Positions 1-64,000 of a DNA stretch of 64,000 nt are shown piece by piece (the stretch's first letter is position 1; each line of letters opens with the position of its first letter). A program made the position numbers and the translations under genes. The DNA comes from an uncultured Pelagibacteraceae bacterium (GTDB lineage: Bacteria; Pseudomonadota; Alphaproteobacteria; Pelagibacterales; Pelagibacteraceae): assembly GCA_902612575.1 (NCBI GenBank), contig CACMDZ010000002.1:62001-126000 (forward strand). Reading direction: 5' to 3'. The notes beneath the pieces are model-generated. The model made no database searches, was not told the origin of the DNA, and saw only the letters and a program-made list of their open reading frames with translations.

Positions 1-362
1 TTTTTAATGGTGAAAAAGATATTAATAGGATCATTGATAGTAAACTTAAATTTATAAAAAAAAGTGAAGATAGAAAAAAGAAAAGTTATACAATCGAATT
101 AACTTCAACAAAAAAAAGAGAGATTGTATCTAATGACTCTAAAGGTGACCCTCTAAAATTTGAAATGAATATTTTAGTTGAGTATAAGATCATGAATAAT
201 GAGAAAATTTTATTAAAAAATGAAGTAGAAAAAAATAATATTTACAATAATGATTCTGATCAATTCAAATTGGAACAGACAGAAGAGATTATTATAGAAA
301 ATTTAACAGGAAGCATAAGTGATATTATTATTTCATCAATTATAAACTTAGATGATAATTAA
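1..362 (+). CDS. C-terminal part of an LptE-like LPS-assembly lipoprotein (5'-truncated by the window edge)
   Basis: Frame stays open from base 3 through the listed ORF to the stop at 362; lies directly upstream of holA as lptE commonly does. Confidence 0.5.
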   Translation, partial: FNGEKDINRIIDSKLKFIKKSEDRKKKSYTIELTSTKKREIVSNDSKGDPLKFEMNILVEYKIMNNEKILLKNEVEKNNIYNNDSDQFKLEQTEEIIIENLTGSISDIIISSIINLDDN

Positions 363-1332
363 AAGTTTTGAATTAGAGAAGGTAAGCTCTTTAAAATATA
401 ATATTCATTTAATATATGGAAATAATGAGGGTATCAAACAAGATATTATAAATGATTATTATCTAAAAAATTTTGAGGGTGAGATTTTAAAATATTATGA
501 GAATGAAGTTTTAAATAATCAGGATGAATTCATATCTAGCTTATTGACTAAATCTCTCTTTGAAACTAAAAAATTAATAGTGATTTCAAAAGTTACAGAT
601 AAATTAATTAATATAATAGATGAAGTCCTAAACAAAAGAGAAATAGATTCAAAAATTATAATAAAGTGTTCAAATTTAGAAAAAAAATCTAAATTGAGGA
701 ACTTATTTGAGAAAGATAAGCATCTAATTTGTACTCCAGTTTATGAAGACGACTCTAGATCTTTGAATTATGTCATAAACACTTTTTTAAAAGAATTTAA
801 ATTTACATTATCTCAAGAAATTAAAAATATACTAATAGAAAGATCGAAAGGTGATAGGATTAATTTATATAATGAGCTGTCAAAATTAAGAAATTTACAA
901 ATCAGTAAAAAGAAAATTAGCACTGAGGATGTTTTAAAACTTTCAAATCTTTCAGAAAACTACAGTGTTTTTGAACTATCAGATCATTATCTAGCAAAAA
1001 ACTCAAAGAAAGTTTCGAATATTCTAAATGAAAATAATTATTCTTCTGAAGACTGTATTTTAATTTTAAGAACAATGCTTAATAAATCTAAAAGACTTTT
1101 AAAAATAAGAAATGAGATTGACAATGATTTGAGTATTGATCAAGCAGTTTCCAGCTTTAAACCTCCTATTTTTTGGAAGGAAAAAGATATTGTAAAAAAA
1201 CAAGCTCAATCATGGTCCACAAAAGAAGTTAAGGAAATAATAATTAAATTAAATGATTTAGAAGCATTAGTTAAGAAAAATACAGCAAATTCAATACTTT
1301 TTGTCTCTAATTTTGTAAGTAATTATCAATAA
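352..1332 (+). CDS. holA: DNA polymerase III delta subunit
   Basis: HolA-like translation (YGNNEG...; LYNELSKL; AKNSKKVSNIL) overlapping the lptE-like gene. Confidence 0.8.
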   Translation: MIIKSFELEKVSSLKYNIHLIYGNNEGIKQDIINDYYLKNFEGEILKYYENEVLNNQDEFISSLLTKSLFETKKLIVISKVTDKLINIIDEVLNKREIDSKIIIKCSNLEKKSKLRNLFEKDKHLICTPVYEDDSRSLNYVINTFLKEFKFTLSQEIKNILIERSKGDRINLYNELSKLRNLQISKKKISTEDVLKLSNLSENYSVFELSDHYLAKNSKKVSNILNENNYSSEDCILILRTMLNKSKRLLKIRNEIDNDLSIDQAVSSFKPPIFWKEKDIVKKQAQSWSTKEVKEIIIKLNDLEALVKKNTANSILFVSNFVSNYQ

Positions 1333-2177
1333 TTTTGCTTAATAACTTCTACTAACCTATCAAGCTGATCAGCAGCTTTATACTCTAAACTGATAATTCC
1401 AGAATTATTTTTTTTATTTTTGACAAAAACTCTCATTCCGATTTTGTCTGTTAACTCCTCCTCAAGACTTATAATATTTGGATCTTTTTTCTTGTTAGAA
1501 CTATTAGAGCTTAATTTTAACATACGAACTAAGTTTTCAGTTTGCCTAACAGATAGTTTTTTTGAGATAATTTTCTTGGCTAATAAAATAGCATTATCTA
1601 AACCTACTAGAATTTTTGCGTGGCCTTGGGATAATTTCTCCTCAATTATTAATTCTAATATTTCTTGTGGGAGGGAAAGAATACGTAAACAATTTGATAT
1701 GTGCGCTCTACTTTTGCCAATGAATTTTGATACTTTGTCTTGATCATAATTAAAATCGTCAATTAATCTTTTATAGCCCTCTGCTTCCTCAATTGGATTT
1801 AAATCTTTTCTTTGAACATTTTCAACTATTGCGAATTCTAATGATTTAAGATTATCAACATTAATTACAACTACTGGCACTTCGTGCAGACCAGCATATT
1901 GTGCTGCCTGCCATCTTCTCTCTCCAGCTATTATTTCAAATTTATCTTCTTCATCTGAAGATGGTCTGACTATGATTGGTTGGATAATACCATTCTCTCT
2001 TATTGAGTTAGTTAATTCCTCTAAACTAACTTCATCAAATTTTTTTCTAGGTTGATACTTGTTTCTAACTAATGAACTGATTGAAATTTTTTTTTTATCA
2101 ACAATTTTTTCATTATCTCCTATTAGAGAAGATAATCCTCTTCCTAGTCCTTTTTTTGATTTAAACGGATTTATCAT
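1326..2177 (-). CDS. parB: Chromosome partitioning protein ParB
   Basis: KKGLGRGLSSLIGD N-terminus, NKYQPRKKFDE, GERRWQAAQYAGL, QGHAKIL; adjacent to parA. Confidence 0.95.
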   Translation of the reverse strand: MINPFKSKKGLGRGLSSLIGDNEKIVDKKKISISSLVRNKYQPRKKFDEVSLEELTNSIRENGIIQPIIVRPSSDEEDKFEIIAGERRWQAAQYAGLHEVPVVVINVDNLKSLEFAIVENVQRKDLNPIEEAEGYKRLIDDFNYDQDKVSKFIGKSRAHISNCLRILSLPQEILELIIEEKLSQGHAKILVGLDNAILLAKKIISKKLSVRQTENLVRMLKLSSNSSNKKKDPNIISLEEELTDKIGMRVFVKNKKNNSGIISLEYKAADQLDRLVEVIKQNY

Positions 2178-2974
2178 GCTGCGCTCTCCACTGGTTTATC
2201 TTGATTTAAAAATTCTTCTGTGAAATTGAAATATGCTCTGCTGCCTGGACAGACCTTATCATAAATTAGTACCGGGACGCCATGTGATGGAGCTTCAGAC
2301 AATCTGACATTTCTTGGCACTACTGTAGTGTAAACTTTATCCTTGAAATAGTTTCTAGCCTCTGTTTCTACCTGGCCAGATAATTTATTTCGCTTATCGT
2401 ACATTGTCAGAAGTATCCCTCTTATGTATAATGATGGATTTAAGTTCGACTTTATCCTCTCAATTGTTTTCATAAGCTGAGTCAGCCCCTCTAAGGCAAA
2501 GAATTCTGTCTGGAGTGGTACCACAAGTGCATCAGAGGCTACCAGTGCCATGATTGTAAGTAGACTTAATGATGGAGGACAGTCAATTATGACATAATCA
2601 TAAAATGGCTCAGAATTGTTTAAAATAGCGGTCAATTCATCTTTTAATTTGAAGGCTCTACGACTATCACTCGCTGTCTCGATCTCTAGTCCAGACAGAT
2701 CAACATTTGATGATATCAAATCTATATTTTCAAAACTTGTTGACTTAATTACCTCTGGAATTCTTTTATTACCATTCAAAACATTATAAATTGTTTGATC
2801 AGAACTTGTTGTGTTGGACAATCCAAGTCCTGTTGTAGCATTTCCTTGTGGGTCAAGATCAATTACAAGAATTTTTTTTTCTTTAATCGCCAAACCAGCA
2901 GCAAGGTTTATTACAGTAGTAGTCTTACCTACTCCACCTTTTTGATTTATAACTGAAATAATTTTTCTATTCAT
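2174..2974 (-). CDS. parA: Chromosome partitioning ATPase ParA
   Basis: KGGVGKTTTVINLA deviant Walker A, DLDPQGNATTGLG. Confidence 0.96.
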   Translation of the reverse strand: MNRKIISVINQKGGVGKTTTVINLAAGLAIKEKKILVIDLDPQGNATTGLGLSNTTSSDQTIYNVLNGNKRIPEVIKSTSFENIDLISSNVDLSGLEIETASDSRRAFKLKDELTAILNNSEPFYDYVIIDCPPSLSLLTIMALVASDALVVPLQTEFFALEGLTQLMKTIERIKSNLNPSLYIRGILLTMYDKRNKLSGQVETEARNYFKDKVYTTVVPRNVRLSEAPSHGVPVLIYDKVCPGSRAYFNFTEEFLNQDKPVESAA

Positions 2975-3611
2975 ATTTTTTTTTCAAATTAGAAATTTTT
3001 ACTACTGATGATTCATCACTTGTTAGACTTTTCATTTGCTCTATGTCGAATTTCCATTTTTCAGAAACATCTTTTAAAATTATTTTTCCACTCTTTCCTA
3101 AATACATGACTATATATTTAAAATTTTTAAAATTCCTTGTTGCAATATCAAAAATTACAGGCAACGGTTTGAATGCTCGACAAATTATTACATCAGTCAC
3201 TAAGTTTTTCTCTTCAAAAATATTTTTTTGGTAAATTTTTGCTTCTAATTTAAATTTTTTTACCATCTCTTTTAAAAAATTACTCTTATGGTAACTCTTT
3301 TCATAAAAAATCAGCTTAAAACCTTGCTTTTTAGGTTTCATTAAAATACCCAAAACTATACTAGGAAGCCCTGCTCCTGATCCTAGATCAGTGCATAGCT
3401 TAATGTCTTTTTTGTCAATAAAATCAATGGTTTGCGCACTATCATAAATATGTCTTGAATTTATTGACTTTTCTGTACTTGAACTTATCAAATTAATTTT
3501 CCTGTTTGCATTAAGAATTGACTGTGAATATTCCTCAAGCTCCATTAATGTTTCACGTGAAACATTTGGGATAAAAATTTTATTTTTTTTTATTATTTTC
3601 GAATCAATCAA
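2967..3611 (-). CDS. rsmG: 16S rRNA m7G527 methyltransferase
   Basis: [14 protein letters not shown] and [14 protein letters not shown] motifs; gidB position next to mnmG. Confidence 0.92.
3549..3564. promoter_or_regulatory. parS centromere site 1 (inside rsmG)
   Basis: TGTTTCACGTGAAACA, exact match to the classical parS 16-mer. Confidence 0.93.
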
Positions 3612-5479
3612 GCTATATGCTTAATAGACTTTCTTTTCACATGAGACAACAAAATATATACTGCAGCTGGTGTAATCCCATCTATTCTGAGTGCTTGACC
3701 AAGTGTTTTTGGCTTTATTTTCTTAAATTTTGACTTAACTTCATTTGATAATCCTGAGAATTGATCATAATCTAAGTTTTCTGGTATTTTAAGATTTTCG
3801 TCTCTTTTAAATGCTAAAATATCTGCATTTTGCTTCTTCAAATATCCTTTATAGTGTGCCTTTATCTCAATTTGCTCATCGATTTCACGTGAAACATATT
3901 TAATTTCTGGCCAAATTTCCCTTATTTTACTCATATTTACTGACTTTTGGCTCAATATTTCTAGTGCATTTCTTTTAACACCATCTTTAGCAATATTAAT
4001 TCCAAATTGAGATGCTTTTGATGGTGAAATTAGAGAATTTTCCATATTTTTAATACTTTTTTCCAATTTTAAAGCTTTGTCTTTATATAACATTTTCCTC
4101 TCATCCAGTATTAAACCAATATCAATTCCTTTTTGGGTAAGTCTTATATCTGCATTATCAGATCTCAAAGATAACCTGTATTCTGCCCTTGAGGTGAACA
4201 TTCTATAAGGCTCTGCAACTCCTTTTGTAACTAAATCATCTATCATAACACCTATATATGCCTCAGATCTATCAAGTATGAATGGTTCTTTACCTTTAAT
4301 AGAGAGAGCAGCATTTATTCCAGCTATCAATCCTTGTGCTGCAGCTTCTTCATAACCTGTTGTTCCATTTATTTGTCCTGCAAGGTAAAGATTTTTAATT
4401 TTTTTTGTCTCTAAAGTAAGGAATAGCTCCCTTGGGTCCACAAAATCATATTCTATGGCATATCCAGGCCTTAAAATTTTAACATTCTCTAAACCATTGA
4501 TATTATTACATATTTCTTGCTGTATTTCAGCAGGTAAAGAAGTAGAAATTCCATTAGGGTAGATTGTTTTATCATTTAGACCTTCTGGCTCTAAAAATAT
4601 TTGATGCTTTTGCTTATCAGCAAACTTTACAATTTTATCCTCTATGGAAGGGCAATATCTAGGACCGACACCTTGGATACTTCCTGAATACATAGCACTA
4701 CTTTTAATGTTTTTAGATATGATATCATGAACTGCTGGATTGGTATAAGTCATCCTACATGAAATTTGTCTGTTGATATTTTTTTTTGTAAGGAAAGAAA
4801 AAAAATATGGATCTTCATCTGCGTACTGCTCTTCGAGTTTTTCGAAATTAATTGTCGTTGCATCCAATCTTGGTGGTGTTCCTGTTTTTAATCTTCCAAT
4901 TTTAAAATCATATTTTTCTAACTGTTCGCTTAAACCTGTTGAAGGTTTTTCATTAAATCTTCCTGCAGGTGTTTTTTCTTCACCAATGTGGATTAAACCA
5001 TTTAAAAAAGTTCCGGTTGTTAAGATTACTTTAGATGATAGTACTTTTTTACCTTCTTGCGTAATAAAACCAATTATATTGTTTTTTTCAAAAATAAACT
5101 CTATTACAGGATCAGAAAAAATGTATAAATTACAATACTTTATCAGTTTTTCTTGCATATATTTCTTATATAACGATCTATCACTTTGAGTACGAGGTCC
5201 ACGCACTGCAGGGCCTCTGCTTCTATTTAATAATCGAAATTGTATCCCTGATTTATCTGCAACTTCTCCCATTACGCCATCTAATGCATCTATCTCTCTA
5301 ACAAGATGCCCTTTGCCCAATCCTCCAATTGCTGGGTTGCATGACATTTCACCAATTGTATCAAATTTATGAGTGAATAAGGCAGTATTTACGCCCAATC
5401 TAGCTGATGCTGCAGCTGCTTCACAGCCAGCATGTCCACCCCCAATTACAACTACATCAAATGATATCTCATTTTTCAT
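3608..5479 (-). CDS. mnmG: tRNA uridine-5-carboxymethylaminomethyl modification enzyme MnmG (GidA)
   Basis: [42 protein letters not shown]. Confidence 0.97.
3881..3896. promoter_or_regulatory. parS-like site 2 (inside mnmG)
   Basis: GATTTCACGTGAAACA, perfect TTTCACGTGAAA core, 2 mismatches at one end. Confidence 0.8.
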
Positions 5480-5555
5480 AGCTGTAATTTATTATTGATC
5501 TTAAAATTTACAAGGAAACAGTTAAAAGTGTAAAAAAAGTAAGTAAAATCAATAC

Positions 5556-6887
5556 TTATTTACCTATACAAAAATCATTAAAAATAGAACCAAGTATTTC
5601 TTCAACATCTACTTTTCCGACAATCATCCCTAGGTGTCTAGTTGCTAACCTTAAATCCTCTGCAGCTTTATCAAAATCTTCTTGCGAATTTTTTTCCTCA
5701 AAATTTTTTAAATTTTGAACACACGCCTCTAAACTTTGTCTATGTCTTTCTCTTGTAATTAGAGTTTCGTTTGATCTTACAAATTTATTTTTTAGTTTAT
5801 CTTTAATTCTATTTATTAACTCATCTAAGTTTGTTTCATTCTTAATTGACAAAAAAATTGGATTAAACTTTTCAATTTGTTGATTTACATTTTTATAACC
5901 AAGATCTATTTTATTAATTACAATAATTGATTTTTCACTAACCAAATCGTTCAAAAATCCAGTAAAATCGACACTTTTTGGCTCTATTACTATAATATTG
6001 AGATCAGCATCCTCAGCTCTTTTAAGAGCTAATTTAATACCTTTTTTTTCTATCTCATCGTGAGATTCCCTTATCCCAGCAGTGTCAGAAATCACAACTG
6101 GATAACCATCTAAATTCAAATGAGCTTCGATAACGTCTCTTGTTGTTCCTGCAATTTCTGAAACGATAGCTACATCACGATTAGAAAGATGATTTAATAA
6201 AGAAGATTTTCCTGCATTAGCTGGTCCAATAATTGCTATCTTAAAACCCTCTCTAATTCTCTCTCCAACTTTTTGATCATCCAAAATTTTTTCAATTTCC
6301 AATCTTATTTTTTCAGAATCATTTTTTATATTTTTAATTACATCATCTGGGAGATCTTCCTCAGGAAAATCAATTTTAGCTTCCACATTTGATAATATTT
6401 TTAAAAGACTTTCTCGAAGTAAGTTAAATTTTTCTGAACTTCTTCCACTCATAATTTGAATTGCTTGCTGTCTTTGAATTTCTGTTTCTGCAGAGATTAA
6501 GTCTGAAATACTCTCAGCTTTTAAAAGATTTATTTTTTCATTTTGAAAAGCAATTTTTGTAAATTCACCAGGCTCAGCAAGTCGACAATTTTCAATTTTA
6601 GATAGTTGATCCAAAATTGATCTAACAACAGCTATGCTACCGTGGACATGAATTTCGGCCATGTCCTCACCTGTGTAGCTCTCAGGGCTTGGAAACCATA
6701 TTAATATACCCTCGTCTATAAGCTCAGAATTGTTGATTTTATTGAATTTTTTTACAGTTGCTTGCCTTGGCTTTGGAAGTTGACCATTTGTTAATAATTT
6801 AACTATCTTTTCTACTTTAGAACCAGATAATCTAATAACTGCAATTCCCGATACACCAGGTCCTGAGGATAGAGCATAAATTGTCAT
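5556..6887 (-). CDS. mnmE: tRNA modification GTPase MnmE (TrmE)
   Basis: GPANAGKSSLLN, DTAGIRES, C-terminal CIGK. Confidence 0.97.
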   Translation of the reverse strand: MTIYALSSGPGVSGIAVIRLSGSKVEKIVKLLTNGQLPKPRQATVKKFNKINNSELIDEGILIWFPSPESYTGEDMAEIHVHGSIAVVRSILDQLSKIENCRLAEPGEFTKIAFQNEKINLLKAESISDLISAETEIQRQQAIQIMSGRSSEKFNLLRESLLKILSNVEAKIDFPEEDLPDDVIKNIKNDSEKIRLEIEKILDDQKVGERIREGFKIAIIGPANAGKSSLLNHLSNRDVAIVSEIAGTTRDVIEAHLNLDGYPVVISDTAGIRESHDEIEKKGIKLALKRAEDADLNIIVIEPKSVDFTGFLNDLVSEKSIIVINKIDLGYKNVNQQIEKFNPIFLSIKNETNLDELINRIKDKLKNKFVRSNETLITRERHRQSLEACVQNLKNFEEKNSQEDFDKAAEDLRLATRHLGMIVGKVDVEEILGSIFNDFCIGK

Positions 6888-6935
6888 AATTAATTATTAT
6901 AGTTTTATATTTAGCTAAATTATATATTTATCTTA

Positions 6936-7790
6936 ATGATTATTTGGTTAGCTTCATATCCCAAAAGTGGAAATACATGGGTAAGGTCGTTTTTGAATTC
7001 ACTATTATTTAATAAAAATAGTGAAGCAAATTTAAGCGAAATAGGTAAAATAGATCAGTATCCTAAAAGATCTCATTTTATAAATTTGGTAAGTGAAATT
7101 GATAATCTAGAAAAGTTATCCTTAAATTGGATAAAATCACAAAAAATTTTAAATGAAGATAATAAAATTAAGTTTCTTAAAACTCACCATGCTCTTTGCA
7201 AATACCAAAACTCATTTTTTACAAATGGAGAGGTATCACTTGGAACTATACATATTGTAAGAGATCCAAGAAATGTAATATCATCTATATTGTATCATTA
7301 TTCAAAAAATAATTATACTGAGGCAAAAAATTTTTTATTTGATGAGAACAAAGCATTAGGTAAAAAATTTGATTTAAAAGATCCAAATGTTAATAGAAAC
7401 ATTTTTACAGTGATATCTTCCTGGAAGAGTCACTACAATTCTTGGAAACAATTTAAAAAAAATTATTTGCTAATTAAATATGAAGACTTAATTCGAGATC
7501 CTCATAAAGAATTTAATAAACTTGTAGAATATTTATCTAAACTTTTAAATTTAAAATTTGAAGCTAAAAAAATTGAATTAGCAGTAAGGTCGAATTCCTT
7601 TGAAAACCTTAAAAGATTAGAAAAAGAAAATGGCTTTGCTGAAGCTGTAAGTGACAAAGAAACTGGTGAGAAAAAGAGATTTTTTAATCTAGGACCTGAT
7701 AATGATTGGGAGAAATTAATAGATAAAAAGTTGAGAGAAGATATAGAAAAAGAGTTTAAAATCGAAATGATTGAACTGGGATATATTTAA
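6936..7790 (+). CDS. Sulfotransferase-family protein (paralog 1)
   Basis: SYPKSGNTW 5'-PAPS-binding-like motif, VRDPRNVISS 3'-PAPS-binding-like motif. Confidence 0.85.
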   Translation: MIIWLASYPKSGNTWVRSFLNSLLFNKNSEANLSEIGKIDQYPKRSHFINLVSEIDNLEKLSLNWIKSQKILNEDNKIKFLKTHHALCKYQNSFFTNGEVSLGTIHIVRDPRNVISSILYHYSKNNYTEAKNFLFDENKALGKKFDLKDPNVNRNIFTVISSWKSHYNSWKQFKKNYLLIKYEDLIRDPHKEFNKLVEYLSKLLNLKFEAKKIELAVRSNSFENLKRLEKENGFAEAVSDKETGEKKRFFNLGPDNDWEKLIDKKLREDIEKEFKIEMIELGYI

Positions 7791-7791
7791 A

Positions 7792-8652
7792 ATGATTATT
7801 TGGTTAGCTTCATACCCTAAAAGTGGAAATACTTGGTTAAGATTTTACATACTTTCACTATTGATGGGTAAGAGGACTGATCTTAATTTAAATCACTTAA
7901 AAGCAATCATGGCCTACCCTCATTCTACTCAATATGAAGGTTTGGTCTCTGATTTTTTTGATTTAGATGAAATAGCAAAGAATTGGATAGCGTCGCAAAA
8001 CAAAGTGAACTCAAATAAACATTTAAGATTTTTTAAGACGCACAATATGCTAGGTAATTACAAAGGATACCCATTTACCAATGCTGACAATACACTTGGA
8101 GCTATTTATGTTGTAAGAGATCCAAGAAATGTAATTACTTCATTGAAAAACCATTACTCATTATCTAATTATATTGAAGCGAAAGAATTTTTGTTTGATG
8201 AAAATAAGATTCTAGCTATGTCTGAAAGACAAAAAAAAATATTCATGAAAAGTAAAATATTTCCTCTCAAACAATTTGTAGGTTCCTGGAAAACAAACTA
8301 TTTATCTTGGAAACATATGAGTTATAACTATCTATTAGTTAAATATGAGGATTTAACGGAAAATCCAAAAAACGAATTTACAAAAATTGCTGATTTTGTA
8401 GGAAATTTATTGAAATTAAAATTTACTGAAGATCAAATTGATAGTGCAATTAACTTGAGTTCATTTGAAAAATTAGAAAAGATGGAAAAAGAGAATGGTT
8501 TTACAGAAAGCACTGTAAATAAAGAAGGGGAAAAAAATAAATTTTTTTTTCTTGGTCCAAAAAACGATTGGAAAAAAATTTTAGATAGAAAGATTTCTGA
8601 TGATATAGAGAAAAAATTTGAAGAAGAAATGAAAGAATTAAAATATCTTTAA
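7792..8652 (+). CDS. Sulfotransferase-family protein (paralog 2); start set to the MIIWLASYPKSGNTW Met by comparison with paralogs
   Basis: Same motifs as the gene at 6936; the longer ORF from 7771 overlaps the upstream gene. Confidence 0.85.
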   Translation: MIIWLASYPKSGNTWLRFYILSLLMGKRTDLNLNHLKAIMAYPHSTQYEGLVSDFFDLDEIAKNWIASQNKVNSNKHLRFFKTHNMLGNYKGYPFTNADNTLGAIYVVRDPRNVITSLKNHYSLSNYIEAKEFLFDENKILAMSERQKKIFMKSKIFPLKQFVGSWKTNYLSWKHMSYNYLLVKYEDLTENPKNEFTKIADFVGNLLKLKFTEDQIDSAINLSSFEKLEKMEKENGFTESTVNKEGEKNKFFFLGPKNDWKKILDRKISDDIEKKFEEEMKELKYL

Positions 8653-8655
8653 ACT

Positions 8656-9927
8656 CTATGATGGTTTGTTCATTGAGTTAAAAAACTCAGCATTATTTTT
8701 GGTAGTTTTTAATTTTGAATTTATAAAATCTATCGCGTCCATTGAGCCCATCGGAGCGATAATTCTTCTTAAGACATTCATTTTTTGAAGATCATTTTTA
8801 TCGAAAATTAATTCTTCACGTCTTGTACCTGACTTAGTGATATCAATAGCAGGAAATATTCTTTTCTCTGAAATTTTTCTATCTAATATTGTTTCGCTGT
8901 TACCTGTCCCTTTAAATTCCTCAAAAATTACTTCATCCATTCTACTACCTGTGTCTATTAAAGCTGTAGCAATAATAGTTAGTGAGCCACCTTCCTCTAT
9001 ATTTCTTGCTGCACCAAAAAATCTTTTCGGTCTTTGTAATGCGTTTGCATCTACTCCACCTGTTAAAACCTTACCAGAGCTCGGGACAACTGCATTATAA
9101 GCTCTTCCTAATCTTGTTATAGAGTCTAATAAGATGACAACATCTTTTTTATGCTCAGTCAATCTTTTGGCTTTTTCAATAACCATTTCAGCTACAGCCA
9201 CATGGCGCTGGGCTGGTTCATCAAAAGTTGAGCTTATAACTTCTCCTTTGACAGTCCTTTGCATATCTGTCACCTCCTCAGGTCTTTCATCAATTAGTAA
9301 AACCATGAGATAACATTCGGGATGATTTGCTGTTATTGAATTTGCAATACTCTGCAGAATCATTGTCTTCCCAGCTTTTGGTGGTGATATAATTAAGGAC
9401 CTTTGTCCTTTACCGATCGGACTTACTAAATCGATCAATCTAGGTGTTAAGTCCGGTTTTTTCTCAACTTTATTTGACTCAACTTCCATTCCTAATTGTT
9501 TATTAGGATATAAAGGAGTTAAGTTATCAAATGCAATCTTATGTTTAAATTTATCTGGTTCTTCCAAGTTGATTTTGCTCACTTGAAGAAGCGCAAAATA
9601 TCTTTCTCCCTCTTTAGGAGATCTGATAGGTCCTTCAACTGTATCTCCAGTTCTTAATCCAAATCTTCTTATTTGACTTGGACTAACATATATATCATCT
9701 GCACCTGGTAAGTAGTTTGACTCCATTGCTCTTAGAAAACCAAAACCATCTTGGAGTAATTGCAAAACACCTCCTCCTGTAATCTCTTCACCTTTTTCTG
9801 CAAGTTTTTTTAAAATGGCAAAATAAATTTCTTGTCGTCTTAATGTACTAGCATTTTCTATGCCCAGCTTTTCAGCCTCAGTAATTAGCTTTTCAGAGCT
9901 TTTTTCTTTTAGTTCTTGAATATTCAT
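8656..9927 (-). CDS. rho: Transcription termination factor Rho
   Basis: [46 protein letters not shown]. Confidence 0.97.
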
Positions 9928-9986
9928 GTGTGGAAATTTTGATTAAAGATGAGTTAAATATATATACTGAATTAAAAATTTCAACC

Positions 9987-10421
9987 CTAGAGAGGTTTAA
10001 AAACTACAATAAATACAATAAAAACAAGTAAAACCGTAGGAATTTCATTGATAATTCTATAAAATTTTGAGGATTTTTTATTTTCTTTTAATTTAAGCAA
10101 ACGCATACATTTACCAAGGTATTCATGATATATGGTCAAAATTATAACTAAAATTATTTTAATCTGAACCCACAAAAAAGCAAAACTTTCTATGCCGTTA
10201 ATCCAAATTAAAATAATTCCAAATAGCCAAGATAAAATCATAGCTGGTCTCATTATGTAGTTGTAAAGCTTCCTTTCCATTGTCTCGAAGATTTCTGTAG
10301 CTTGTTCTTTTTCAAAGTTTTCTACATGATAAACAAATATTCTTGGTAAATATAACAGTCCAGCCATCCAAGAAATAACTGCAATTAAGTGAAGAGATTT
10401 AAATAAAAGATATCCGCTCAT
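9987..10421 (-). CDS. hemJ: Protoporphyrinogen oxidase HemJ-like membrane protein
   Basis: LHLIAVISWMAGLLYLPRIFVYH; adjacent to hemH/hemE. Confidence 0.88.
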   Translation of the reverse strand: MSGYLLFKSLHLIAVISWMAGLLYLPRIFVYHVENFEKEQATEIFETMERKLYNYIMRPAMILSWLFGIILIWINGIESFAFLWVQIKIILVIILTIYHEYLGKCMRLLKLKENKKSSKFYRIINEIPTVLLVFIVFIVVFKPL

Positions 10422-10424
10422 AAG

Positions 10425-11417
10425 CTATAAGTTCTTTGCAACAAGATGTTTTAACAATGAAATATGATCTTCGCTATCGTTCAAACATGGTACCATTTCA
10501 AAATTTTCACCTCCAGATTTGATAAAACTTTCTTTTCCTTGGATCGATATTTCTTCAAGGGTTTCTACACAGTCAGATGAAAATCCAGGACAAATAACCA
10601 AAATATTTTTTTTACCTTCTTTAGGTAGAGCCTCAAAAGTTTTATCTGTGTAAGGTTGCAACCACTCTTGTGGACCAAATCTAGATTGAAAGGTAGTCTT
10701 TATTTCAATATCTGGATACTGCTCTGAGATCAATCTGGAAGTTTTATGACAATAACAATGATAAGGATCACCTTTATCAAAATATTTTTTTGGAATTCCA
10801 TGATATGATGCAATTATTAAATCAGGCTTCCAATTAATTTCGCTTATCTTTTTTAAAATACTATTTTTAATCGCCTCAATGTATAATGGTTCAGACTCAT
10901 AATGAGGAATTATTTTAAGATTTGGTTGCCACCTCATTTTCATCAAAGTTCTATAAACTTCATCACAAACTGTTGCTGTCGTTGCTGCTGCATATTGTGG
11001 ATACAATGGAAGCACAATTAAATTTTCACAACCCTTTTTTTGAAGACCATGAATTTTACTTTTAATACTTGGATTTCCATATCTCATTGCGAAATCAACT
11101 ATTAAATCTTCTTTACCAATTTGATTAGATAGTTTTTCTGCTTGTCTTTCTGTAAAATATCTTAAAGGAGACATATTTTTATCATTCATCCATATTTCTT
11201 TATAGGCTTTCGCTGTTTTAGAAGGTCTAAAAGTAAGTATAAATAAGTTAAGTATTAGCTGCCAAATTAAAGGATTAACCTCAATTACTCGTCTGTCTGA
11301 TAAGAATTCTTTTAAATATTTCCTGATATCCAGCCAACTCGTTGAGTCAGGTGTGCCAAGATTTATAATTAAAATACCTGTCTTGCCATAGTTTATTTTT
11401 GGATGATCTGGAGTCAT
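10425..11417 (-). CDS. hemH: Ferrochelatase
   Basis: ILIINLGTPDS, LPLYPQYAAATTATV, SYHGIPKKYFDKGDPYHCYC. Confidence 0.95.
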   Translation of the reverse strand: MTPDHPKINYGKTGILIINLGTPDSTSWLDIRKYLKEFLSDRRVIEVNPLIWQLILNLFILTFRPSKTAKAYKEIWMNDKNMSPLRYFTERQAEKLSNQIGKEDLIVDFAMRYGNPSIKSKIHGLQKKGCENLIVLPLYPQYAAATTATVCDEVYRTLMKMRWQPNLKIIPHYESEPLYIEAIKNSILKKISEINWKPDLIIASYHGIPKKYFDKGDPYHCYCHKTSRLISEQYPDIEIKTTFQSRFGPQEWLQPYTDKTFEALPKEGKKNILVICPGFSSDCVETLEEISIQGKESFIKSGGENFEMVPCLNDSEDHISLLKHLVAKNL

Positions 11418-12415
11418 TTAAAATTTCTTACAATTTTGATTAGTTCTTCAACCATCTCAATTTTAGTCTCGGGGAGTATTCCGTGGCCTAAATTAAATAT
11501 GTATGGATGATCTTTAAAAATGCTAAGATATTTCTCAACTTCTATTTTAAGAGTTTTTTGATCAGTTAATAATATTTTTGGGTCAAGGCCGCCTTGTATT
11601 GGTATTTTGATTTCATCGACTATTTTCTTTGGATCAACATCGTAATCTATGTTTACAGCGTCAGGTTTAACAATTTCACAAAATTTTTTATAATCTTTTA
11701 TACCTCTAGGAAAACAAATAACAGGGACTCCCAGTTTCTTTACATAATTTACTATATTAAGAGTGGGTATATAAATATATTCTGGGATTTTGTCTTCTAA
11801 CAATCCAGACCAACTATCAAAAATTTGAATAACTTGAGCTCCAGCCTCAATTTGATTTTTTATATGAAGTTTCAAGAATTTCTCTATTATTATTAATAAT
11901 CTATTAATTAAAAAATCATCTTTAAAAAAATCATTCGATAACCCTTTTTTGGGAGAAGATTTATTAATCATATAAACTAGTATTGTCCATGGAGCTCCAA
12001 CAAATCCAATCATATCTCTATTATTCATTAAAGGGTCTTTAGAGGTTTTTTCGATTGCTTTATAAACTTTATAAATTTTTTCGGTAAAACTTATTTCATC
12101 AACATTTTTTATTGTTTCTAAATTTATATCTCCCAATTTAGGACCAAAATTCTTTTCAAATTCTACTTTTTGACCAAGTCCGTACGGTAACATTAAAATA
12201 TCTGAAAATATTACCGCCCCATCAAATCCAAACCTTTTAATTGGTTGTAGAGTAATTTCAGATGCTAAATCACTATTTAGGCAAAGTTTAATAAAATCTT
12301 GGTTTTCTTTTCTAATTTCTCTAAACTCTGGTAGATACCTACCTGCTTGTCTCATTAACCATATAGGATTAGATTTAGTGTCTTGATTTTTAATACAATT
12401 AGTAATGAGACTCAT
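11414..12415 (-). CDS. hemE: Uroporphyrinogen decarboxylase
   Basis: PIWLMRQAGRYLPEFREIR, FNLGHGILPET. Confidence 0.96.
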   Translation of the reverse strand: MSLITNCIKNQDTKSNPIWLMRQAGRYLPEFREIRKENQDFIKLCLNSDLASEITLQPIKRFGFDGAVIFSDILMLPYGLGQKVEFEKNFGPKLGDINLETIKNVDEISFTEKIYKVYKAIEKTSKDPLMNNRDMIGFVGAPWTILVYMINKSSPKKGLSNDFFKDDFLINRLLIIIEKFLKLHIKNQIEAGAQVIQIFDSWSGLLEDKIPEYIYIPTLNIVNYVKKLGVPVICFPRGIKDYKKFCEIVKPDAVNIDYDVDPKKIVDEIKIPIQGGLDPKILLTDQKTLKIEVEKYLSIFKDHPYIFNLGHGILPETKIEMVEELIKIVRNFK

Positions 12416-12698
12416 ATAATTAGATATATATTATTTACTTTATTAGTATTATGTATTGTGAATAACGTAAATTAGTCAATTTCCACACTTAGTTAACCGA
12501 TTATTAACAAATTTTGTCTTAAATAAATGAGATAATAGGGGTTAATTCAATAATTCTCACATTTTATATACAATTTGAATAACTATCATCTGATTTTATA
12601 ATTCAGTTGATTTTATAGGAAAAAAATCAAGTTCTATGTGCTCAAACAATAAATCTGCGTTTTTCTTATTTTACTAATAGTTTATAAACATCTTATAC
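12416..12698. other. Candidate chromosomal replication origin (oriC)
   Basis: Gap between divergent hemE and a ppsR-like gene; TGTGAATAA (12457-12465) is a perfect TTATNCACA box on the minus strand; single-mismatch boxes at 12501-12509, 12564-12572, 12682-12690; transcription polarity flips here. Confidence 0.6.
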
Positions 12699-13526
12699 AT
12701 GAGAAACTTATACCAAATTTACTTAATATCAGATTCTACCGGAGAGACACTGGACAGGATCTTTTTGGCGTTAAAGGCCCAATTTCCTAATTTTGAATAT
12801 GAAACTAATCATTTTTCTTTCACTCGCACTGAAAGTCAAACCTTAAGTATTTTAAAACAAGCTAAGAAAGAAAAAAATTCTATAATTTTATATACAATTG
12901 TTAATAGTAAGCTTGCGAAGTATCTTACAGAAAAAGCTTATGAAAGAGAAATACCATGTTTCGGAGTTCTTGGAGATTTAATATTAAATTTTTCAAAAGT
13001 GCTTAATCAAAAAGCTTCTCACCAACCAAGTGGTCAACATATTCTAAATGAAGAATACTACGATAGAATTGAAGCTATTCAGTTTACTATGAATCATGAT
13101 GATGGTAATCAAACTGATGATATTGAAAAATCTGATATCATTCTGCTAGGAGTAAGCAGGACAAGTAAAACCCCAACAGCAATTTATTTAGCTAATAGAG
13201 GTTTTAAAACTTCAAATATTCCATTAGTAAACAAAAATTCAGTTCCGCCGAAGATTATTGAAAAAAACTTTTCTCCCTGTGTTGTAGGTTTAGTAACTGA
13301 GGCTGAAAGATTATACGATTTAAGAAAAAACAGATTGAACTCTCTTAAAGAAGATCAAAATAGTGAGTACGTAAACATGGACAAAATTAGGGATGAATTA
13401 GATAGTTCCAAAAAATTATTTAAAGAAAATAATTGGCCCACAATAGATGTAACGAGAAAATCAGTTGAGGAAACAGCAGCTTCTGTAATTAAAATTTATG
13501 AAATAAAGAATAAAAAGAATGCCTGA
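12699..13526 (+). CDS. Pyruvate phosphate dikinase / PEP synthase regulatory protein (DUF299 family)
   Basis: YLISDSTGETL, GVSRTSKTPTAIYLANRG. Confidence 0.92.
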   Translation: MRNLYQIYLISDSTGETLDRIFLALKAQFPNFEYETNHFSFTRTESQTLSILKQAKKEKNSIILYTIVNSKLAKYLTEKAYEREIPCFGVLGDLILNFSKVLNQKASHQPSGQHILNEEYYDRIEAIQFTMNHDDGNQTDDIEKSDIILLGVSRTSKTPTAIYLANRGFKTSNIPLVNKNSVPPKIIEKNFSPCVVGLVTEAERLYDLRKNRLNSLKEDQNSEYVNMDKIRDELDSSKKLFKENNWPTIDVTRKSVEETAASVIKIYEIKNKKNA

Positions 13527-14103
13527 CATTATTTTAGCTTCAAAAAGTAAGGTAAGAAAGGAAATACTAGATAATCATAGCATCAATTGCCATGTCCAAG
13601 TGTCAAATGTTGATGAAGACCCAATAAAAGAAATTTTATTAAAAGAGGGAGCTACACCTGAAATTATTTCCAAAAATCTTGCAGAATTGAAAGCAAATAA
13701 GGTAAGTCAAAAAGTGAATAATACTCTAGTTTTAGGAGCAGATAGCGTCATTGATCTGACAGGTGAGTTAATATCAAAACCAGAAAATAGGGAAGAGGCT
13801 TTAAGTATTTTAAAAAAACTTAATGGAAAAAAACACTCTTTGATCAGTTCGGTTTGTATATCTAAAAATGGATCCATGGTTTGGAACTATACTGATAAAG
13901 CTTACTTGACCATGAAGGATTTTTCTGAAAATGAATTAATCACGTATCTGAATAAAATAAGTGATGAAGCTTTGTATGCTTACAACGTCTATCAAATTGA
14001 AGGAGAAGGAAGATCTTTATTTTCTAATATTGATGGCGATGAAGACACGATAATGGGCTTACCTATTAAAAAAATTAAGGAATATCTAGAACTTCAAAAA
14101 TGA
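13519..14103 (+). CDS. maf: Maf-like nucleotide pyrophosphatase
   Basis: IILASKSKVRKEIL, VLGADSVI, YQIEGEGRSLFSNIDGDEDTIMGLP. Confidence 0.92.
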   Translation: MPDIILASKSKVRKEILDNHSINCHVQVSNVDEDPIKEILLKEGATPEIISKNLAELKANKVSQKVNNTLVLGADSVIDLTGELISKPENREEALSILKKLNGKKHSLISSVCISKNGSMVWNYTDKAYLTMKDFSENELITYLNKISDEALYAYNVYQIEGEGRSLFSNIDGDEDTIMGLPIKKIKEYLELQK

Positions 14104-14891
14104 AAAAATTTTTTGTTATAGGAAACCCAATTGAACATTCTTTATCTCCAAAACTGCATAATTATTGGATAAAATCTAATAATTTAAAAGCAGTTTACGA
14201 TAAAAAAAAATTAGATGTATCAGAATTAGAAAATTTGATTAAAGAAGTAAAAGAAAAAAAAATTGATGGAATTAATGTTACTGTTCCTTTTAAAAATTCT
14301 GTAATTCCTTTTTTAGATAAACTATCCAACGAGGCTCAAAAAACACAATCAGTAAATACGATATATTTGAAAGATGGAATGGTAATAGGTCATAATACAG
14401 ACATAGAAGGATTTGAGTTGGCCATTAAACATACAAATTATGATATTGTTGGGAAAAATATACTAATATTGGGTGCGGGAGGAGTTTCGCCATCAATAAT
14501 AGTGGCTTTAAAAAATATGAGTGCCAAAAAAATATTTATAAGCAATAGAACCCAAAGCAAATCTGAAAATTTAAAAAAAAACTTTGATGAAATCGAAATT
14601 ATTAAGTGGGGAACAATGCCAGATTTTGACATGATTATTAATGCAACTAGCTTAGGCTTGAAAAATGACGAAAATATTATGTTAGATTATTCTAAAATTA
14701 GCCCAGAAAAGTTTTTTTATGATGTCATATACAATCCTTCAGAAACTAATTTCTTAAAATCTGCAAAAAAAAATGGAAATAAAATAGAGAATGGAAAAAA
14801 AATGTTTATTTATCAAGCTCAAGCTTCCTTTAAAATATGGAATAACTTAGAGCCCAAAGTAGATTATAAGGTCATGGAGCTTCTAAATTGA
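14100..14891 (+). CDS. aroE: Shikimate 5-dehydrogenase
   Basis: VIGNPIEHSLSPKLHN, GINVTVPFK, NTDIEGF. Confidence 0.95.
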   Translation: MKKFFVIGNPIEHSLSPKLHNYWIKSNNLKAVYDKKKLDVSELENLIKEVKEKKIDGINVTVPFKNSVIPFLDKLSNEAQKTQSVNTIYLKDGMVIGHNTDIEGFELAIKHTNYDIVGKNILILGAGGVSPSIIVALKNMSAKKIFISNRTQSKSENLKKNFDEIEIIKWGTMPDFDMIINATSLGLKNDENIMLDYSKISPEKFFYDVIYNPSETNFLKSAKKNGNKIENGKKMFIYQAQASFKIWNNLEPKVDYKVMELLN

Positions 14892-15475
14892 TTAAAGTTG
14901 GTATTCTAGGTGATATAGGTTCAGGTAAAAGCTTTGTTGCAAAACAATTTGGTTATCCGGTTTTTAATGCTGATAAAGAAGTTAGCGATATATACAAAAA
15001 CGATAAATCTTGTTACAAAAAAATTAAAAAAAAATTTCCAAAATTTATCAAGTCAAAATATTTAAAAAAAAATGAACTTGGAAGTGTAATTAAAGAAAAT
15101 AAACAAAATCTGAAAAAAATATCGAACATAGTGCATCCCATCGTTAGAAAGAGAATGGTCAATTTTTTTAAAAAAAATAAAAGAAAAAAGATGGTTTTAC
15201 TAGACATACCCTTATTAGTTGAAAATAAACTGTATGATAAAAATTTTTATTTAATATTTGTTCATTCAAACAAAAATGAGATAAATAAAAGACTTAAAAA
15301 AAGACCATTTTACAATAAAAAAATAATTGATAGCCTTAGAAAATCACAAAGATCTCTAGCTTATAAAAAGAAAATATCTGATTTTGTTATTAAGAACAAT
15401 TTTAAACTTCAAAGCTTAAAAAAAAATATTAAAATTATAAAAAGAAAAATTTTTAATGAAAGAATTAGTTCTTGA
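14888..15475 (+). CDS. coaE: Dephospho-CoA kinase
   Basis: GILGDIGSGKSFVAKQFG, VFNADKEV; between aroE and dnaQ. Confidence 0.9.
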   Translation: MIKVGILGDIGSGKSFVAKQFGYPVFNADKEVSDIYKNDKSCYKKIKKKFPKFIKSKYLKKNELGSVIKENKQNLKKISNIVHPIVRKRMVNFFKKNKRKKMVLLDIPLLVENKLYDKNFYLIFVHSNKNEINKRLKKRPFYNKKIIDSLRKSQRSLAYKKKISDFVIKNNFKLQSLKKNIKIIKRKIFNERISS

Positions 15476-16118
15476 TACAGAAACTACAGGATTGTCCGTA
15501 AGAGATGGACATCGAATTGTAGAAATTGGCTGTATAGAATTAGACAATCTAGTCCCAACTAATAATGTATTTCATGTTTATTTGAATCCAGAAAGAAACG
15601 TCTCTGAAAAAGCTTTTGAGGTCCACGGTTACTCTGATGAATTTTTGTCTAATAAACAAAAATTTTCAGAAGTTGCTGAAGATTTTTTATCCTTTATTCA
15701 GGATAAAAAAATTATAATTCATAACGCTGAGTTTGATATTGGGCATTTAAATAACGAATTATCCTTAATTGGAAAGCCCAAAATAAATAATTCAAACATA
15801 ATTGATACTTTAGAACTTGCTAGAAATAAATTTCCAGGTTCTGGGATTAGCCTAGATGCATTGTGTAAAAGATTTAGAATTGATAATTCTAAAAGGGAAA
15901 AGCATACTGCCTTGATTGACTGCGAATTACTTGCAAAAGTTTATATTAATCTAATTGATCAAAAAGAACCTAGCTTTGATTTAGCTGAAAATAATGAATC
16001 AAAAATTATATTGGATGACAAACGCGACTACTGTAAAAAAATTATTTTGCCAACTGACAAGGAATTAACAGATCACTCTGAATTTTTAAAAAAAAATTTA
16101 AAAAAAAATTATTTCTAA
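15456..16118 (+). CDS. dnaQ: DNA polymerase III epsilon subunit
   Basis: LVLDTETTGL, IVEIGCIE, HNAEFDIGHLNNEL, HTALIDCELLAKVY. Confidence 0.95.
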   Translation: MKELVLDTETTGLSVRDGHRIVEIGCIELDNLVPTNNVFHVYLNPERNVSEKAFEVHGYSDEFLSNKQKFSEVAEDFLSFIQDKKIIIHNAEFDIGHLNNELSLIGKPKINNSNIIDTLELARNKFPGSGISLDALCKRFRIDNSKREKHTALIDCELLAKVYINLIDQKEPSFDLAENNESKIILDDKRDYCKKIILPTDKELTDHSEFLKKNLKKNYF

Positions 16119-16537
16119 TTTAGTCTAGCTTTATATAGTTCCTCAAAATCTATTTTTTTTCCAAACTTTAAATCAGGAAGACCTGAATTTTTAAGAATGG
16201 TCAAAAACTTTTGCTCTAAATCAGGATATATTTTTGTTTGCAGATCACACAAAATAATTTTTTCCAATTCTTTTTTTTCAATTTTTAAATCTAAAATATC
16301 AATTACTGTTGCGTATTTGATTTGAAAATAACCTTGAGCTTTTTTTTTATTTGGATTCGCGTAGGTTAAAGTAGTAAGAACTTCTATCATTTTCCTTTTT
16401 GCAGGTTTAGTGCTTATATCTACGCTCATTCGATATTCTGGTGTGGTGTTTCTAATCGTTATCAAACTTTCAGGACTTGGTATTTCAACTGATAAATCTT
16501 GTATATAACTTATTATTATTTTGTATTTATTTTCCAT
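16115..16537 (-). CDS. secB: Protein-export chaperone SecB
   Basis: IISYIQDLSVEIPSPE, ILCDLQTKIYPDLEQKFL; next to dnaQ. Confidence 0.8.
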   Translation of the reverse strand: MENKYKIIISYIQDLSVEIPSPESLITIRNTTPEYRMSVDISTKPAKRKMIEVLTTLTYANPNKKKAQGYFQIKYATVIDILDLKIEKKELEKIILCDLQTKIYPDLEQKFLTILKNSGLPDLKFGKKIDFEELYKARLN

Positions 16538-16955
16538 CTTTATCCTCTATATCCTCATACTCACCTTCTATAAAACTTTTTTCACTGGTTTTGTTTTTAT
16601 TTGTTGTAGAATATTTTTTTGAATATTTTCTTAAAATTATTTTTCTTGTTACCGGGAAAACTAAAAGAATACCTATAACATCAGTTGCAAACCCTGGTAA
16701 TATTAATAATAAAGCCGCAAATGCTATTGCTGCTCCAGAAACTATCTCATAAAGAGGTAGTTCATTTTTGATTAATTGAGACATTCCTGATCTTAAAGTG
16801 TTAAAACCCTCATATCTTGCATACCAAATACCAAGAATTGCAGTAACAAGAATCAGCAAAATTGTATTTAAAGCTCCTATTTGAGACCCAACTTTTATGA
16901 ATAAGTAGATTTCAACAAGAGGTATTCCTAAAATAAGAATTAATGCTGTGTTCAT
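16527..16955 (-). CDS. fxsA: FxsA-family membrane protein
   Basis: IPLVEIYLFIKVGSQIGALNTILLILVTAILG. Confidence 0.85.
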   Translation of the reverse strand: MNTALILILGIPLVEIYLFIKVGSQIGALNTILLILVTAILGIWYARYEGFNTLRSGMSQLIKNELPLYEIVSGAAIAFAALLLILPGFATDVIGILLVFPVTRKIILRKYSKKYSTTNKNKTSEKSFIEGEYEDIEDKDGK

Positions 16956-17013
16956 TTGTCTATAGTGTAAATTGCAGGTTGAAATTAATCAACATAGTAA
17001 ATATTATAATTCT

Positions 17014-17604
17014 ATGAGTTATAGTTTTGAATACATCGATATTATATTATTGGCAATGATAGCTGGATTTATTTTCCTTAGATTAAGGGGTATTTTAGGA
17101 AAAAAAACAGGCTTTGAGGAGAATATAAACTCCACATTTCCACACGAGGAAGTTCAAGAAAAGAAGTCTTCTCCTATTTTAAACGCTGAAACTTTTGACG
17201 ATGCCGCGAAAAAAGATTTCTTGAATGGTGCAAGAATAGCTTACGAAACCGTAATAACTAGTTTTTCTAAAGGTGATCTAAAATCTATTAAAAATCTTTT
17301 ACACAAAAGTGTTTATGATCAATTTGATGAAGCTATCAAAGATAAAAAAGCTAGAAATGTTACTTCTGAAACTACGTTTATAGGTATTAATTCTGCAGAA
17401 ATAAAAGAGCATTCTCAAAATAAAAATATGCTTGAAGTAAGCGTTGAGTTTGTAAGTGAAATTATTTCATGCATTAAAGATAAAGATAATAAAATTGTAT
17501 CTGGGGATTCACAAAAAGTTAAAAAAGTACTCGATACATGGAAATTTACTAAAGATGGTACTTCAAAAAATCCTAATTGGTTAATAGTAGATACACAAGC
17601 TTAG
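17014..17604 (+). CDS. Tim44/TimA-domain protein; probable start at internal Met (MSYSFEYIDIILL)
   Basis: N-terminal TM helix plus DAAKKDFLNGARIAYETVITSFSKGDLKSIKNLL Tim44-like domain; ORF as supplied begins 16972. Confidence 0.8.
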   Translation: MSYSFEYIDIILLAMIAGFIFLRLRGILGKKTGFEENINSTFPHEEVQEKKSSPILNAETFDDAAKKDFLNGARIAYETVITSFSKGDLKSIKNLLHKSVYDQFDEAIKDKKARNVTSETTFIGINSAEIKEHSQNKNMLEVSVEFVSEIISCIKDKDNKIVSGDSQKVKKVLDTWKFTKDGTSKNPNWLIVDTQA

Positions 17605-18021
17605 TTGATTAAAAAAATATCAGATAAAGATAAACAAGACTGGCAAAAATTCATAAATAGTTCAGATAAATTAGAAAATAAAGATCAAAAAATATATTCT
17701 TCACCTAAGAGATATATTGAAAAAACCATTGATTTGCATGGTTACACTTTAGAGGAGGCTAACCAAAAGATGACTTCTTATATAGAGGAATGTTATGCAA
17801 ATGGTGTTAATAAAATAAATGTCATTACTGGCAAGGGATTAAGATCTAAAAACTTAAATGATCCATATCAATCTCATAACTTAAGTATTTTAAAGTTTTC
17901 AGTGCCTAATTTTATTAAAGGTAGCGATCATTTAATGAGCAAAATTATAAGTATTGATTTTGAGGCTGTTGAAAATCTTTCCGTTGGAAATTTTGATATT
18001 TATTTAAGAAAAAAAAAATAA
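17605..18021 (+). CDS. Smr-domain protein
   Basis: IDLHGYTLEEANQKM, VNVITGKG-like INVITGKGLRS. Confidence 0.85.
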   Translation: MIKKISDKDKQDWQKFINSSDKLENKDQKIYSSPKRYIEKTIDLHGYTLEEANQKMTSYIEECYANGVNKINVITGKGLRSKNLNDPYQSHNLSILKFSVPNFIKGSDHLMSKIISIDFEAVENLSVGNFDIYLRKKK

Positions 18022-18024
18022 GAA

Positions 18025-19410
18025 CTATAAAATAAACTTCGACAGATCTGCGTCCTTAACTAGTTCACCAATATTTTTCTTAATGTAATCTGAATCTATA
18101 CTAATTTTTTCACCAGCTCTATCTGTTGCTGTAAAACTAATTTCATCTAAAACTCTTTCTATAATAGTGTGCAGCCTTCTAGCACCTATGTTTTCAACAG
18201 TTGTGTTAACCTCACTTGCAATTGTTGCGATGGTATCAATTCCATCTTCGGTAAATTCTAAATCAACATTTTCTGTTTTTAGTAGAGCTTTGTATTGTTT
18301 AATCAAACTATTGTCCGGCTCTTTTAAAATTCGTTTAAAATCCTCACTATTTAACGCATCTAGCTCAACCCTGATTGGTAATCTTCCTTGAAGCTCAGGC
18401 AAAAGATCTGATGGTTTTGCTAATTGGAAAGCTCCTGAAGCTATAAATAATATATGGTCAGTTTTAATTGGACCGTATTTAGTACTTACAGTTGTTCCTT
18501 CTATTAATGGAAGTAAGTCTCTTTGGACACCTTCTCTTGATACATCACCTCCAACTCTATCAGTTCTCGCTGAAATTTTATCTATTTCATCTAAAAATAC
18601 GATACCATTATTCTCAGTGGTATTTTTTGCTGATTTAATAATTTTATCTTGTTCAATTAATTTATCAGCTTCCTCGTTTAGTAAAATTTCATGTGACTCT
18701 TTTACTGACATTTTTTTCTTTTTTGCTTTCTGTCCCATAGATTTACCTAGCATATCTGAAATATTAATCATTCCAACATTAGCTCCAGGCATTCCAGGAA
18801 TTTCAAATGATGGCATGCCCCCACCACTCTCAGTAACAGCAATCTCTATTTCGTTATCATCGAGATCGCCATCTCTTAATCTTTTTCTAAAACTTTCTCT
18901 CGTTGCTACACTTGCTTTACTTCCAACAATAGCATCAAGAACTCTATCCTCTGCTAACTTTTGTGCTTTTGCGTGGACTTCTTTTCTTTTCTTTACTTTT
19001 TCCATTGCAATAGCAATTTCTAAAAGATCTCTAATTATTTGTTCAACATCTCTTCCTACGTAACCTACTTCAGTAAATCTTGTAGCTTCAACTTTTACAA
19101 AGGGTGCTTCAGCTAGTTTGGATAACCTCCTAGATATTTCTGTTTTACCAACACCTGTTGGTCCCATCATTAAAATATTTTTTGGAAGAACTTCATCTTT
19201 CATATCTCCTTCTAGAGCTTGTCTTCTCCATCTATTTCTTAAAGCGATTGCTACAGCTCTTTTTGCATTGTTTTGACCAACAACAAATCTGTCCAATTCT
19301 GAAACTATTTCTCTTGGAGATAATGAATTTTGAATGTTACTATTTTCTTTTTTTACTTTAGCGTTTGGTAAAGTTGTAACGTTTGATTTTTCCATATTAA
19401 ATTTTCTCAA
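18025..19410 (-). CDS. hslU: HslU ATPase subunit of the HslVU protease
   Basis: [43 protein letters not shown]. Confidence 0.97.
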
Positions 19411-19912
19411 TGTTTAAATTATCATTTGTAAAAACACATATTTCAGATGCAACCTTAATCGCTTTTTTAGCAACTTCCTCAGCAGATAAATCTGTATCCA
19501 TAAGTACTTTAGCTGACGCTAATGCATAATTTCCACCTGATCCAATTCCAATCACATCACCTTCTGGTTCTAAAACATCTCCAGTTCCAGATATGATAAA
19601 ACTTTTTTCTTTATCACCCACTGCCATCAAGGCTTCTAATCTTCTTAAATATTTATCTGTTCGCCAATCTTTAGCTAATTCAACAGCTGCTCTTGCAAGA
19701 TTTCCAGCATGTTTCTCCAACTTAGACTCTAATCTTTCAAATAATGTTAATGCATCTGCAGTAGATCCTGCAAATCCTGCTATCACATTTCTTTTCTCAA
19801 TCTTACGAACTTTATTAGCAGTTTTCTTAATTACTGTATTTCCCATACTAACTTGGCCATCACCAGCAACTACTACTTCATTGTTTTTTCTTATTAATAC
19901 TATTGTTGTCAT
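19397..19912 (-). CDS. hslV: HslV peptidase subunit
   Basis: [37 protein letters not shown]; next to hslU. Confidence 0.96.
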
Positions 19913-20003
19913 GGAATATAGATGGATACTAAATTCTAGAGTTCAAGACCAAGGCTAGAATTATTGCCATAATTGAATAATAGATATATACCTTTTTCAA
20001 ATT

Positions 20004-20594
20004 ATGAAACGTAAAGCCAAAATTAGTAGAAAAACAAAAGAGACCAACATCAGCGTTGATTTAAATATAGATGGTAAGGGTAAGTACAAAGTTGACACAG
20101 GTATAGGTTTTTTAAATCACATGCTTGAGCAATTATCAAAACACTCTTCCATGGATATGATTATTAAAGCTAAAGGTGATACGCACATTGATCTTCACCA
20201 CACAACTGAGGATACTGGAATTGCAATTGGTGAATGTTTGAAAAAAGCATCTAAAAAATTTGTTGGTATAAAAAGATATGCCCATGCAATGATACCAATG
20301 GATGAAACATTAACTAGGGTTGCAATTGATGTTTCAAACAGACCTTATTTAATTTGGAAAGTAAAATTGAAAGTAGAAAAATTAGGTGAGATGGACACGG
20401 AACTATTTAAAGAATGGTTCCAAGCTTTTTCACAAGCCGCAGGAATTACTTTGCACATTGAAAATATTTATGGTGATAATAGTCACCACATTATCGAATC
20501 TTGCTTTAAAGGGTTAGCTAGATCATTAAGAGCTGCTTTAGAAATGGATCCAAGAAATAAAACTACAATACCTTCTACAAAAGGTTCTTTATAA
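20004..20594 (+). CDS. hisB: Imidazoleglycerol-phosphate dehydratase
   Basis: [33 protein letters not shown]. Confidence 0.97.
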
Positions 20595-20599
20595 ATTTA

Positions 20600-21226
20600 A
20601 TGAATGTCACAATTGTTGACTACAATTCAGGCAATATAAGTTCTGTAATTAATTCCTTTAAAGAAGTTGCAAAAGATAAAGTAAACATTGAAGTAACAGC
20701 AGATCTTGCAACAATAAAAACTAGCGATAAAGTTGTATTACCTGGACAAGGATCTTTTAAGAGCTGTATTGATGGTCTCAATAGTATTAACGGCTTGATA
20801 GATACTCTTAATGAATTCGTATTAGAAAGCAAAAAACCACTTCTTGGAATTTGTGTTGGACTTCAAATGTTTGCAGATATTGGCTACGAAGAAGTTGAGA
20901 CAAAAGGTTTAGGATGGATTTCAGGAAAAGTATCTAAAATTGATAACCAAGGCGGTAAATTTAAGCTTCCACACATTGGTTGGAACGAAATTAATATTAT
21001 GAAAGATAGCAAGATTTTTAAAGGTATAGAAAATAACTCTCACATGTATTTTGTTCACAGTTATGAGTTTGTACCTGAAGATAAATCTGTAATTTTAGCA
21101 ACAACTGATTATTCATCTAATGTAGTTTGCGCTGCTGAAAAGGAAAATATTTTTGGAACTCAATTTCACCCTGAAAAGAGTGACAAAATTGGACTTAAAA
21201 TAATTAATAATTTTTTAAAACTTTAG
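20600..21226 (+). CDS. hisH: Imidazole glycerol phosphate synthase subunit HisH
   Basis: VDYNSGNISSV, LGICVGLQMFAD, GTQFHPEKS. Confidence 0.96.
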   Translation: MNVTIVDYNSGNISSVINSFKEVAKDKVNIEVTADLATIKTSDKVVLPGQGSFKSCIDGLNSINGLIDTLNEFVLESKKPLLGICVGLQMFADIGYEEVETKGLGWISGKVSKIDNQGGKFKLPHIGWNEINIMKDSKIFKGIENNSHMYFVHSYEFVPEDKSVILATTDYSSNVVCAAEKENIFGTQFHPEKSDKIGLKIINNFLKL

Positions 21227-21232
21227 AAAGAA

Positions 21233-22090
21233 ATGAAAAATATAGATTTGAGTCATTTAGTAGGTAAAGATATTTCAGTCGCTTTTAAAGAAGCTGAGGA
21301 GCTTTTTGAGCAAAATCTAGAGGGAAAAATTAATGCACACAAAATTTATAGCCATTTGATAGATCAAGTACCAAACGAATATTCAGAAAAGAAATTTCAT
21401 GTTTTAAGAGGTATTTTGAGAGAAAAAATCTGGAAATGTGAGAAAAATTTCTTTTGGAATGAAAAATTCTACTCACAAGCAGGACAAGATAAAATTATTA
21501 AAAACCACTTTTTCCAAAATTTAAAAAATGGTTTTTTTATAGAGGTAGGTGCATATGATGGAATTATTGGTAGCAATTGTTATCATTTTGAGAAATTTTT
21601 AAATTGGGAAGGAATTGCAATTGAACCATCTAATATTCAATATGACAAACTTAAAAGTAATCGAAAATGCAAGACCATAAATAAAGCGATAAGTGATGAG
21701 GTAAAGGATGTTGAGTTTTTAGAAGTTGTAGAAGGACTTACTCAAATGAGTGGAATTAACAATGAAAATTACACTGCAGTTGAATTAATAAAAAAAAGTG
21801 AAAAAAGTAAAACGAAAAAGTCCAAAATTACAACAACTACTTTTGAGGAAGAAATAAAAAGTGATATAGAAATTGATTATTTATCAATTGATATTGAAGG
21901 GGGAGAATTAGATTTACTAAAATCAGTCGATTTTAATAAATATCGTATCAAAGTAATTTCTGTAGAAAATAATGTTCCAGATAAATTTAATTATAATTCT
22001 TTCTTTAAATCGAAAAACTTTTCATTTTTTGACAGAATAGGACAAGATGAAATTTTTTATAACAACAATTATTTCAAACTTAATTTATGA
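21233..22090 (+). CDS. FkbM-type SAM-dependent methyltransferase
   Basis: GFFIEVGAYDGIIGSNCYHFEKFLNWEGIAIEPS, YLSIDIEGGELDLLKS. Confidence 0.82.
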   Translation: MKNIDLSHLVGKDISVAFKEAEELFEQNLEGKINAHKIYSHLIDQVPNEYSEKKFHVLRGILREKIWKCEKNFFWNEKFYSQAGQDKIIKNHFFQNLKNGFFIEVGAYDGIIGSNCYHFEKFLNWEGIAIEPSNIQYDKLKSNRKCKTINKAISDEVKDVEFLEVVEGLTQMSGINNENYTAVELIKKSEKSKTKKSKITTTTFEEEIKSDIEIDYLSIDIEGGELDLLKSVDFNKYRIKVISVENNVPDKFNYNSFFKSKNFSFFDRIGQDEIFYNNNYFKLNL

Positions 22091-22812
22091 AAATACTTCC
22101 AGCTATAGACATTAAAGACAAAAAGTGTGTGAGATTGATCAAAGGAGACTTTGATAACAAAACTGAATATCACATGTCCCCAGTTGAACAAGCTGGTAAA
22201 TATAAAGACCACGGTTTTAAAAATTTGCACATAGTTGATTTGGATGGAGCATTAACTGGAGAGACTGTAAACATTGATATCATTGAAGAAATTGTTGGTA
22301 AATTTGATCTTAAAATTGAAATAGGTGGTGGTGTCAGAAACTTTGAAAGCATTCAAAAATATACTGATGCAGGAGTTGAGAAAGTTATTTTAGGAAGTGC
22401 TGCAATAAAAGATAAAAATTTTTTAAAAGAAGCTTGTCAAAAATTTCCAGATAAAATTGCTTTAGGACTAGATGCTAAAGATGGTTATTTATCTGTATCT
22501 GGATGGAAAGAAAATTCTAACTTAAAGACTTTAGAATTTTTAAAGGATGTATATGATTATGGAGCTAGTAGATTAATTTATACAGATATTAATAGAGATG
22601 GAATGAAGTTAAGTCCAAATTTTGATGAAACAGAACATGTAGCTAATAATTCAAATTGTCCAGTCATTATCTCTGGAGGTGTTTCTTCAATAGATGATAT
22701 TAAAAAGGCCAAAGAATTAGGAAATAAAAATATTGAGGGAATTATCGTTGGTAAAGCCATATACGATGGTGATATTAAATTAGATGAACTTGCAAAAGAA
22801 ATAGATGCTTAA
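22087..22812 (+). CDS. hisA: HisA isomerase
   Basis: [28 protein letters not shown]. Confidence 0.96.
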
Positions 22813-23560
22813 AAATAGAATTATACCCTGTCTAGATGTTAAAAATGGAAGAGTTGTAAAAGGTATAAACTTTATTGATTTACAAGATGCTGGAGACCCA
22901 GTTGAGCAAGCAAAGATTTATAGTGATGGTGGAGCTGATGAAATTTGTTTTTTAGATATAACTGCCTCAAATGAAAATAGAGATACAATTTATGAAGTAG
23001 TTAAAGATACTTCTAAAAAATGTTTTGTACCTTTAACTGTTGGTGGTGGTGTTAGAAGTGTGGATGATATTAGCAAACTTTTAAACTGTGGGGCTGACAA
23101 GGTTTCAATTAATACAGCTGCAGTTCAAAACGCTGATGTTGTAGTTCAAAGTTCAAAAAAATTTGGTTCACAATGTATCGTTGTTGCAATTGATGCTAAG
23201 AAAAATGGAGACAAATGGGAAGTTTTTACTCATGGGGGTCGAAATAATACTGGAATTGATGCTTTAGAGTTCGCAAAAAAGATGGAAGAGAGCGGAGCAG
23301 GTGAGTTACTTGTTACATCAATGGATAGAGATGGTACTCAGGTAGGCTATGACATAGATTTGATGTCTAAAATTTCATCTATGGTAAACATACCCACAAT
23401 AGCATCAGGTGGGGTTGGGGATCTTGATCATTTAGTCGATGGCATCAAATTAGGCAATGCTAGCGCGGTTTTAGCAGCATCCATATTTCACTATGGAAAA
23501 TATTCTGTGAAAGAAGCTAAAGAATATCTGGACTCAAAAGGTATACCTGTTAGGATTTGA
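22805..23560 (+). CDS. hisF: Imidazole glycerol phosphate synthase subunit HisF
   Basis: [30 protein letters not shown]. Confidence 0.97.
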
Positions 23561-23561
23561 G

Positions 23562-23834
23562 ATGCTAAATACCCTAGAAAGTCTATTTAATCTTGCTCGA
23601 GAAAGAAAATCAGCTCCAGTTGATGGCTCTTATACCAATAAACTTTTGAGTGATAAATCTTTGAGCAAAGCAAAAGTGCTTGAAGAAATAAATGAACTTA
23701 TCGAGGCAGTTGAAAAAGATTCAAATAAAATCCATGAAGCAGCTGATGTATTTTATCATTTAATAATGTACCTTGAGGCAAATAATATAAAAATTGAAGA
23801 TGTAATGAGTGAATTAGATAAAAGAAAAAAATGA
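23562..23834 (+). CDS. hisE: Phosphoribosyl-ATP pyrophosphatase
   Basis: SYTNKLLSDK...EINELIEAV...HEAADVFYHLIMYL. Confidence 0.93.
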   Translation: MLNTLESLFNLARERKSAPVDGSYTNKLLSDKSLSKAKVLEEINELIEAVEKDSNKIHEAADVFYHLIMYLEANNIKIEDVMSELDKRKK

Positions 23835-24769
23835 GCCATAAATTTTATAAACCTGCACGATCAAGATTACAAAGAAGTGAATTAGCAGTTCCAGGATCAT
23901 CTCCTAAAATGTTTGAGAAAGCCATGAATTCTCCTGCTGATTATGTCTTTCTTGATTTAGAAGATGCCGTTTCACCAAATGATAAAATTACTGCAAGAGC
24001 AAATGTTATTAAAGCTTTGAATGAAATGGATTGGAGAGGAAGTGGTAAAACTATTTCTGTTAGAATAAATAGTTTAGATACTCATTACATGTACTCTGAT
24101 TTAATTGAAATAGTTGAGCAAGCTGGAGAGAATGTAGATACGATTTTGGTTCCAAAGGCAGGAACAGCAAGCGATGTTTACATGGTTGATTGTTTATTAA
24201 CACAAATTGAAACAAATAAAAAATTAAAAAATAAAATTGGAATTGAATGTCTGATTGAAACAGCATTAGGTATGTCGAATATTAAAGAAATTGCAACTTC
24301 GAGTGAAAGATTAGAGGCATTGCATTTTGGTGTTGCAGATTATGCAGCAAGTTTGAGAGCGCGAACAACAGTTATAGGTGGGCTCAACGAAAATTATCCA
24401 GGAGACCAGTGGCATCATGGTTTATCTGAGTTAGTTATGACTTGTAGAGCATATGGAATAAGAGCAATTGATGGACCATTTGGAGATTTTAATGATCCCG
24501 ATGCTTATACAGCGGCTGCTAAAAGAGGAGCTGCAATTGGTATTGAAGGTAAATGGGCAATACATCCTTCACAAATTGAATTAGCAAACAATGTGTTTTC
24601 TCCACCAGAAGCAGAGGTTACTAAGGCTAAAAGGATCCTCGAAGAGCTAGAAAAGGCAGCAAATGAGGGAAAAGGTGCCGCTCAGCTTGATGGTAGGATG
24701 ATTGATGCTGCATCAGCTAGAATGGCTGAAAATATTGTAAACATCGATAAGTTAATCCATAATAAATAA
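23831..24769 (+). CDS. CitE/malyl-CoA lyase-family protein
   Basis: ELAVPGSSPKMFEKAMNSPADYVFLDLEDAVSP; next to malate/succinate-CoA ligase-like genes. Confidence 0.85.
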   Translation: MSHKFYKPARSRLQRSELAVPGSSPKMFEKAMNSPADYVFLDLEDAVSPNDKITARANVIKALNEMDWRGSGKTISVRINSLDTHYMYSDLIEIVEQAGENVDTILVPKAGTASDVYMVDCLLTQIETNKKLKNKIGIECLIETALGMSNIKEIATSSERLEALHFGVADYAASLRARTTVIGGLNENYPGDQWHHGLSELVMTCRAYGIRAIDGPFGDFNDPDAYTAAAKRGAAIGIEGKWAIHPSQIELANNVFSPPEAEVTKAKRILEELEKAANEGKGAAQLDGRMIDAASARMAENIVNIDKLIHNK

Positions 24770-24777
24770 ATAAAATT

Positions 24778-25941
24778 ATGGATATTCACGAATACCAAGC
24801 AAAAAAAATACTTTCAGATTTTGGAGTAACAATTCCAAGAGGTGGAATTGTGTATAGTCCAGAGAATGCCGAGAATAAGGCTAGAGAAATTGGTGGATCT
24901 AAATGGGTTGTAAAAGCGCAAATTCATTCAGGTGCTAGAGGAAAAGCAGGTGGAATAATTGTTTGTAATACCCCTTTAGAAGTTGCCCAAGCAACAGATA
25001 AATTACTTGGAAAAAAATTAGTTACAAATCAAACAGGTCCTGAAGGTAAAATAGTAAATAGAATATATATTGAGGAAGCAACAGATATAGAGCGAGAACT
25101 ATATCTTGGTTTGGTCTTTGATAGAAGTTCAGAAAGTATTATGGTGGTTGCATCAACAGAAGGTGGGATGAGTGTTGAAGAAATTTCAAAAGAGAAACCA
25201 GAAACTATAATAAGATCAAAAATTGAAGTTGCTGTTGGAATGCAAAGTTTCCAAGCTAGAGAATTAGCTTTTGGCTTGGGAATTGAACCTGATTTAATTA
25301 GAAGAGCATCTGAGACAATTATTGGATGTTACAAGGCATTTAGTGAATTAGATGCCACAATGGTTGAGGTTAATCCATTAGTTATTTCAAAACAAAAACA
25401 AATTTTAGCTTTGGATTGTAAAATGAGTTTTGATAACAATGCAATGTTTAGAAGAAATCAAGTTTCTGAACTAAGAGACAAAACACAAGAGGACTCAAAA
25501 GAAGTTTTTGCATCTGATAGAGGATTGAACTATGTAAGTTTAGATGGAAACATTGGTAATATTATAAATGGTGCTGGCTTAGCAATGGCATCAATGGACA
25601 TGATAAAACTAGCTGGCGGAAGTCCTGCTAATTTTTTAGACGTGGGTGGTGGAGCTACTCCAGAAAAAATAGTTAAAGCATTTAAGTTAGTTACAATGGA
25701 TGAAAAAGTAAAAGTAATTTTAGTAAATATTTTTGCTGGTATAAATAGATGTGATTGGGTTGCAGAAGGAATAGTAGAAGCTCTTAAAAAAATAGAAGTT
25801 AATGTTCCATTGGTTATCAGATTAGCAGGTACAAATGTTGAAAAAGGAAATCAAATTTTAAAAGAGAGTAAGATAAATTATATTGAGGCAAACACTTTAG
25901 AGGATGCAGCTAATAAAGCGGTTGCAGCCTTGAATAAATAG
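24778..25941 (+). CDS. Malate-CoA (or succinate-CoA) ligase beta subunit
   Basis: MDIHEYQAKKIL, IHSGARGKAGGI, LDVGGGATPEK; paired with a CitE-like lyase, which favours malate-CoA ligase. Confidence 0.85.
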   Translation: MDIHEYQAKKILSDFGVTIPRGGIVYSPENAENKAREIGGSKWVVKAQIHSGARGKAGGIIVCNTPLEVAQATDKLLGKKLVTNQTGPEGKIVNRIYIEEATDIERELYLGLVFDRSSESIMVVASTEGGMSVEEISKEKPETIIRSKIEVAVGMQSFQARELAFGLGIEPDLIRRASETIIGCYKAFSELDATMVEVNPLVISKQKQILALDCKMSFDNNAMFRRNQVSELRDKTQEDSKEVFASDRGLNYVSLDGNIGNIINGAGLAMASMDMIKLAGGSPANFLDVGGGATPEKIVKAFKLVTMDEKVKVILVNIFAGINRCDWVAEGIVEALKKIEVNVPLVIRLAGTNVEKGNQILKESKINYIEANTLEDAANKAVAALNK

Positions 25942-25944
25942 AAA

Positions 25945-26832
25945 ATGACAGTATTAATTGACAAAAACAGTAAGATTATTATTCAAGGTTTTACTGGTAA
26001 AATGGGCACTTTTCATGCCGATGAGATGATAAAGTATGGTTCTAATGTTGTAGGTGGAGTTACTCCAGGAAAGGGTGGTTCGAAACACCTAAATTTGCCA
26101 GTGTTTAACACAGTCAAGGATGCAGTCAGCGAAACTGGAGCAGATGCATCAATTTTATTTGTACCACCAGCTTTTGCAGCAGACTCAGCAATGGAGGCTG
26201 CAGATGCAGGAATAAAAACATGTGTAGCAATTGTAGATGGTATACCTTCACATGATATGATCAGAATTAAGAGATATATGAGAAGATACACTAAAAGTTC
26301 TAAAATGACTTTAGTTGGACCTAATTGTGCAGGGATTATTAGTCCAGGTAAGTCAATGTTAGGTATAATGCCAGGACATATCTACAAAGAAGGAAGAATT
26401 GGCATTATAAGTAGATCAGGAACATTAGGATATGAAGCAGCTCAACAACTTAAAAATTTAAATATTGGAGTTTCAACTAGTGTAGGTATTGGAGGAGATC
26501 CAATAAATGGTAGTTCATTTAGAGATATAATAGAGAAGTTTGAAACAGATGATGAAACAGATGCAATATTAATGATTGGTGAAATTGGTGGTCCCCAAGA
26601 GGTTGCGGCTGGAGAATTTGCTAAGGAAAATATGAAAAAACCAATTATAGCCTACATTGCAGGTTTGACTGCTCCAAAAGGTAGAGTGATGGGTCATGCT
26701 GGAGCAATAGTTTCAGCTTATGGAGAAAGTGCAATTGAAAAAGTTGAAATTTTAAAAGAGTGTGGAATTACAATTTCTAAAAATCCATCTGTTATGGGAG
26801 ATACAGTAAAAACAGTCTTAGAAAAAATGTAA
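25945..26832 (+). CDS. Malate-CoA (or succinate-CoA) ligase alpha subunit
   Basis: IIQGFTGKMGTFHADEMIKYG, GPNCAGIISPG, MGHAGAIVS. Confidence 0.85.
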   Translation: MTVLIDKNSKIIIQGFTGKMGTFHADEMIKYGSNVVGGVTPGKGGSKHLNLPVFNTVKDAVSETGADASILFVPPAFAADSAMEAADAGIKTCVAIVDGIPSHDMIRIKRYMRRYTKSSKMTLVGPNCAGIISPGKSMLGIMPGHIYKEGRIGIISRSGTLGYEAAQQLKNLNIGVSTSVGIGGDPINGSSFRDIIEKFETDDETDAILMIGEIGGPQEVAAGEFAKENMKKPIIAYIAGLTAPKGRVMGHAGAIVSAYGESAIEKVEILKECGITISKNPSVMGDTVKTVLEKM

Positions 26833-26834
26833 TT

Positions 26835-27200
26835 ATGAGTTACGACGATAATAATATATTTGCCAAAATATTAAGAAATGAAATACCATGTGATAAAATT
26901 TATGAGGATGAATTTGTTTTGTCTTTCCATGATATTAATCCTCAAAAAAAAATTCATGCATTGGTAATTCCGAAAGGTAAATACATTGACTTAGATGATT
27001 TTAGTCAAAATGCGTCACCGGAGGAAATGGTTGGATTACTAAAAGGGATTAATGCTGTTGCAAAGAAATTAAATATATCAGTTGATTCTGGTAAAGGATA
27101 TAGAGCACTAGCAAACATAAGTGAGAATGGAGGACAAGAGGTTCCACATTTACATTTTCATTTGTTTGGTGGAGAGAAAATTGGTAAAATGGTCTCGTGA
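26835..27200 (+). CDS. HIT-family protein
   Basis: IFAKILRNEIPCDKIYED, HLHFHLFGG. Confidence 0.9.
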   Translation: MSYDDNNIFAKILRNEIPCDKIYEDEFVLSFHDINPQKKIHALVIPKGKYIDLDDFSQNASPEEMVGLLKGINAVAKKLNISVDSGKGYRALANISENGGQEVPHLHFHLFGGEKIGKMVS

Positions 27201-27709
27201 TCATTAACGTAGACAGAAGTTTTTTAGAAATAAACTCATTAAAAAATCTAAATCGATCAAAGAGTCCTGGTCCTAACTTTAAAGTAAGTGAAGTTAATCC
27301 GCCTGATTTTCAACTTAACAAGTTTTTTTATAAACAAATTGGAAAAAAACACAGATGGATAGATAGATTGGTTTGGGAAGACAAAAAATGGATTGAATAT
27401 GTTGAAAATCCTAGGGTAAAAACCTTTGTTTTAATGGATAATACTAGCTTAGCTGGATATTATGAAACAATACGAGATGCTGATAATGATTATTCAGAGA
27501 TCGCATATTTTGGAATTTTGGAAGAGTATTTTGGAAAAAAATGTGGAGGTTATTTGCTATCCGAGGCTATTAAAAAATTATTTGATGAAGGTATAATAAG
27601 AGTCTGGCTTCATACCTGTACTTTAGACCATGAAAATGCAATTAAAAATTATCTTGCTAGAGGCATGAAAATTTTTAAATCTGAAAAAATTAAAATTGAA
27701 GTTAATTAA
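27197..27709 (+). CDS. GNAT-family acetyltransferase
   Basis: AGYYETIRD, IAYFGILEEYFGKKCGGYLLSEAI. Confidence 0.75.
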   Translation: MIINVDRSFLEINSLKNLNRSKSPGPNFKVSEVNPPDFQLNKFFYKQIGKKHRWIDRLVWEDKKWIEYVENPRVKTFVLMDNTSLAGYYETIRDADNDYSEIAYFGILEEYFGKKCGGYLLSEAIKKLFDEGIIRVWLHTCTLDHENAIKNYLARGMKIFKSEKIKIEVN

Positions 27710-28262
27710 TATACCTCTGAATAGAAAAAACCTTTTCTTCAACATCAATATTGGTTTTTATATCACTTATAAAAGTTTGAACTAAATTTTGATAAACGTC
27801 CTTAGTTTCCCAGCCAATTAAATCTAAACTTTTTTTATCAAAAAAAACTTTAACTAAGATTTTCTCATAGTTAAAGTTATATACATGATAAAATGGATAT
27901 GATACGTCTTCTTTAACCTCATCCATCTTTGAAATTAAGAATTCTTTATCAAGAATTATATTTAAAGGTGTTTTATTTAAAGGATATCTGTAATAATTTT
28001 TTATTTTATCAGAATTAATAATCAGTGATTTGCCATTTGAAACTAATATTTTATTATATATGTCGTCATATTCACATAAAATTTTTTTAGGATATGATAT
28101 AATACATTCTCCATATTCTATTTTATTATTATCTATTTTTTGAGAAAACTTAAATTTCAAAGAATTAATATTTTTAAAATGATTTATTATTTTTTGATTT
28201 GGAGTACCGTAAGCATTTAATGCAAAGAAAAAAACAAAAATAAAAATTAAACATTTTTTCAT
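27702..28262 (-). CDS. lolA: LolA-like outer-membrane lipoprotein carrier
   Basis: Signal peptide, NSLKFKFSQKI..., adjacent to ftsK as in many alphaproteobacteria. Confidence 0.7.
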   Translation of the reverse strand: MKKCLIFIFVFFFALNAYGTPNQKIINHFKNINSLKFKFSQKIDNNKIEYGECIISYPKKILCEYDDIYNKILVSNGKSLIINSDKIKNYYRYPLNKTPLNIILDKEFLISKMDEVKEDVSYPFYHVYNFNYEKILVKVFFDKKSLDLIGWETKDVYQNLVQTFISDIKTNIDVEEKVFSIQRYIN

Positions 28263-30346
28263 TTAAGAACTTCTCTTTTTCCAACATGATTTGCTGGACT
28301 AACTTCTCCATTTGCTTCCATTTGATCAACTATCCGTGCAGCTCTATTATAACCAATTTGTAATTTTCTTTGTAAAAAAGATGTTGAAGCCTTTCTTTCT
28401 GATTTAACAATTTCTAATGCTCTATTATATAATTCATCTAAATTTTCGTTATCATTTGTATTAACTGAATCTTCCTTTTCATCTGTAAAATTAAGAATTT
28501 CATCAACATAATCTGGCTCTGCTTGACTTCTAAGAAAGTTATTTATTTTCTCAATTTCATCCTCTGACACATATGGTGCATGAATTCTTGTCATTCTATT
28601 CGCTGAAGTCATGTAAAGCATATCTCCCTTTCCAAGTAATTGCTCAGCGCCTTGCTCGCCTAGAATTGTTCTACTATCTATTTTAGAGGTAACTTGAAAA
28701 GATATTCTAGTAGGAAAGTTAGCTTTTATTGTTCCAGTAATGACATCAACACTTGGTCTTTGTGTTGCCATTATAATATGTATACCTGCAGCTCTAGCCA
28801 TTTGTGAAAGTTTTTGAATATAATTTTCTATATCCTTACCAGCGACCAACATTAAATCTGACATTTCATCAACAATTACAACTATATAAGGCATAGAAAT
28901 CTTATGTTTTTCATTATATCCATCTATATTTCTCACACCTACTTTGGTCATAAGTTTATATCGATTTTCCATTTCTTTAACTACCCATCCTAATACTGAA
29001 GCAGCTTTTTTTGCTTCAGTTATAACTGGGCACAACAAATGTGGGATACCCTCATATGTTGAAAGTTCTAACATTTTTGGATCAATCAATATAAACTTAC
29101 ATTTTTCTGGAGAGTGTTTATACAAAAGTGACAAAATTATTGTATTGATACAAACTGATTTTCCCGATCCTGTTGTTCCGGCTATAAGCAGATGAGGCAT
29201 TGTACTTAGATCACCAATTATTGGTAATCCAGAAATACTTTTGCCTAATGCAATTGGAAGCTTTATATCTTTTTTTTTAAAATTAGTATCAGAAATTATT
29301 TCGCTTAAAAAAACATTCTCCCTTTGTGGTTTAGGCAATTCTATTCCTATTGTGTTGCTGCCAGGTATGGTTGCAATTCTAGCGGACTCAGAACTAGTAT
29401 TTCTAGCAATATCCTCAGAGAGATTAATTATTTTTGATACCTTCACACCAGGCGCTGGCTCAAATTCATATAAAGTAACGACAGGACCTTGACTTACTTT
29501 TTTAACTTCTCCTTCAACTCCAAAATCTAACAAAATTTTTTCTAAGGTTTTCTCATCTATTTTATTTTCCGTCAAATTCTTATCTTTTTTAGAGGGTATT
29601 TTTAAAAAATTTAAAGATGGAAGTTTGTACTTTATAGACTTTTTATTACTTGATGTTGTATTAGTATCAAACGAAAAATTCTCTTGAATACGAGTTTCAT
29701 TATTAACATAATTAGTTTCACTTAGTATATTTTCGTTAAAAGTATCAATAATATTTTTGGGTGTTTCTTTTTTAGATTTATAAAAAGTTTTTGTAATAAT
29801 TTTTACATATTTTAGTTTAAAATTAATACTAAAAAGAAAAAGTAAAAATATTAAAATAACTAAAATTGAATAACTTATGCTATGATTTAAATTTATTAAA
29901 TTTACTAAAATTGTTCCATCAAATAAATTACCTATAAATCCATTATTACCATTAATTGTTAACCAATATGTCTCTGTATGAAATACTGTGAAGAATAGCG
30001 ATCCTAGAACTGAATATAAAATTATAAAAAAAAAACTTTCGACTAGATATAAAATTCTTTTTTCAATTATTACTGATAAAGAAATAAAAAAAATTGAAAT
30101 AGGAACTAATAAAGCTATTAAGCCAATTGATTGATAAAAGATATCAGATAAATGACTACCTCTTGCACCTAACAAATTTTTTATTTCAGAATTTTCTGGA
30201 AAAATAAAATTAGGATCTTCAGGTGAATAACTTATCAAAGAGGTTATAAGAAATATTGATAGACATAGCATTGCTAAACCCACTAATTCGGATAGCCTTT
30301 TAAAGATAAAATCACTAGTTTTTTCTAAGATATTTTTAAATTTCAT
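28259..30346 (-). CDS. ftsK: DNA translocase FtsK
   Basis: N-terminal TM region, AGTTGSGKSVCINTII, VDEMSDLML, C-terminal gamma domain. Confidence 0.96.
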   Translation of the reverse strand: MKFKNILEKTSDFIFKRLSELVGLAMLCLSIFLITSLISYSPEDPNFIFPENSEIKNLLGARGSHLSDIFYQSIGLIALLVPISIFFISLSVIIEKRILYLVESFFFIILYSVLGSLFFTVFHTETYWLTINGNNGFIGNLFDGTILVNLINLNHSISYSILVILIFLLFLFSINFKLKYVKIITKTFYKSKKETPKNIIDTFNENILSETNYVNNETRIQENFSFDTNTTSSNKKSIKYKLPSLNFLKIPSKKDKNLTENKIDEKTLEKILLDFGVEGEVKKVSQGPVVTLYEFEPAPGVKVSKIINLSEDIARNTSSESARIATIPGSNTIGIELPKPQRENVFLSEIISDTNFKKKDIKLPIALGKSISGLPIIGDLSTMPHLLIAGTTGSGKSVCINTIILSLLYKHSPEKCKFILIDPKMLELSTYEGIPHLLCPVITEAKKAASVLGWVVKEMENRYKLMTKVGVRNIDGYNEKHKISMPYIVVIVDEMSDLMLVAGKDIENYIQKLSQMARAAGIHIIMATQRPSVDVITGTIKANFPTRISFQVTSKIDSRTILGEQGAEQLLGKGDMLYMTSANRMTRIHAPYVSEDEIEKINNFLRSQAEPDYVDEILNFTDEKEDSVNTNDNENLDELYNRALEIVKSERKASTSFLQRKLQIGYNRAARIVDQMEANGEVSPANHVGKREVLK

Positions 30347-30410
30347 TTTGTTATTAATGATTTGTCACTTTGTATCATTTAATTTTTGTTGTTAAAATTA
30401 AATAATAATT

Positions 30411-31472
30411 ATGAATATTTGTCTTTTAGGAAACAATTTAACTAACTTGGTTTTAGCGAACGTATTAATTAAAAAGAATATTAGCATTGATATTATTTCG
30501 TCATCATCAAAATCTCAGTTAAAAAAAACTATAAGAACAATCGCTATTTCAAATGAAAATTATAAGTTTTTAAGAGAAAATATCAAAGGACTAAATAACT
30601 TAGGATGGCCAACTAAAATAATCAAAATTTACTCTTATAGAAATAAATCATCAGAGTTATTTGAGTTTAGTAATAAGAATGAAAACAATTTTTATTTATT
30701 CAAATATATTTCTCTTTACAATGTAGTTAAAAAAAACAAACTTCTGAAATTTATAAAACTTAAAAATTATAATTTAAATACTATTAATAAGAGAAATTAT
30801 GATTTAGTTATTAATACTGAATCTACTAATTTAATAACAAAAAAACATTTTCAAAAAAAAATATTAAAAAATTATGCGTCTTTAGCTCATACAGCTATTA
30901 TCGAACATGATAAAATAGATAATAAAATTGCAAAGCAAATTTTTACAATGAATGGACCATTAGCATTTCTGCCTTTATCTAATAAACAGACATCAATCGT
31001 ATTTTCAAATAATTCAACAAAATTAATAAATAAGGAAAAACTTTTACAAATTATTTACAAATATAGTTCTGAATATAAAATTAATAAAATAAGTGATGTT
31101 GAGGCCTTCACCATAAAATTTTTAATGTTGCGTAATTATTTTTATAAAAACATTTTATCATTTGGGGATTTAATACATAAAGTACATCCGCTAGCAGGGC
31201 AAGGTTTCAATATGACAATTAGAGACATTAAATCATTATCAAATATTATAGAAGAATATGCAAACTTGGGAATAAATGATGGACAAAAAATAGCGGAAAA
31301 ATTTCAAGAAGATAATAAACATTTAAATTTAATTTATGGATTAGGAATTGATACGATTAATTCCTTTTTTAAATTTGACAGCAAATTAAATAATTCTTTT
31401 TCTGAACCTTTATTTAAAATTTTAAAAGGCAATAAATTTTTAAACAAGTATGCAACATTTTTGTCAAATTAA
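30411..31472 (+). CDS. Divergent UbiH/Coq6-like FAD monooxygenase
   Basis: FGDLIHKVHPLAGQGFNMTIRDI matches the UbiH-family C-terminal motif; N-terminal dinucleotide motif degenerate. Confidence 0.7.
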   Translation: MNICLLGNNLTNLVLANVLIKKNISIDIISSSSKSQLKKTIRTIAISNENYKFLRENIKGLNNLGWPTKIIKIYSYRNKSSELFEFSNKNENNFYLFKYISLYNVVKKNKLLKFIKLKNYNLNTINKRNYDLVINTESTNLITKKHFQKKILKNYASLAHTAIIEHDKIDNKIAKQIFTMNGPLAFLPLSNKQTSIVFSNNSTKLINKEKLLQIIYKYSSEYKINKISDVEAFTIKFLMLRNYFYKNILSFGDLIHKVHPLAGQGFNMTIRDIKSLSNIIEEYANLGINDGQKIAEKFQEDNKHLNLIYGLGIDTINSFFKFDSKLNNSFSEPLFKILKGNKFLNKYATFLSN

Positions 31473-31482
31473 ATAAAAATAT

Positions 31483-32160
31483 TTATTGTAGGGTTTTGTT
31501 ATTAAAGTTGTCTAAAATATAAGTGTTCAGTATTTCTTCTAACTTTTCTTTTCTCATGTTCAAATCTTTACTTTCAAGCAAAACTTGCTTTTCTTCTAAA
31601 GAAAAAGGTGAGGCCATAGATAGAGTATTTATAGTTTGATCTAAACTTTGTTTTTCAACTTCTTTCCAGTTAATTTCATATCCTTGTTTTTTAAAAAGAC
31701 TCTTTAAATTTTGAAATATTAACTTCAAATCTGAAAATTTTATTTCCTCTGATTTTTCGACTAAATCATTTGAAAAATCCTCATATTTTACCTCGCATTC
31801 TCTGTATAAATTTCCATTATCAACTTCACTCACTATTTTAAATCTACACACACCATTTAAAATTATTAAATATCTACCGTCGTCTGTTTCATTGAAACTT
31901 GTTATTTTTCCTGCGCAACCTATTTCGTGCAAATCTGGTTTTTTTAATTCACCAGTTTTTTTTGGTTGTATCATTCCAATCATTCGATCATTTTTCATAC
32001 TTTTATCTATCATTTGAATATATCTAGGTTCAAATATGTTTAATGGCACTGTAGTACGTGGAAAAATTATAAAATTTGATAATGGAAAAACAGGCAAAAT
32101 TTTTGGAAGATCTTCTTTTTTCATATAATTTAAATTATAACATCTAATTAATGAATACAA
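31483..32160 (-). CDS. Stand-alone Lon N-terminal (LON substrate-binding) domain protein
   Basis: LPVFPLSNFIIFPRTTVPLNIFEPRYIQMIDKSM; no ATPase/protease domain. Confidence 0.85.
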   Translation of the reverse strand: MYSLIRCYNLNYMKKEDLPKILPVFPLSNFIIFPRTTVPLNIFEPRYIQMIDKSMKNDRMIGMIQPKKTGELKKPDLHEIGCAGKITSFNETDDGRYLIILNGVCRFKIVSEVDNGNLYRECEVKYEDFSNDLVEKSEEIKFSDLKLIFQNLKSLFKKQGYEINWKEVEKQSLDQTINTLSMASPFSLEEKQVLLESKDLNMRKEKLEEILNTYILDNFNNKTLQ

Positions 32161-32903
32161 ATAATACAGAAAAAGAAAAAGAAAAAATTTTAAAAAATTT
32201 TAAAGAAAATAGGTTTAAAGAGGTTGTATCAGAGGGTAATAATTTACTAAATCAGAGACAAAATGATGCACAATTAATATATATGTTAGGATTGTCATCA
32301 ATACATATTCAAGATTTTGTTAATGCTGAAAAATATTTTGAGAAACTTATATTAATTAATAGAAGTGCAGAAAATCTTTACACATTAGGCAATATTCAAA
32401 AAAAACTAAAAAAATTCGAGATGGCAATACTTTCTTTTGAGGGAGCAATTAAGTTAAATTCGAATTTTTCAGAGGCATATAATAATTTAGGGAGTTTACT
32501 AAAGTCATTATTTAAATATGAAGAGGCAATAATAAATTATAAAAAAGCTATAAATTTAAAAAAAACTAATTTAGAGGCTTGTTATAATCTTGCTAGCCTG
32601 TATTTTTTTTTAGAAAATTATATTGAAGCAGCAAATTATTACAAAAAAATAATTTATTTTAAGTCAAGGCATGAAGAAATTTGTGAAAATTATACAATAT
32701 CTTTGTTTAAAATTGGTAAAAAAAAAGATCTAAAAGACTTTGTTTTAACAATTATCTCCAAATATCCAAATAACATAACTTTAAATAATCTATTAGGACA
32801 ATCTTTGTTAGCTTTAAATTCTCACAAAGAGGGTTTATCTTACATAAAAAAAGGAGCAGGATTTATACAAATAGATGATCAAGGAATAAAACTAGTAAGA
32901 TGA
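32151..32903 (+). CDS. TPR-repeat protein
   Basis: Repeated TPR units (EAYNNLGSLLKSLFKYEEAIINYKKAI, EACYNLASLYFFLENYIEAANYYKKII). Confidence 0.85.
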   Translation: MNTNNTEKEKEKILKNFKENRFKEVVSEGNNLLNQRQNDAQLIYMLGLSSIHIQDFVNAEKYFEKLILINRSAENLYTLGNIQKKLKKFEMAILSFEGAIKLNSNFSEAYNNLGSLLKSLFKYEEAIINYKKAINLKKTNLEACYNLASLYFFLENYIEAANYYKKIIYFKSRHEEICENYTISLFKIGKKKDLKDFVLTIISKYPNNITLNNLLGQSLLALNSHKEGLSYIKKGAGFIQIDDQGIKLVR

Positions 32904-33496
32904 AAAGAATTAATATAACAAACGAAAAATCACCAAATTTTATTGGCTGTTGGTATCTTGAAAATAAGAACATAAGTAAAGGTATAATTGAATTTTTTGA
33001 AAATAATAAACAGTTACAAAAAAAAGGTTCGACAGCTAAGGGTGTAGAAGAAACAAGAAAAAAATCTACGGACATTACAATAAGTCCAAATAAGTTATCA
33101 GATCCAAAATATAAAGTTTTCCAGGATTACTTCTCTGAACTCCAAAAATGTTTTTTGGACTATCGAGAACAATGGCCTTTTGTAAAGCAATTCTTAACAA
33201 AAGTTAATGTTGGACCTTTTAATGTGCAAAAATATTTTCCTGGAGATCATTTTGCAGCATTACATTCAGAGAGAACTGGTTTATCAACATTACATAGGAT
33301 TTTTGCATTCATGACTTATTTGAATGATGTTGATCATGGTGGAACAACTGATTTTGATCATTATGGACTAAAAATTAGACCTGAAACTAACAAAACGTTG
33401 ATATGGCCAGCTGAATGGACACATGCTCACACAGGATCAGTTTTAAAAAGTGGTACTAAATATATAATTACAGGTTGGTTTGATTTTGCTTCTTAA
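32900..33496 (+). CDS. 2OG-Fe(II) oxygenase (prolyl-hydroxylase-like)
   Basis: NVQKYFPGDHFAALHSE...YLNDVDHGGTTDF...WPAEWTHAHTGSVLKSGTKYIITGW. Confidence 0.75.
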   Translation: MKRINITNEKSPNFIGCWYLENKNISKGIIEFFENNKQLQKKGSTAKGVEETRKKSTDITISPNKLSDPKYKVFQDYFSELQKCFLDYREQWPFVKQFLTKVNVGPFNVQKYFPGDHFAALHSERTGLSTLHRIFAFMTYLNDVDHGGTTDFDHYGLKIRPETNKTLIWPAEWTHAHTGSVLKSGTKYIITGWFDFAS

Positions 33497-33523
33497 ATTA
33501 TCAAATAGCTTAGATTATTTTTT

Positions 33524-35170
33524 ATGATTGAAATGAATTCAAATAACTTTTTAGATAATAAAAAAAAAGTATTAGAATATTTTAAAAATCATAACTTTGA
33601 AAAAGTCATTAAATTTGCAAATAAATTAACAAAAAAGAATAATGATTTCCAATTATTTTATGCATTAGGAATAAGTTATTTGAGTTTAAAAAATTACCTA
33701 CAGGCAGAAAAAGCATTTAAAAAGGTAATATCTTTAAAACCTACAGCTGAACATTATTTCATATATGGTAACATACAAAAACAACTAGAAGATTTTACTG
33801 AAGCAGCTAGGTCATTTGAAAGTGCTATAAATATTAAGTCAGATTATTCAGATGCATTCAATAATTTGGGAAATATAAAAAAAAAATTAGGCCTTACTAA
33901 TGAGGCTATTGATAATTATAAGAAAGCAATTCACTCTCGAAAAGACAATTTACAGGCATATTTTAATTTAGCTAATATATATAATGAAGAGAAAAGATTT
34001 GATGATCTTAAAAAAATACTTGAGGATGTTTTAGATTTTGATCAAAATAATACGACAGCATTAAATGATTTAGGTTATTTAAATTTAATACTAGGTAATA
34101 TAGATGAAGGTAGAAAATTGTTTGAAAAGGTTCTTAATATTGATGATAAACATATTAGAGCATTTAAAAATTATTTTTTAATTACAAAAGTAGAAAGTAA
34201 CAACAGATTTTTAAAAAAATTAGAAAATTTAAATTTATCAAATGTTAAAAACGAAGATAAAATATTTGCATATACTAGTCTTAGTAAATGTAATTTTGAT
34301 TTAAATAATTCAAATTTGGCCTTAAAGTACTTAGATGAGTCAAATAAAATTAAGAGAAAAAATTCTAAATTTAGTATTGAAATAGAAAAAAAACTTTTTG
34401 AAAAGATAAAAAATTTATTTAATCATAAGTTAGATGAAATAACTTACTATGATGAAAAATTGAAATTTACACCTATTTTTATCCTTGGCATGCCAAGATC
34501 GGGAACAACTCTCTTAGAACAAGTTTTATCTTCACACTCTTATATTCATGGTGCTGGTGAGTTAAATTGTTTACCAAAAATTATTGATAGATTTAATTTA
34601 GATAAAACTGACAATTTAGATAATTTTTTAAAAACCTTAAGATTTGAATACCATGAGAAGGTATCAAAATTAAGCAATAAACAATTTATAATTGACAAAT
34701 TACCAATGAATTTTAGATGGATTGGATTTATTAGTAAAGCTTTTCCGGAGGCAAAAATAATTCATGTTCATAGAAATCCGATGGCTGTCTGTTGGTCAAA
34801 TTATAGGATTAACTTTCCCGATCCAGGTATGGATTTCTCACTAAGTCAAGAGGGTACTGCAGAATATTACTTATTGTATGACAATTTAATGAGATTTTGG
34901 TCAACTAATATAAAAAAAATTATCCATATCAACTATGAAAATTTTGTAAACGATTTTAAAAATGTAACTCAAAATATAATCAAACAACTTGGTGTTCAGT
35001 GGGAGAAAAATCTTGAAAATTTTAATAAAAATAAAAGGCCAGTGCAAACTGCTTCTTTACTACAAGTGAGAGGGAATATAAAAAAAAATACATCTGAGGA
35101 ATGGAAAAAATACAAAGATTTTCTAAATATTATGCAAGAAATTTTAAAAAAGAATAAAATTAATTTCTAA
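33524..35170 (+). CDS. TPR-repeat sulfotransferase
   Basis: N-terminal TPRs, then FILGMPRSGTTLLEQVLSSH and VHRNPMAVCWSNY sulfotransferase motifs. Confidence 0.88.
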   Translation: MIEMNSNNFLDNKKKVLEYFKNHNFEKVIKFANKLTKKNNDFQLFYALGISYLSLKNYLQAEKAFKKVISLKPTAEHYFIYGNIQKQLEDFTEAARSFESAINIKSDYSDAFNNLGNIKKKLGLTNEAIDNYKKAIHSRKDNLQAYFNLANIYNEEKRFDDLKKILEDVLDFDQNNTTALNDLGYLNLILGNIDEGRKLFEKVLNIDDKHIRAFKNYFLITKVESNNRFLKKLENLNLSNVKNEDKIFAYTSLSKCNFDLNNSNLALKYLDESNKIKRKNSKFSIEIEKKLFEKIKNLFNHKLDEITYYDEKLKFTPIFILGMPRSGTTLLEQVLSSHSYIHGAGELNCLPKIIDRFNLDKTDNLDNFLKTLRFEYHEKVSKLSNKQFIIDKLPMNFRWIGFISKAFPEAKIIHVHRNPMAVCWSNYRINFPDPGMDFSLSQEGTAEYYLLYDNLMRFWSTNIKKIIHINYENFVNDFKNVTQNIIKQLGVQWEKNLENFNKNKRPVQTASLLQVRGNIKKNTSEEWKKYKDFLNIMQEILKKNKINF

Positions 35171-35174
35171 TAAA

Positions 35175-36080
35175 ATGGATACTATATTTCAAACAGTCTG
35201 TAATATTTTCCCTGCATTCAAATTAGATAAAAAATATAAAAAAAAATTATTTTATATATTTTTTTCAATTTGCAAATTATTTTTAAAGGGACCATTTATT
35301 TTAAATTTTGGGAACTTCAAAATTTATACTTATCCTGCTAAAAGTGATTATACGAGATTTTTATTAACTAGAGCTAGTCTACCAGATCCTCGAGAAAGAA
35401 ATATAATTATCCAAAACCTAAAAAACAAAAATAATATATTTATTGACTGTGGTGCTAATGCAGGTTTCTATAGCTTGGATGTAGCCACAAAAGTAGAAAA
35501 TGTTACCACATATGCTTTTGAGCCATCAAAAAAAGAAAAAGTTTTTTTACAAAATAATCTTGATTTAAATAAAATTATTAATGTTGAAATTGTAGACCTA
35601 GCTGTTGGTGATAAAGACGATATTGTAATATTTAATGATACTAGAGATGATAAAATTAACAATTCTAGTGGCGGTGGATTTGTTACGACACATAGTGCAA
35701 AAACAGAAAATAATTATAAAGTTAAAATTATTACTTTAGATAATTTCTTTAAAAATAAAAATTTTGATAAAGAGACAAGTATTTTTATAAAAATTGATTT
35801 AGAGGGATATGACCTTAAAGCAATCAATGGAGCAAAAAATATTATTTTAAATTATGACTGTACAGTTATTTTTGAATTTTCAAAAATGGTTATGAATCAA
35901 AGAGACTATTCAATCAATGATATTGATTTTTTTCTAAAAAAAGGATTTAAACTTTATGACATTTATGGGAAAGAGATGAGTAGTGAGTTATTAGAGTCTA
36001 AAATTCATCATTTAGACGATGATCATGACACTTGTGGAAATATTGTATTATCGAAAAAAAAATTAAATTTTAATTTTTAA
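35175..36080 (+). CDS. FkbM-family methyltransferase
   Basis: NNIFIDCGANAGFYSLDVA, FIKIDLEGYDLKAINGA. Confidence 0.85.
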   Translation: MDTIFQTVCNIFPAFKLDKKYKKKLFYIFFSICKLFLKGPFILNFGNFKIYTYPAKSDYTRFLLTRASLPDPRERNIIIQNLKNKNNIFIDCGANAGFYSLDVATKVENVTTYAFEPSKKEKVFLQNNLDLNKIINVEIVDLAVGDKDDIVIFNDTRDDKINNSSGGGFVTTHSAKTENNYKVKIITLDNFFKNKNFDKETSIFIKIDLEGYDLKAINGAKNIILNYDCTVIFEFSKMVMNQRDYSINDIDFFLKKGFKLYDIYGKEMSSELLESKIHHLDDDHDTCGNIVLSKKKLNFNF

Positions 36081-36111
36081 AATAATTAATTTAAATTTCT
36101 TATTTTAATTC

Positions 36112-36140
36112 TTGCCAAATTAAAAAAAAGCTACTATTTT
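36112..36140 (+). promoter_or_regulatory. Candidate sigma70 promoter of the ancestral tRNA-Gly, now driving the tRNA half/attL
   Basis: TTGCCA - 17 nt - TATTTT, 17 nt upstream of the tRNA 5' end at 36158. Confidence 0.45.
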
Positions 36141-36151
36141 CAATACTATTA

Positions 36152-36198
36152 GAACAAGCGGGCATAGCTCAGTGGTAGAGCGTCTCGTTGCCAACGAG
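36152..36198 (+). repeat. attL: left copy of 47-bp direct repeat (tRNA-Gly 5' half)
   Basis: gaacaagcgggcatagctcagtggtagagcgtctcgttgccaacgag identical to 42964-43010. Confidence 0.92.
36158..36198 (+). pseudogene. Truncated tRNA-Gly (5' half through anticodon stem)
   Basis: Matches nt 1-41 of the intact tRNA at 42970; diverges right after CCAACGAG. Confidence 0.9.
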
Positions 36199-36255
36199 GT
36201 AGTCCACGTTCCTTTTGCAAGACTAATCAATCCTTATTCGACATGTAAATGTTTT

Positions 36256-36285
36256 CGGCCACACTGACGGCCACACTTCGGCACA
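36256..36285. promoter_or_regulatory. Candidate integrase arm-type sites, left arm
   Basis: CGGCCACACT at 36256 and 36268 (12-bp period) followed by CGGCACA; the same CGGCCACACT-CGGCACA at 42849-42865. Confidence 0.5.
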
Positions 36286-36304
36286 AATTAGAAAGGAAAA
36301 AGCA

Positions 36305-37285
36305 ATGCCGACATTAAGAAAACACTATGGATCTTGGCAGTCTATTGTACGGATCCAAGGTCATCCTACCTTAACAAAATCCTTTAAGAGTCGAACAGAT
36401 GCAAAACGGTGGGGAGTTGAAACTGAACTCAAACTAAGACGAGAAGATGCAGGGATAGCAAAGATAAAATTCCCTAAGTTTGAAGATGTTGCACGTCGAT
36501 ATGTTGAGGAAGTATCAATCCATAAGAGATCACATAGGGATGAACGTTATACAATCCTGGGCCTGTTCCATGAGGCGTGGTCTAGTTATCCAATACATAG
36601 GATTAGACCAACTACTATCAATAACTACATGGCGAAGTTATCTGAGACTGTTAGTGGTAGCACAATCAATAGAAGACTTGATGTTATCTCTAGCATGTTC
36701 ACTACATTTAAAAAGGAGTACGGATATCCAGTAGACAATCCAGTGTTGTCGATACGTAGACCTAAGAAAGCACAACCAAGGGACAGACGTTTTACTGATG
36801 AGGAGTTAGATAAGTTAATCAAAGGGAATAGAACTTCACCGCAGCTTAGATCCATAATGAAGATTGCATTGGAAACTGGTTTAAGAATGTCTGAAATCCT
36901 GAGGCTTGATGCTCGATTAATAGAAGGAAGTACAATTAAAATACCAGTAGCAAAAACTAGGCCACGTATAATCCCACTAACTACTGATGCATTGGCCGAG
37001 ATCCGTAATGCAGATCTACCATTTACATTAACGAAGTATGCATTGGATAAGCAATTCAGAAAGCTATGTAAATACTACGGAATAGAAGATGCACACTTTC
37101 ATGACTTACGTCACCAGGCGTTGACTAACTTCATGAAGGATAAGGGATTAAATGTACCTGAAACAATGATGATTGCAGGGCATTCAGATCCAAGAATGTT
37201 ATTGCGTATTTATAATAATTTAGAGGTGAGTCATGTTGCCAACAAATTAAATAATGACTCTAAATCAACAAAACAAAACGCTTGA
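36305..37285 (+). CDS. int: Tyrosine recombinase / integrase
   Basis: ALETGLRMSEILRL, FHDLRHQALTNFM, IAGHSDPRMLLRIYNN (R..H-x-x-R..H..Y layout); 107 bp inside attL. Confidence 0.95.
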   Translation: MPTLRKHYGSWQSIVRIQGHPTLTKSFKSRTDAKRWGVETELKLRREDAGIAKIKFPKFEDVARRYVEEVSIHKRSHRDERYTILGLFHEAWSSYPIHRIRPTTINNYMAKLSETVSGSTINRRLDVISSMFTTFKKEYGYPVDNPVLSIRRPKKAQPRDRRFTDEELDKLIKGNRTSPQLRSIMKIALETGLRMSEILRLDARLIEGSTIKIPVAKTRPRIIPLTTDALAEIRNADLPFTLTKYALDKQFRKLCKYYGIEDAHFHDLRHQALTNFMKDKGLNVPETMMIAGHSDPRMLLRIYNNLEVSHVANKLNNDSKSTKQNA

Positions 37286-37311
37286 ATAATTTTAATAAGT
37301 AATTAAATAAG

Positions 37312-37373
37312 GTCTAGTTGCGGTGGCAATCGTAACTAGACTAAAATTTTGTAGAAGGCTTTTTTAAATTTTA
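37312..37373. other. Two consecutive inverted repeats in the intergenic region after the integrase
   Basis: GTCTAGTTGCG-gtggcaat-CGTAACTAGAC (11-bp stem, one G-U), followed by CTAAAATTT ... AAATTTTAG. Confidence 0.7.
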
Positions 37374-37534
37374 GTGACAAGTCGGAAAGCCTCTCGGTTT
37401 TGTCTCAATATCGTAATAGACACCTTGAACACTGGACGGATCGCAAAGGAAAGAAATCATACAGCACGAAATTGGCGTTCGCTAACTTAGCCAGAAAAAA
37501 GTTGGATTGATTAAAAAACTTTGAGGAGTTCAAT

Positions 37535-37771
37535 ATGTTTAAGATGAAAAGAAATAACGAGAGGATATTTGAATTTAATAACAGAATTCATGGGATTAGT
37601 GGTGGCCACTACAATAATCTTTCCTCATCTACTGTCTTCATCAAACCATCTATCGAACTTCTTGATGATTTAACCGATCATGCATGCAAACTAATCACTT
37701 GCATGCGTGGTCTTAATTCAAGGAGAAAGCAATGGAAAATCCAAAGCAATCAAACAACGTTGTTAAGATAG
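37535..37771 (+). CDS. Hypothetical small protein of the element
   Basis: 78-aa ORF with GAGGAG upstream; overlaps the next ORF. Confidence 0.4.
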   Translation: MFKMKRNNERIFEFNNRIHGISGGHYNNLSSSTVFIKPSIELLDDLTDHACKLITCMRGLNSRRKQWKIQSNQTTLLR

Positions 37772-38151
37772 GACACAACTCAAACAGATCTATCACTCAG
37801 GAAACTGTTGAGAAAATCTCAAATAGATTGTTGCACATCACTGATGTTGTAATGAATAATATTCGAGTCATAGAACAAAAATATTTTGAGGCATCAACTA
37901 AGTATCCCTATAGCGCTAAAGGCAGAGGTTGGGAAAGACACAAAAAGTTGTTACCGCATCATGTCGAAGATGCAAGACGTGAAGGTGATGAAATGATCCA
38001 AGAAATGGTGAATAACTTAGCTGATGAGCAAGATAATTTGCAATCAGCACTCAAAGAAAAATACGGAATAGAAGTCGAGTCTGCACGTCAGAAATGGAAT
38101 AGAGAATGTGCAGAAGAAGACAGGAGGATTGCAGATGAACAAAAGAAATAA
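37732..38151 (+). CDS. Hypothetical element protein
   Basis: 139-aa charged/helical ORF with AAGGAG upstream. Confidence 0.6.
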   Translation: MENPKQSNNVVKIGHNSNRSITQETVEKISNRLLHITDVVMNNIRVIEQKYFEASTKYPYSAKGRGWERHKKLLPHHVEDARREGDEMIQEMVNNLADEQDNLQSALKEKYGIEVESARQKWNRECAEEDRRIADEQKK

Positions 38152-38593
38152 TCAGCAACTCAATCCAAATGTTCAACCACTATACGACGAATTATCTGTA
38201 AAGTTTATTGCAAGTACAGGTAAGTTTGAAAGTGAGAACGGACAAACATTTGATAATGCAAAAGATGCAGTTAAACACAATGACGATATCTATAAATTCT
38301 GTTTAGGTTTTGGAAGTGGACAACCAAAAACAAAGACTGAAAGATTGAAGAAGTCATTAGCGTTTGGCAAAAAACAATTCAACAAAGCAAAAGGGATGCA
38401 AAGGCACGCCGCATTTATTAAGGCAGAAGATAAAGCGAAAGAGTCTGCACCTGTTGTTGATACTGATCTATTCTACAATGAGATAGCAAAGATCAGAGAG
38501 GGTTTAGAGGAAATGAAAACCTATAAGCCTGAACCTAAGCCCAGGAAATCAACTGGCATAAATACAATACTGGGGGTTTATGACGATCAGTAA
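38108..38593 (+). CDS. Hypothetical element protein (supplied start overlaps previous gene; a later start such as MNKRNN near 38135 is likely)
   Basis: 161-aa ORF in the + strand cassette. Confidence 0.6.
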   Translation: MQKKTGGLQMNKRNNQQLNPNVQPLYDELSVKFIASTGKFESENGQTFDNAKDAVKHNDDIYKFCLGFGSGQPKTKTERLKKSLAFGKKQFNKAKGMQRHAAFIKAEDKAKESAPVVDTDLFYNEIAKIREGLEEMKTYKPEPKPRKSTGINTILGVYDDQ

Positions 38594-38936
38594 AATTAAA
38601 CATAGATCCTTAGCAGATAAGTATCCCAAGTCAGAAGTGATTTGGGATATCTTACGAGGTAAAACAAGATATCGTAAACCACAATTTTGTGAGCATAACA
38701 TGGTGGCTTACAAAGACTTGCACAACATAGTTGATAGACAGTTAACCATAATAAACAGAATGGCTATGGCTATTAACAATATGGAACGGAAGTTTACTCA
38801 AAATGCAAAGACAGTTGAGTACATAACTAAGAAAGCCTCAGAACATGTTGATGCAGCGGATAAAGCTGTAATCAGTAGAGATCAAATAATCAACGAATTA
38901 TCCATAAAACTAAAACAAAAAGGAGGAATGAACTAA
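38580..38936 (+). CDS. Hypothetical element protein
   Basis: 118-aa ORF with start overlapping the preceding stop. Confidence 0.6.
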   Translation: MTISKIKHRSLADKYPKSEVIWDILRGKTRYRKPQFCEHNMVAYKDLHNIVDRQLTIINRMAMAINNMERKFTQNAKTVEYITKKASEHVDAADKAVISRDQIINELSIKLKQKGGMN

Positions 38937-39382
38937 TGACTAAAAGAATGATTAAAGATCCATATTTTGAAATGTATTCAAAAGGAGGAAATGTATCTAA
39001 ACGTTTAGAAGGTAAAGGAAACTTATCTGAGAAAAAAGAGCTGCTGAAGTTAGCTGATGCAGAAAAAGAAAGATTTGATTTTGAAACAGGTCTTATCCAA
39101 ACACTGAGAGAAAAATACATGGAAGAACGTGAAGGCAATGAAACGTTTTCTGATTGGTTAAAATCTAAACCGGATGATTATCTCAGACGTATTAGCCTGG
39201 ACAAGGGAGGTAAAGTTATAAACTTCGCTGACTATGCAAAGATGAAAGATCCTAAAATTAAGAAGTTAGATCTAGCTAGTTTGTTTGCAGATCAGGCAAA
39301 AACTTTAGCTAGTTTAACGCCACAAGAACTGGAGTCTGTAAATGATTTGTTACGTAGAACATTAAAGCACATGAAGGATTAA
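38936..39382 (+). CDS. Hypothetical element protein
   Basis: 148-aa ORF with an AGGAGG-containing upstream sequence (aaaggaggaatgaactaatg). Confidence 0.6.
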   Translation: MTKRMIKDPYFEMYSKGGNVSKRLEGKGNLSEKKELLKLADAEKERFDFETGLIQTLREKYMEEREGNETFSDWLKSKPDDYLRRISLDKGGKVINFADYAKMKDPKIKKLDLASLFADQAKTLASLTPQELESVNDLLRRTLKHMKD

Positions 39383-39383
39383 C

Positions 39384-39557
39384 ATGAGTGATAGCATGAC
39401 TTCAAATGTAGTTGTTAAGAAAGAAACTTGCGACGATCATTGGTTTAGTAGTGGGCCATGTCCATACAAACACAACAAAGACGGAACCATAATGACTGTT
39501 AAGAGTAGAGAAACAAATTGGATGGAATGTCCAGTTTTAAAGAAGGGGTATGAATAA
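39384..39557 (+). CDS. Small Cys/His-containing protein (57 aa; not in the supplied ORF track)
   Basis: Hand translation MSDSMTSNVVVKKETCDDHWFSSGPCPYKHNKDGTIMTVKSRETNWMECPVLKKGYE; directly abuts the genes on both sides. Confidence 0.5.
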   Translation: MSDSMTSNVVVKKETCDDHWFSSGPCPYKHNKDGTIMTVKSRETNWMECPVLKKGYE

Positions 39558-41659
39558 TGCATGAAGTTAATTTAGACCCTATATCAGCGCTTTTAAAGAC
39601 TGATGCTACTGTGTTTTGGTCGGATTATGGATCTAAAGCAATTACTGAAAGTTGGACAGTAAGATTAAATAAACAGATCAAACAGTTAGACCAAGTTAAA
39701 CAATTCCAAAACTTAAACATTGCAACTGGTAGAGAAAGTTTAATTGTAGATGTGGATCTTGATTGTGAAGAAACTCAGAAACTTGCAGATAGTTTTTTAC
39801 CTGAAACTGATTGCGAGTTTGGTAGAGAAAGTACACCAAGAGCGCATAGGTTATTCAAAGTCCTGGATCTAAAAGCAAAAGATACTAGAAAATATTTTGA
39901 CTACAAAGATCCTGCACAACCAAAGAAAGCAATGCTTGTAGAAGTTAGAGCTAACAAACATTACACAATGTGTTGGGGCCAATACGACAACGGCGAGAAA
40001 GTTACCTGGACTAAACATGGAGATCCAACTGAAATTACCTGGGATGCATTAAATAAAGCCTGCGCATTGTTAAGTGTAGCATCAGTTATTTTAAGGAAGT
40101 ATCCACCTTCAGGAACGCATGATGAATACTTACGTTTAGTTGTTAATACATTATGGCATCACAAAGTAACAAAAGAAGATTGCACGAGTATATTGAAAGC
40201 AGTTATTGCAGGTCATGAATGTGAGAATTGTAATGAAGGTAAGCTATCTAAAATAGAGACTACATACGGCAAAGATAGAACAGATCATATTGCAGGTTTA
40301 CCAAAGCTAGCAGAAGAATTTAACTGGCATGAAAGCGAAGTAAAAGACTTCAAGAAATTGCTATTAAAGATAACTGGTAGAGACGCATTACCTGCATACA
40401 CAAATGATTTTGTAACTCGGATTGCCTACATGATGAAACAAAAGAAGTATTACGATCTTGAAGACAAAGAAATGTATGATGCTGAGGCTATTGATGTGAA
40501 GTATGCAAAGTATTTTCAGAACGATAAATATACACCATTAAAACATTGGAAGATGCATCCTGACAGTAGAGTGTGTGTGGACTTCACTTACAAACCTAAT
40601 GATGCAAATAGATTTGTTAAAGTTAATAAAAAATTAATGATAAATGTTTTTGAAAAGCATGATCTACAACCAGATCCAAAAGCAGATACAGATATTTTTT
40701 GGGCATTAATAAAACATATAATTCCACATGAGCCAGAACGTAATCACTTCTTAGATTGGTATGCTTATCCTCTACAAAATCCAGGGATGAAGATTAGACA
40801 TGCAATCATTCTACAATCAGATGAGTTTCAATTAGGTAAGGGAAGTTTATTTGACTTACATAGATTAATGTTGGGCCACAACAACACCAGGAAGATAGAA
40901 CTAGCCGAGGCACTTGATAAAGGAAAAGGATATTTAATTAATGCACAAACAGTTTTAATTGATGAGGCTAAGTCTAGCGGTAGTTGGACTGAGAAAGCAC
41001 AATTAATAAACACACTCAAAACAATTATTACTGAAGGTACGATTGGGGTTAGGCAGCTCTACAAAGAATATTCTGAGCAAGATACATGTACTAACTATTG
41101 GATTAATACAAACTATCGAGATGCATTCCCACTTCCATACAATGAAGTTAGATACTGGGTATATTTTAGTCCTGCTAAAAGAAACCAACAAATGCTTGAT
41201 GAATTTCACTTTGCAAAAGATAATTACAATCTAGCAGGAGGAGTCCTGGCAGAACTTCTTGATAGAGATCTAAGTAAATTTAATCCATTAGCGCCTGCAC
41301 CGCATACAACATTCAGAGATGAGATGAGTCAGTTAGCAGATAGACCCGTTAATGATTACATCAAAGAACAGTTTGAACAACAGGTACATCCATTTGATAG
41401 AGACATGGTTACTGTTACTGAGTTGTTTGAGTATCTTAAAATAGAAAAAAGATTGAAACTAACTAGAGAGCGTGAAGTAGCTAACGCATTAAGTTTGTTA
41501 GGTGGCATTAAGAAAAAAGGATGCAAAGTAACTAACGTTGGCGATCATGTAACTATTTGGACAATAAGAAATCATAAGGAATATCAAGGCTTAACCGCAG
41601 CGGAACTAGGCAAGAAGTATGTTCCATTCTATGAAGACAGTAAAAAAGGAGGGAAATAA
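39557..41659 (+). CDS. Primase-polymerase / D5-like superfamily 3 helicase replication protein
   Basis: N-terminal LIVDVDLDC acidic motif and prim-pol-like region; C-terminal LDWYAYPLQNPGMKIRHAIILQSDEFQLGKGSLFD...VLIDEAKSSG...CTNYWINTNYRDAFPL typical of phage/plasmid D5-like helicases. Confidence 0.82.
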   Translation: MHEVNLDPISALLKTDATVFWSDYGSKAITESWTVRLNKQIKQLDQVKQFQNLNIATGRESLIVDVDLDCEETQKLADSFLPETDCEFGRESTPRAHRLFKVLDLKAKDTRKYFDYKDPAQPKKAMLVEVRANKHYTMCWGQYDNGEKVTWTKHGDPTEITWDALNKACALLSVASVILRKYPPSGTHDEYLRLVVNTLWHHKVTKEDCTSILKAVIAGHECENCNEGKLSKIETTYGKDRTDHIAGLPKLAEEFNWHESEVKDFKKLLLKITGRDALPAYTNDFVTRIAYMMKQKKYYDLEDKEMYDAEAIDVKYAKYFQNDKYTPLKHWKMHPDSRVCVDFTYKPNDANRFVKVNKKLMINVFEKHDLQPDPKADTDIFWALIKHIIPHEPERNHFLDWYAYPLQNPGMKIRHAIILQSDEFQLGKGSLFDLHRLMLGHNNTRKIELAEALDKGKGYLINAQTVLIDEAKSSGSWTEKAQLINTLKTIITEGTIGVRQLYKEYSEQDTCTNYWINTNYRDAFPLPYNEVRYWVYFSPAKRNQQMLDEFHFAKDNYNLAGGVLAELLDRDLSKFNPLAPAPHTTFRDEMSQLADRPVNDYIKEQFEQQVHPFDRDMVTVTELFEYLKIEKRLKLTREREVANALSLLGGIKKKGCKVTNVGDHVTIWTIRNHKEYQGLTAAELGKKYVPFYEDSKKGGK

Positions 41660-41883
41660 TGGGAGTATCATACGGTAATAAATCAGTCAAAATTTTTACA
41701 AAAACTAAACATGTAAAAATAAATAATACATATAATGCGAAGTTATATGGTGTGATTGAGGGGCCTATAAATCAAATGCTTAAATATTATCCAAATGAAT
41801 TTAAGTTTTTAAGACATGAAACCAAAGAGATGTTACGATCTAAGAGTCAAAGTAACGAAAAAATAATTGCGCCAAAATCTTAA
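41659..41883 (+). CDS. Hypothetical small element protein
   Basis: 74-aa ORF with AGGAGG upstream (aaaaaaggagggaaataatg). Confidence 0.5.
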   Translation: MGVSYGNKSVKIFTKTKHVKINNTYNAKLYGVIEGPINQMLKYYPNEFKFLRHETKEMLRSKSQSNEKIIAPKS

Positions 41884-42287
41884 TTGCGCCAAGATTGTTA
41901 AATATTTTTTTCTGACTTTGCAAATTAGCTTACTTTGGTTACTGAGCCTGCTAATCTCATAAAGTTTTGGAGGCGATCAAGAGACCCCAATATGTAGGAA
42001 AAAGTCACCCTATATCACCCTGAGATAATTTAAATATGTTACGCTAAGTTACGTTAAAAGATATCGATTACTGAGTCATAGAGCCATTTATTTTAAAGTT
42101 ATCGACGTAACGAGTCCCTGGGACTCCAGAAATAATTCAAGGGTACTGTGACATGCAAAACTTACTCTAATTTACTCTAAAAACTTAACCGAAGTTAACT
42201 TGAAAATCCCTGGTTCATGAGTCTTTATGCGGGTTAATTCAGGTTAAGTTGCAATAAATTCAAAGTAAGTTTCGGAGTAAGTTACAT
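41864..42287. repeat. Repeat-rich noncoding region, candidate element replication origin
   Basis: TAATTGCGCCAA x2; tandem GTTACGCTAA/GTTACGTTAA; CTTACTCTAA/TTTACTCTAA; GGTTAATTCA/GGTTAAGTTG; AGTAAGTTTCGG/AGTAAGTTACAT; palindrome GAGTCCC-T-GGGACTC at 42112-42126. Confidence 0.55.
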
Positions 42288-42470
42288 TGATCTAATTGCA
42301 CTATAAAGAAAACCAACTATGGCTAATGCACCGCCTACATAAGATACATAGATAGACCACTCAAAATCATATTGAAATATCATTCCAAAAAATAAAAATG
42401 GCGCTGATGCAAATACCATTAACCATCCCCACATGTCCTTATCTTCAATCATTCCTTTTAACCACTTCAT
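42282..42470 (-). CDS. Small two-TM membrane protein
   Basis: GWLMVFASAPFLFFGMIF and IYVSYVGGALAIVGFLYSAI hydrophobic segments; start overlaps upstream stop by 4 nt. Confidence 0.6.
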   Translation of the reverse strand: MKWLKGMIEDKDMWGWLMVFASAPFLFFGMIFQYDFEWSIYVSYVGGALAIVGFLYSAIRSM

Positions 42471-42670
42471 GAGGCAATAGCTTTCTTTGCATGTTCATGG
42501 TGGCACTCTTTGCACATAGGGCCTTCATTCATTTCAAAATCTGAAAAATAAATTTTCTGAATAGTGTGAACAGGTTTTTCTCTACTACAAAAAATACACC
42601 TAGCCGTGTTTGGTTTTTCCAATGTTTCAGCGGTTATTTTGTCCTGAGAATTTATATTATACCATGCCAT
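42467..42670 (-). CDS. Small zinc-ribbon-like (CxxC...CxxCH) protein
   Basis: RCIFCSREKPVH...GPMCKECHHEHAKK. Confidence 0.6.
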   Translation of the reverse strand: MAWYNINSQDKITAETLEKPNTARCIFCSREKPVHTIQKIYFSDFEMNEGPMCKECHHEHAKKAIAS

Positions 42671-42671
42671 G

Positions 42672-42821
42672 TTAGGATCCCTTTATGGGACTCCAAAACG
42701 ATTTTGTAAAGACTAACTTTGCAGATGTTAGACTATAGTCTGACTATTAGGATCCCTATCTACAAAAACGGGTATAGGGGTCGAAGTTAAAAACCATATT
42801 TAGGATTGCGTTAGGATCCCT
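42672..42821. promoter_or_regulatory. Three TTAGGATCCCT repeats plus an AGACTATAGTCT palindrome: candidate operator array
   Basis: TTAGGATCCCT at 42672, 42747, 42811 (first copy followed by CTTT, so 11th base C/T varies); palindrome 42730-42741; upstream of the minus-strand pair. Confidence 0.5.
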
Positions 42822-42848
42822 CTAAGTATCTTTTTCTCGACTCAGTTT

Positions 42849-42896
42849 CGGCCACACTCGGCACAGAAGAATCTTGCTTTGTTCGACTCAGTGTGG
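42849..42896. promoter_or_regulatory. Candidate integrase arm-type sites, right arm
   Basis: CGGCCACACTCGGCACA at 42849-42865 and inverted AGTGTGG at 42890-42896. Confidence 0.45.
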
Positions 42897-42963
42897 GATA
42901 ATATAGGAACTAAAGTTGGAGTGTATTTACATTGGCAGTAAAGGTTTTTAGGCTCTTGCTTTG

Positions 42964-43010
42964 GAACAAGCGGGCATAGCTCAGTGGTAGAGCGTCTCGT
43001 TGCCAACGAG
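42964..43010 (+). repeat. attR: right copy of 47-bp direct repeat
   Basis: Identical to 36152-36198. Confidence 0.92.
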
Positions 43011-43044
43011 AAGGTCGTGGGTTCGAGTCCCATTGCCCGCTCCA
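42970..43044 (+). tRNA. tRNA-Gly (anticodon GCC), CCA encoded
   Basis: GCGGGCA...TGCCCGC acceptor, TTGCCAA anticodon loop, TTCGAGT T-loop, TCCA 3' end. Confidence 0.97.
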
Positions 43045-43049
43045 AAATT

Positions 43050-43895
43050 ATGATTATTTGGATCGCCTCCTACCCTAAAAGTGGGAACACATATTTAAGA
43101 TCTTTTATTGCATCATATTATTTTTCAAAAAAAGGAAAATTTGATTTTGATCTACTCTTAAACATACTACAATTTCCATCTATAAAATTCTCAAAAAAAA
43201 AAATTAATTCTGAACTCGAGGCGTGTCAAAATTGGATCTACAACCAACAGCAATTTTTCTCCGGTGACAAAATTCATTTCATAAAAACACATAATTGTCT
43301 TAATCAATATAAAGGAAATGATTTTACAACAAAAAATTTATCTCTTGGTGCTATATATGTAGTAAGAGATCCAAGAAATTTAATTACATCAATGACTCAT
43401 CATTACTCAATAGATTATAATGAAGCTTACTCCAAATTAATAAACGAAAAACAAACACTTCTAGAAAAATCTTCAGATGGTGATTATAGCAATTTTACCT
43501 TTTTAGGTTCTTGGTCAAAACATTACAATTCTTGGAAAAATACAGATAAATTCAAAGTTTTATTTATTAAGTATGAAGACTTTGAAAATAATAAATTAGA
43601 TACATTTAAAAAAATAATTTACTTTGTAAATAGTTTAAAAAGTGAAAACTCTTTAATTAATGAGAAAAAACTTATTAATTCAATTAATTCTACAAATTTT
43701 TCAAACTTAAGAAATAAAGAAGAAAATGAAGGATTTGAGGAAAGCGTTTATTCTAGAACTGGGAAAAAAAAACGTTTTTTTAATTTAGGGTTTAATAATA
43801 GGTGGCAAAAAATTTTACCTCAAGATATTTTATTTAAAATAAATAATAGTTTGCAAAATGAATTAAATGATTTAGGATATAATTTAAATGAGTGA
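43050..43895 (+). CDS. Sulfotransferase-family protein (paralog 3)
   Basis: MIIWIASYPKSGNTYLRSF, VRDPRNLITS; supplied ORF start (42984) lies inside the tRNA and is artefactual. Confidence 0.88.
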   Translation: MIIWIASYPKSGNTYLRSFIASYYFSKKGKFDFDLLLNILQFPSIKFSKKKINSELEACQNWIYNQQQFFSGDKIHFIKTHNCLNQYKGNDFTTKNLSLGAIYVVRDPRNLITSMTHHYSIDYNEAYSKLINEKQTLLEKSSDGDYSNFTFLGSWSKHYNSWKNTDKFKVLFIKYEDFENNKLDTFKKIIYFVNSLKSENSLINEKKLINSINSTNFSNLRNKEENEGFEESVYSRTGKKKRFFNLGFNNRWQKILPQDILFKINNSLQNELNDLGYNLNE

Positions 43896-44226
43896 TTTAG
43901 CAGATAAAAAATGTATTCCTTGCGAAGGTGGAATTCCAAGTTTTAATTTAGATGAAATTCATAAATACCTTAAAAAGGTTGATGGATGGGATGTAGAGTC
44001 TGTAGATCATAAAGACTACTATATTATTAAAAACTTTAAATTTAAAAATTTTTTAGAAAGCCAAACTTTTGTAAATAAGGTTGGTGAAATTGCAGAACAA
44101 GAAGGGCATCATCCAGATATTTGGTTTGGTTGGGGATATGCTAGAGTCAAAATACAAACTCATGCAATTAATGGATTACACGAAAGTGATTTTGTTTTAG
44201 CTGCAAAGATCGACAAAATCATTTAA
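43888..44226 (+). CDS. phhB: Pterin-4a-carbinolamine dehydratase
   Basis: CIPCEGG, EIAEQEGHHPDIWFGWGYARVKIQTHAINGLHESDF. Confidence 0.93.
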   Translation: MSDLADKKCIPCEGGIPSFNLDEIHKYLKKVDGWDVESVDHKDYYIIKNFKFKNFLESQTFVNKVGEIAEQEGHHPDIWFGWGYARVKIQTHAINGLHESDFVLAAKIDKII

Positions 44227-44229
44227 TTT

Positions 44230-45774
44230 TTAATGCTTAAAGTGCCTAGTTTTAGAAAAAACTAGTATTACTCCTAATTTATCGGCAAATTGAATTATCT
44301 CTTTATCTCTGATTGAACCTGATGGTTGAATGATTGCGCTCACACCATTCTGAACCAATATTTCGATTCCATCTACAAAAGGAAAAAATGCATCAGATGC
44401 ACCTAAAATTGTGTCGTTTTCTCTGATATTTTGAAATTTTTTCATTTTATCAATTGCAATTTTACAACTGTCTAATCTACTCGGTTGACCCGATCCAATA
44501 CCAACGGTCGTGCTATTTTTTGTTAAAACAATTGCATTAGATTTTACATTTCTACAGACATTAAAAGCAAATAATAAATCGTCAAATATTTTCTTTGTTG
44601 GTTTAATTTTAGATACAACTTTAAAATTATCTTTTGTAAATTTTTTTTTATCTGTACTTTGATATAAAAAAGAATTGAAGTTACTAGTCAGATCATTCGC
44701 ATTCTGATTTTGTAATTTAGATGCATCAATTAATCTTAAATTTTTCTTTTTTTTTAATATTTTTAAAGAGTCTTTATCAAAACCAACACCAATTATAACC
44801 TCTAAAAATAATTTATTTAATTCGAGTGCAGCTCTTTTCGTTACTCTGAAATTGCATGAAACAATTCCACCAAATGCACTTATAGGATCTGATGCCAAAG
44901 CTTCCTTAATACTATCTATTTTACTTTTATTAATTGAGACTCCACATGGATTAGCATGTTTAACAACTACTGTGCCAGTATTTTTTGGAAGAGTTTGTGA
45001 AATACTTAAGCTTGCAAAAATGTCATTATAATTATTATAACTTAATTTTTTTCCAGAAAGTTGAATTATTTCTAAATTGTTGGTTTTTCCATATATCGCT
45101 GCTTGTTGATGTGGGTTTTCACCATAACGTAATATTTCAATTAAATTTCCATGAAAAGTTTTTTTTTTAGAAAAATAATTTTTATTATTATCAGTTAAAT
45201 ATTCTGAAATTACAGAGTCGTAGTAAGCTGTTAGATTAAATGCCTCTTGAGATAATTTTTTCCTAAACATAAGACTGGTAGAACCTTTGTTTTTTTCTAT
45301 ATCCGCTGCAAATTCTTTATATTGTTCTGGAGATGTTAAAACAGTTGTAAACTCATAATTTTTGGCTGTTGCTCTAACTAGAGTAGGACCACCGATATCT
45401 ATATTTTCAATAAGTTTCTGATGATTTTTTGTAAGTTTTAATATCTTTTCAAAAGGATAAAAGTTAACTATCACCAAGTCTATTTCATGATAATCATTTT
45501 TTTTGAGCTCTTTTTTGTGCTTTTTGTTGTCTCTTTTACTTAAAATTCCAGCATATAGCTTTGGGTGTAGGGTCTTCACTCTACCATCTAAGATTTCCTC
45601 TAAATTTGTGAATTTTGATACTTCTGTACAGTTATAACCTAATTTTTTAATTTCTTTAGAAGTTCCTCCAGAACTAATAATTTTTACATTGTACTTTTTG
45701 AGTGTTTTTAAAATTAATCTAAGATTTGATTTGTCAGATAGAGATATAATTGCTTTTTTAATCTTACTACTCAT
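44230..45774 (-). CDS. purH: Bifunctional AICAR formyltransferase / IMP cyclohydrolase
   Basis: KAIISLSDKSNL, ISSGGTSKEIKKLG, DGRVKTLHPKLYAGIL. Confidence 0.97.
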   Translation of the reverse strand: MSSKIKKAIISLSDKSNLRLILKTLKKYNVKIISSGGTSKEIKKLGYNCTEVSKFTNLEEILDGRVKTLHPKLYAGILSKRDNKKHKKELKKNDYHEIDLVIVNFYPFEKILKLTKNHQKLIENIDIGGPTLVRATAKNYEFTTVLTSPEQYKEFAADIEKNKGSTSLMFRKKLSQEAFNLTAYYDSVISEYLTDNNKNYFSKKKTFHGNLIEILRYGENPHQQAAIYGKTNNLEIIQLSGKKLSYNNYNDIFASLSISQTLPKNTGTVVVKHANPCGVSINKSKIDSIKEALASDPISAFGGIVSCNFRVTKRAALELNKLFLEVIIGVGFDKDSLKILKKKKNLRLIDASKLQNQNANDLTSNFNSFLYQSTDKKKFTKDNFKVVSKIKPTKKIFDDLLFAFNVCRNVKSNAIVLTKNSTTVGIGSGQPSRLDSCKIAIDKMKKFQNIRENDTILGASDAFFPFVDGIEILVQNGVSAIIQPSGSIRDKEIIQFADKLGVILVFSKTRHFKH

Positions 45775-47399
45775 ATTTTACTAATCTGCCATTCTATTAT
45801 TTGTTCATCATTCTGGGTAATACCTGAGATAAAAATATTTTGATTTTCAATATAATTATTTTTATTACCAAAATAAAGGCCTGTTTCAACTCCAATCAAT
45901 CCATCTTTAGAAAAGAATCTCCAACCAGAGTTTTCCAATTCAATTAAAACAGAATTATTATCTTGTATTTTTGTAACTTTTAAATTTGGCAAAAGATGGA
46001 ACCTGATTTCAAAATTTGTACTTTTGAAATTCTTTTTTTTAATTAATTTTTCTTTTCCAAAAATTATGTTTTTATTTGGATTAAATCCTAATGTTCTTTG
46101 ATGGATTACCCCATATCTAGATAAATATCCATCGTGAGAACATGTTATACTCCAAAGATCTCTTCCATAAGCTACTTGATTGTCAAAAGTCCTAAATCCT
46201 TTCGAAATTGTACTTAGACCTTTACTATTCTTTTTAAAATTACAAGCAGAGGAATTATCTAAAGTTAAAGTTGAGTGAGCTGCGGTTGATTTTGAAATAC
46301 CATTTAGCTGATGATTATGATCTTGAAAATATCCTGAATTTGTAATGAGTTTTTTATCTTTAAAAAAAAATTCGAAAGATAATGGTCCGCTTTGATAATT
46401 TTCAGAGAAATTTTTTACTGGATTACTTCCCGTATCCATTGCGAGTACTACATTTTTATTTTTTAAAATTGTATATCCAGATGTATCGAATTTGTCAGAC
46501 TTAAAATTATATCTAAAAAGATTTAAATATTTATCAAATTCTTTATTAGCAGAATTGTTGTTTCCATTAAATAATAAATCTTTTTTTAAAGATCCCCAAA
46601 AAAAATCATAAGATTTACCAAGATAAAAAATTATTTCGTCTAAGTATTCTGGAATATCATTTAATGAATCTTTTAAAAGTTCTCTTATAAGAATAAAATA
46701 TTTTAAATAAAAAACCATTTGTCTTATATTTCTTGATTTTGGAAAATAGTTATTATCAAAGGAGGTATTTATAATTTTTTTGAGTAAACTTAATCCATAG
46801 TCTAAAAATCTGTGGTTTTTGTAAGCAATTCCTGACATTAGTATCGCAGAGCATCCAATCATTTTATCATTTAGGTTTAAAGATCTGTCTATCTCGTTTA
46901 TTAGATGATTCACTTGTTTACTTACTATTACATTAAAACTATTTTTATATTTACTATCTGACTCATTATAAGTTATTTTTGAATTTGAAATCCAAGCTAT
47001 TATTCGTTTAGAGAGTATGTCTACTTCCCAACTTTTTGTTTCATAATTTTGATTTTGTGAAATCCAACTTTCAATAATTGATTGAGTGACTTTATTAGAA
47101 GATTTTAGATCAACTGAAAATAACCAATAAAAACTATGCAGTTTTTTAAAATCTTTATAATTTAAATTTTTATTTTTCCATATGGATTGGACATTAAAAT
47201 CTTCAATTTTAATCTTTTGTTTTTCATATTTTATTAAAGAACTAAGTATCTTAAAACTTGGTTGATAGACTAAAATATTTTCATCAATTTTTGAAATCTT
47301 TTTGTTGTAAATAGATGAACTTAAGTAAATTTTTCTTATTTGATTTTTAAATATATAATAAAATTCATTGATATAATTTAGAGAACTTTTAAGAAACAT
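45771..47399 (-). CDS. Heparinase II/III-family protein
   Basis: Adjacent to purH as in other alphaproteobacteria; DHNHQLNGISKSTAAHSTLTLDNSSAC-like C-terminal domain. Confidence 0.75.
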   Translation of the reverse strand: MFLKSSLNYINEFYYIFKNQIRKIYLSSSIYNKKISKIDENILVYQPSFKILSSLIKYEKQKIKIEDFNVQSIWKNKNLNYKDFKKLHSFYWLFSVDLKSSNKVTQSIIESWISQNQNYETKSWEVDILSKRIIAWISNSKITYNESDSKYKNSFNVIVSKQVNHLINEIDRSLNLNDKMIGCSAILMSGIAYKNHRFLDYGLSLLKKIINTSFDNNYFPKSRNIRQMVFYLKYFILIRELLKDSLNDIPEYLDEIIFYLGKSYDFFWGSLKKDLLFNGNNNSANKEFDKYLNLFRYNFKSDKFDTSGYTILKNKNVVLAMDTGSNPVKNFSENYQSGPLSFEFFFKDKKLITNSGYFQDHNHQLNGISKSTAAHSTLTLDNSSACNFKKNSKGLSTISKGFRTFDNQVAYGRDLWSITCSHDGYLSRYGVIHQRTLGFNPNKNIIFGKEKLIKKKNFKSTNFEIRFHLLPNLKVTKIQDNNSVLIELENSGWRFFSKDGLIGVETGLYFGNKNNYIENQNIFISGITQNDEQIIEWQISKI

Positions 47400-47400
47400 T

Positions 47401-48060
47401 TTACATTGATTTAAGTTTTTCTATATTATTTTTGATATTTCCATTATTTTCTTTAAAGATTGTAGTACCTGATACTAAAATATTAGCCCCAGCCTCAAGA
47501 ACTGTTTTTGAATTATTAAAATTAATCCCACCATCCACTTCAATGTCATAGTGATAATGATTTTTATCTCTAATCATTTTCAACTCCTTAATTTTATCTA
47601 ATACTTCAGGCATAAACTTTTGACCACCAAAACCAGGATTAACACTCATAACTAATATTAAATCAATATTTTCAATTTCATTTATTAAGGCACTAATTTC
47701 CGTTTTAGGATTCAAAGAGACTCCAACTTTTTTACCAAACTTTTTTATTAAATTAATTGAGTTTTTTAAATTTTCAGTAGCCTCAGGATGAATGGTAATT
47801 ATGTCAGCTCCGGCTTCTGCATAATTTTCTATGTACTTATGTACCGGTGAAATCATTAAATGTACATCAAATGGAAGCTTAGTATACTTTCTTAGGTTCT
47901 TTATTACTGGGGGTCCTATTGTTAAATTAGGAACAAAGTGACCGTCCATAACATCGACATGAATTAAGTCAGCTCCACCTTCCTCTAATTTCTTTATCTC
48001 ACTACCTAATTGACTGAAATCAGCAGATAATATTGATGGAGAAATTTGTATTTTTTTCAT
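47401..48060 (-). CDS. rpe: Ribulose-phosphate 3-epimerase
   Basis: ISPSILSADFSQLG, HVDVMDGHFVPNLTIGPP. Confidence 0.97.
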   Translation of the reverse strand: MKKIQISPSILSADFSQLGSEIKKLEEGGADLIHVDVMDGHFVPNLTIGPPVIKNLRKYTKLPFDVHLMISPVHKYIENYAEAGADIITIHPEATENLKNSINLIKKFGKKVGVSLNPKTEISALINEIENIDLILVMSVNPGFGGQKFMPEVLDKIKELKMIRDKNHYHYDIEVDGGINFNNSKTVLEAGANILVSGTTIFKENNGNIKNNIEKLKSM

Positions 48061-48103
48061 TTGATACTAAAAATATTAGTATCAATTTTTTGTTTTATTT
48101 GAA

Positions 48104-48454
48104 TTAATTTTTACTAAATATTTTGTATAATTCTTGAGCTATCTCACTTTCTAATGGAAATGACAGCATTCCCATTACTGAATAACCAAGTAAATAAGGC
48201 ATTAAATAGAAACGAGCCATGTAAAAGAACCAAGCTACATAAAGTGGTACTAAAGGCCCTACCAAAAAGCTTGGGGTAATCGGTTTAAACACATTTATTA
48301 GAGGATTTGTGAGTTTTACAAAAACTTTCATAAAGAAGAATTGTGAATCTTCTCTTTGAAATATATTCATCGCTACTCTTCCAATCAATGTCCACATAAT
48401 GACTCCTAAAATGTAATCGATTATATAAACCAAGGGATGAAAGTTAGCAGACAT
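48104..48454 (-). CDS. YggT-like small membrane protein
   Basis: YIIDYILGVIMWTLIGRVAMNIF...KLTNPLINVFKPITPSF. Confidence 0.55.
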   Translation of the reverse strand: MSANFHPLVYIIDYILGVIMWTLIGRVAMNIFQREDSQFFFMKVFVKLTNPLINVFKPITPSFLVGPLVPLYVAWFFYMARFYLMPYLLGYSVMGMLSFPLESEIAQELYKIFSKN

Positions 48455-48468
48455 AATTTTAAGAAAAA

Positions 48469-48490
48469 AGGGGCGAACTTAATCGCCCCT
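48469..48490 (-). terminator. Rho-independent terminator (minus strand)
   Basis: AGGGGCG-aacttaat-CGCCCCT stem; minus-strand 3' tract TTTTTCTT; downstream of the symporter gene. Confidence 0.8.
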
Positions 48491-48502
48491 AAGTTTTATT
48501 AT

Positions 48503-50314
48503 TTATTTCTGTGCTAGTACCGTCTTACCGCTTGGTACTCGTACATCATCAACCATTTTCTGAGTAGCTGCATCTGGTGCTGCAGTTATTAAACTGACAA
48601 CAATCATAGAAACTAAACTTACAGCTGCTCCAACTATTCCAAACGTAAGTTGAGTTATGCCCAAGAAACCAGATCCTCCACTTCTTACCCATATTAGGTA
48701 AGCAGTTCCAGATATAAGTCCTAGTAGCATTCCCGCAACAGCGCCTGGTGCATTAGCTCTCTTCCACCATACACCAAGTACAAGTGGGAAGAATAGTCCT
48801 GACATAGCAAAGTCAAAAGCCCAAATTACCGAACCTAAGATACCTTGTATCTCTAACGCGGCTATTGTTGCTCCTGCAAAACCAATTAATACAAGTAGTA
48901 CCCTTGCAACAATTAGTCTTTTCGCTGTCTCAGCTTTTGGATTAATTATTTTATAGTAAATATCATGAGATAACGCATTTGATATTGCTAACACTAATCC
49001 ATCTGCAGTTGACATGGCAGCTGCCATACCTCCAGCAGCAACTAGACCTGAAATTACATAAGGTAATCCTGCAATCTCTGGTGTTGCTAATACAACAGCT
49101 TTACCACCCATAAAGAACTCATTAAGTTCAAGAGTTCCATTACCATTAAAGTCACTGATAAACATTAAGTTTGCTTGGTTCCAATTTTGATACCAATCAA
49201 TAGCTTGAACTTCCGCAATTGTTTTACCAATAATTCCAGTCGGTAGCGTTGGGTCTATTAAAGATAGTTTAGATAATGTAGCTAACATCGGTGCAGAAGA
49301 ATAAAGTAGGAAAATAAAGAATAGTGACCAACCTACTGATCTTCTTGCAGTTCTTACACTTGGAGTTGTAAAGTATCTCATCATAACGTGAGGTAGTGAT
49401 GCAGTTCCTGCCATCATACACACTGCTAATGAAATAAATGCCCAAGGAGTTGCATTAACCGAAGAATGCGCTTTAGTTATTCCAGCTAAACCTTTTGGAA
49501 CTGTTGCTAAATCAGCAGCAGAGTTTTTAACAAAACCAAATTGACCTTCTAGTTCTGCAATTCTTGCAACTTCATCAGCTAACATAAAGTGTGGGAAGAA
49601 ACCTGCTCCCAACTTACTGCTAATCCAAAATACTGGAAGTAAGTAAGCTATAATTAATACAATGTATTGAGCTACTTGAGTCCAAGTAACAGCTCTCATT
49701 CCACCAAGCATTGAGCACATCAAAATACTTGCTAACCCTACATAAACAGCTATCCCAAATGGAATATCTAATGCTACAGATGCAATTGTACCTGTTGCAT
49801 TAATTTGTGCTGTTACATAAGTGAATGAGGCTACTGTTAAAACTATGACTGCACTAAATCTTGCTAAGTTACCACCATAACGTGTTCCTATAAAATCTGG
49901 AACAGTATAACATCCAAATTTTCTAAGATACGGTGCTAATAACGAAGCAACTAGTACATATCCGCCAGTCCACCCAACAAGTAGAGCCATATATCCATAG
50001 CCTTTGAAATAAATTCCACCTGCCATAGCAACGAAAGATGCACCTGACATCCAGTCAGCAGCAGTTGCCATACCATTGAAGACAGTTGGAACTTGTCTTC
50101 CAGCTACATAATAAGCATCAACTTGTAGTGTTCTAGATAACCAACCAATTAAAGCATAAATCAATACTGTAAAAGCTACAAAAAAGATACCAATCAATTT
50201 TGCAGACATTCCAGCTTGTTCAGCTATTGCCATCAGAATAATAAATACAAGAAATCCTCCGGTATATATTCCGTAGACCTTTGGTAAATTATCTATAAAT
50301 TTACCTTTTATCAT
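48503..50314 (-). CDS. Sodium:solute symporter (acetate permease ActP/VC_2705-like)
   Basis: Multi-TM, YYVAGRQVPTVFNGMATAADWMSGASFVAMAGGIYFKG; paired with DUF4212 protein and near acs. Confidence 0.9.
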   Translation of the reverse strand: MIKGKFIDNLPKVYGIYTGGFLVFIILMAIAEQAGMSAKLIGIFFVAFTVLIYALIGWLSRTLQVDAYYVAGRQVPTVFNGMATAADWMSGASFVAMAGGIYFKGYGYMALLVGWTGGYVLVASLLAPYLRKFGCYTVPDFIGTRYGGNLARFSAVIVLTVASFTYVTAQINATGTIASVALDIPFGIAVYVGLASILMCSMLGGMRAVTWTQVAQYIVLIIAYLLPVFWISSKLGAGFFPHFMLADEVARIAELEGQFGFVKNSAADLATVPKGLAGITKAHSSVNATPWAFISLAVCMMAGTASLPHVMMRYFTTPSVRTARRSVGWSLFFIFLLYSSAPMLATLSKLSLIDPTLPTGIIGKTIAEVQAIDWYQNWNQANLMFISDFNGNGTLELNEFFMGGKAVVLATPEIAGLPYVISGLVAAGGMAAAMSTADGLVLAISNALSHDIYYKIINPKAETAKRLIVARVLLVLIGFAGATIAALEIQGILGSVIWAFDFAMSGLFFPLVLGVWWKRANAPGAVAGMLLGLISGTAYLIWVRSGGSGFLGITQLTFGIVGAAVSLVSMIVVSLITAAPDAATQKMVDDVRVPSGKTVLAQK

Positions 50315-50577
50315 TTGTCACCCTCTCTTTCAGAAAACCCGAACTCATCATCTATTTTCTCTTGTCGACCCGCAAACCAGAAAATTAAAATGACGAAGAT
50401 CGCAAGTGATCCTTGACATGTAAACCAATACGTTAAAGGATATCCAAATGGTTTAATGCTAGATTCTTGCATTTCGGCTCCGAAGAGAAAGATGCCAATT
50501 GAGAAAACAAACCAAATTGCCAATGTAATAAAAAGCAAATTTCTGGTTTTTTCCCAGTGTTGTTCTTGTTTTGACAT
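50311..50577 (-). CDS. DUF4212-type small membrane subunit
   Basis: HWEKTRNLLFITLAIWFVFSIGIFLF...FPLTYWF-like PFGYPLTYWFTCQGSLAIFVILIFWF. Confidence 0.88.
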   Translation of the reverse strand: MSKQEQHWEKTRNLLFITLAIWFVFSIGIFLFGAEMQESSIKPFGYPLTYWFTCQGSLAIFVILIFWFAGRQEKIDDEFGFSEREGDK

Positions 50578-50697
50578 TTTTTTCTCTCCCTATAGGTTAA
50601 AGAAATAACCTTACTGATAATCAAATTTATTTAAACCCTTAAAAACACTCGATATTGTGGCATTTTTACATTATACATCAACATATTAGGTAGATAA

Positions 50698-51324
50698 ATG
50701 GCCCTCAAATACAGATTCAATCTTAAAGATATAAAACTTGAAGACTTTAAAGTTTATTTAGTTGCGATGTTTAAAGGCATTTTGCCTAAGAAGAAAATTA
50801 AGAACATTGATGATCTTAGGCAATTTATTCAGCAAAAATCTGCTTGGGTATCTCAAGTTACTTTATATAACTATTTAAAAACGAGAATGGGAACTAAGTG
50901 GGTTCTGCATTTTGATGACGAAAAGTTCTTAACTTCAATAAATACTGCAAAGTGGAATATTTATGCAATATCTCTTCAAGATTTGTCATTTTATACAATC
51001 TCGTATTTATATGTTTTTTATAATTATAAGGAAACAGACAAAGCATCTGAAATTTACAATAATATTCTCAATAAAGAGTTAGAAAATGGTATGCCCGCAG
51101 AGATTGTTGATGAGGCAAGAATAAGTTTTAAAAAAAGATTAGATCAAATTAAGTGGGAGGAATATTATAAATCTTGGCCATTTAATGAAAGTGCTTTGGC
51201 TTTATATAATTGGGCTCCTGTTGCGAATGAATTAAAAACTTTAGATAGGAAAATTGTTTTGAATTCAATGATTTTAAAATGGGACAATATTAAAGAGGAG
51301 TTTTCGAAATTAATAAAGATCTAA
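50698..51324 (+). CDS. Conserved hypothetical protein
   Basis: 208-aa open frame between the divergent symporter operon and convergent acs; no motif recognised. Confidence 0.7.
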
Positions 51325-53306
51325 ATATTTTTTCTATTGTCTACCAAACTGTCAACAACCGAAGGATCTGCTAAGGTCGTTGTATCTCCTAATTGACCAT
51401 GTTCATTCGCAGCTATTTTTCTCAAAATTCTTCGCATTATTTTTCCAGATCTAGTTTTTGGAAGTCCTGGAGCAAACTGTATTAAGTCCGGTGTAGCAAT
51501 TGGACCAATTTGTTTTCTAACCCAAAGTTTTAAATCTCTTTCTAAATCAAGAGTACTTTTTTCCCCTGCATTTAAAGTCACATAACAATAAAGTCCATTG
51601 CCTTTAATATCGTGTGGATAGCCAACCACTGCTGCTTCAGCAACTTTAGGATGAGCTACAAAAGCACTTTCGATTTCCGCAGTACCTAAATTATGTCCGG
51701 ATACTATTATGACATCATCTACTCTTCCAGTTATCCAATAATAACCATCTTTATCTCTTCTACATCCGTCTCCTGTAAAATATTTTCCATCAAACTGTGA
51801 AAAATATGTATCAATAAATCTCTGGTGGTCTCCATACACAGTTCTCATTTGTCCTGGCCAAGATTGTGCTATACATAATCTTCCTTGAGATTCTCCTTTT
51901 AATACTTTTCCATCTTTATCTAATATTTCTGGTTTTATCCCATAAAATGGTTTTGTTGCAGAGCCAGGTTTTAAATCTATTGCTCCTGTTTGTGGACTTA
52001 TTAATATCCCACCTGTCTCAGTTTGCCACCAGGTGTCAACAATTGGACATCTGCTATCTCCAACAGTTTTAAAATACCATTCCCAGGCCTCAGGATTTAT
52101 TGGCTCTCCAACAGTACCTAAAAGTTTTAAAGTTTTTCTAGAAGTTTTTTTAACAGGTTTATCTCCTTCTCTCATTAGAGCTCTAATTGCCGTAGGAGCA
52201 GTATAGAAAATATTGACCTTATATTTATCAACTATTTGCCACCATCTTGATGTGTCAGGATAAGTTGGAATTCCCTCAAACATTATTGTAGTTGCGCCAT
52301 TAGCAAGTGGTCCATAAATAATATAACTGTGTCCAGTAACCCACCCAATATCAGCTGTGCACCAATAAATATCTTTTGGTTTGTAGTTGAAAATATATTG
52401 GTGGGTCATTGATGCGTAAACCATATAACCACCAGTTGTATGAAGAACCCCTTTTGGCTTTCCAGTTGAACCAGATGTGTAAAGAATAAACAGAGGATCT
52501 TCAGCACTCATTTCCTCAGGCTCACATTTTGATGATACTTTTTTAGTCATTTGATGATACCAAACATCTCTATCATTAAACCAATCTATTTTCTTAGTAC
52601 CAGTTCTTTTTACTACAATACATTTTTTAACATTCGGACAGCTTTGCAGGGCTTCATCAGTAATAGATTTCAATGGAATTGTTTTACCACCTCTAACTCC
52701 TTCATCTGCAGTTATTACATAATCGGATTCACAGTCATTAATTCTTCCCGAAATACTATCTGGAGAAAAACCACCAAATATTATTGAGTGAACTGCACCT
52801 ATTCTTGCACATGCCAGCATTGTATAGGCAAGCTCAGGTATCATAGTTAGATAAATTGTTACTCTATCTCCTTTTTGAACTCCTAAATTTTTTAAACCAT
52901 TTGCAGCTTTGGAAACTTCTTTATGTAATTCTTTGTAGCTAATTTTCTTTTGAACTTTTGGATCATCACCAACCCAGATAATTGCAGTTTTATTGGCATT
53001 CTTTTTTAAATGTCTATCAATACAATTTGCTGATGCGTTTAATGTACCATCATAAAACCATTTTATATGAACATCATCTTTACTATATTTCACATCTTTA
53101 ATTTTTTTATAAGGCTTAATCCAACTAATTCTTTTTCCTTCTTTTTTCCAAAAGCCATCATTATCTTTTATTGACTCATTATATTTCTTTAAATATTGAG
53201 ACTTATTAATAATTGCTTTACTTATCCAATCTTTTTGCGTTTTATAAATGGTTTCTTTAATTTTTTTGGAAGATATCTTTTTTTTTGTCTTTTTTTTCTT
53301 AGGCAT
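51321..53306 (-). CDS. acs: Acetyl-CoA synthetase
   Basis: [58 protein letters not shown]. Confidence 0.97.
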
Positions 53307-53316
53307 GAATTTTTTT

Positions 53317-53733
53317 TTATTGAATTCTACCCATGTTCAAAATTATTTTCCAGCTTTTAGTATCAATTGGCATAACTGAGAGTCTACTTTGTTTAATCAG
53401 TGATAAGTTCTCTAAAGCCTTTGTTTTTTTGATATTTTTAAGTGTTACAGGATTTTGAAGTTTTTTTTTAAATTTAACCTTAACTGCAACAAACCTTTTT
53501 TTCTTATCTGTTGGATCAATGAATGCAGTTTTTATAACTTCAACAATGCCAACAATCTCTTTTCCTATATTAGAATGATAAAAAAAACAAAGATCTCCCT
53601 TTTGCATTTTTTTTAAATTATTCGCTGCTTGATAATTTCTAACACCATCCCAATCAGCACCTTTTTCTCCAGCTTTGATTTGTTGATCTATCGACCAAAC
53701 GTCAGGTTCAGATTTCATTAACCAATATTGCAT
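53317..53733 (-). CDS. EVE-domain protein
   Basis: [15 protein letters not shown]...[28 protein letters not shown]. Confidence 0.93.
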
Positions 53734-53850
53734 CTAATTTTTTTTATTCTTCTTTTCTTTTTTAAGTTTTCTTTTTTCTTTTAAAGATAGCTTAGCTTTT
53801 TTCATTACACTTGCATCCTTAAATGATTTACCACTGTATCTTTTTGACAT
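53734..53850 (-). CDS. 38-aa highly basic small ORF (not in ORF track)
   Basis: Hand translation MSKRYSGKSFKDASVMKKAKLSLKEKRKLKKEKKNKKN; sits exactly between tsaD and the EVE gene. Confidence 0.45.
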   Translation of the reverse strand: MSKRYSGKSFKDASVMKKAKLSLKEKRKLKKEKKNKKN

Positions 53851-54924
53851 TTATAATCTAACTCCTGCTCCTTTTAAAAATTTTGCTTTTTCATCAAGCG
53901 GAAGTCTTGGATTTGCTGCTAGATCTAAGTTATCAAATTTTTTGACTTTATACTTTTCAAGACCAACAAGTGCAATCATAGCTGCATTATCACCACATAA
54001 TTTTGGTTCAGGAAAAATTGGTCTAAAATTATTTTTCTTACATACTTTTATCAATTTTTTTCTTATTCCTATATTAGCCGCAACACCTCCAGCAATTACA
54101 AAAGATCTATCTTTCTTTCTGCTGGTTTTTTTGAATTCCTCAAATGCTACTTGCGTTTTAACTTCTAAAATTTCTTCAATTGTTTTTTGAAAAGATGCTG
54201 CAAGATCATATTTCTCTTGCTTAGATTTTATAGTGTTAGATATTCTTAAAATTGCTGTTTTAAGACCTGCAAAAGATAAATTACATCCTCCTTTATTAAT
54301 AATTGGTTTAGGAAGTTTAAATTTATTTGCATCTCCCTGCTTAGCAAAACCTTCTAACTTTGGTCCCCCTGGAAAATCAATTCCTAAAAGTTTTGCGGTC
54401 TTGTCAAATGCCTCTCCTAATGCATCATCAATTGTTGTTCCTAATCTTTTATAATTTCCAAGCCCATTCACACTTAGATATTGAGTGTGTCCACCCGAAA
54501 TTAACAATAGTAAATATGGAAAATTTAACTTTGTACTAAGTCTTGGACTTAAAGCATGTCCTTCAAGATGGTTTACTCCAATAAAAGGTACATTTAAGCT
54601 AGCAGATAAAGCTTTACCAAAATTTAAACCGATAGTAAGGCAAACAATTAAGCCTGGACCAGATGTTGAGGCAATTGCAGAAACATCATTTAAATTCACA
54701 CCACTTTCATTAATTGCTTTTTTTGCAATTAAATCGATTTTTTCAACATGAGACCGTGCTGCAAGTTCAGGAACTACACCTCCGAATTCTTTATGAATAT
54801 CAAATTGACTTGAAACTACGTTAGATAATATTTTTATCTTACCATTTTTATCTTCTTCTATGATTGATACTGCTGTTTCATCGCAACTTGTCTCAATTCC
54901 AAGGATTATTTTTTTTTTATTCAT
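53851..54924 (-). CDS. tsaD: tRNA N6-threonylcarbamoyladenosine synthase subunit TsaD
   Basis: ILGIETSCDETAVSI, GVNHLEGHALSPRL, LISGGHTQ. Confidence 0.97.
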   Translation of the reverse strand: MNKKKIILGIETSCDETAVSIIEEDKNGKIKILSNVVSSQFDIHKEFGGVVPELAARSHVEKIDLIAKKAINESGVNLNDVSAIASTSGPGLIVCLTIGLNFGKALSASLNVPFIGVNHLEGHALSPRLSTKLNFPYLLLLISGGHTQYLSVNGLGNYKRLGTTIDDALGEAFDKTAKLLGIDFPGGPKLEGFAKQGDANKFKLPKPIINKGGCNLSFAGLKTAILRISNTIKSKQEKYDLAASFQKTIEEILEVKTQVAFEEFKKTSRKKDRSFVIAGGVAANIGIRKKLIKVCKKNNFRPIFPEPKLCGDNAAMIALVGLEKYKVKKFDNLDLAANPRLPLDEKAKFLKGAGVRL

Positions 54925-54978
54925 AAATATTTATAATTAATACAATTAAACTATAAGAATGTAATAAAAATAAGAATT

Positions 54979-55890
54979 ATGAGAAGAGATAAATTCATTG
55001 TTGGTACTCGAGGAAGTAAGTTAGCTCTAATTTATACTGAAAAAGTGATCAAGTTTCTTAAAAATGTTTCATCAACTGATATAGAAATAAAAAAAATAGT
55101 CACCAGTGGAGATGAAAACCAAAAGGATAGGTTGTCAAATATTGGAGGGAAAGGCTTATTTTCAAAAAAAATTGAAACAGAATTAATTAATCATAAAATT
55201 GATATTGCAGTTCATGCTTTAAAAGATATGCCATCAATCGAAACTGAGGGTTTGATAACAAATTTTTATTTAAAAAGAAATTCTCCTAATGAAATATTTA
55301 TTAGCAATAACAATATCAAGTTCCAGGATCTTAAACCAAATTCAACTATTGGAACTTCTTCGTATAGAAGGGAATACCAACTCCAGAGTATTAGATCAGA
55401 TTTAAATTATAAATTAATAAGAGGAAATGTGGACACTAGGATCAATAAGTTAGAGAATGGAGATTACGATGCCATTTTACTTTCCAAAGCTGGCATAGAA
55501 GCTTTGGGACTGACAAATAAAATAACACAGGAATTTGATACAGAGGAGCTAATACCATGTGCCGGACAAGGAATTATTGCCATACAATGTAGAAAAAATG
55601 ATAAAGACGTAATAAATATATTGGAAAAAATTAATGATAATCAGTCAAGAGTAATTGCAAATGCTGAGAGAAATATTTTGAAAATTCTTGAGGGTGATTG
55701 TGATACAGCAGTTGGTGTATATGCGAAAATTACGAAAGATATTGTAAATATTAAAGCAGAACTTTTCTCAGTTGATGGCAAACAGAGATTTTATGTTGAT
55801 GAAAGTGAAAATGAAAAAATGATTAATGATCTAAGTATTAAGATTGGAGAAAAATTAAAATCAGAATCAAAAGGATCATACAAAAGGTAA
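54979..55890 (+). CDS. hemC: Porphobilinogen deaminase
   Basis: VGTRGSKLALIYTE, AVHALKDMPS, GTSSYRRE, EGDCDTAVG. Confidence 0.96.
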   Translation: MRRDKFIVGTRGSKLALIYTEKVIKFLKNVSSTDIEIKKIVTSGDENQKDRLSNIGGKGLFSKKIETELINHKIDIAVHALKDMPSIETEGLITNFYLKRNSPNEIFISNNNIKFQDLKPNSTIGTSSYRREYQLQSIRSDLNYKLIRGNVDTRINKLENGDYDAILLSKAGIEALGLTNKITQEFDTEELIPCAGQGIIAIQCRKNDKDVINILEKINDNQSRVIANAERNILKILEGDCDTAVGVYAKITKDIVNIKAELFSVDGKQRFYVDESENEKMINDLSIKIGEKLKSESKGSYKR

Positions 55891-55891
55891 A

Positions 55892-56590
55892 ATGCATATT
55901 TTATTAACAAGACCACTAGAAGATAGTAAAGAATTAATTTTAAGATTTAGTTCTTTGGGGCATAAAGTTTCTCACCTACCCGTAATAAAAGTTGAACCAA
56001 TTAAATATGATGAACCTGACTATAGCCAATTTAAGGGAGTAATATTTACAAGTTCCAATGCAATAAAGAATTTAGACTTAACTAGAGTTGATAAGAAAAT
56101 TGAATGTTTTTGTGTCGGTTCCGCAACAGAAAAAATTGCAAAGTTAAAGGGTTTTCAAAATATTATTTCTGCAGAAGGAAACGTAAATAATTTAAAAGAA
56201 TTAATATTACAAAACTTTGACTCAAAAAATGGATCACTTCTTTACGTAAGTGGTCAAGTAGTTTCCAGTAGATTAGATAAAGATCTTATTGCAGAGGGTT
56301 ATTCTTTGAAGAGACTGATTAATTATACAGTTTCACCAACTCAAAAAATAAAGGAGGAATTTAGAACAGAGTTGAAAGCCTCGATTCCCGATATAATTTA
56401 TATCTACTCAGAAAATAGCGCTAAGAGTTTATTAAATTTACTTAAAAAATATAATCTTTTAGACAGTTGGATGGATACTAATTTGATGTGTATGGGTGAA
56501 AAATCATCATCAATTTTAAATGAGATTAAGTGGAAAAAAATTTTTCTATTTAACCCTGGTGAAGAAGAGTTTTTGCTATATAAAATTTAG
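55892..56590 (+). CDS. hemD: Uroporphyrinogen-III synthase
   Basis: ILLTRPLEDSKEL, GVIFTSSNAIKNL; follows hemC. Confidence 0.88.
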   Translation: MHILLTRPLEDSKELILRFSSLGHKVSHLPVIKVEPIKYDEPDYSQFKGVIFTSSNAIKNLDLTRVDKKIECFCVGSATEKIAKLKGFQNIISAEGNVNNLKELILQNFDSKNGSLLYVSGQVVSSRLDKDLIAEGYSLKRLINYTVSPTQKIKEEFRTELKASIPDIIYIYSENSAKSLLNLLKKYNLLDSWMDTNLMCMGEKSSSILNEIKWKKIFLFNPGEEEFLLYKI

Positions 56591-56592
56591 CC

Positions 56593-57678
56593 ATGGATGT
56601 TTTTGATAATTTTACAGGTCTATTTTTATCAGTTTGGAAAAAAGGAATATTGGGTGTTAACTTTGTAGAGATCTTAATAGGTCTTGGCATATTCTTTATA
56701 TTCCTAGTTTTTAGAGGCTTGATTAGTAAATTAGTAATAAGAAAATTAGAACTAATTTCAAAAAGAACCACCAATAAACTTGATGATACTTTTGTTAAGG
56801 CAATGGAGGGACCAGCAAGATTTCTTCCAATTGTTTTAGGAGTATTTTTTGCAAGTTACTATATGTCTTTTTCAGAAGACACCAGATTATTTTTAGACAA
56901 TGTAAATAGAACTTTAATTACAATTCTACTTTTTTGGATTATCCACCAAATAATTGAGCCAATCTCTTATATTCTAAGTGGTTTTGATAAAATTTTAACT
57001 AGAGAATTAATCGGCTGGATCATCAAATCTCTTAAAATTTTAATTTTAATTTTAGGTGCTGCAGCAGTTTTAGAGTTGTGGGGAATAAAAATTGGTCCAA
57101 TAATAGCTGGACTAGGATTATTTGGTGTTGCTGTTGCATTAGGAGCTCAAGATTTATTTAAAAATTTAATTTCAGGAATTTTGGTTCTTGTAGAAAAAAG
57201 ATTTAAAATGGGCGATTGGATTGAAGTTGAAGGAATAATCGAGGGAGTAGTTGAAAAAATAGGTTTTAGATCAACCGTTATAAGAAAATTTGATAAATCT
57301 TTAGCTATTATACCTAATTTTCAGTTTGCAGAAAATGCTGTGATTAACAAAAGTCAAATAACTAATTGGAGAATTAGTTGGACAATAACTCTTCAGTACG
57401 ACTCAACGGTAGAACAGTTAAAAACTATTAGAAATGACATAGAGAATTTTATTAATCATTCAGAAGATTATGAAACAGCTGTTGGAGTATCAGTAAGAGT
57501 AGATAAATTTTCCGATAGCTCAATAGATATGTATGTGAGATGTTACACAAAGACAAATAGTTGGAGCGAAATGTTATTAGTAAAGGAAAGACTTGCAATT
57601 AAGATTAAAGAAATTGTAGAGGGTAACAAAGCCTCTTTTGCTTTCCCAAGCACATCTGTTTATGTAGAAAAGAAATGA
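56593..57678 (+). CDS. MscS-family mechanosensitive channel
   Basis: GLGLFGVAVALGAQDLFKNLISGILVLVEKRFKMGDWIEVEG. Confidence 0.93.
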   Translation: MDVFDNFTGLFLSVWKKGILGVNFVEILIGLGIFFIFLVFRGLISKLVIRKLELISKRTTNKLDDTFVKAMEGPARFLPIVLGVFFASYYMSFSEDTRLFLDNVNRTLITILLFWIIHQIIEPISYILSGFDKILTRELIGWIIKSLKILILILGAAAVLELWGIKIGPIIAGLGLFGVAVALGAQDLFKNLISGILVLVEKRFKMGDWIEVEGIIEGVVEKIGFRSTVIRKFDKSLAIIPNFQFAENAVINKSQITNWRISWTITLQYDSTVEQLKTIRNDIENFINHSEDYETAVGVSVRVDKFSDSSIDMYVRCYTKTNSWSEMLLVKERLAIKIKEIVEGNKASFAFPSTSVYVEKK

Positions 57679-57965
57679 TAGCTATATTTTATTTAGTTCT
57701 CCAACTTTTGAAATTATATTCATATGTTGTGATAGCCAACGTTGTTATTAGCTGGTTAGTAGCTTTTAATGTCTTGAATACATCGAACAGATTTGTTTAT
57801 TCAATTTTAGAATTTACCTATAAGCTTACCGATCCAATTCTCAACAAAATCAGGGGTTTTTTACCTAGCCTTGGTGCTTTTGATATATCGCCAATCATTC
57901 TTCTTTTGTTGATATGGTTTATAGAAATGTGTATGAAGCTCTACATAGCACCACTAATTTTTTAA
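57675..57965 (+). CDS. YggT-family membrane protein
   Basis: YSYVVIANVVISWLVAFNVLN...YKLTDPILNKIRGFLPSLGAFDISPIILLL. Confidence 0.9.
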   Translation: MIAIFYLVLQLLKLYSYVVIANVVISWLVAFNVLNTSNRFVYSILEFTYKLTDPILNKIRGFLPSLGAFDISPIILLLLIWFIEMCMKLYIAPLIF

Positions 57966-57969
57966 TATC

Positions 57970-58818
57970 ATGATTTTAATTGATGGAAAAAAACAATCAG
58001 CTGAACTAAGAGAAGAACTAAAACAAGAAGTTGAGGGTTTAAAACAGAAACACAATAAAGTTCCAGGTCTTACAGTAATTTTAATTGGTGACTTAGCCCC
58101 AAGCCAAATTTATGTAAGAAATAAAGAAAAATCAGCAAAACAAGTTGGTTTGAAATCAGAAGTTATAAAATATCCAGATACAGTAGATGAAAAGACTGTT
58201 TTAAATAAAATAGAGGAACTTAATAAAGATGAAACAGTTTCAGGAATTTTAGTTCAATTACCATTGCCCAAACATATCAACAAGCAACATGTTATTGAAA
58301 CTATCTCACCACACAAGGATGTAGATGGTTTACATCCAATGAATGTGGGTAATCTATCGTCTGGATATCAAGGATCAATTCCTTGTACACCACTTGGATG
58401 TTATTACTTATTAAAAAAAATTGAACCCAACCTAACGGGAAAAAAAGCCGTCATGATTGGTAGATCAAATCTAAATGGAAAAGCTATGGCGCAGCTTTTA
58501 CTTCAAGAAGATTGTACAGTAACGATTACTCATTCAAAAACTAAAGATCTTCAGCATGAGTGCTTAGAGGCAGATGTGATTGTTGCAGCAGTTGGAATTC
58601 CTGAACTTATAAAGGGAGATTGGGTAAAAAAAGATGCAATAGTAATAGATGTCGGAATAAATAAAACAGAAAATGGTATAGTGGGTGATGTAAATTTTGA
58701 AGAAGTTTCAAAAGTTGCAAAAGCTTTAACTCCAGTTCCAGGTGGCGTTGGACCTATGACAATTGCATGTCTTTTAAAAAATACAATTGAGTGTTTCAAA
58801 AGATCCTTAATTAATTAA
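57970..58818 (+). CDS. folD: Methylenetetrahydrofolate dehydrogenase/cyclohydrolase
   Basis: GILVQLPLPKHI, DVDGLHPMNVG, TPVPGGVGPMTIA. Confidence 0.97.
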   Translation: MILIDGKKQSAELREELKQEVEGLKQKHNKVPGLTVILIGDLAPSQIYVRNKEKSAKQVGLKSEVIKYPDTVDEKTVLNKIEELNKDETVSGILVQLPLPKHINKQHVIETISPHKDVDGLHPMNVGNLSSGYQGSIPCTPLGCYYLLKKIEPNLTGKKAVMIGRSNLNGKAMAQLLLQEDCTVTITHSKTKDLQHECLEADVIVAAVGIPELIKGDWVKKDAIVIDVGINKTENGIVGDVNFEEVSKVAKALTPVPGGVGPMTIACLLKNTIECFKRSLIN

Positions 58819-58824
58819 AGATAA

Positions 58825-59883
58825 TTGCCAAAGTTAGCAATTTTAATTCTTATTTTTTTTATCTATAATTCTTTATCATTAGCTATGGAAAAAATGCCTT
58901 ATCATCACTTACCAGACGGTAGCTTCAGAAATCCAGAGGGCTCACCTGAGAGAAATTCTAATTTCAAATGGTCCTTTAAAGTATTCAACAAAGAAAAGAA
59001 AAAACTTAATATGTCTGTTCCCAAGGATCATGTCGTTGATAAACAAAGAGTTCTTTCAAATTTAGAAAATTTAAAAAATGATGATTATGTTGGTTGGATT
59101 GGGCATGCAACTTTCTTAATTAAGCTTGGAAATACAACAATTATAACTGATCCTGTCTTTTCAAAAAATGCAGGTCCACTAATTTTTGGTCCAAAAAGAT
59201 ATGTTAAAACAGCACTAGATTTAAATGAAATTCCTAAGACACACTTATTTCTTCTAACTCATAATCATTACGATCATCAAGATATGACTACAATTAAAAG
59301 ATTTCCTTTTAAGGATGCAAAAGTTTTACTTCCTCTAAAGCTTGGAAAGTATTTCATGCGAAATAGCTACAAAGATGTGAACGAAATGGATTGGTATGAT
59401 GAAATTAAAGTTAATGAAGAGCTTAAAGTAACATTGTTACCAGCAGTTCACTGGTCAAAAAGAAGCTTAACAGATACAAATAAAACTTTATGGGGAAACT
59501 TTTTAATTGAGTACAAAGATAAAAAGATACTCTTTGCTTGTGATACTGGAGTTGGAAATATTTATAAAGAGTTAGGTGAAAAATATGGACCTATTGATTT
59601 AACACTCATTAATATTGGAGCTTATAATTTTTATCCATTATCACCTAATAAAGATAAATCTTCTTACCATACTAATCCTGAAGAGGCTTTAAGTATTGCA
59701 AGAGATCTTAAAAGTAAAAAAGTTTTAGGGATGCACTGGGGTACTTTTGTTTTATCTTTAGAGCCAATAATGGAGCCACCCGTTAGATTTAAAGATAATG
59801 CAGAAAAATATGGTTTTAAAAAAGAAGATGCAATTATTTTTAAAATTGGTGAATTTCAGTCTTTAAAAAATTTAGGAATTTAA
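58825..59883 (+). CDS. Metallo-beta-lactamase fold (NAPE-PLD/UlaG-like) hydrolase, TTG start
   Basis: WIGHATFLIKLGNTTIITDPVFS, LLTHNHYDHQDMTTI; N-terminal signal-like segment. Confidence 0.88.
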   Translation: MPKLAILILIFFIYNSLSLAMEKMPYHHLPDGSFRNPEGSPERNSNFKWSFKVFNKEKKKLNMSVPKDHVVDKQRVLSNLENLKNDDYVGWIGHATFLIKLGNTTIITDPVFSKNAGPLIFGPKRYVKTALDLNEIPKTHLFLLTHNHYDHQDMTTIKRFPFKDAKVLLPLKLGKYFMRNSYKDVNEMDWYDEIKVNEELKVTLLPAVHWSKRSLTDTNKTLWGNFLIEYKDKKILFACDTGVGNIYKELGEKYGPIDLTLINIGAYNFYPLSPNKDKSSYHTNPEEALSIARDLKSKKVLGMHWGTFVLSLEPIMEPPVRFKDNAEKYGFKKEDAIIFKIGEFQSLKNLGI

Positions 59884-60116
59884 CAACAGCCGCAAGTTTT
59901 CTTTTGCTTACTTTTTTCTTCTTTTAACAATTTTTCTTCAGCTTTTGCTATTTCTAGTTCTTTTACACTTTCTTCTGAAGCAGTTTTTTCTTGCAATAGT
60001 TTGTTTTCAAAATATGCATAAAGAGAGTTAAAGCCTAGCTTAGAAGCTTTTTTTTCTTCATAGTTTCTTCTTCCCTTTAAATTTTCAATTAATTCTAATA
60101 TTTGTGGGTTCTGCAT
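59880..60116 (-). CDS. Small charged protein with C-terminal CGCC
   Basis: 78-aa ORF ending KSKQKKTCGCC. Confidence 0.6.
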   Translation of the reverse strand: MQNPQILELIENLKGRRNYEEKKASKLGFNSLYAYFENKLLQEKTASEESVKELEIAKAEEKLLKEEKSKQKKTCGCC

Positions 60117-60157
60117 ATTATTTTTATCTCATAAATTAAAAAAATTTCAATTATAAT

Positions 60158-61300
60158 TTATTCAAGGTTTTCAACTACTTTAGGAATATATTTTTTAAAG
60201 TTAAAAAAACCTTTGTTACAAAACTTCCATGAATTTTGATCTAATTTTCTATAAAGAAACTCAATATTTTTTAGCGAGTTTTGATTTATATAATCTAAAT
60301 TTTCTCCAACAGTTGGATAAAGGCAGTAACAACTTTCTAAGTTTTTAATTTCGTTAATATCAATAATCTCACAATTAATTGATTTTTCCTCTAACCTTTT
60401 CTTTTGTTCCTCAATCAAACTAACCTTAAAATTCAGTACATTTTCACTAAGTTTAATATTTCTATTTTCATTTTTATTATCAATAAGAAGAATTTTTTTG
60501 AATTTTTGTAGTGCAAAGTCAGTGATTTCAAATGCTAAATTATTTTCGAAAACTAGTAAGTTTTTCTCTTCAATATTTATCGGATTTTCAAAAGTTTTAT
60601 GGAGAATAGTATAATTTTTATCACTTATTATTGGGGGTGCATTTTCGTTAAGTTTAATATTTTCAAATCTATTATTTGTAAATTTTTTAATATTCCATTC
60701 ACTTGCAAGATAATGTTTCCCTTGAGTTTGTATACCTGCAACCCAACGCCAGCCCAAGGTATTAGATGCAGTATCACCATCATATAAGTGTTGCATAAAA
60801 AATTCAGCACCAAGTTGCCAAGGTAAGTCTAGTGTAAATATCCAAATGCTAGCAAACCACATTCTGGTATGATTATGCAAATAATTATAAGTCTTAAGTT
60901 CGTTTACCCATTCATTGAAGCATTCAATTTCAGTGTTGCCCTCAATGGCATTTAAGTAACTTTTATTATCTTTAAATTTCTCTTTTATTCTTTTTAAATC
61001 TAATAAATAATCATCCCAAACTCCTGATCTTAGTTCTAACCAACCTTTCCAATATGTTCGCCACAAAACTTCTTGAATAAATTTTTCATTTTTTGAAAAG
61101 GAAAATTTTTCCAGTGACTTACTAATCACTTCTTTTTCATTAATCACCCCATGTGTAATATATGGTGATAAGCAAGACGTATTAGATCGTTTATCAGGAC
61201 CAAAATCAAAATTTCTTAGTCTCGAATACTCTCCTAAGTTTTTCTCAATGAAGATGTTGAGATTTTCAACAGCTGTTTGTCTTGTTGGTTTTAAATTCAT
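60158..61300 (-). CDS. Cryptochrome/DNA photolyase-family FAD-binding protein
   Basis: NTSCLSPYITHGVI, EVLWRTYWKGWLE, HNHTRMWFASIWIF, DGDTASNTLGWRWVAGIQTQGKHYLAS. Confidence 0.88.
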   Translation of the reverse strand: MNLKPTRQTAVENLNIFIEKNLGEYSRLRNFDFGPDKRSNTSCLSPYITHGVINEKEVISKSLEKFSFSKNEKFIQEVLWRTYWKGWLELRSGVWDDYLLDLKRIKEKFKDNKSYLNAIEGNTEIECFNEWVNELKTYNYLHNHTRMWFASIWIFTLDLPWQLGAEFFMQHLYDGDTASNTLGWRWVAGIQTQGKHYLASEWNIKKFTNNRFENIKLNENAPPIISDKNYTILHKTFENPINIEEKNLLVFENNLAFEITDFALQKFKKILLIDNKNENRNIKLSENVLNFKVSLIEEQKKRLEEKSINCEIIDINEIKNLESCYCLYPTVGENLDYINQNSLKNIEFLYRKLDQNSWKFCNKGFFNFKKYIPKVVENLE

Positions 61301-61343
61301 AATTAAAAATTTTACTTTAGATAATTTATATTAGAAAAATGTA

Positions 61344-61373
61344 AAGGGCCCAAAAAAACCTAATTGGGCCCTT
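61344..61373. terminator. Bidirectional Rho-independent terminator-like hairpin
   Basis: AAGGGCCC-aaaaaaacctaatt-GGGCCCTT. Confidence 0.75.
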
Positions 61374-61378
61374 AATTA

Positions 61379-62101
61379 TTATTGGAGAATAATTTCGTTG
61401 TTTTTGACTGATTTACTTTTTGTGGGACTAAAAAATTTACTATCATCTACATACTTACAATGGGTGCAATTATGCCCAGCTTCAGGAATTTTTTCTTCAG
61501 ATAATAACGCCACAACCTCTTTAAGAAATTTGAAGAATTTAATATCATCTCTAGGAATTTCTTGCCACTTAACTTTATTTTTAAAGAAAAAATCTTTTTT
61601 AGCATTCTTTAAAAATTTTTCAGGTTCTAAAACAAATAAACCTATTCTTGAGATCGGTTTAAGTGATGGTTTACCATCCGCTGCATTTTCAAGTGCAAGT
61701 GCATAGGCATGAAGTTGTCTTGAGTATTTCTCAACATTTTGATCTTTAACGCTGCTTGTTTTAAAATCTATTACTCCATAAGTGTTGTCATCGAAACCCA
61801 AAACAGTATCTGTAACACCTTTGATAAAACATTTATTACCAGTATGTCTATCAGCAAAGGGCCGAGATTGGACCCACTTGGATCCAAACTCGATTTTACC
61901 TTCTGGGAGAGTATCAGAGATATCTTTTGGTGATTTTCCTTCAAAATGATCCTTCATGATAGAGTCAATTTTGATGAAGATACTGGGCATGATGCTTCTA
62001 GGTCTATTAAAGCCATGCTTAACTTTAAGATAGAAGCACCTTTTACATTCGTCATACAAAAATCCAAAATCACTTGGACTTAACTTAAATATATCGTTCA
62101 T
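61379..62101 (-). CDS. PD-(D/E)XK nuclease-family protein (RecB/Cas4-like fold)
   Basis: ECKRCFYLKVKHG, KGVTDTVLGFDDNTYGVIDFKTSS, Cys pair HNCTHCKYV. Confidence 0.8.
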   Translation of the reverse strand: MNDIFKLSPSDFGFLYDECKRCFYLKVKHGFNRPRSIMPSIFIKIDSIMKDHFEGKSPKDISDTLPEGKIEFGSKWVQSRPFADRHTGNKCFIKGVTDTVLGFDDNTYGVIDFKTSSVKDQNVEKYSRQLHAYALALENAADGKPSLKPISRIGLFVLEPEKFLKNAKKDFFFKNKVKWQEIPRDDIKFFKFLKEVVALLSEEKIPEAGHNCTHCKYVDDSKFFSPTKSKSVKNNEIILQ

Positions 62102-62115
62102 ATTACCTCCTTTCC

Positions 62116-62814
62116 TTAGTTAAGTGGTATGACTGTTGCACCAGCTTGCTCGTTGTACCTAGGTAGACGACCAAATTCTTGTTTAAACTCATCTAAAAAC
62201 TGGCTTTCCCAAAGAACCTGTTCCTTCTCCTCTGATAGAAGTGAGTACTCAATTTTATCAAACTTCCAGTTACCTCTATGAATATCTTTAGCTCGAGATT
62301 TGATAGATTTTCCTCTTCCAATGTAAACAATTTCTGCACCATCTAGGTATCTGTATACTCCACCTAAAGTTGGTAGACCTGTAGCATCAGCTGCAGATAG
62401 CTCAAAGCAAGGATCAAGATCAAATACAAATGAATTTGCATCTCTTTCGAATTGTTTAACTTCAATTCTTCTAGCTGATCTTTTCTTGTCACTAATCCTT
62501 TTCAACTTTGGTTGATACTGAATAAGATTACGACATGAAACAAATCCTCTCCTATGATCCTCAGAATTTCTTGACCGAGTAATTTTGAAGTTACTGTCAC
62601 TTTCTTCCATGTTATTGAGAACACATCTTACTTTAGTTGCTTTCTCATTATCGGAGTCATTTAACTCAATCATCACATTCATGAACTTTGATACATCAAC
62701 AATTTTATTTAAGGAGGCATTAAAAGTAATGCCATCCTTATAAATTGTAATACTAGGTTCAGTTAGTCTGAAATGACTATCTCGTTTCCAAGCGGTCCAA
62801 TTATCTTTAGTCAT
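62116..62814 (-). CDS. GIY-YIG-like nuclease-domain protein
   Basis: GGVYRYLDGAEIVYIGRGKSIKSRAKDIHRG...EKEQVLWESQFLDEFKQEFGRLPRYNEQ; SD GGAGG. Confidence 0.7.
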   Translation of the reverse strand: MTKDNWTAWKRDSHFRLTEPSITIYKDGITFNASLNKIVDVSKFMNVMIELNDSDNEKATKVRCVLNNMEESDSNFKITRSRNSEDHRRGFVSCRNLIQYQPKLKRISDKKRSARRIEVKQFERDANSFVFDLDPCFELSAADATGLPTLGGVYRYLDGAEIVYIGRGKSIKSRAKDIHRGNWKFDKIEYSLLSEEKEQVLWESQFLDEFKQEFGRLPRYNEQAGATVIPLN

Positions 62815-63157
62815 AAATTGCCTCCGCTTTAATTACTGGTGTTACATCAACAGCAATTACAGATATAAGCATCTGCTTAGTTTTGTAGTCACCTCTTATT
62901 TCTCTCATCAATGGCAGCGTTAATGCTAGTTTTTGAGAGCTGTCGTAACCAAGTTTAGGTGCAAAAGCTGTTTCAATTTTTTCGAACAACTTTGGCATCC
63001 ACATCTCAGGTTCATGAAGAGCTTCTTTAGGAATTGCAACAGTTTCAACTCTTACATCAAGCACCTCCTCTGATTTGCCATCATATACATCTCTTGCAAT
63101 TTGAATGGGTGATGGATTACCCATTGGTAACAAATTTAAATTTTCTTTTTTTTTCAT
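62807..63157 (-). CDS. Hypothetical protein (start at MKKKENL, preceded by AAAGGAGGTTTT)
   Basis: Strong SD immediately upstream of the internal Met; overlaps next gene by 8 nt. Confidence 0.65.
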   Translation of the reverse strand: MKKKENLNLLPMGNPSPIQIARDVYDGKSEEVLDVRVETVAIPKEALHEPEMWMPKLFEKIETAFAPKLGYDSSQKLALTLPLMREIRGDYKTKQMLISVIAVDVTPVIKAEAIYD

Positions 63158-63176
63158 AAAACCTCCTTTAGGTTTT

Positions 63177-63224
63177 GATGCCTCCAAGATAGAAAGAAAA
63201 GAAAAGACAAGGGTCTTGGAAGCA
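63177..63224. other. Inverted repeat in the 5' leader of the nuclease operon
   Basis: GATGCcTCCAAGAt ... gTCTTGGAaGCATC, 12 Watson-Crick pairs plus one G-U, ~20-nt loop. Confidence 0.55.
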
Positions 63225-63324
63225 TCGGGGTTAATTTATCCCTTGCGCTTCCATACAATTAGATATGTTGATTAATTTATCTAGTTTACAAAGGATTGTA
63301 TTGGATTTTAAAGGTTTACAAATC

Positions 63325-64000
63325 TTATTTTACTGAATTTCCAAAGTATAATTGTCTTTTAATAGAACCTAGAGTTTTGTCTGCATGTATATTGATTATA
63401 TCTTTATAATTTTCATTATAATTTCTATCAATTATTTCTTTATTTCCAAAAACTATCTCTGAAACAGAGTCAAGAATAATTTGATTTGTTACAATCATAG
63501 TATTTTGTGATTTTATTTCACTATGTTGCAAATTAAAATTCCAACCTTTTATCTTAGTTCTGAAATAAATATTTACTCCATTAGCTAATAAATTATTAAA
63601 TATTTCTAATCCTTTAATTTTATACTGAAGTTTTTCCTTTGAAGTTGGAAATCCTAGGCTAATTATTTGGTTATGATTATTTGTAATTGCCAATTCAGCT
63701 CTTTTATCTAATATTTCTGAGAAGTTTATTATTGATTGAATAATATTTTGGTTAGTAATTTCAGCTGTATCAAAATCACACGAAAATTGTTTGTTGTGAT
63801 GTCCTTTAAATTCTAATAGCGGATCTCCCCCTTCTTCTTTGATAAAAGGTTTTATTTCATCATCTGCTTTGCTAATTATAGCTGCTTTTAAATCTTTTTT
63901 GGCTGTTTCAATTAAATCCTCTCCCCATGTTTTATCATGAACACCATCCCAAATTTCTTCAAACGTTAATAAATCGTGTTTGTTGATATTAATCTCAAAT
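63325..64000 (-). CDS. C-terminal part of a hypothetical protein running off the window
   Basis: Frame stays open on the minus strand from 64000 to the stop at 63325 (...FEININKHDLLTFEEIWDGVHDKTWGEDLIETA...); the listed TTG start at 63693 is internal. Confidence 0.75.
   Translation of the reverse strand, partial: FEININKHDLLTFEEIWDGVHDKTWGEDLIETAKKDLKAAIISKADDEIKPFIKEEGGDPLLEFKGHHNKQFSCDFDTAEITNQNIIQSIINFSEILDKRAELAITNNHNQIISLGFPTSKEKLQYKIKGLEIFNNLLANGVNIYFRTKIKGWNFNLQHSEIKSQNTMIVTNQIILDSVSEIVFGNKEIIDRNYNENYKDIINIHADKTLGSIKRQLYFGNSVK

Follow-up and report, generated by a model that had tools for sequence, protein, structure and literature searches.

A 6.8-kb integrative element in tRNA-Gly of a SAR11 genome, probably a capsid-less satellite of HTVC023P-type pelagiphages

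Background

SAR11 bacteria, the commonest in the ocean, rank with the most numerous organisms of their kind worldwide. The stretch of DNA analysed here (64,000 nucleotides, referred to as the window) comes from a SAR11 (Pelagibacteraceae) genome of 0.99 Mb and has an integrative element of 6812 bp inserted in tRNA-Gly(GCC), flanked by a perfect 47-bp repeat. No capsid, terminase, portal, relaxase or T4SS genes were detected in the element, as had been noted in a preliminary description of the window. The preliminary description suggested a replicating satellite or hitchhiker that depends on a helper phage or on vesicles, and regarded it as the best candidate for an undescribed system in the window.

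Results

The perfect 47-bp direct repeat described earlier was confirmed (Table 1). When one mismatch was allowed, the repeat extended to 50 bp, 36149-36198 and 42961-43010, with a spacing of 6812. It consists of 6 bp followed by nucleotides 1-41 of tRNA-Gly(GCC). A chance match is ruled out, since the repeat is long and its second copy completes the tRNA, the only intact one in the window. An Rfam scan of the window found this tRNA and nothing else. Integration in tRNA-Gly, as proposed, was thus borne out, with the difference that the att core corresponds to the tRNA's 5' half together with its anticodon arm rather than to the more usual 3' end. The GC content was about 35% within the element, compared with 24-27% in the immediate flanks.

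The tRNA-Gly site was unduplicated in 29 of 29 scorable relatives, and the left flank of the element resembled the tRNA upstream region in several relatives. The predicted attP of a related circular contig, L033, was identical to that of the window over 51 bp, so that the junction predicted for an excised circle is present in this contig. An integrase, flanking att repeats and a clean empty site in relatives identify the locus as an integrative mobile element. Both the empty sites and the homologous elements that the preliminary description had expected of a mobile element exist.

Table 1 Features of the element and its flanks, in window coordinates
Feature	Position	Strand	Remarks
Left host flank: native tRNA-Gly upstream (promoter) region, now ahead of int	36110..36157	+	similar upstream of intact tRNA-Gly in L063, L064, L081
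attL, 47-bp repeat, truncated tRNA-Gly 5' half	36152..36198	+	
Tyrosine integrase, 326 aa	36305..37285	+	PF00589 E 6e-18; PHROG integrase E 4e-50
Terminator-like hairpin after int, 14-bp stem	37312..37341	+	
ORF 78 aa	37535..37771	+	without Pfam/PHROG family match
ORF 139 aa, IGHNS motif	37732..38151	+	L026 homologue, 38% identity
ORF 152 aa, variable	38135..38593	+	weak L017 match, E 0.003
ORF 118 aa, coiled-coil-like	38580..38936	+	cluster C14; homologues in L017, L026
C1 hallmark ORF, 148 aa	38936..39382	+	present in 13/14 compared elements
ORF 57 aa	39384..39557	+	
Prim-Pol/DUF5906 primase-helicase-like replication protein, 700 aa	39557..41659	+	Pfam and PHROG matches
ORF 74 aa	41659..41883	+	
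Repeat-rich non-coding region, candidate origin	41961..42290	+	23 bp (41961-41983) conserved in L021-L024
ORF 62 aa, small hydrophobic (membrane-like) protein	42282..42470	-	hydrophobicity by eye
ORF 67 aa, CxxC pairs, zinc-finger-like	42467..42670	-	homologues in L020, L056, L057
Candidate packaging-site mimic	42695..42821	+	AAAACGATTTT, then TTAGGATCCCT at 42747 and 42811
Promoter-like TTGCTT-N17-GATAAT, upstream of attP/tRNA	42874..42902	+	pattern kept in L026, L033, L029
attR, 47-bp repeat	42964..43010	+	
Intact tRNA-Gly(GCC)	42970..43044	+	

The gene content agreed closely with the preliminary description. In addition to the integrase, the element encodes the primase-polymerase/D5-like replication protein that had been reported, a 700-aa product that matched DUF5906 (PF19263) above the curated cut-off (E 8e-8), the PHROG DNA primase (E 6e-33) and, below the cut-off, Prim-Pol (E 0.002). 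Its homologues in the relatives L017, L026 and L027 were 57-74% identical. About six small plus-strand ORFs had been counted; six lie between int and primpol, and one more follows primpol. The 67-aa and 62-aa genes form the expected two-gene minus-strand unit. All main ORFs were intact. The 152-aa ORF has a short C-terminal motif (GLxxILGI-like) that, by eye, resembles that of its relatives.

Pfam and PHROG scans found no structural or terminase genes in the element, and the small ORFs, inspected as possible traces of a degraded prophage, showed no homology to phage structural genes. No excisionase was identified in the element and no Stl- or AlpA-type regulator, capsid-size gene or interference gene was recognised there. 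Similarly, AlpA/HTH_17 had no match among the window ORFs, and a weak HTH_17 match was found in the relative L020 only. The AlphaFold models of C1 (pLDDT 63) and primpol (pLDDT 52) were poor.

The structured spacer reported downstream of int contains the terminator-like hairpin, while the fold energy of the spacer as a whole was unexceptional (z = -1.8). The repeat-rich region was also recovered, with five AAGTTA/TAACTT words in 41884-42290 compared with 0.7 expected in shuffles, several words having been tried. A strict sigma-70 consensus scan did not report the promoter-like site at 42874. Because it is the 5' half of the tRNA that serves as att core, integration probably exchanges the promoters of int and the tRNA, such that the tRNA would gain the promoter borne by the element and int would come under the native tRNA promoter.

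The right end of the element contains a site of about 127 bp in which two TTAGGATCCCT words are 64 nt apart. A third TTAGGATCCCT is found at 42672-42682, and these are the only three copies in the genome, all within 150 bp inside the element. A search of IMG/VR with the strict TTAGGATCCCT pair gave 13 contigs, ten TerL-adjacent phages and three satellites. The relaxed pair gave 46 contigs, with the site directly upstream of the terminase large-subunit gene in 39 and on circular satellites of the window element's family in three. Two others, L112 and L130, carried the site at one end of the contig along with TerS, TerL probably having been cut off, and L135 and L138, which were coding-like and without TerL, were taken as chance matches. 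In the phage contigs, the site abuts the terL start at a distance of 59-130 bp, and the TerL beside the reference copy was 72% identical to that of Pelagibacter phage HTVC027P.

The strict pair occurred in 4 of 397 SAR11-family genomes, each time on a contig with genes of the window element's family, and a reversed-pattern control gave none in the same genomes. Moreover, beyond both words the in-register agreement between the window site and the phage sites exceeded that of shuffles (p 0.0002-0.002). The isolate HTVC027P has a diverged version of the site only, no recognisable version was found in HTVC023P, and two of the nearest relatives by primpol, L017 and L027, were without it.

C1 was found in 9 of 140 near-complete SAR11-family genomes, and related elements with an integrase, C1 and a replication gene occupy tRNA-Asn, -Leu, -Thr, -Met and -Gly in SAR11 genomes. 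The circular related contigs in IMG/VR were 5.9-8.9 kb in length. Their presence in this collection hints at encapsidation, without proving a virion origin. A phage-type TerS (Terminase_2) was encoded by the sister circles L029, L031 and L033, which have integrases 64-79% identical to that of the window, and the best-ranked phage match for this TerS was HTVC027P. In viral_contigs, a single-sequence primpol scan gave no match and a profile scan gave four relatives. Neither C1 nor its conserved core had a significant match in the phage collection, and where C1 and C14 weakly resembled small ORFs next to TerS in phages, this was put down to coiled-coil noise. The element DNA had no relative in the phage collection because the isolates have diverged sites.

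Discussion

The element is probably a capsid-less integrative SAR11 phage satellite that mimics the packaging region of HTVC023P-type pelagiphages. Like satellites in general, it has no virion genes of its own, and the terL-proximal site provides a specific sequence link to a candidate helper. In the proposed mechanism, the integrase would recombine the 47-bp core in the 5' half of tRNA-Gly(GCC), excision would give a 6.8-kb circle, and the Prim-Pol/DUF5906 protein would replicate the circle into concatemers, with the repeat region downstream of primpol as the probable starting point. The copy of the pelagiphage packaging region, which virulent HTVC023P-type pelagiphages would have just upstream of terL, would replace capsid and terminase genes of the element's own. 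The helper terminase could then load the concatemer into helper particles for delivery to new cells. That the site lies next to terL in phages and recurs in satellites suggests that it serves packaging, as a cos or pac site, and the element probably spreads inside particles of a helper pelagiphage. The satellite reading of the preliminary description is consistent with all of the evidence; as to the choice it left between phage and vesicles, a phage is favoured by the presence in the element of the site that HTVC023P-type pelagiphages have near the terminase gene.

The shared site could instead be regulatory in the phage, such as an operator or late promoter ahead of terL, through which the element, still a satellite, would react to helper infection. 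The site adjoins the terL start in the phages, and a regulatory role is possible because the 67-aa minus-strand gene starts beside it in the window; this divergent gene begins 70-100 bp from the site in the window, L056 and L057, and the third TTAGGATCCCT of the window overlaps its ribosome-binding region. However, the satellites L095, L022 and L018 have no leftward ORF of at least 45 aa starting beside the site, and the phage contigs examined have a leftward gene on its other side, so that no transcription direction is common to all. Moreover, the paired arrangement with a fixed spacing of 63-65 nt suits a protein-DNA packaging complex, and we consider the regulatory reading doubtful. Still less probable is a replication origin recognised by phage replication proteins. 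The site is conserved and non-coding in phage and satellite alike, and helper factors often serve satellite replication, but the satellite itself encodes a primpol, followed by a conserved repeat region distinct from the site, and packaging sites are typically located at terL.

With only replication and integration genes and no virion genes, the element might be self-contained and plasmid-like, needing no helper phage and spreading through vesicles or natural transformation. This is unlikely, given that it carries a pelagiphage terL-proximal site, which within SAR11 genomes is confined to this element family, and that close circular relatives encode a phage TerS. A degraded prophage, to which the phage-type integrase and primase could be attributed, is very improbable: the main ORFs are all intact, size and layout are common to the related elements, circular ones included, no structural gene is left in any close relative, and no full-length phage was found that combines the int-C1-primpol array with virion genes.

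The satellite reading invites comparison with known systems. PICMIs, the phage-inducible chromosomal minimalist islands of Vibrionaceae, are likewise small, capsid-less marine satellites with an integrase and a DUF5906-type primase, have neither TerS nor a capsid-remodelling gene, and use a virulent helper phage with a genome about eight times the element (PMC10803314), a helper that is inferred here. The two differ in that PICMIs lie next to fis and carry alpA, whereas the SAR11 element lies in the 5' half of tRNA-Gly, AlpA was not found, and it has small ORFs of its own, C1 among them. In addition, the PICMI authors were unable to identify cos or pac sites in the helper (PMC10803314), while the SAR11 element shares a terL-proximal site with its candidate helper. 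PICIs and other cos-type satellites also have an integrase, a primase and packaging redirection, by TerS as in the sister elements or by a mimicked site as presumed for the window element. The latter, however, has no TerS or packaging-redirection gene, Stl/AlpA regulator, or capsid-size or interference gene, and belongs to another host group. The tycheposons of Prochlorococcus likewise target tRNAs with a tyrosine recombinase in a streamlined marine host; the cargo of the SAR11 element is minimal. Charybdis elements are small, circular and marine, come from viromes and are in some cases integrated next to tRNAs, but they are about 4.6 kb, with an archaeal host where known, a Gp3 hallmark and no recognised replication gene (PMC12324425); identity with them was judged unlikely, since the SAR11 element differs in size and gene content.

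VEIMEs, the virion-encapsidated integrative mobile elements of Eppley et al. 2022, are, as summarised in PMC10803314 and PMC10690885, also marine, integrative, small and satellite-like, with relatives in viral sequence collections; for the SAR11 element, encapsidation is a prediction. Marine satellites that lack a capsid and are packaged as concatemers are thus a kind already on record (VEIMEs, PICMIs), and the term undescribed system was too strong. A literature search, which reached VEIMEs through citing papers, found no paper that joins a pelagiphage with a helper phage, or SAR11 with a satellite and a packaging site. In the literature covered, a SAR11 variant for which a helper can be proposed appears to be new.

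The evidence is about evenly balanced on a broader proposal, that the minimal satellites of SAR11 form one family, with C1 as the common protein, and parasitise HTVC023P-type pelagiphages. Integration in the 5' half of a tRNA would swap promoters, int receiving that of the host tRNA and the tRNA that of the satellite. There would be two replication types, one with a DUF5906 primpol and, in many cases, a mimicked packaging site, the other with an AAA_25 helicase and its own TerS.

HTVC023P-type pelagiphages have been described as widespread and abundant (PMC9599517). The shared terL-proximal site would make the pairing of satellite and helper readable from sequence, which was beyond the reach of the PICMI study, and the cultured helpers HTVC023P and HTVC027P (on HTCC1062) make this pairing testable. 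If the satellite feeds on HTVC023P-type pelagiphages, SAR11 mortality and gene transfer would be affected, and some of the particles counted as phage would hold satellite DNA.

The integrated element and its relatives

Re-examination of the window sequence bore out the direct repeat, tRNA and gene order of the preliminary description. The element was 6812 bp from attL to attR, with a GC content of about 35% versus 24-27% in the immediate flanks. The att core comprised 6 bp plus nucleotides 1-41 of tRNA-Gly(GCC), so that the right end has an intact tRNA-Gly and the left end only its 5' half. The host genome (0.99 Mb, 52 contigs) was 73% complete; hosts of related elements included Pelagibacteraceae single-cell genomes. 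The expected empty locus was found, the tRNA-Gly 5' half being single-copy in all 29 relatives scored, those whose tRNA-Gly locus adjoined the same downstream gene. Since, in addition, sequence upstream of tRNA-Gly in several relatives (L063, L064 and L081) was similar to the left flank, this flank is the old tRNA upstream region and the relatives' site is empty. The predicted attP, which is the circle junction that the preliminary description proposed to look for, also occurred, identical over 51 bp, in the circular relative L033, whose integrase was 79-80% identical to that of the window. The tRNA-Gly site was flanked by sulfotransferase-like and methyltransferase-like genes, and the window gene at 43050 stood between the tRNA and its usual neighbour.

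The integrase and the Prim-Pol/DUF5906 replication protein were identified by profile matches, the Prim-Pol match, taken alone, falling below its curated cut-off. Profile scans of the element found no virion, terminase, relaxase or T4SS genes. One small ORF, C1 (148 aa in the window), was nearly universal across the 14 elements compared, in most of which it directly preceded the replication gene; among 140 near-complete SAR11-family genomes, 9 carried it. An ORF of about 113 aa, 3' of the replication gene in L018 and L021-L024, showed remote similarity to RusA-like Holliday junction resolvases (PHROG E 3e-6) and was absent from the window element.

The replication protein of L029, L031 and L033 was AAA_25, unlike that of the window element, and a Terminase_2 small subunit (TerS) was also encoded, whose top-ranked match in the phage collection was Pelagibacter phage HTVC027P (42% identity). 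L049, integrated in a SAR11 chromosome, carries a TerS of this type, and all four are sister satellites. The cargo of L019, judged by eye, included deacetylase- and formyltransferase-like genes. L024 and L030 encoded helicase-like proteins of 966 and 1110 aa with an apparent nuclease-like N-terminus, possibly anti-phage defence. In L052 the 5' part of tRNA-Leu was duplicated over 87 bp, the copies being separated by about 2.9 kb, with another intact tRNA-Leu alongside; repeated insertions at one hotspot are the probable cause.

Features of the window element and of related elements from SAR11 genomes and IMG/VR
Feature	Target or source	Coordinates or length	Remark
Window, shared site		42695-42821	
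Window, promoter-like sequence	right end	42874-42902	TTGCTT-N17-GATAAT
Window, flanking genes		33524-36080, 43050-43892	
L017	tRNA-Asn		integrated
L018	tRNA-Leu		integrated
L019	tRNA-Met	5593-10294	integrated, degraded, truncated integrase
L020	tRNA-Thr		integrated
L026, L027	tRNA-Gly		integrated, same target as window element
L049	tRNA-Met, SAR11 genome	5748-11493	integrated, AAA_25 + TerS type
L021	IMG/VR	7700 bp	circular
L022	IMG/VR	7849 bp	circular
L029	IMG/VR	5878 bp	circular
L031	IMG/VR	6071 bp	circular
L033	IMG/VR	5875 bp	circular
L093, L095	IMG/VR	8.9 kb	circular
L024, cargo		1511-4411	
L030, cargo		84-3416 (-)	
L052, duplication	tRNA-Leu	3164-6227	

A site shared with pelagiphages

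Paired TTAGGATCCCT words, 63-65 nt apart in non-coding sequence near the integrase end, were shared by DUF5906-type elements that differed in integrase and tRNA target. The word occurred three times in the window's genome, always inside the element and within 150 bp. The strict pair was present in 4 of 397 SAR11-family genomes (the window's, G249, G192 and G189), each time on a contig bearing genes of this element family, while the reversed pattern gave no matches in the 397. In IMG/VR it was found on 13 contigs, three of them circular satellites of the family; in the other ten the terminase large subunit (TerL; PHROG E 1e-107) invariably adjoined the site, and one, L088, also had portal and TerS genes. 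This TerL was 72% identical to that of HTVC027P and 62% to that of HTVC023P, which identifies the contigs as HTVC023P-type pelagiphages. A relaxed pattern matched 46 contigs, 39 TerL-adjacent, three satellites and four others, probably two truncated phages and apparently two unrelated sequences. L017 and L027 were among the nearest relatives by replication protein, yet lacked the site, and may use another helper.

Conserved in the site alignment were AAAA(C/T)G(A/T)TTTT, a block resembling TAAGTCTTGC and, 3' of the first word, a GGGG-rich stretch. With both words excluded, window and phage sites matched in register at 39-45%, above shuffles preserving base composition but not dinucleotides (p 0.0002-0.002). 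Diverged versions occupied the same place in isolate HTVC027P and genome 023Pt_psg01.

Tailed-phage packaging sites commonly adjoin terminase genes, and copies of such sites are known from satellites. If the element is taken to be a satellite, the shared site is quite probably a packaging site. The main alternative is a promoter, as a minus-strand gene begins 76 bp from the site in the window; however, satellites L095, L022 and L018 had no such gene beside it, and the gene across the site points leftward as well in the phage contigs inspected, which together favour packaging.

HTVC023P-type phages have a mean genome size of about 58.8 kb (PMC9599517), and eight or nine copies of the element amount to 54.5 or 61.3 kb. 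These lengths are compatible with concatemer packaging of the kind shown for PICMI115 (PMC10803314), though not proof of it.

Probable promoter exchange and relation to known satellites

The promoter-like sequence had counterparts in L026, L033 and L029, which kept TTGATT-N17 and similar -10 boxes. In the excised circle it would read toward the integrase gene; after integration it would read into tRNA-Gly, leaving the integrase gene behind the native tRNA upstream region. Integration may thus entail a promoter exchange.

Judged from its sequence, the element would work like PICMI or VEIME, but two defining features of PICMI, the fis integration site and AlpA, and the PICI packaging gene are missing. 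The literature searched, which did not extend to the defining VEIME paper, held no description of this SAR11 family, some members of which may already be described. What appears to be new is a family of satellites in SAR11 together with a candidate group of helpers and a candidate mimic of a packaging site.
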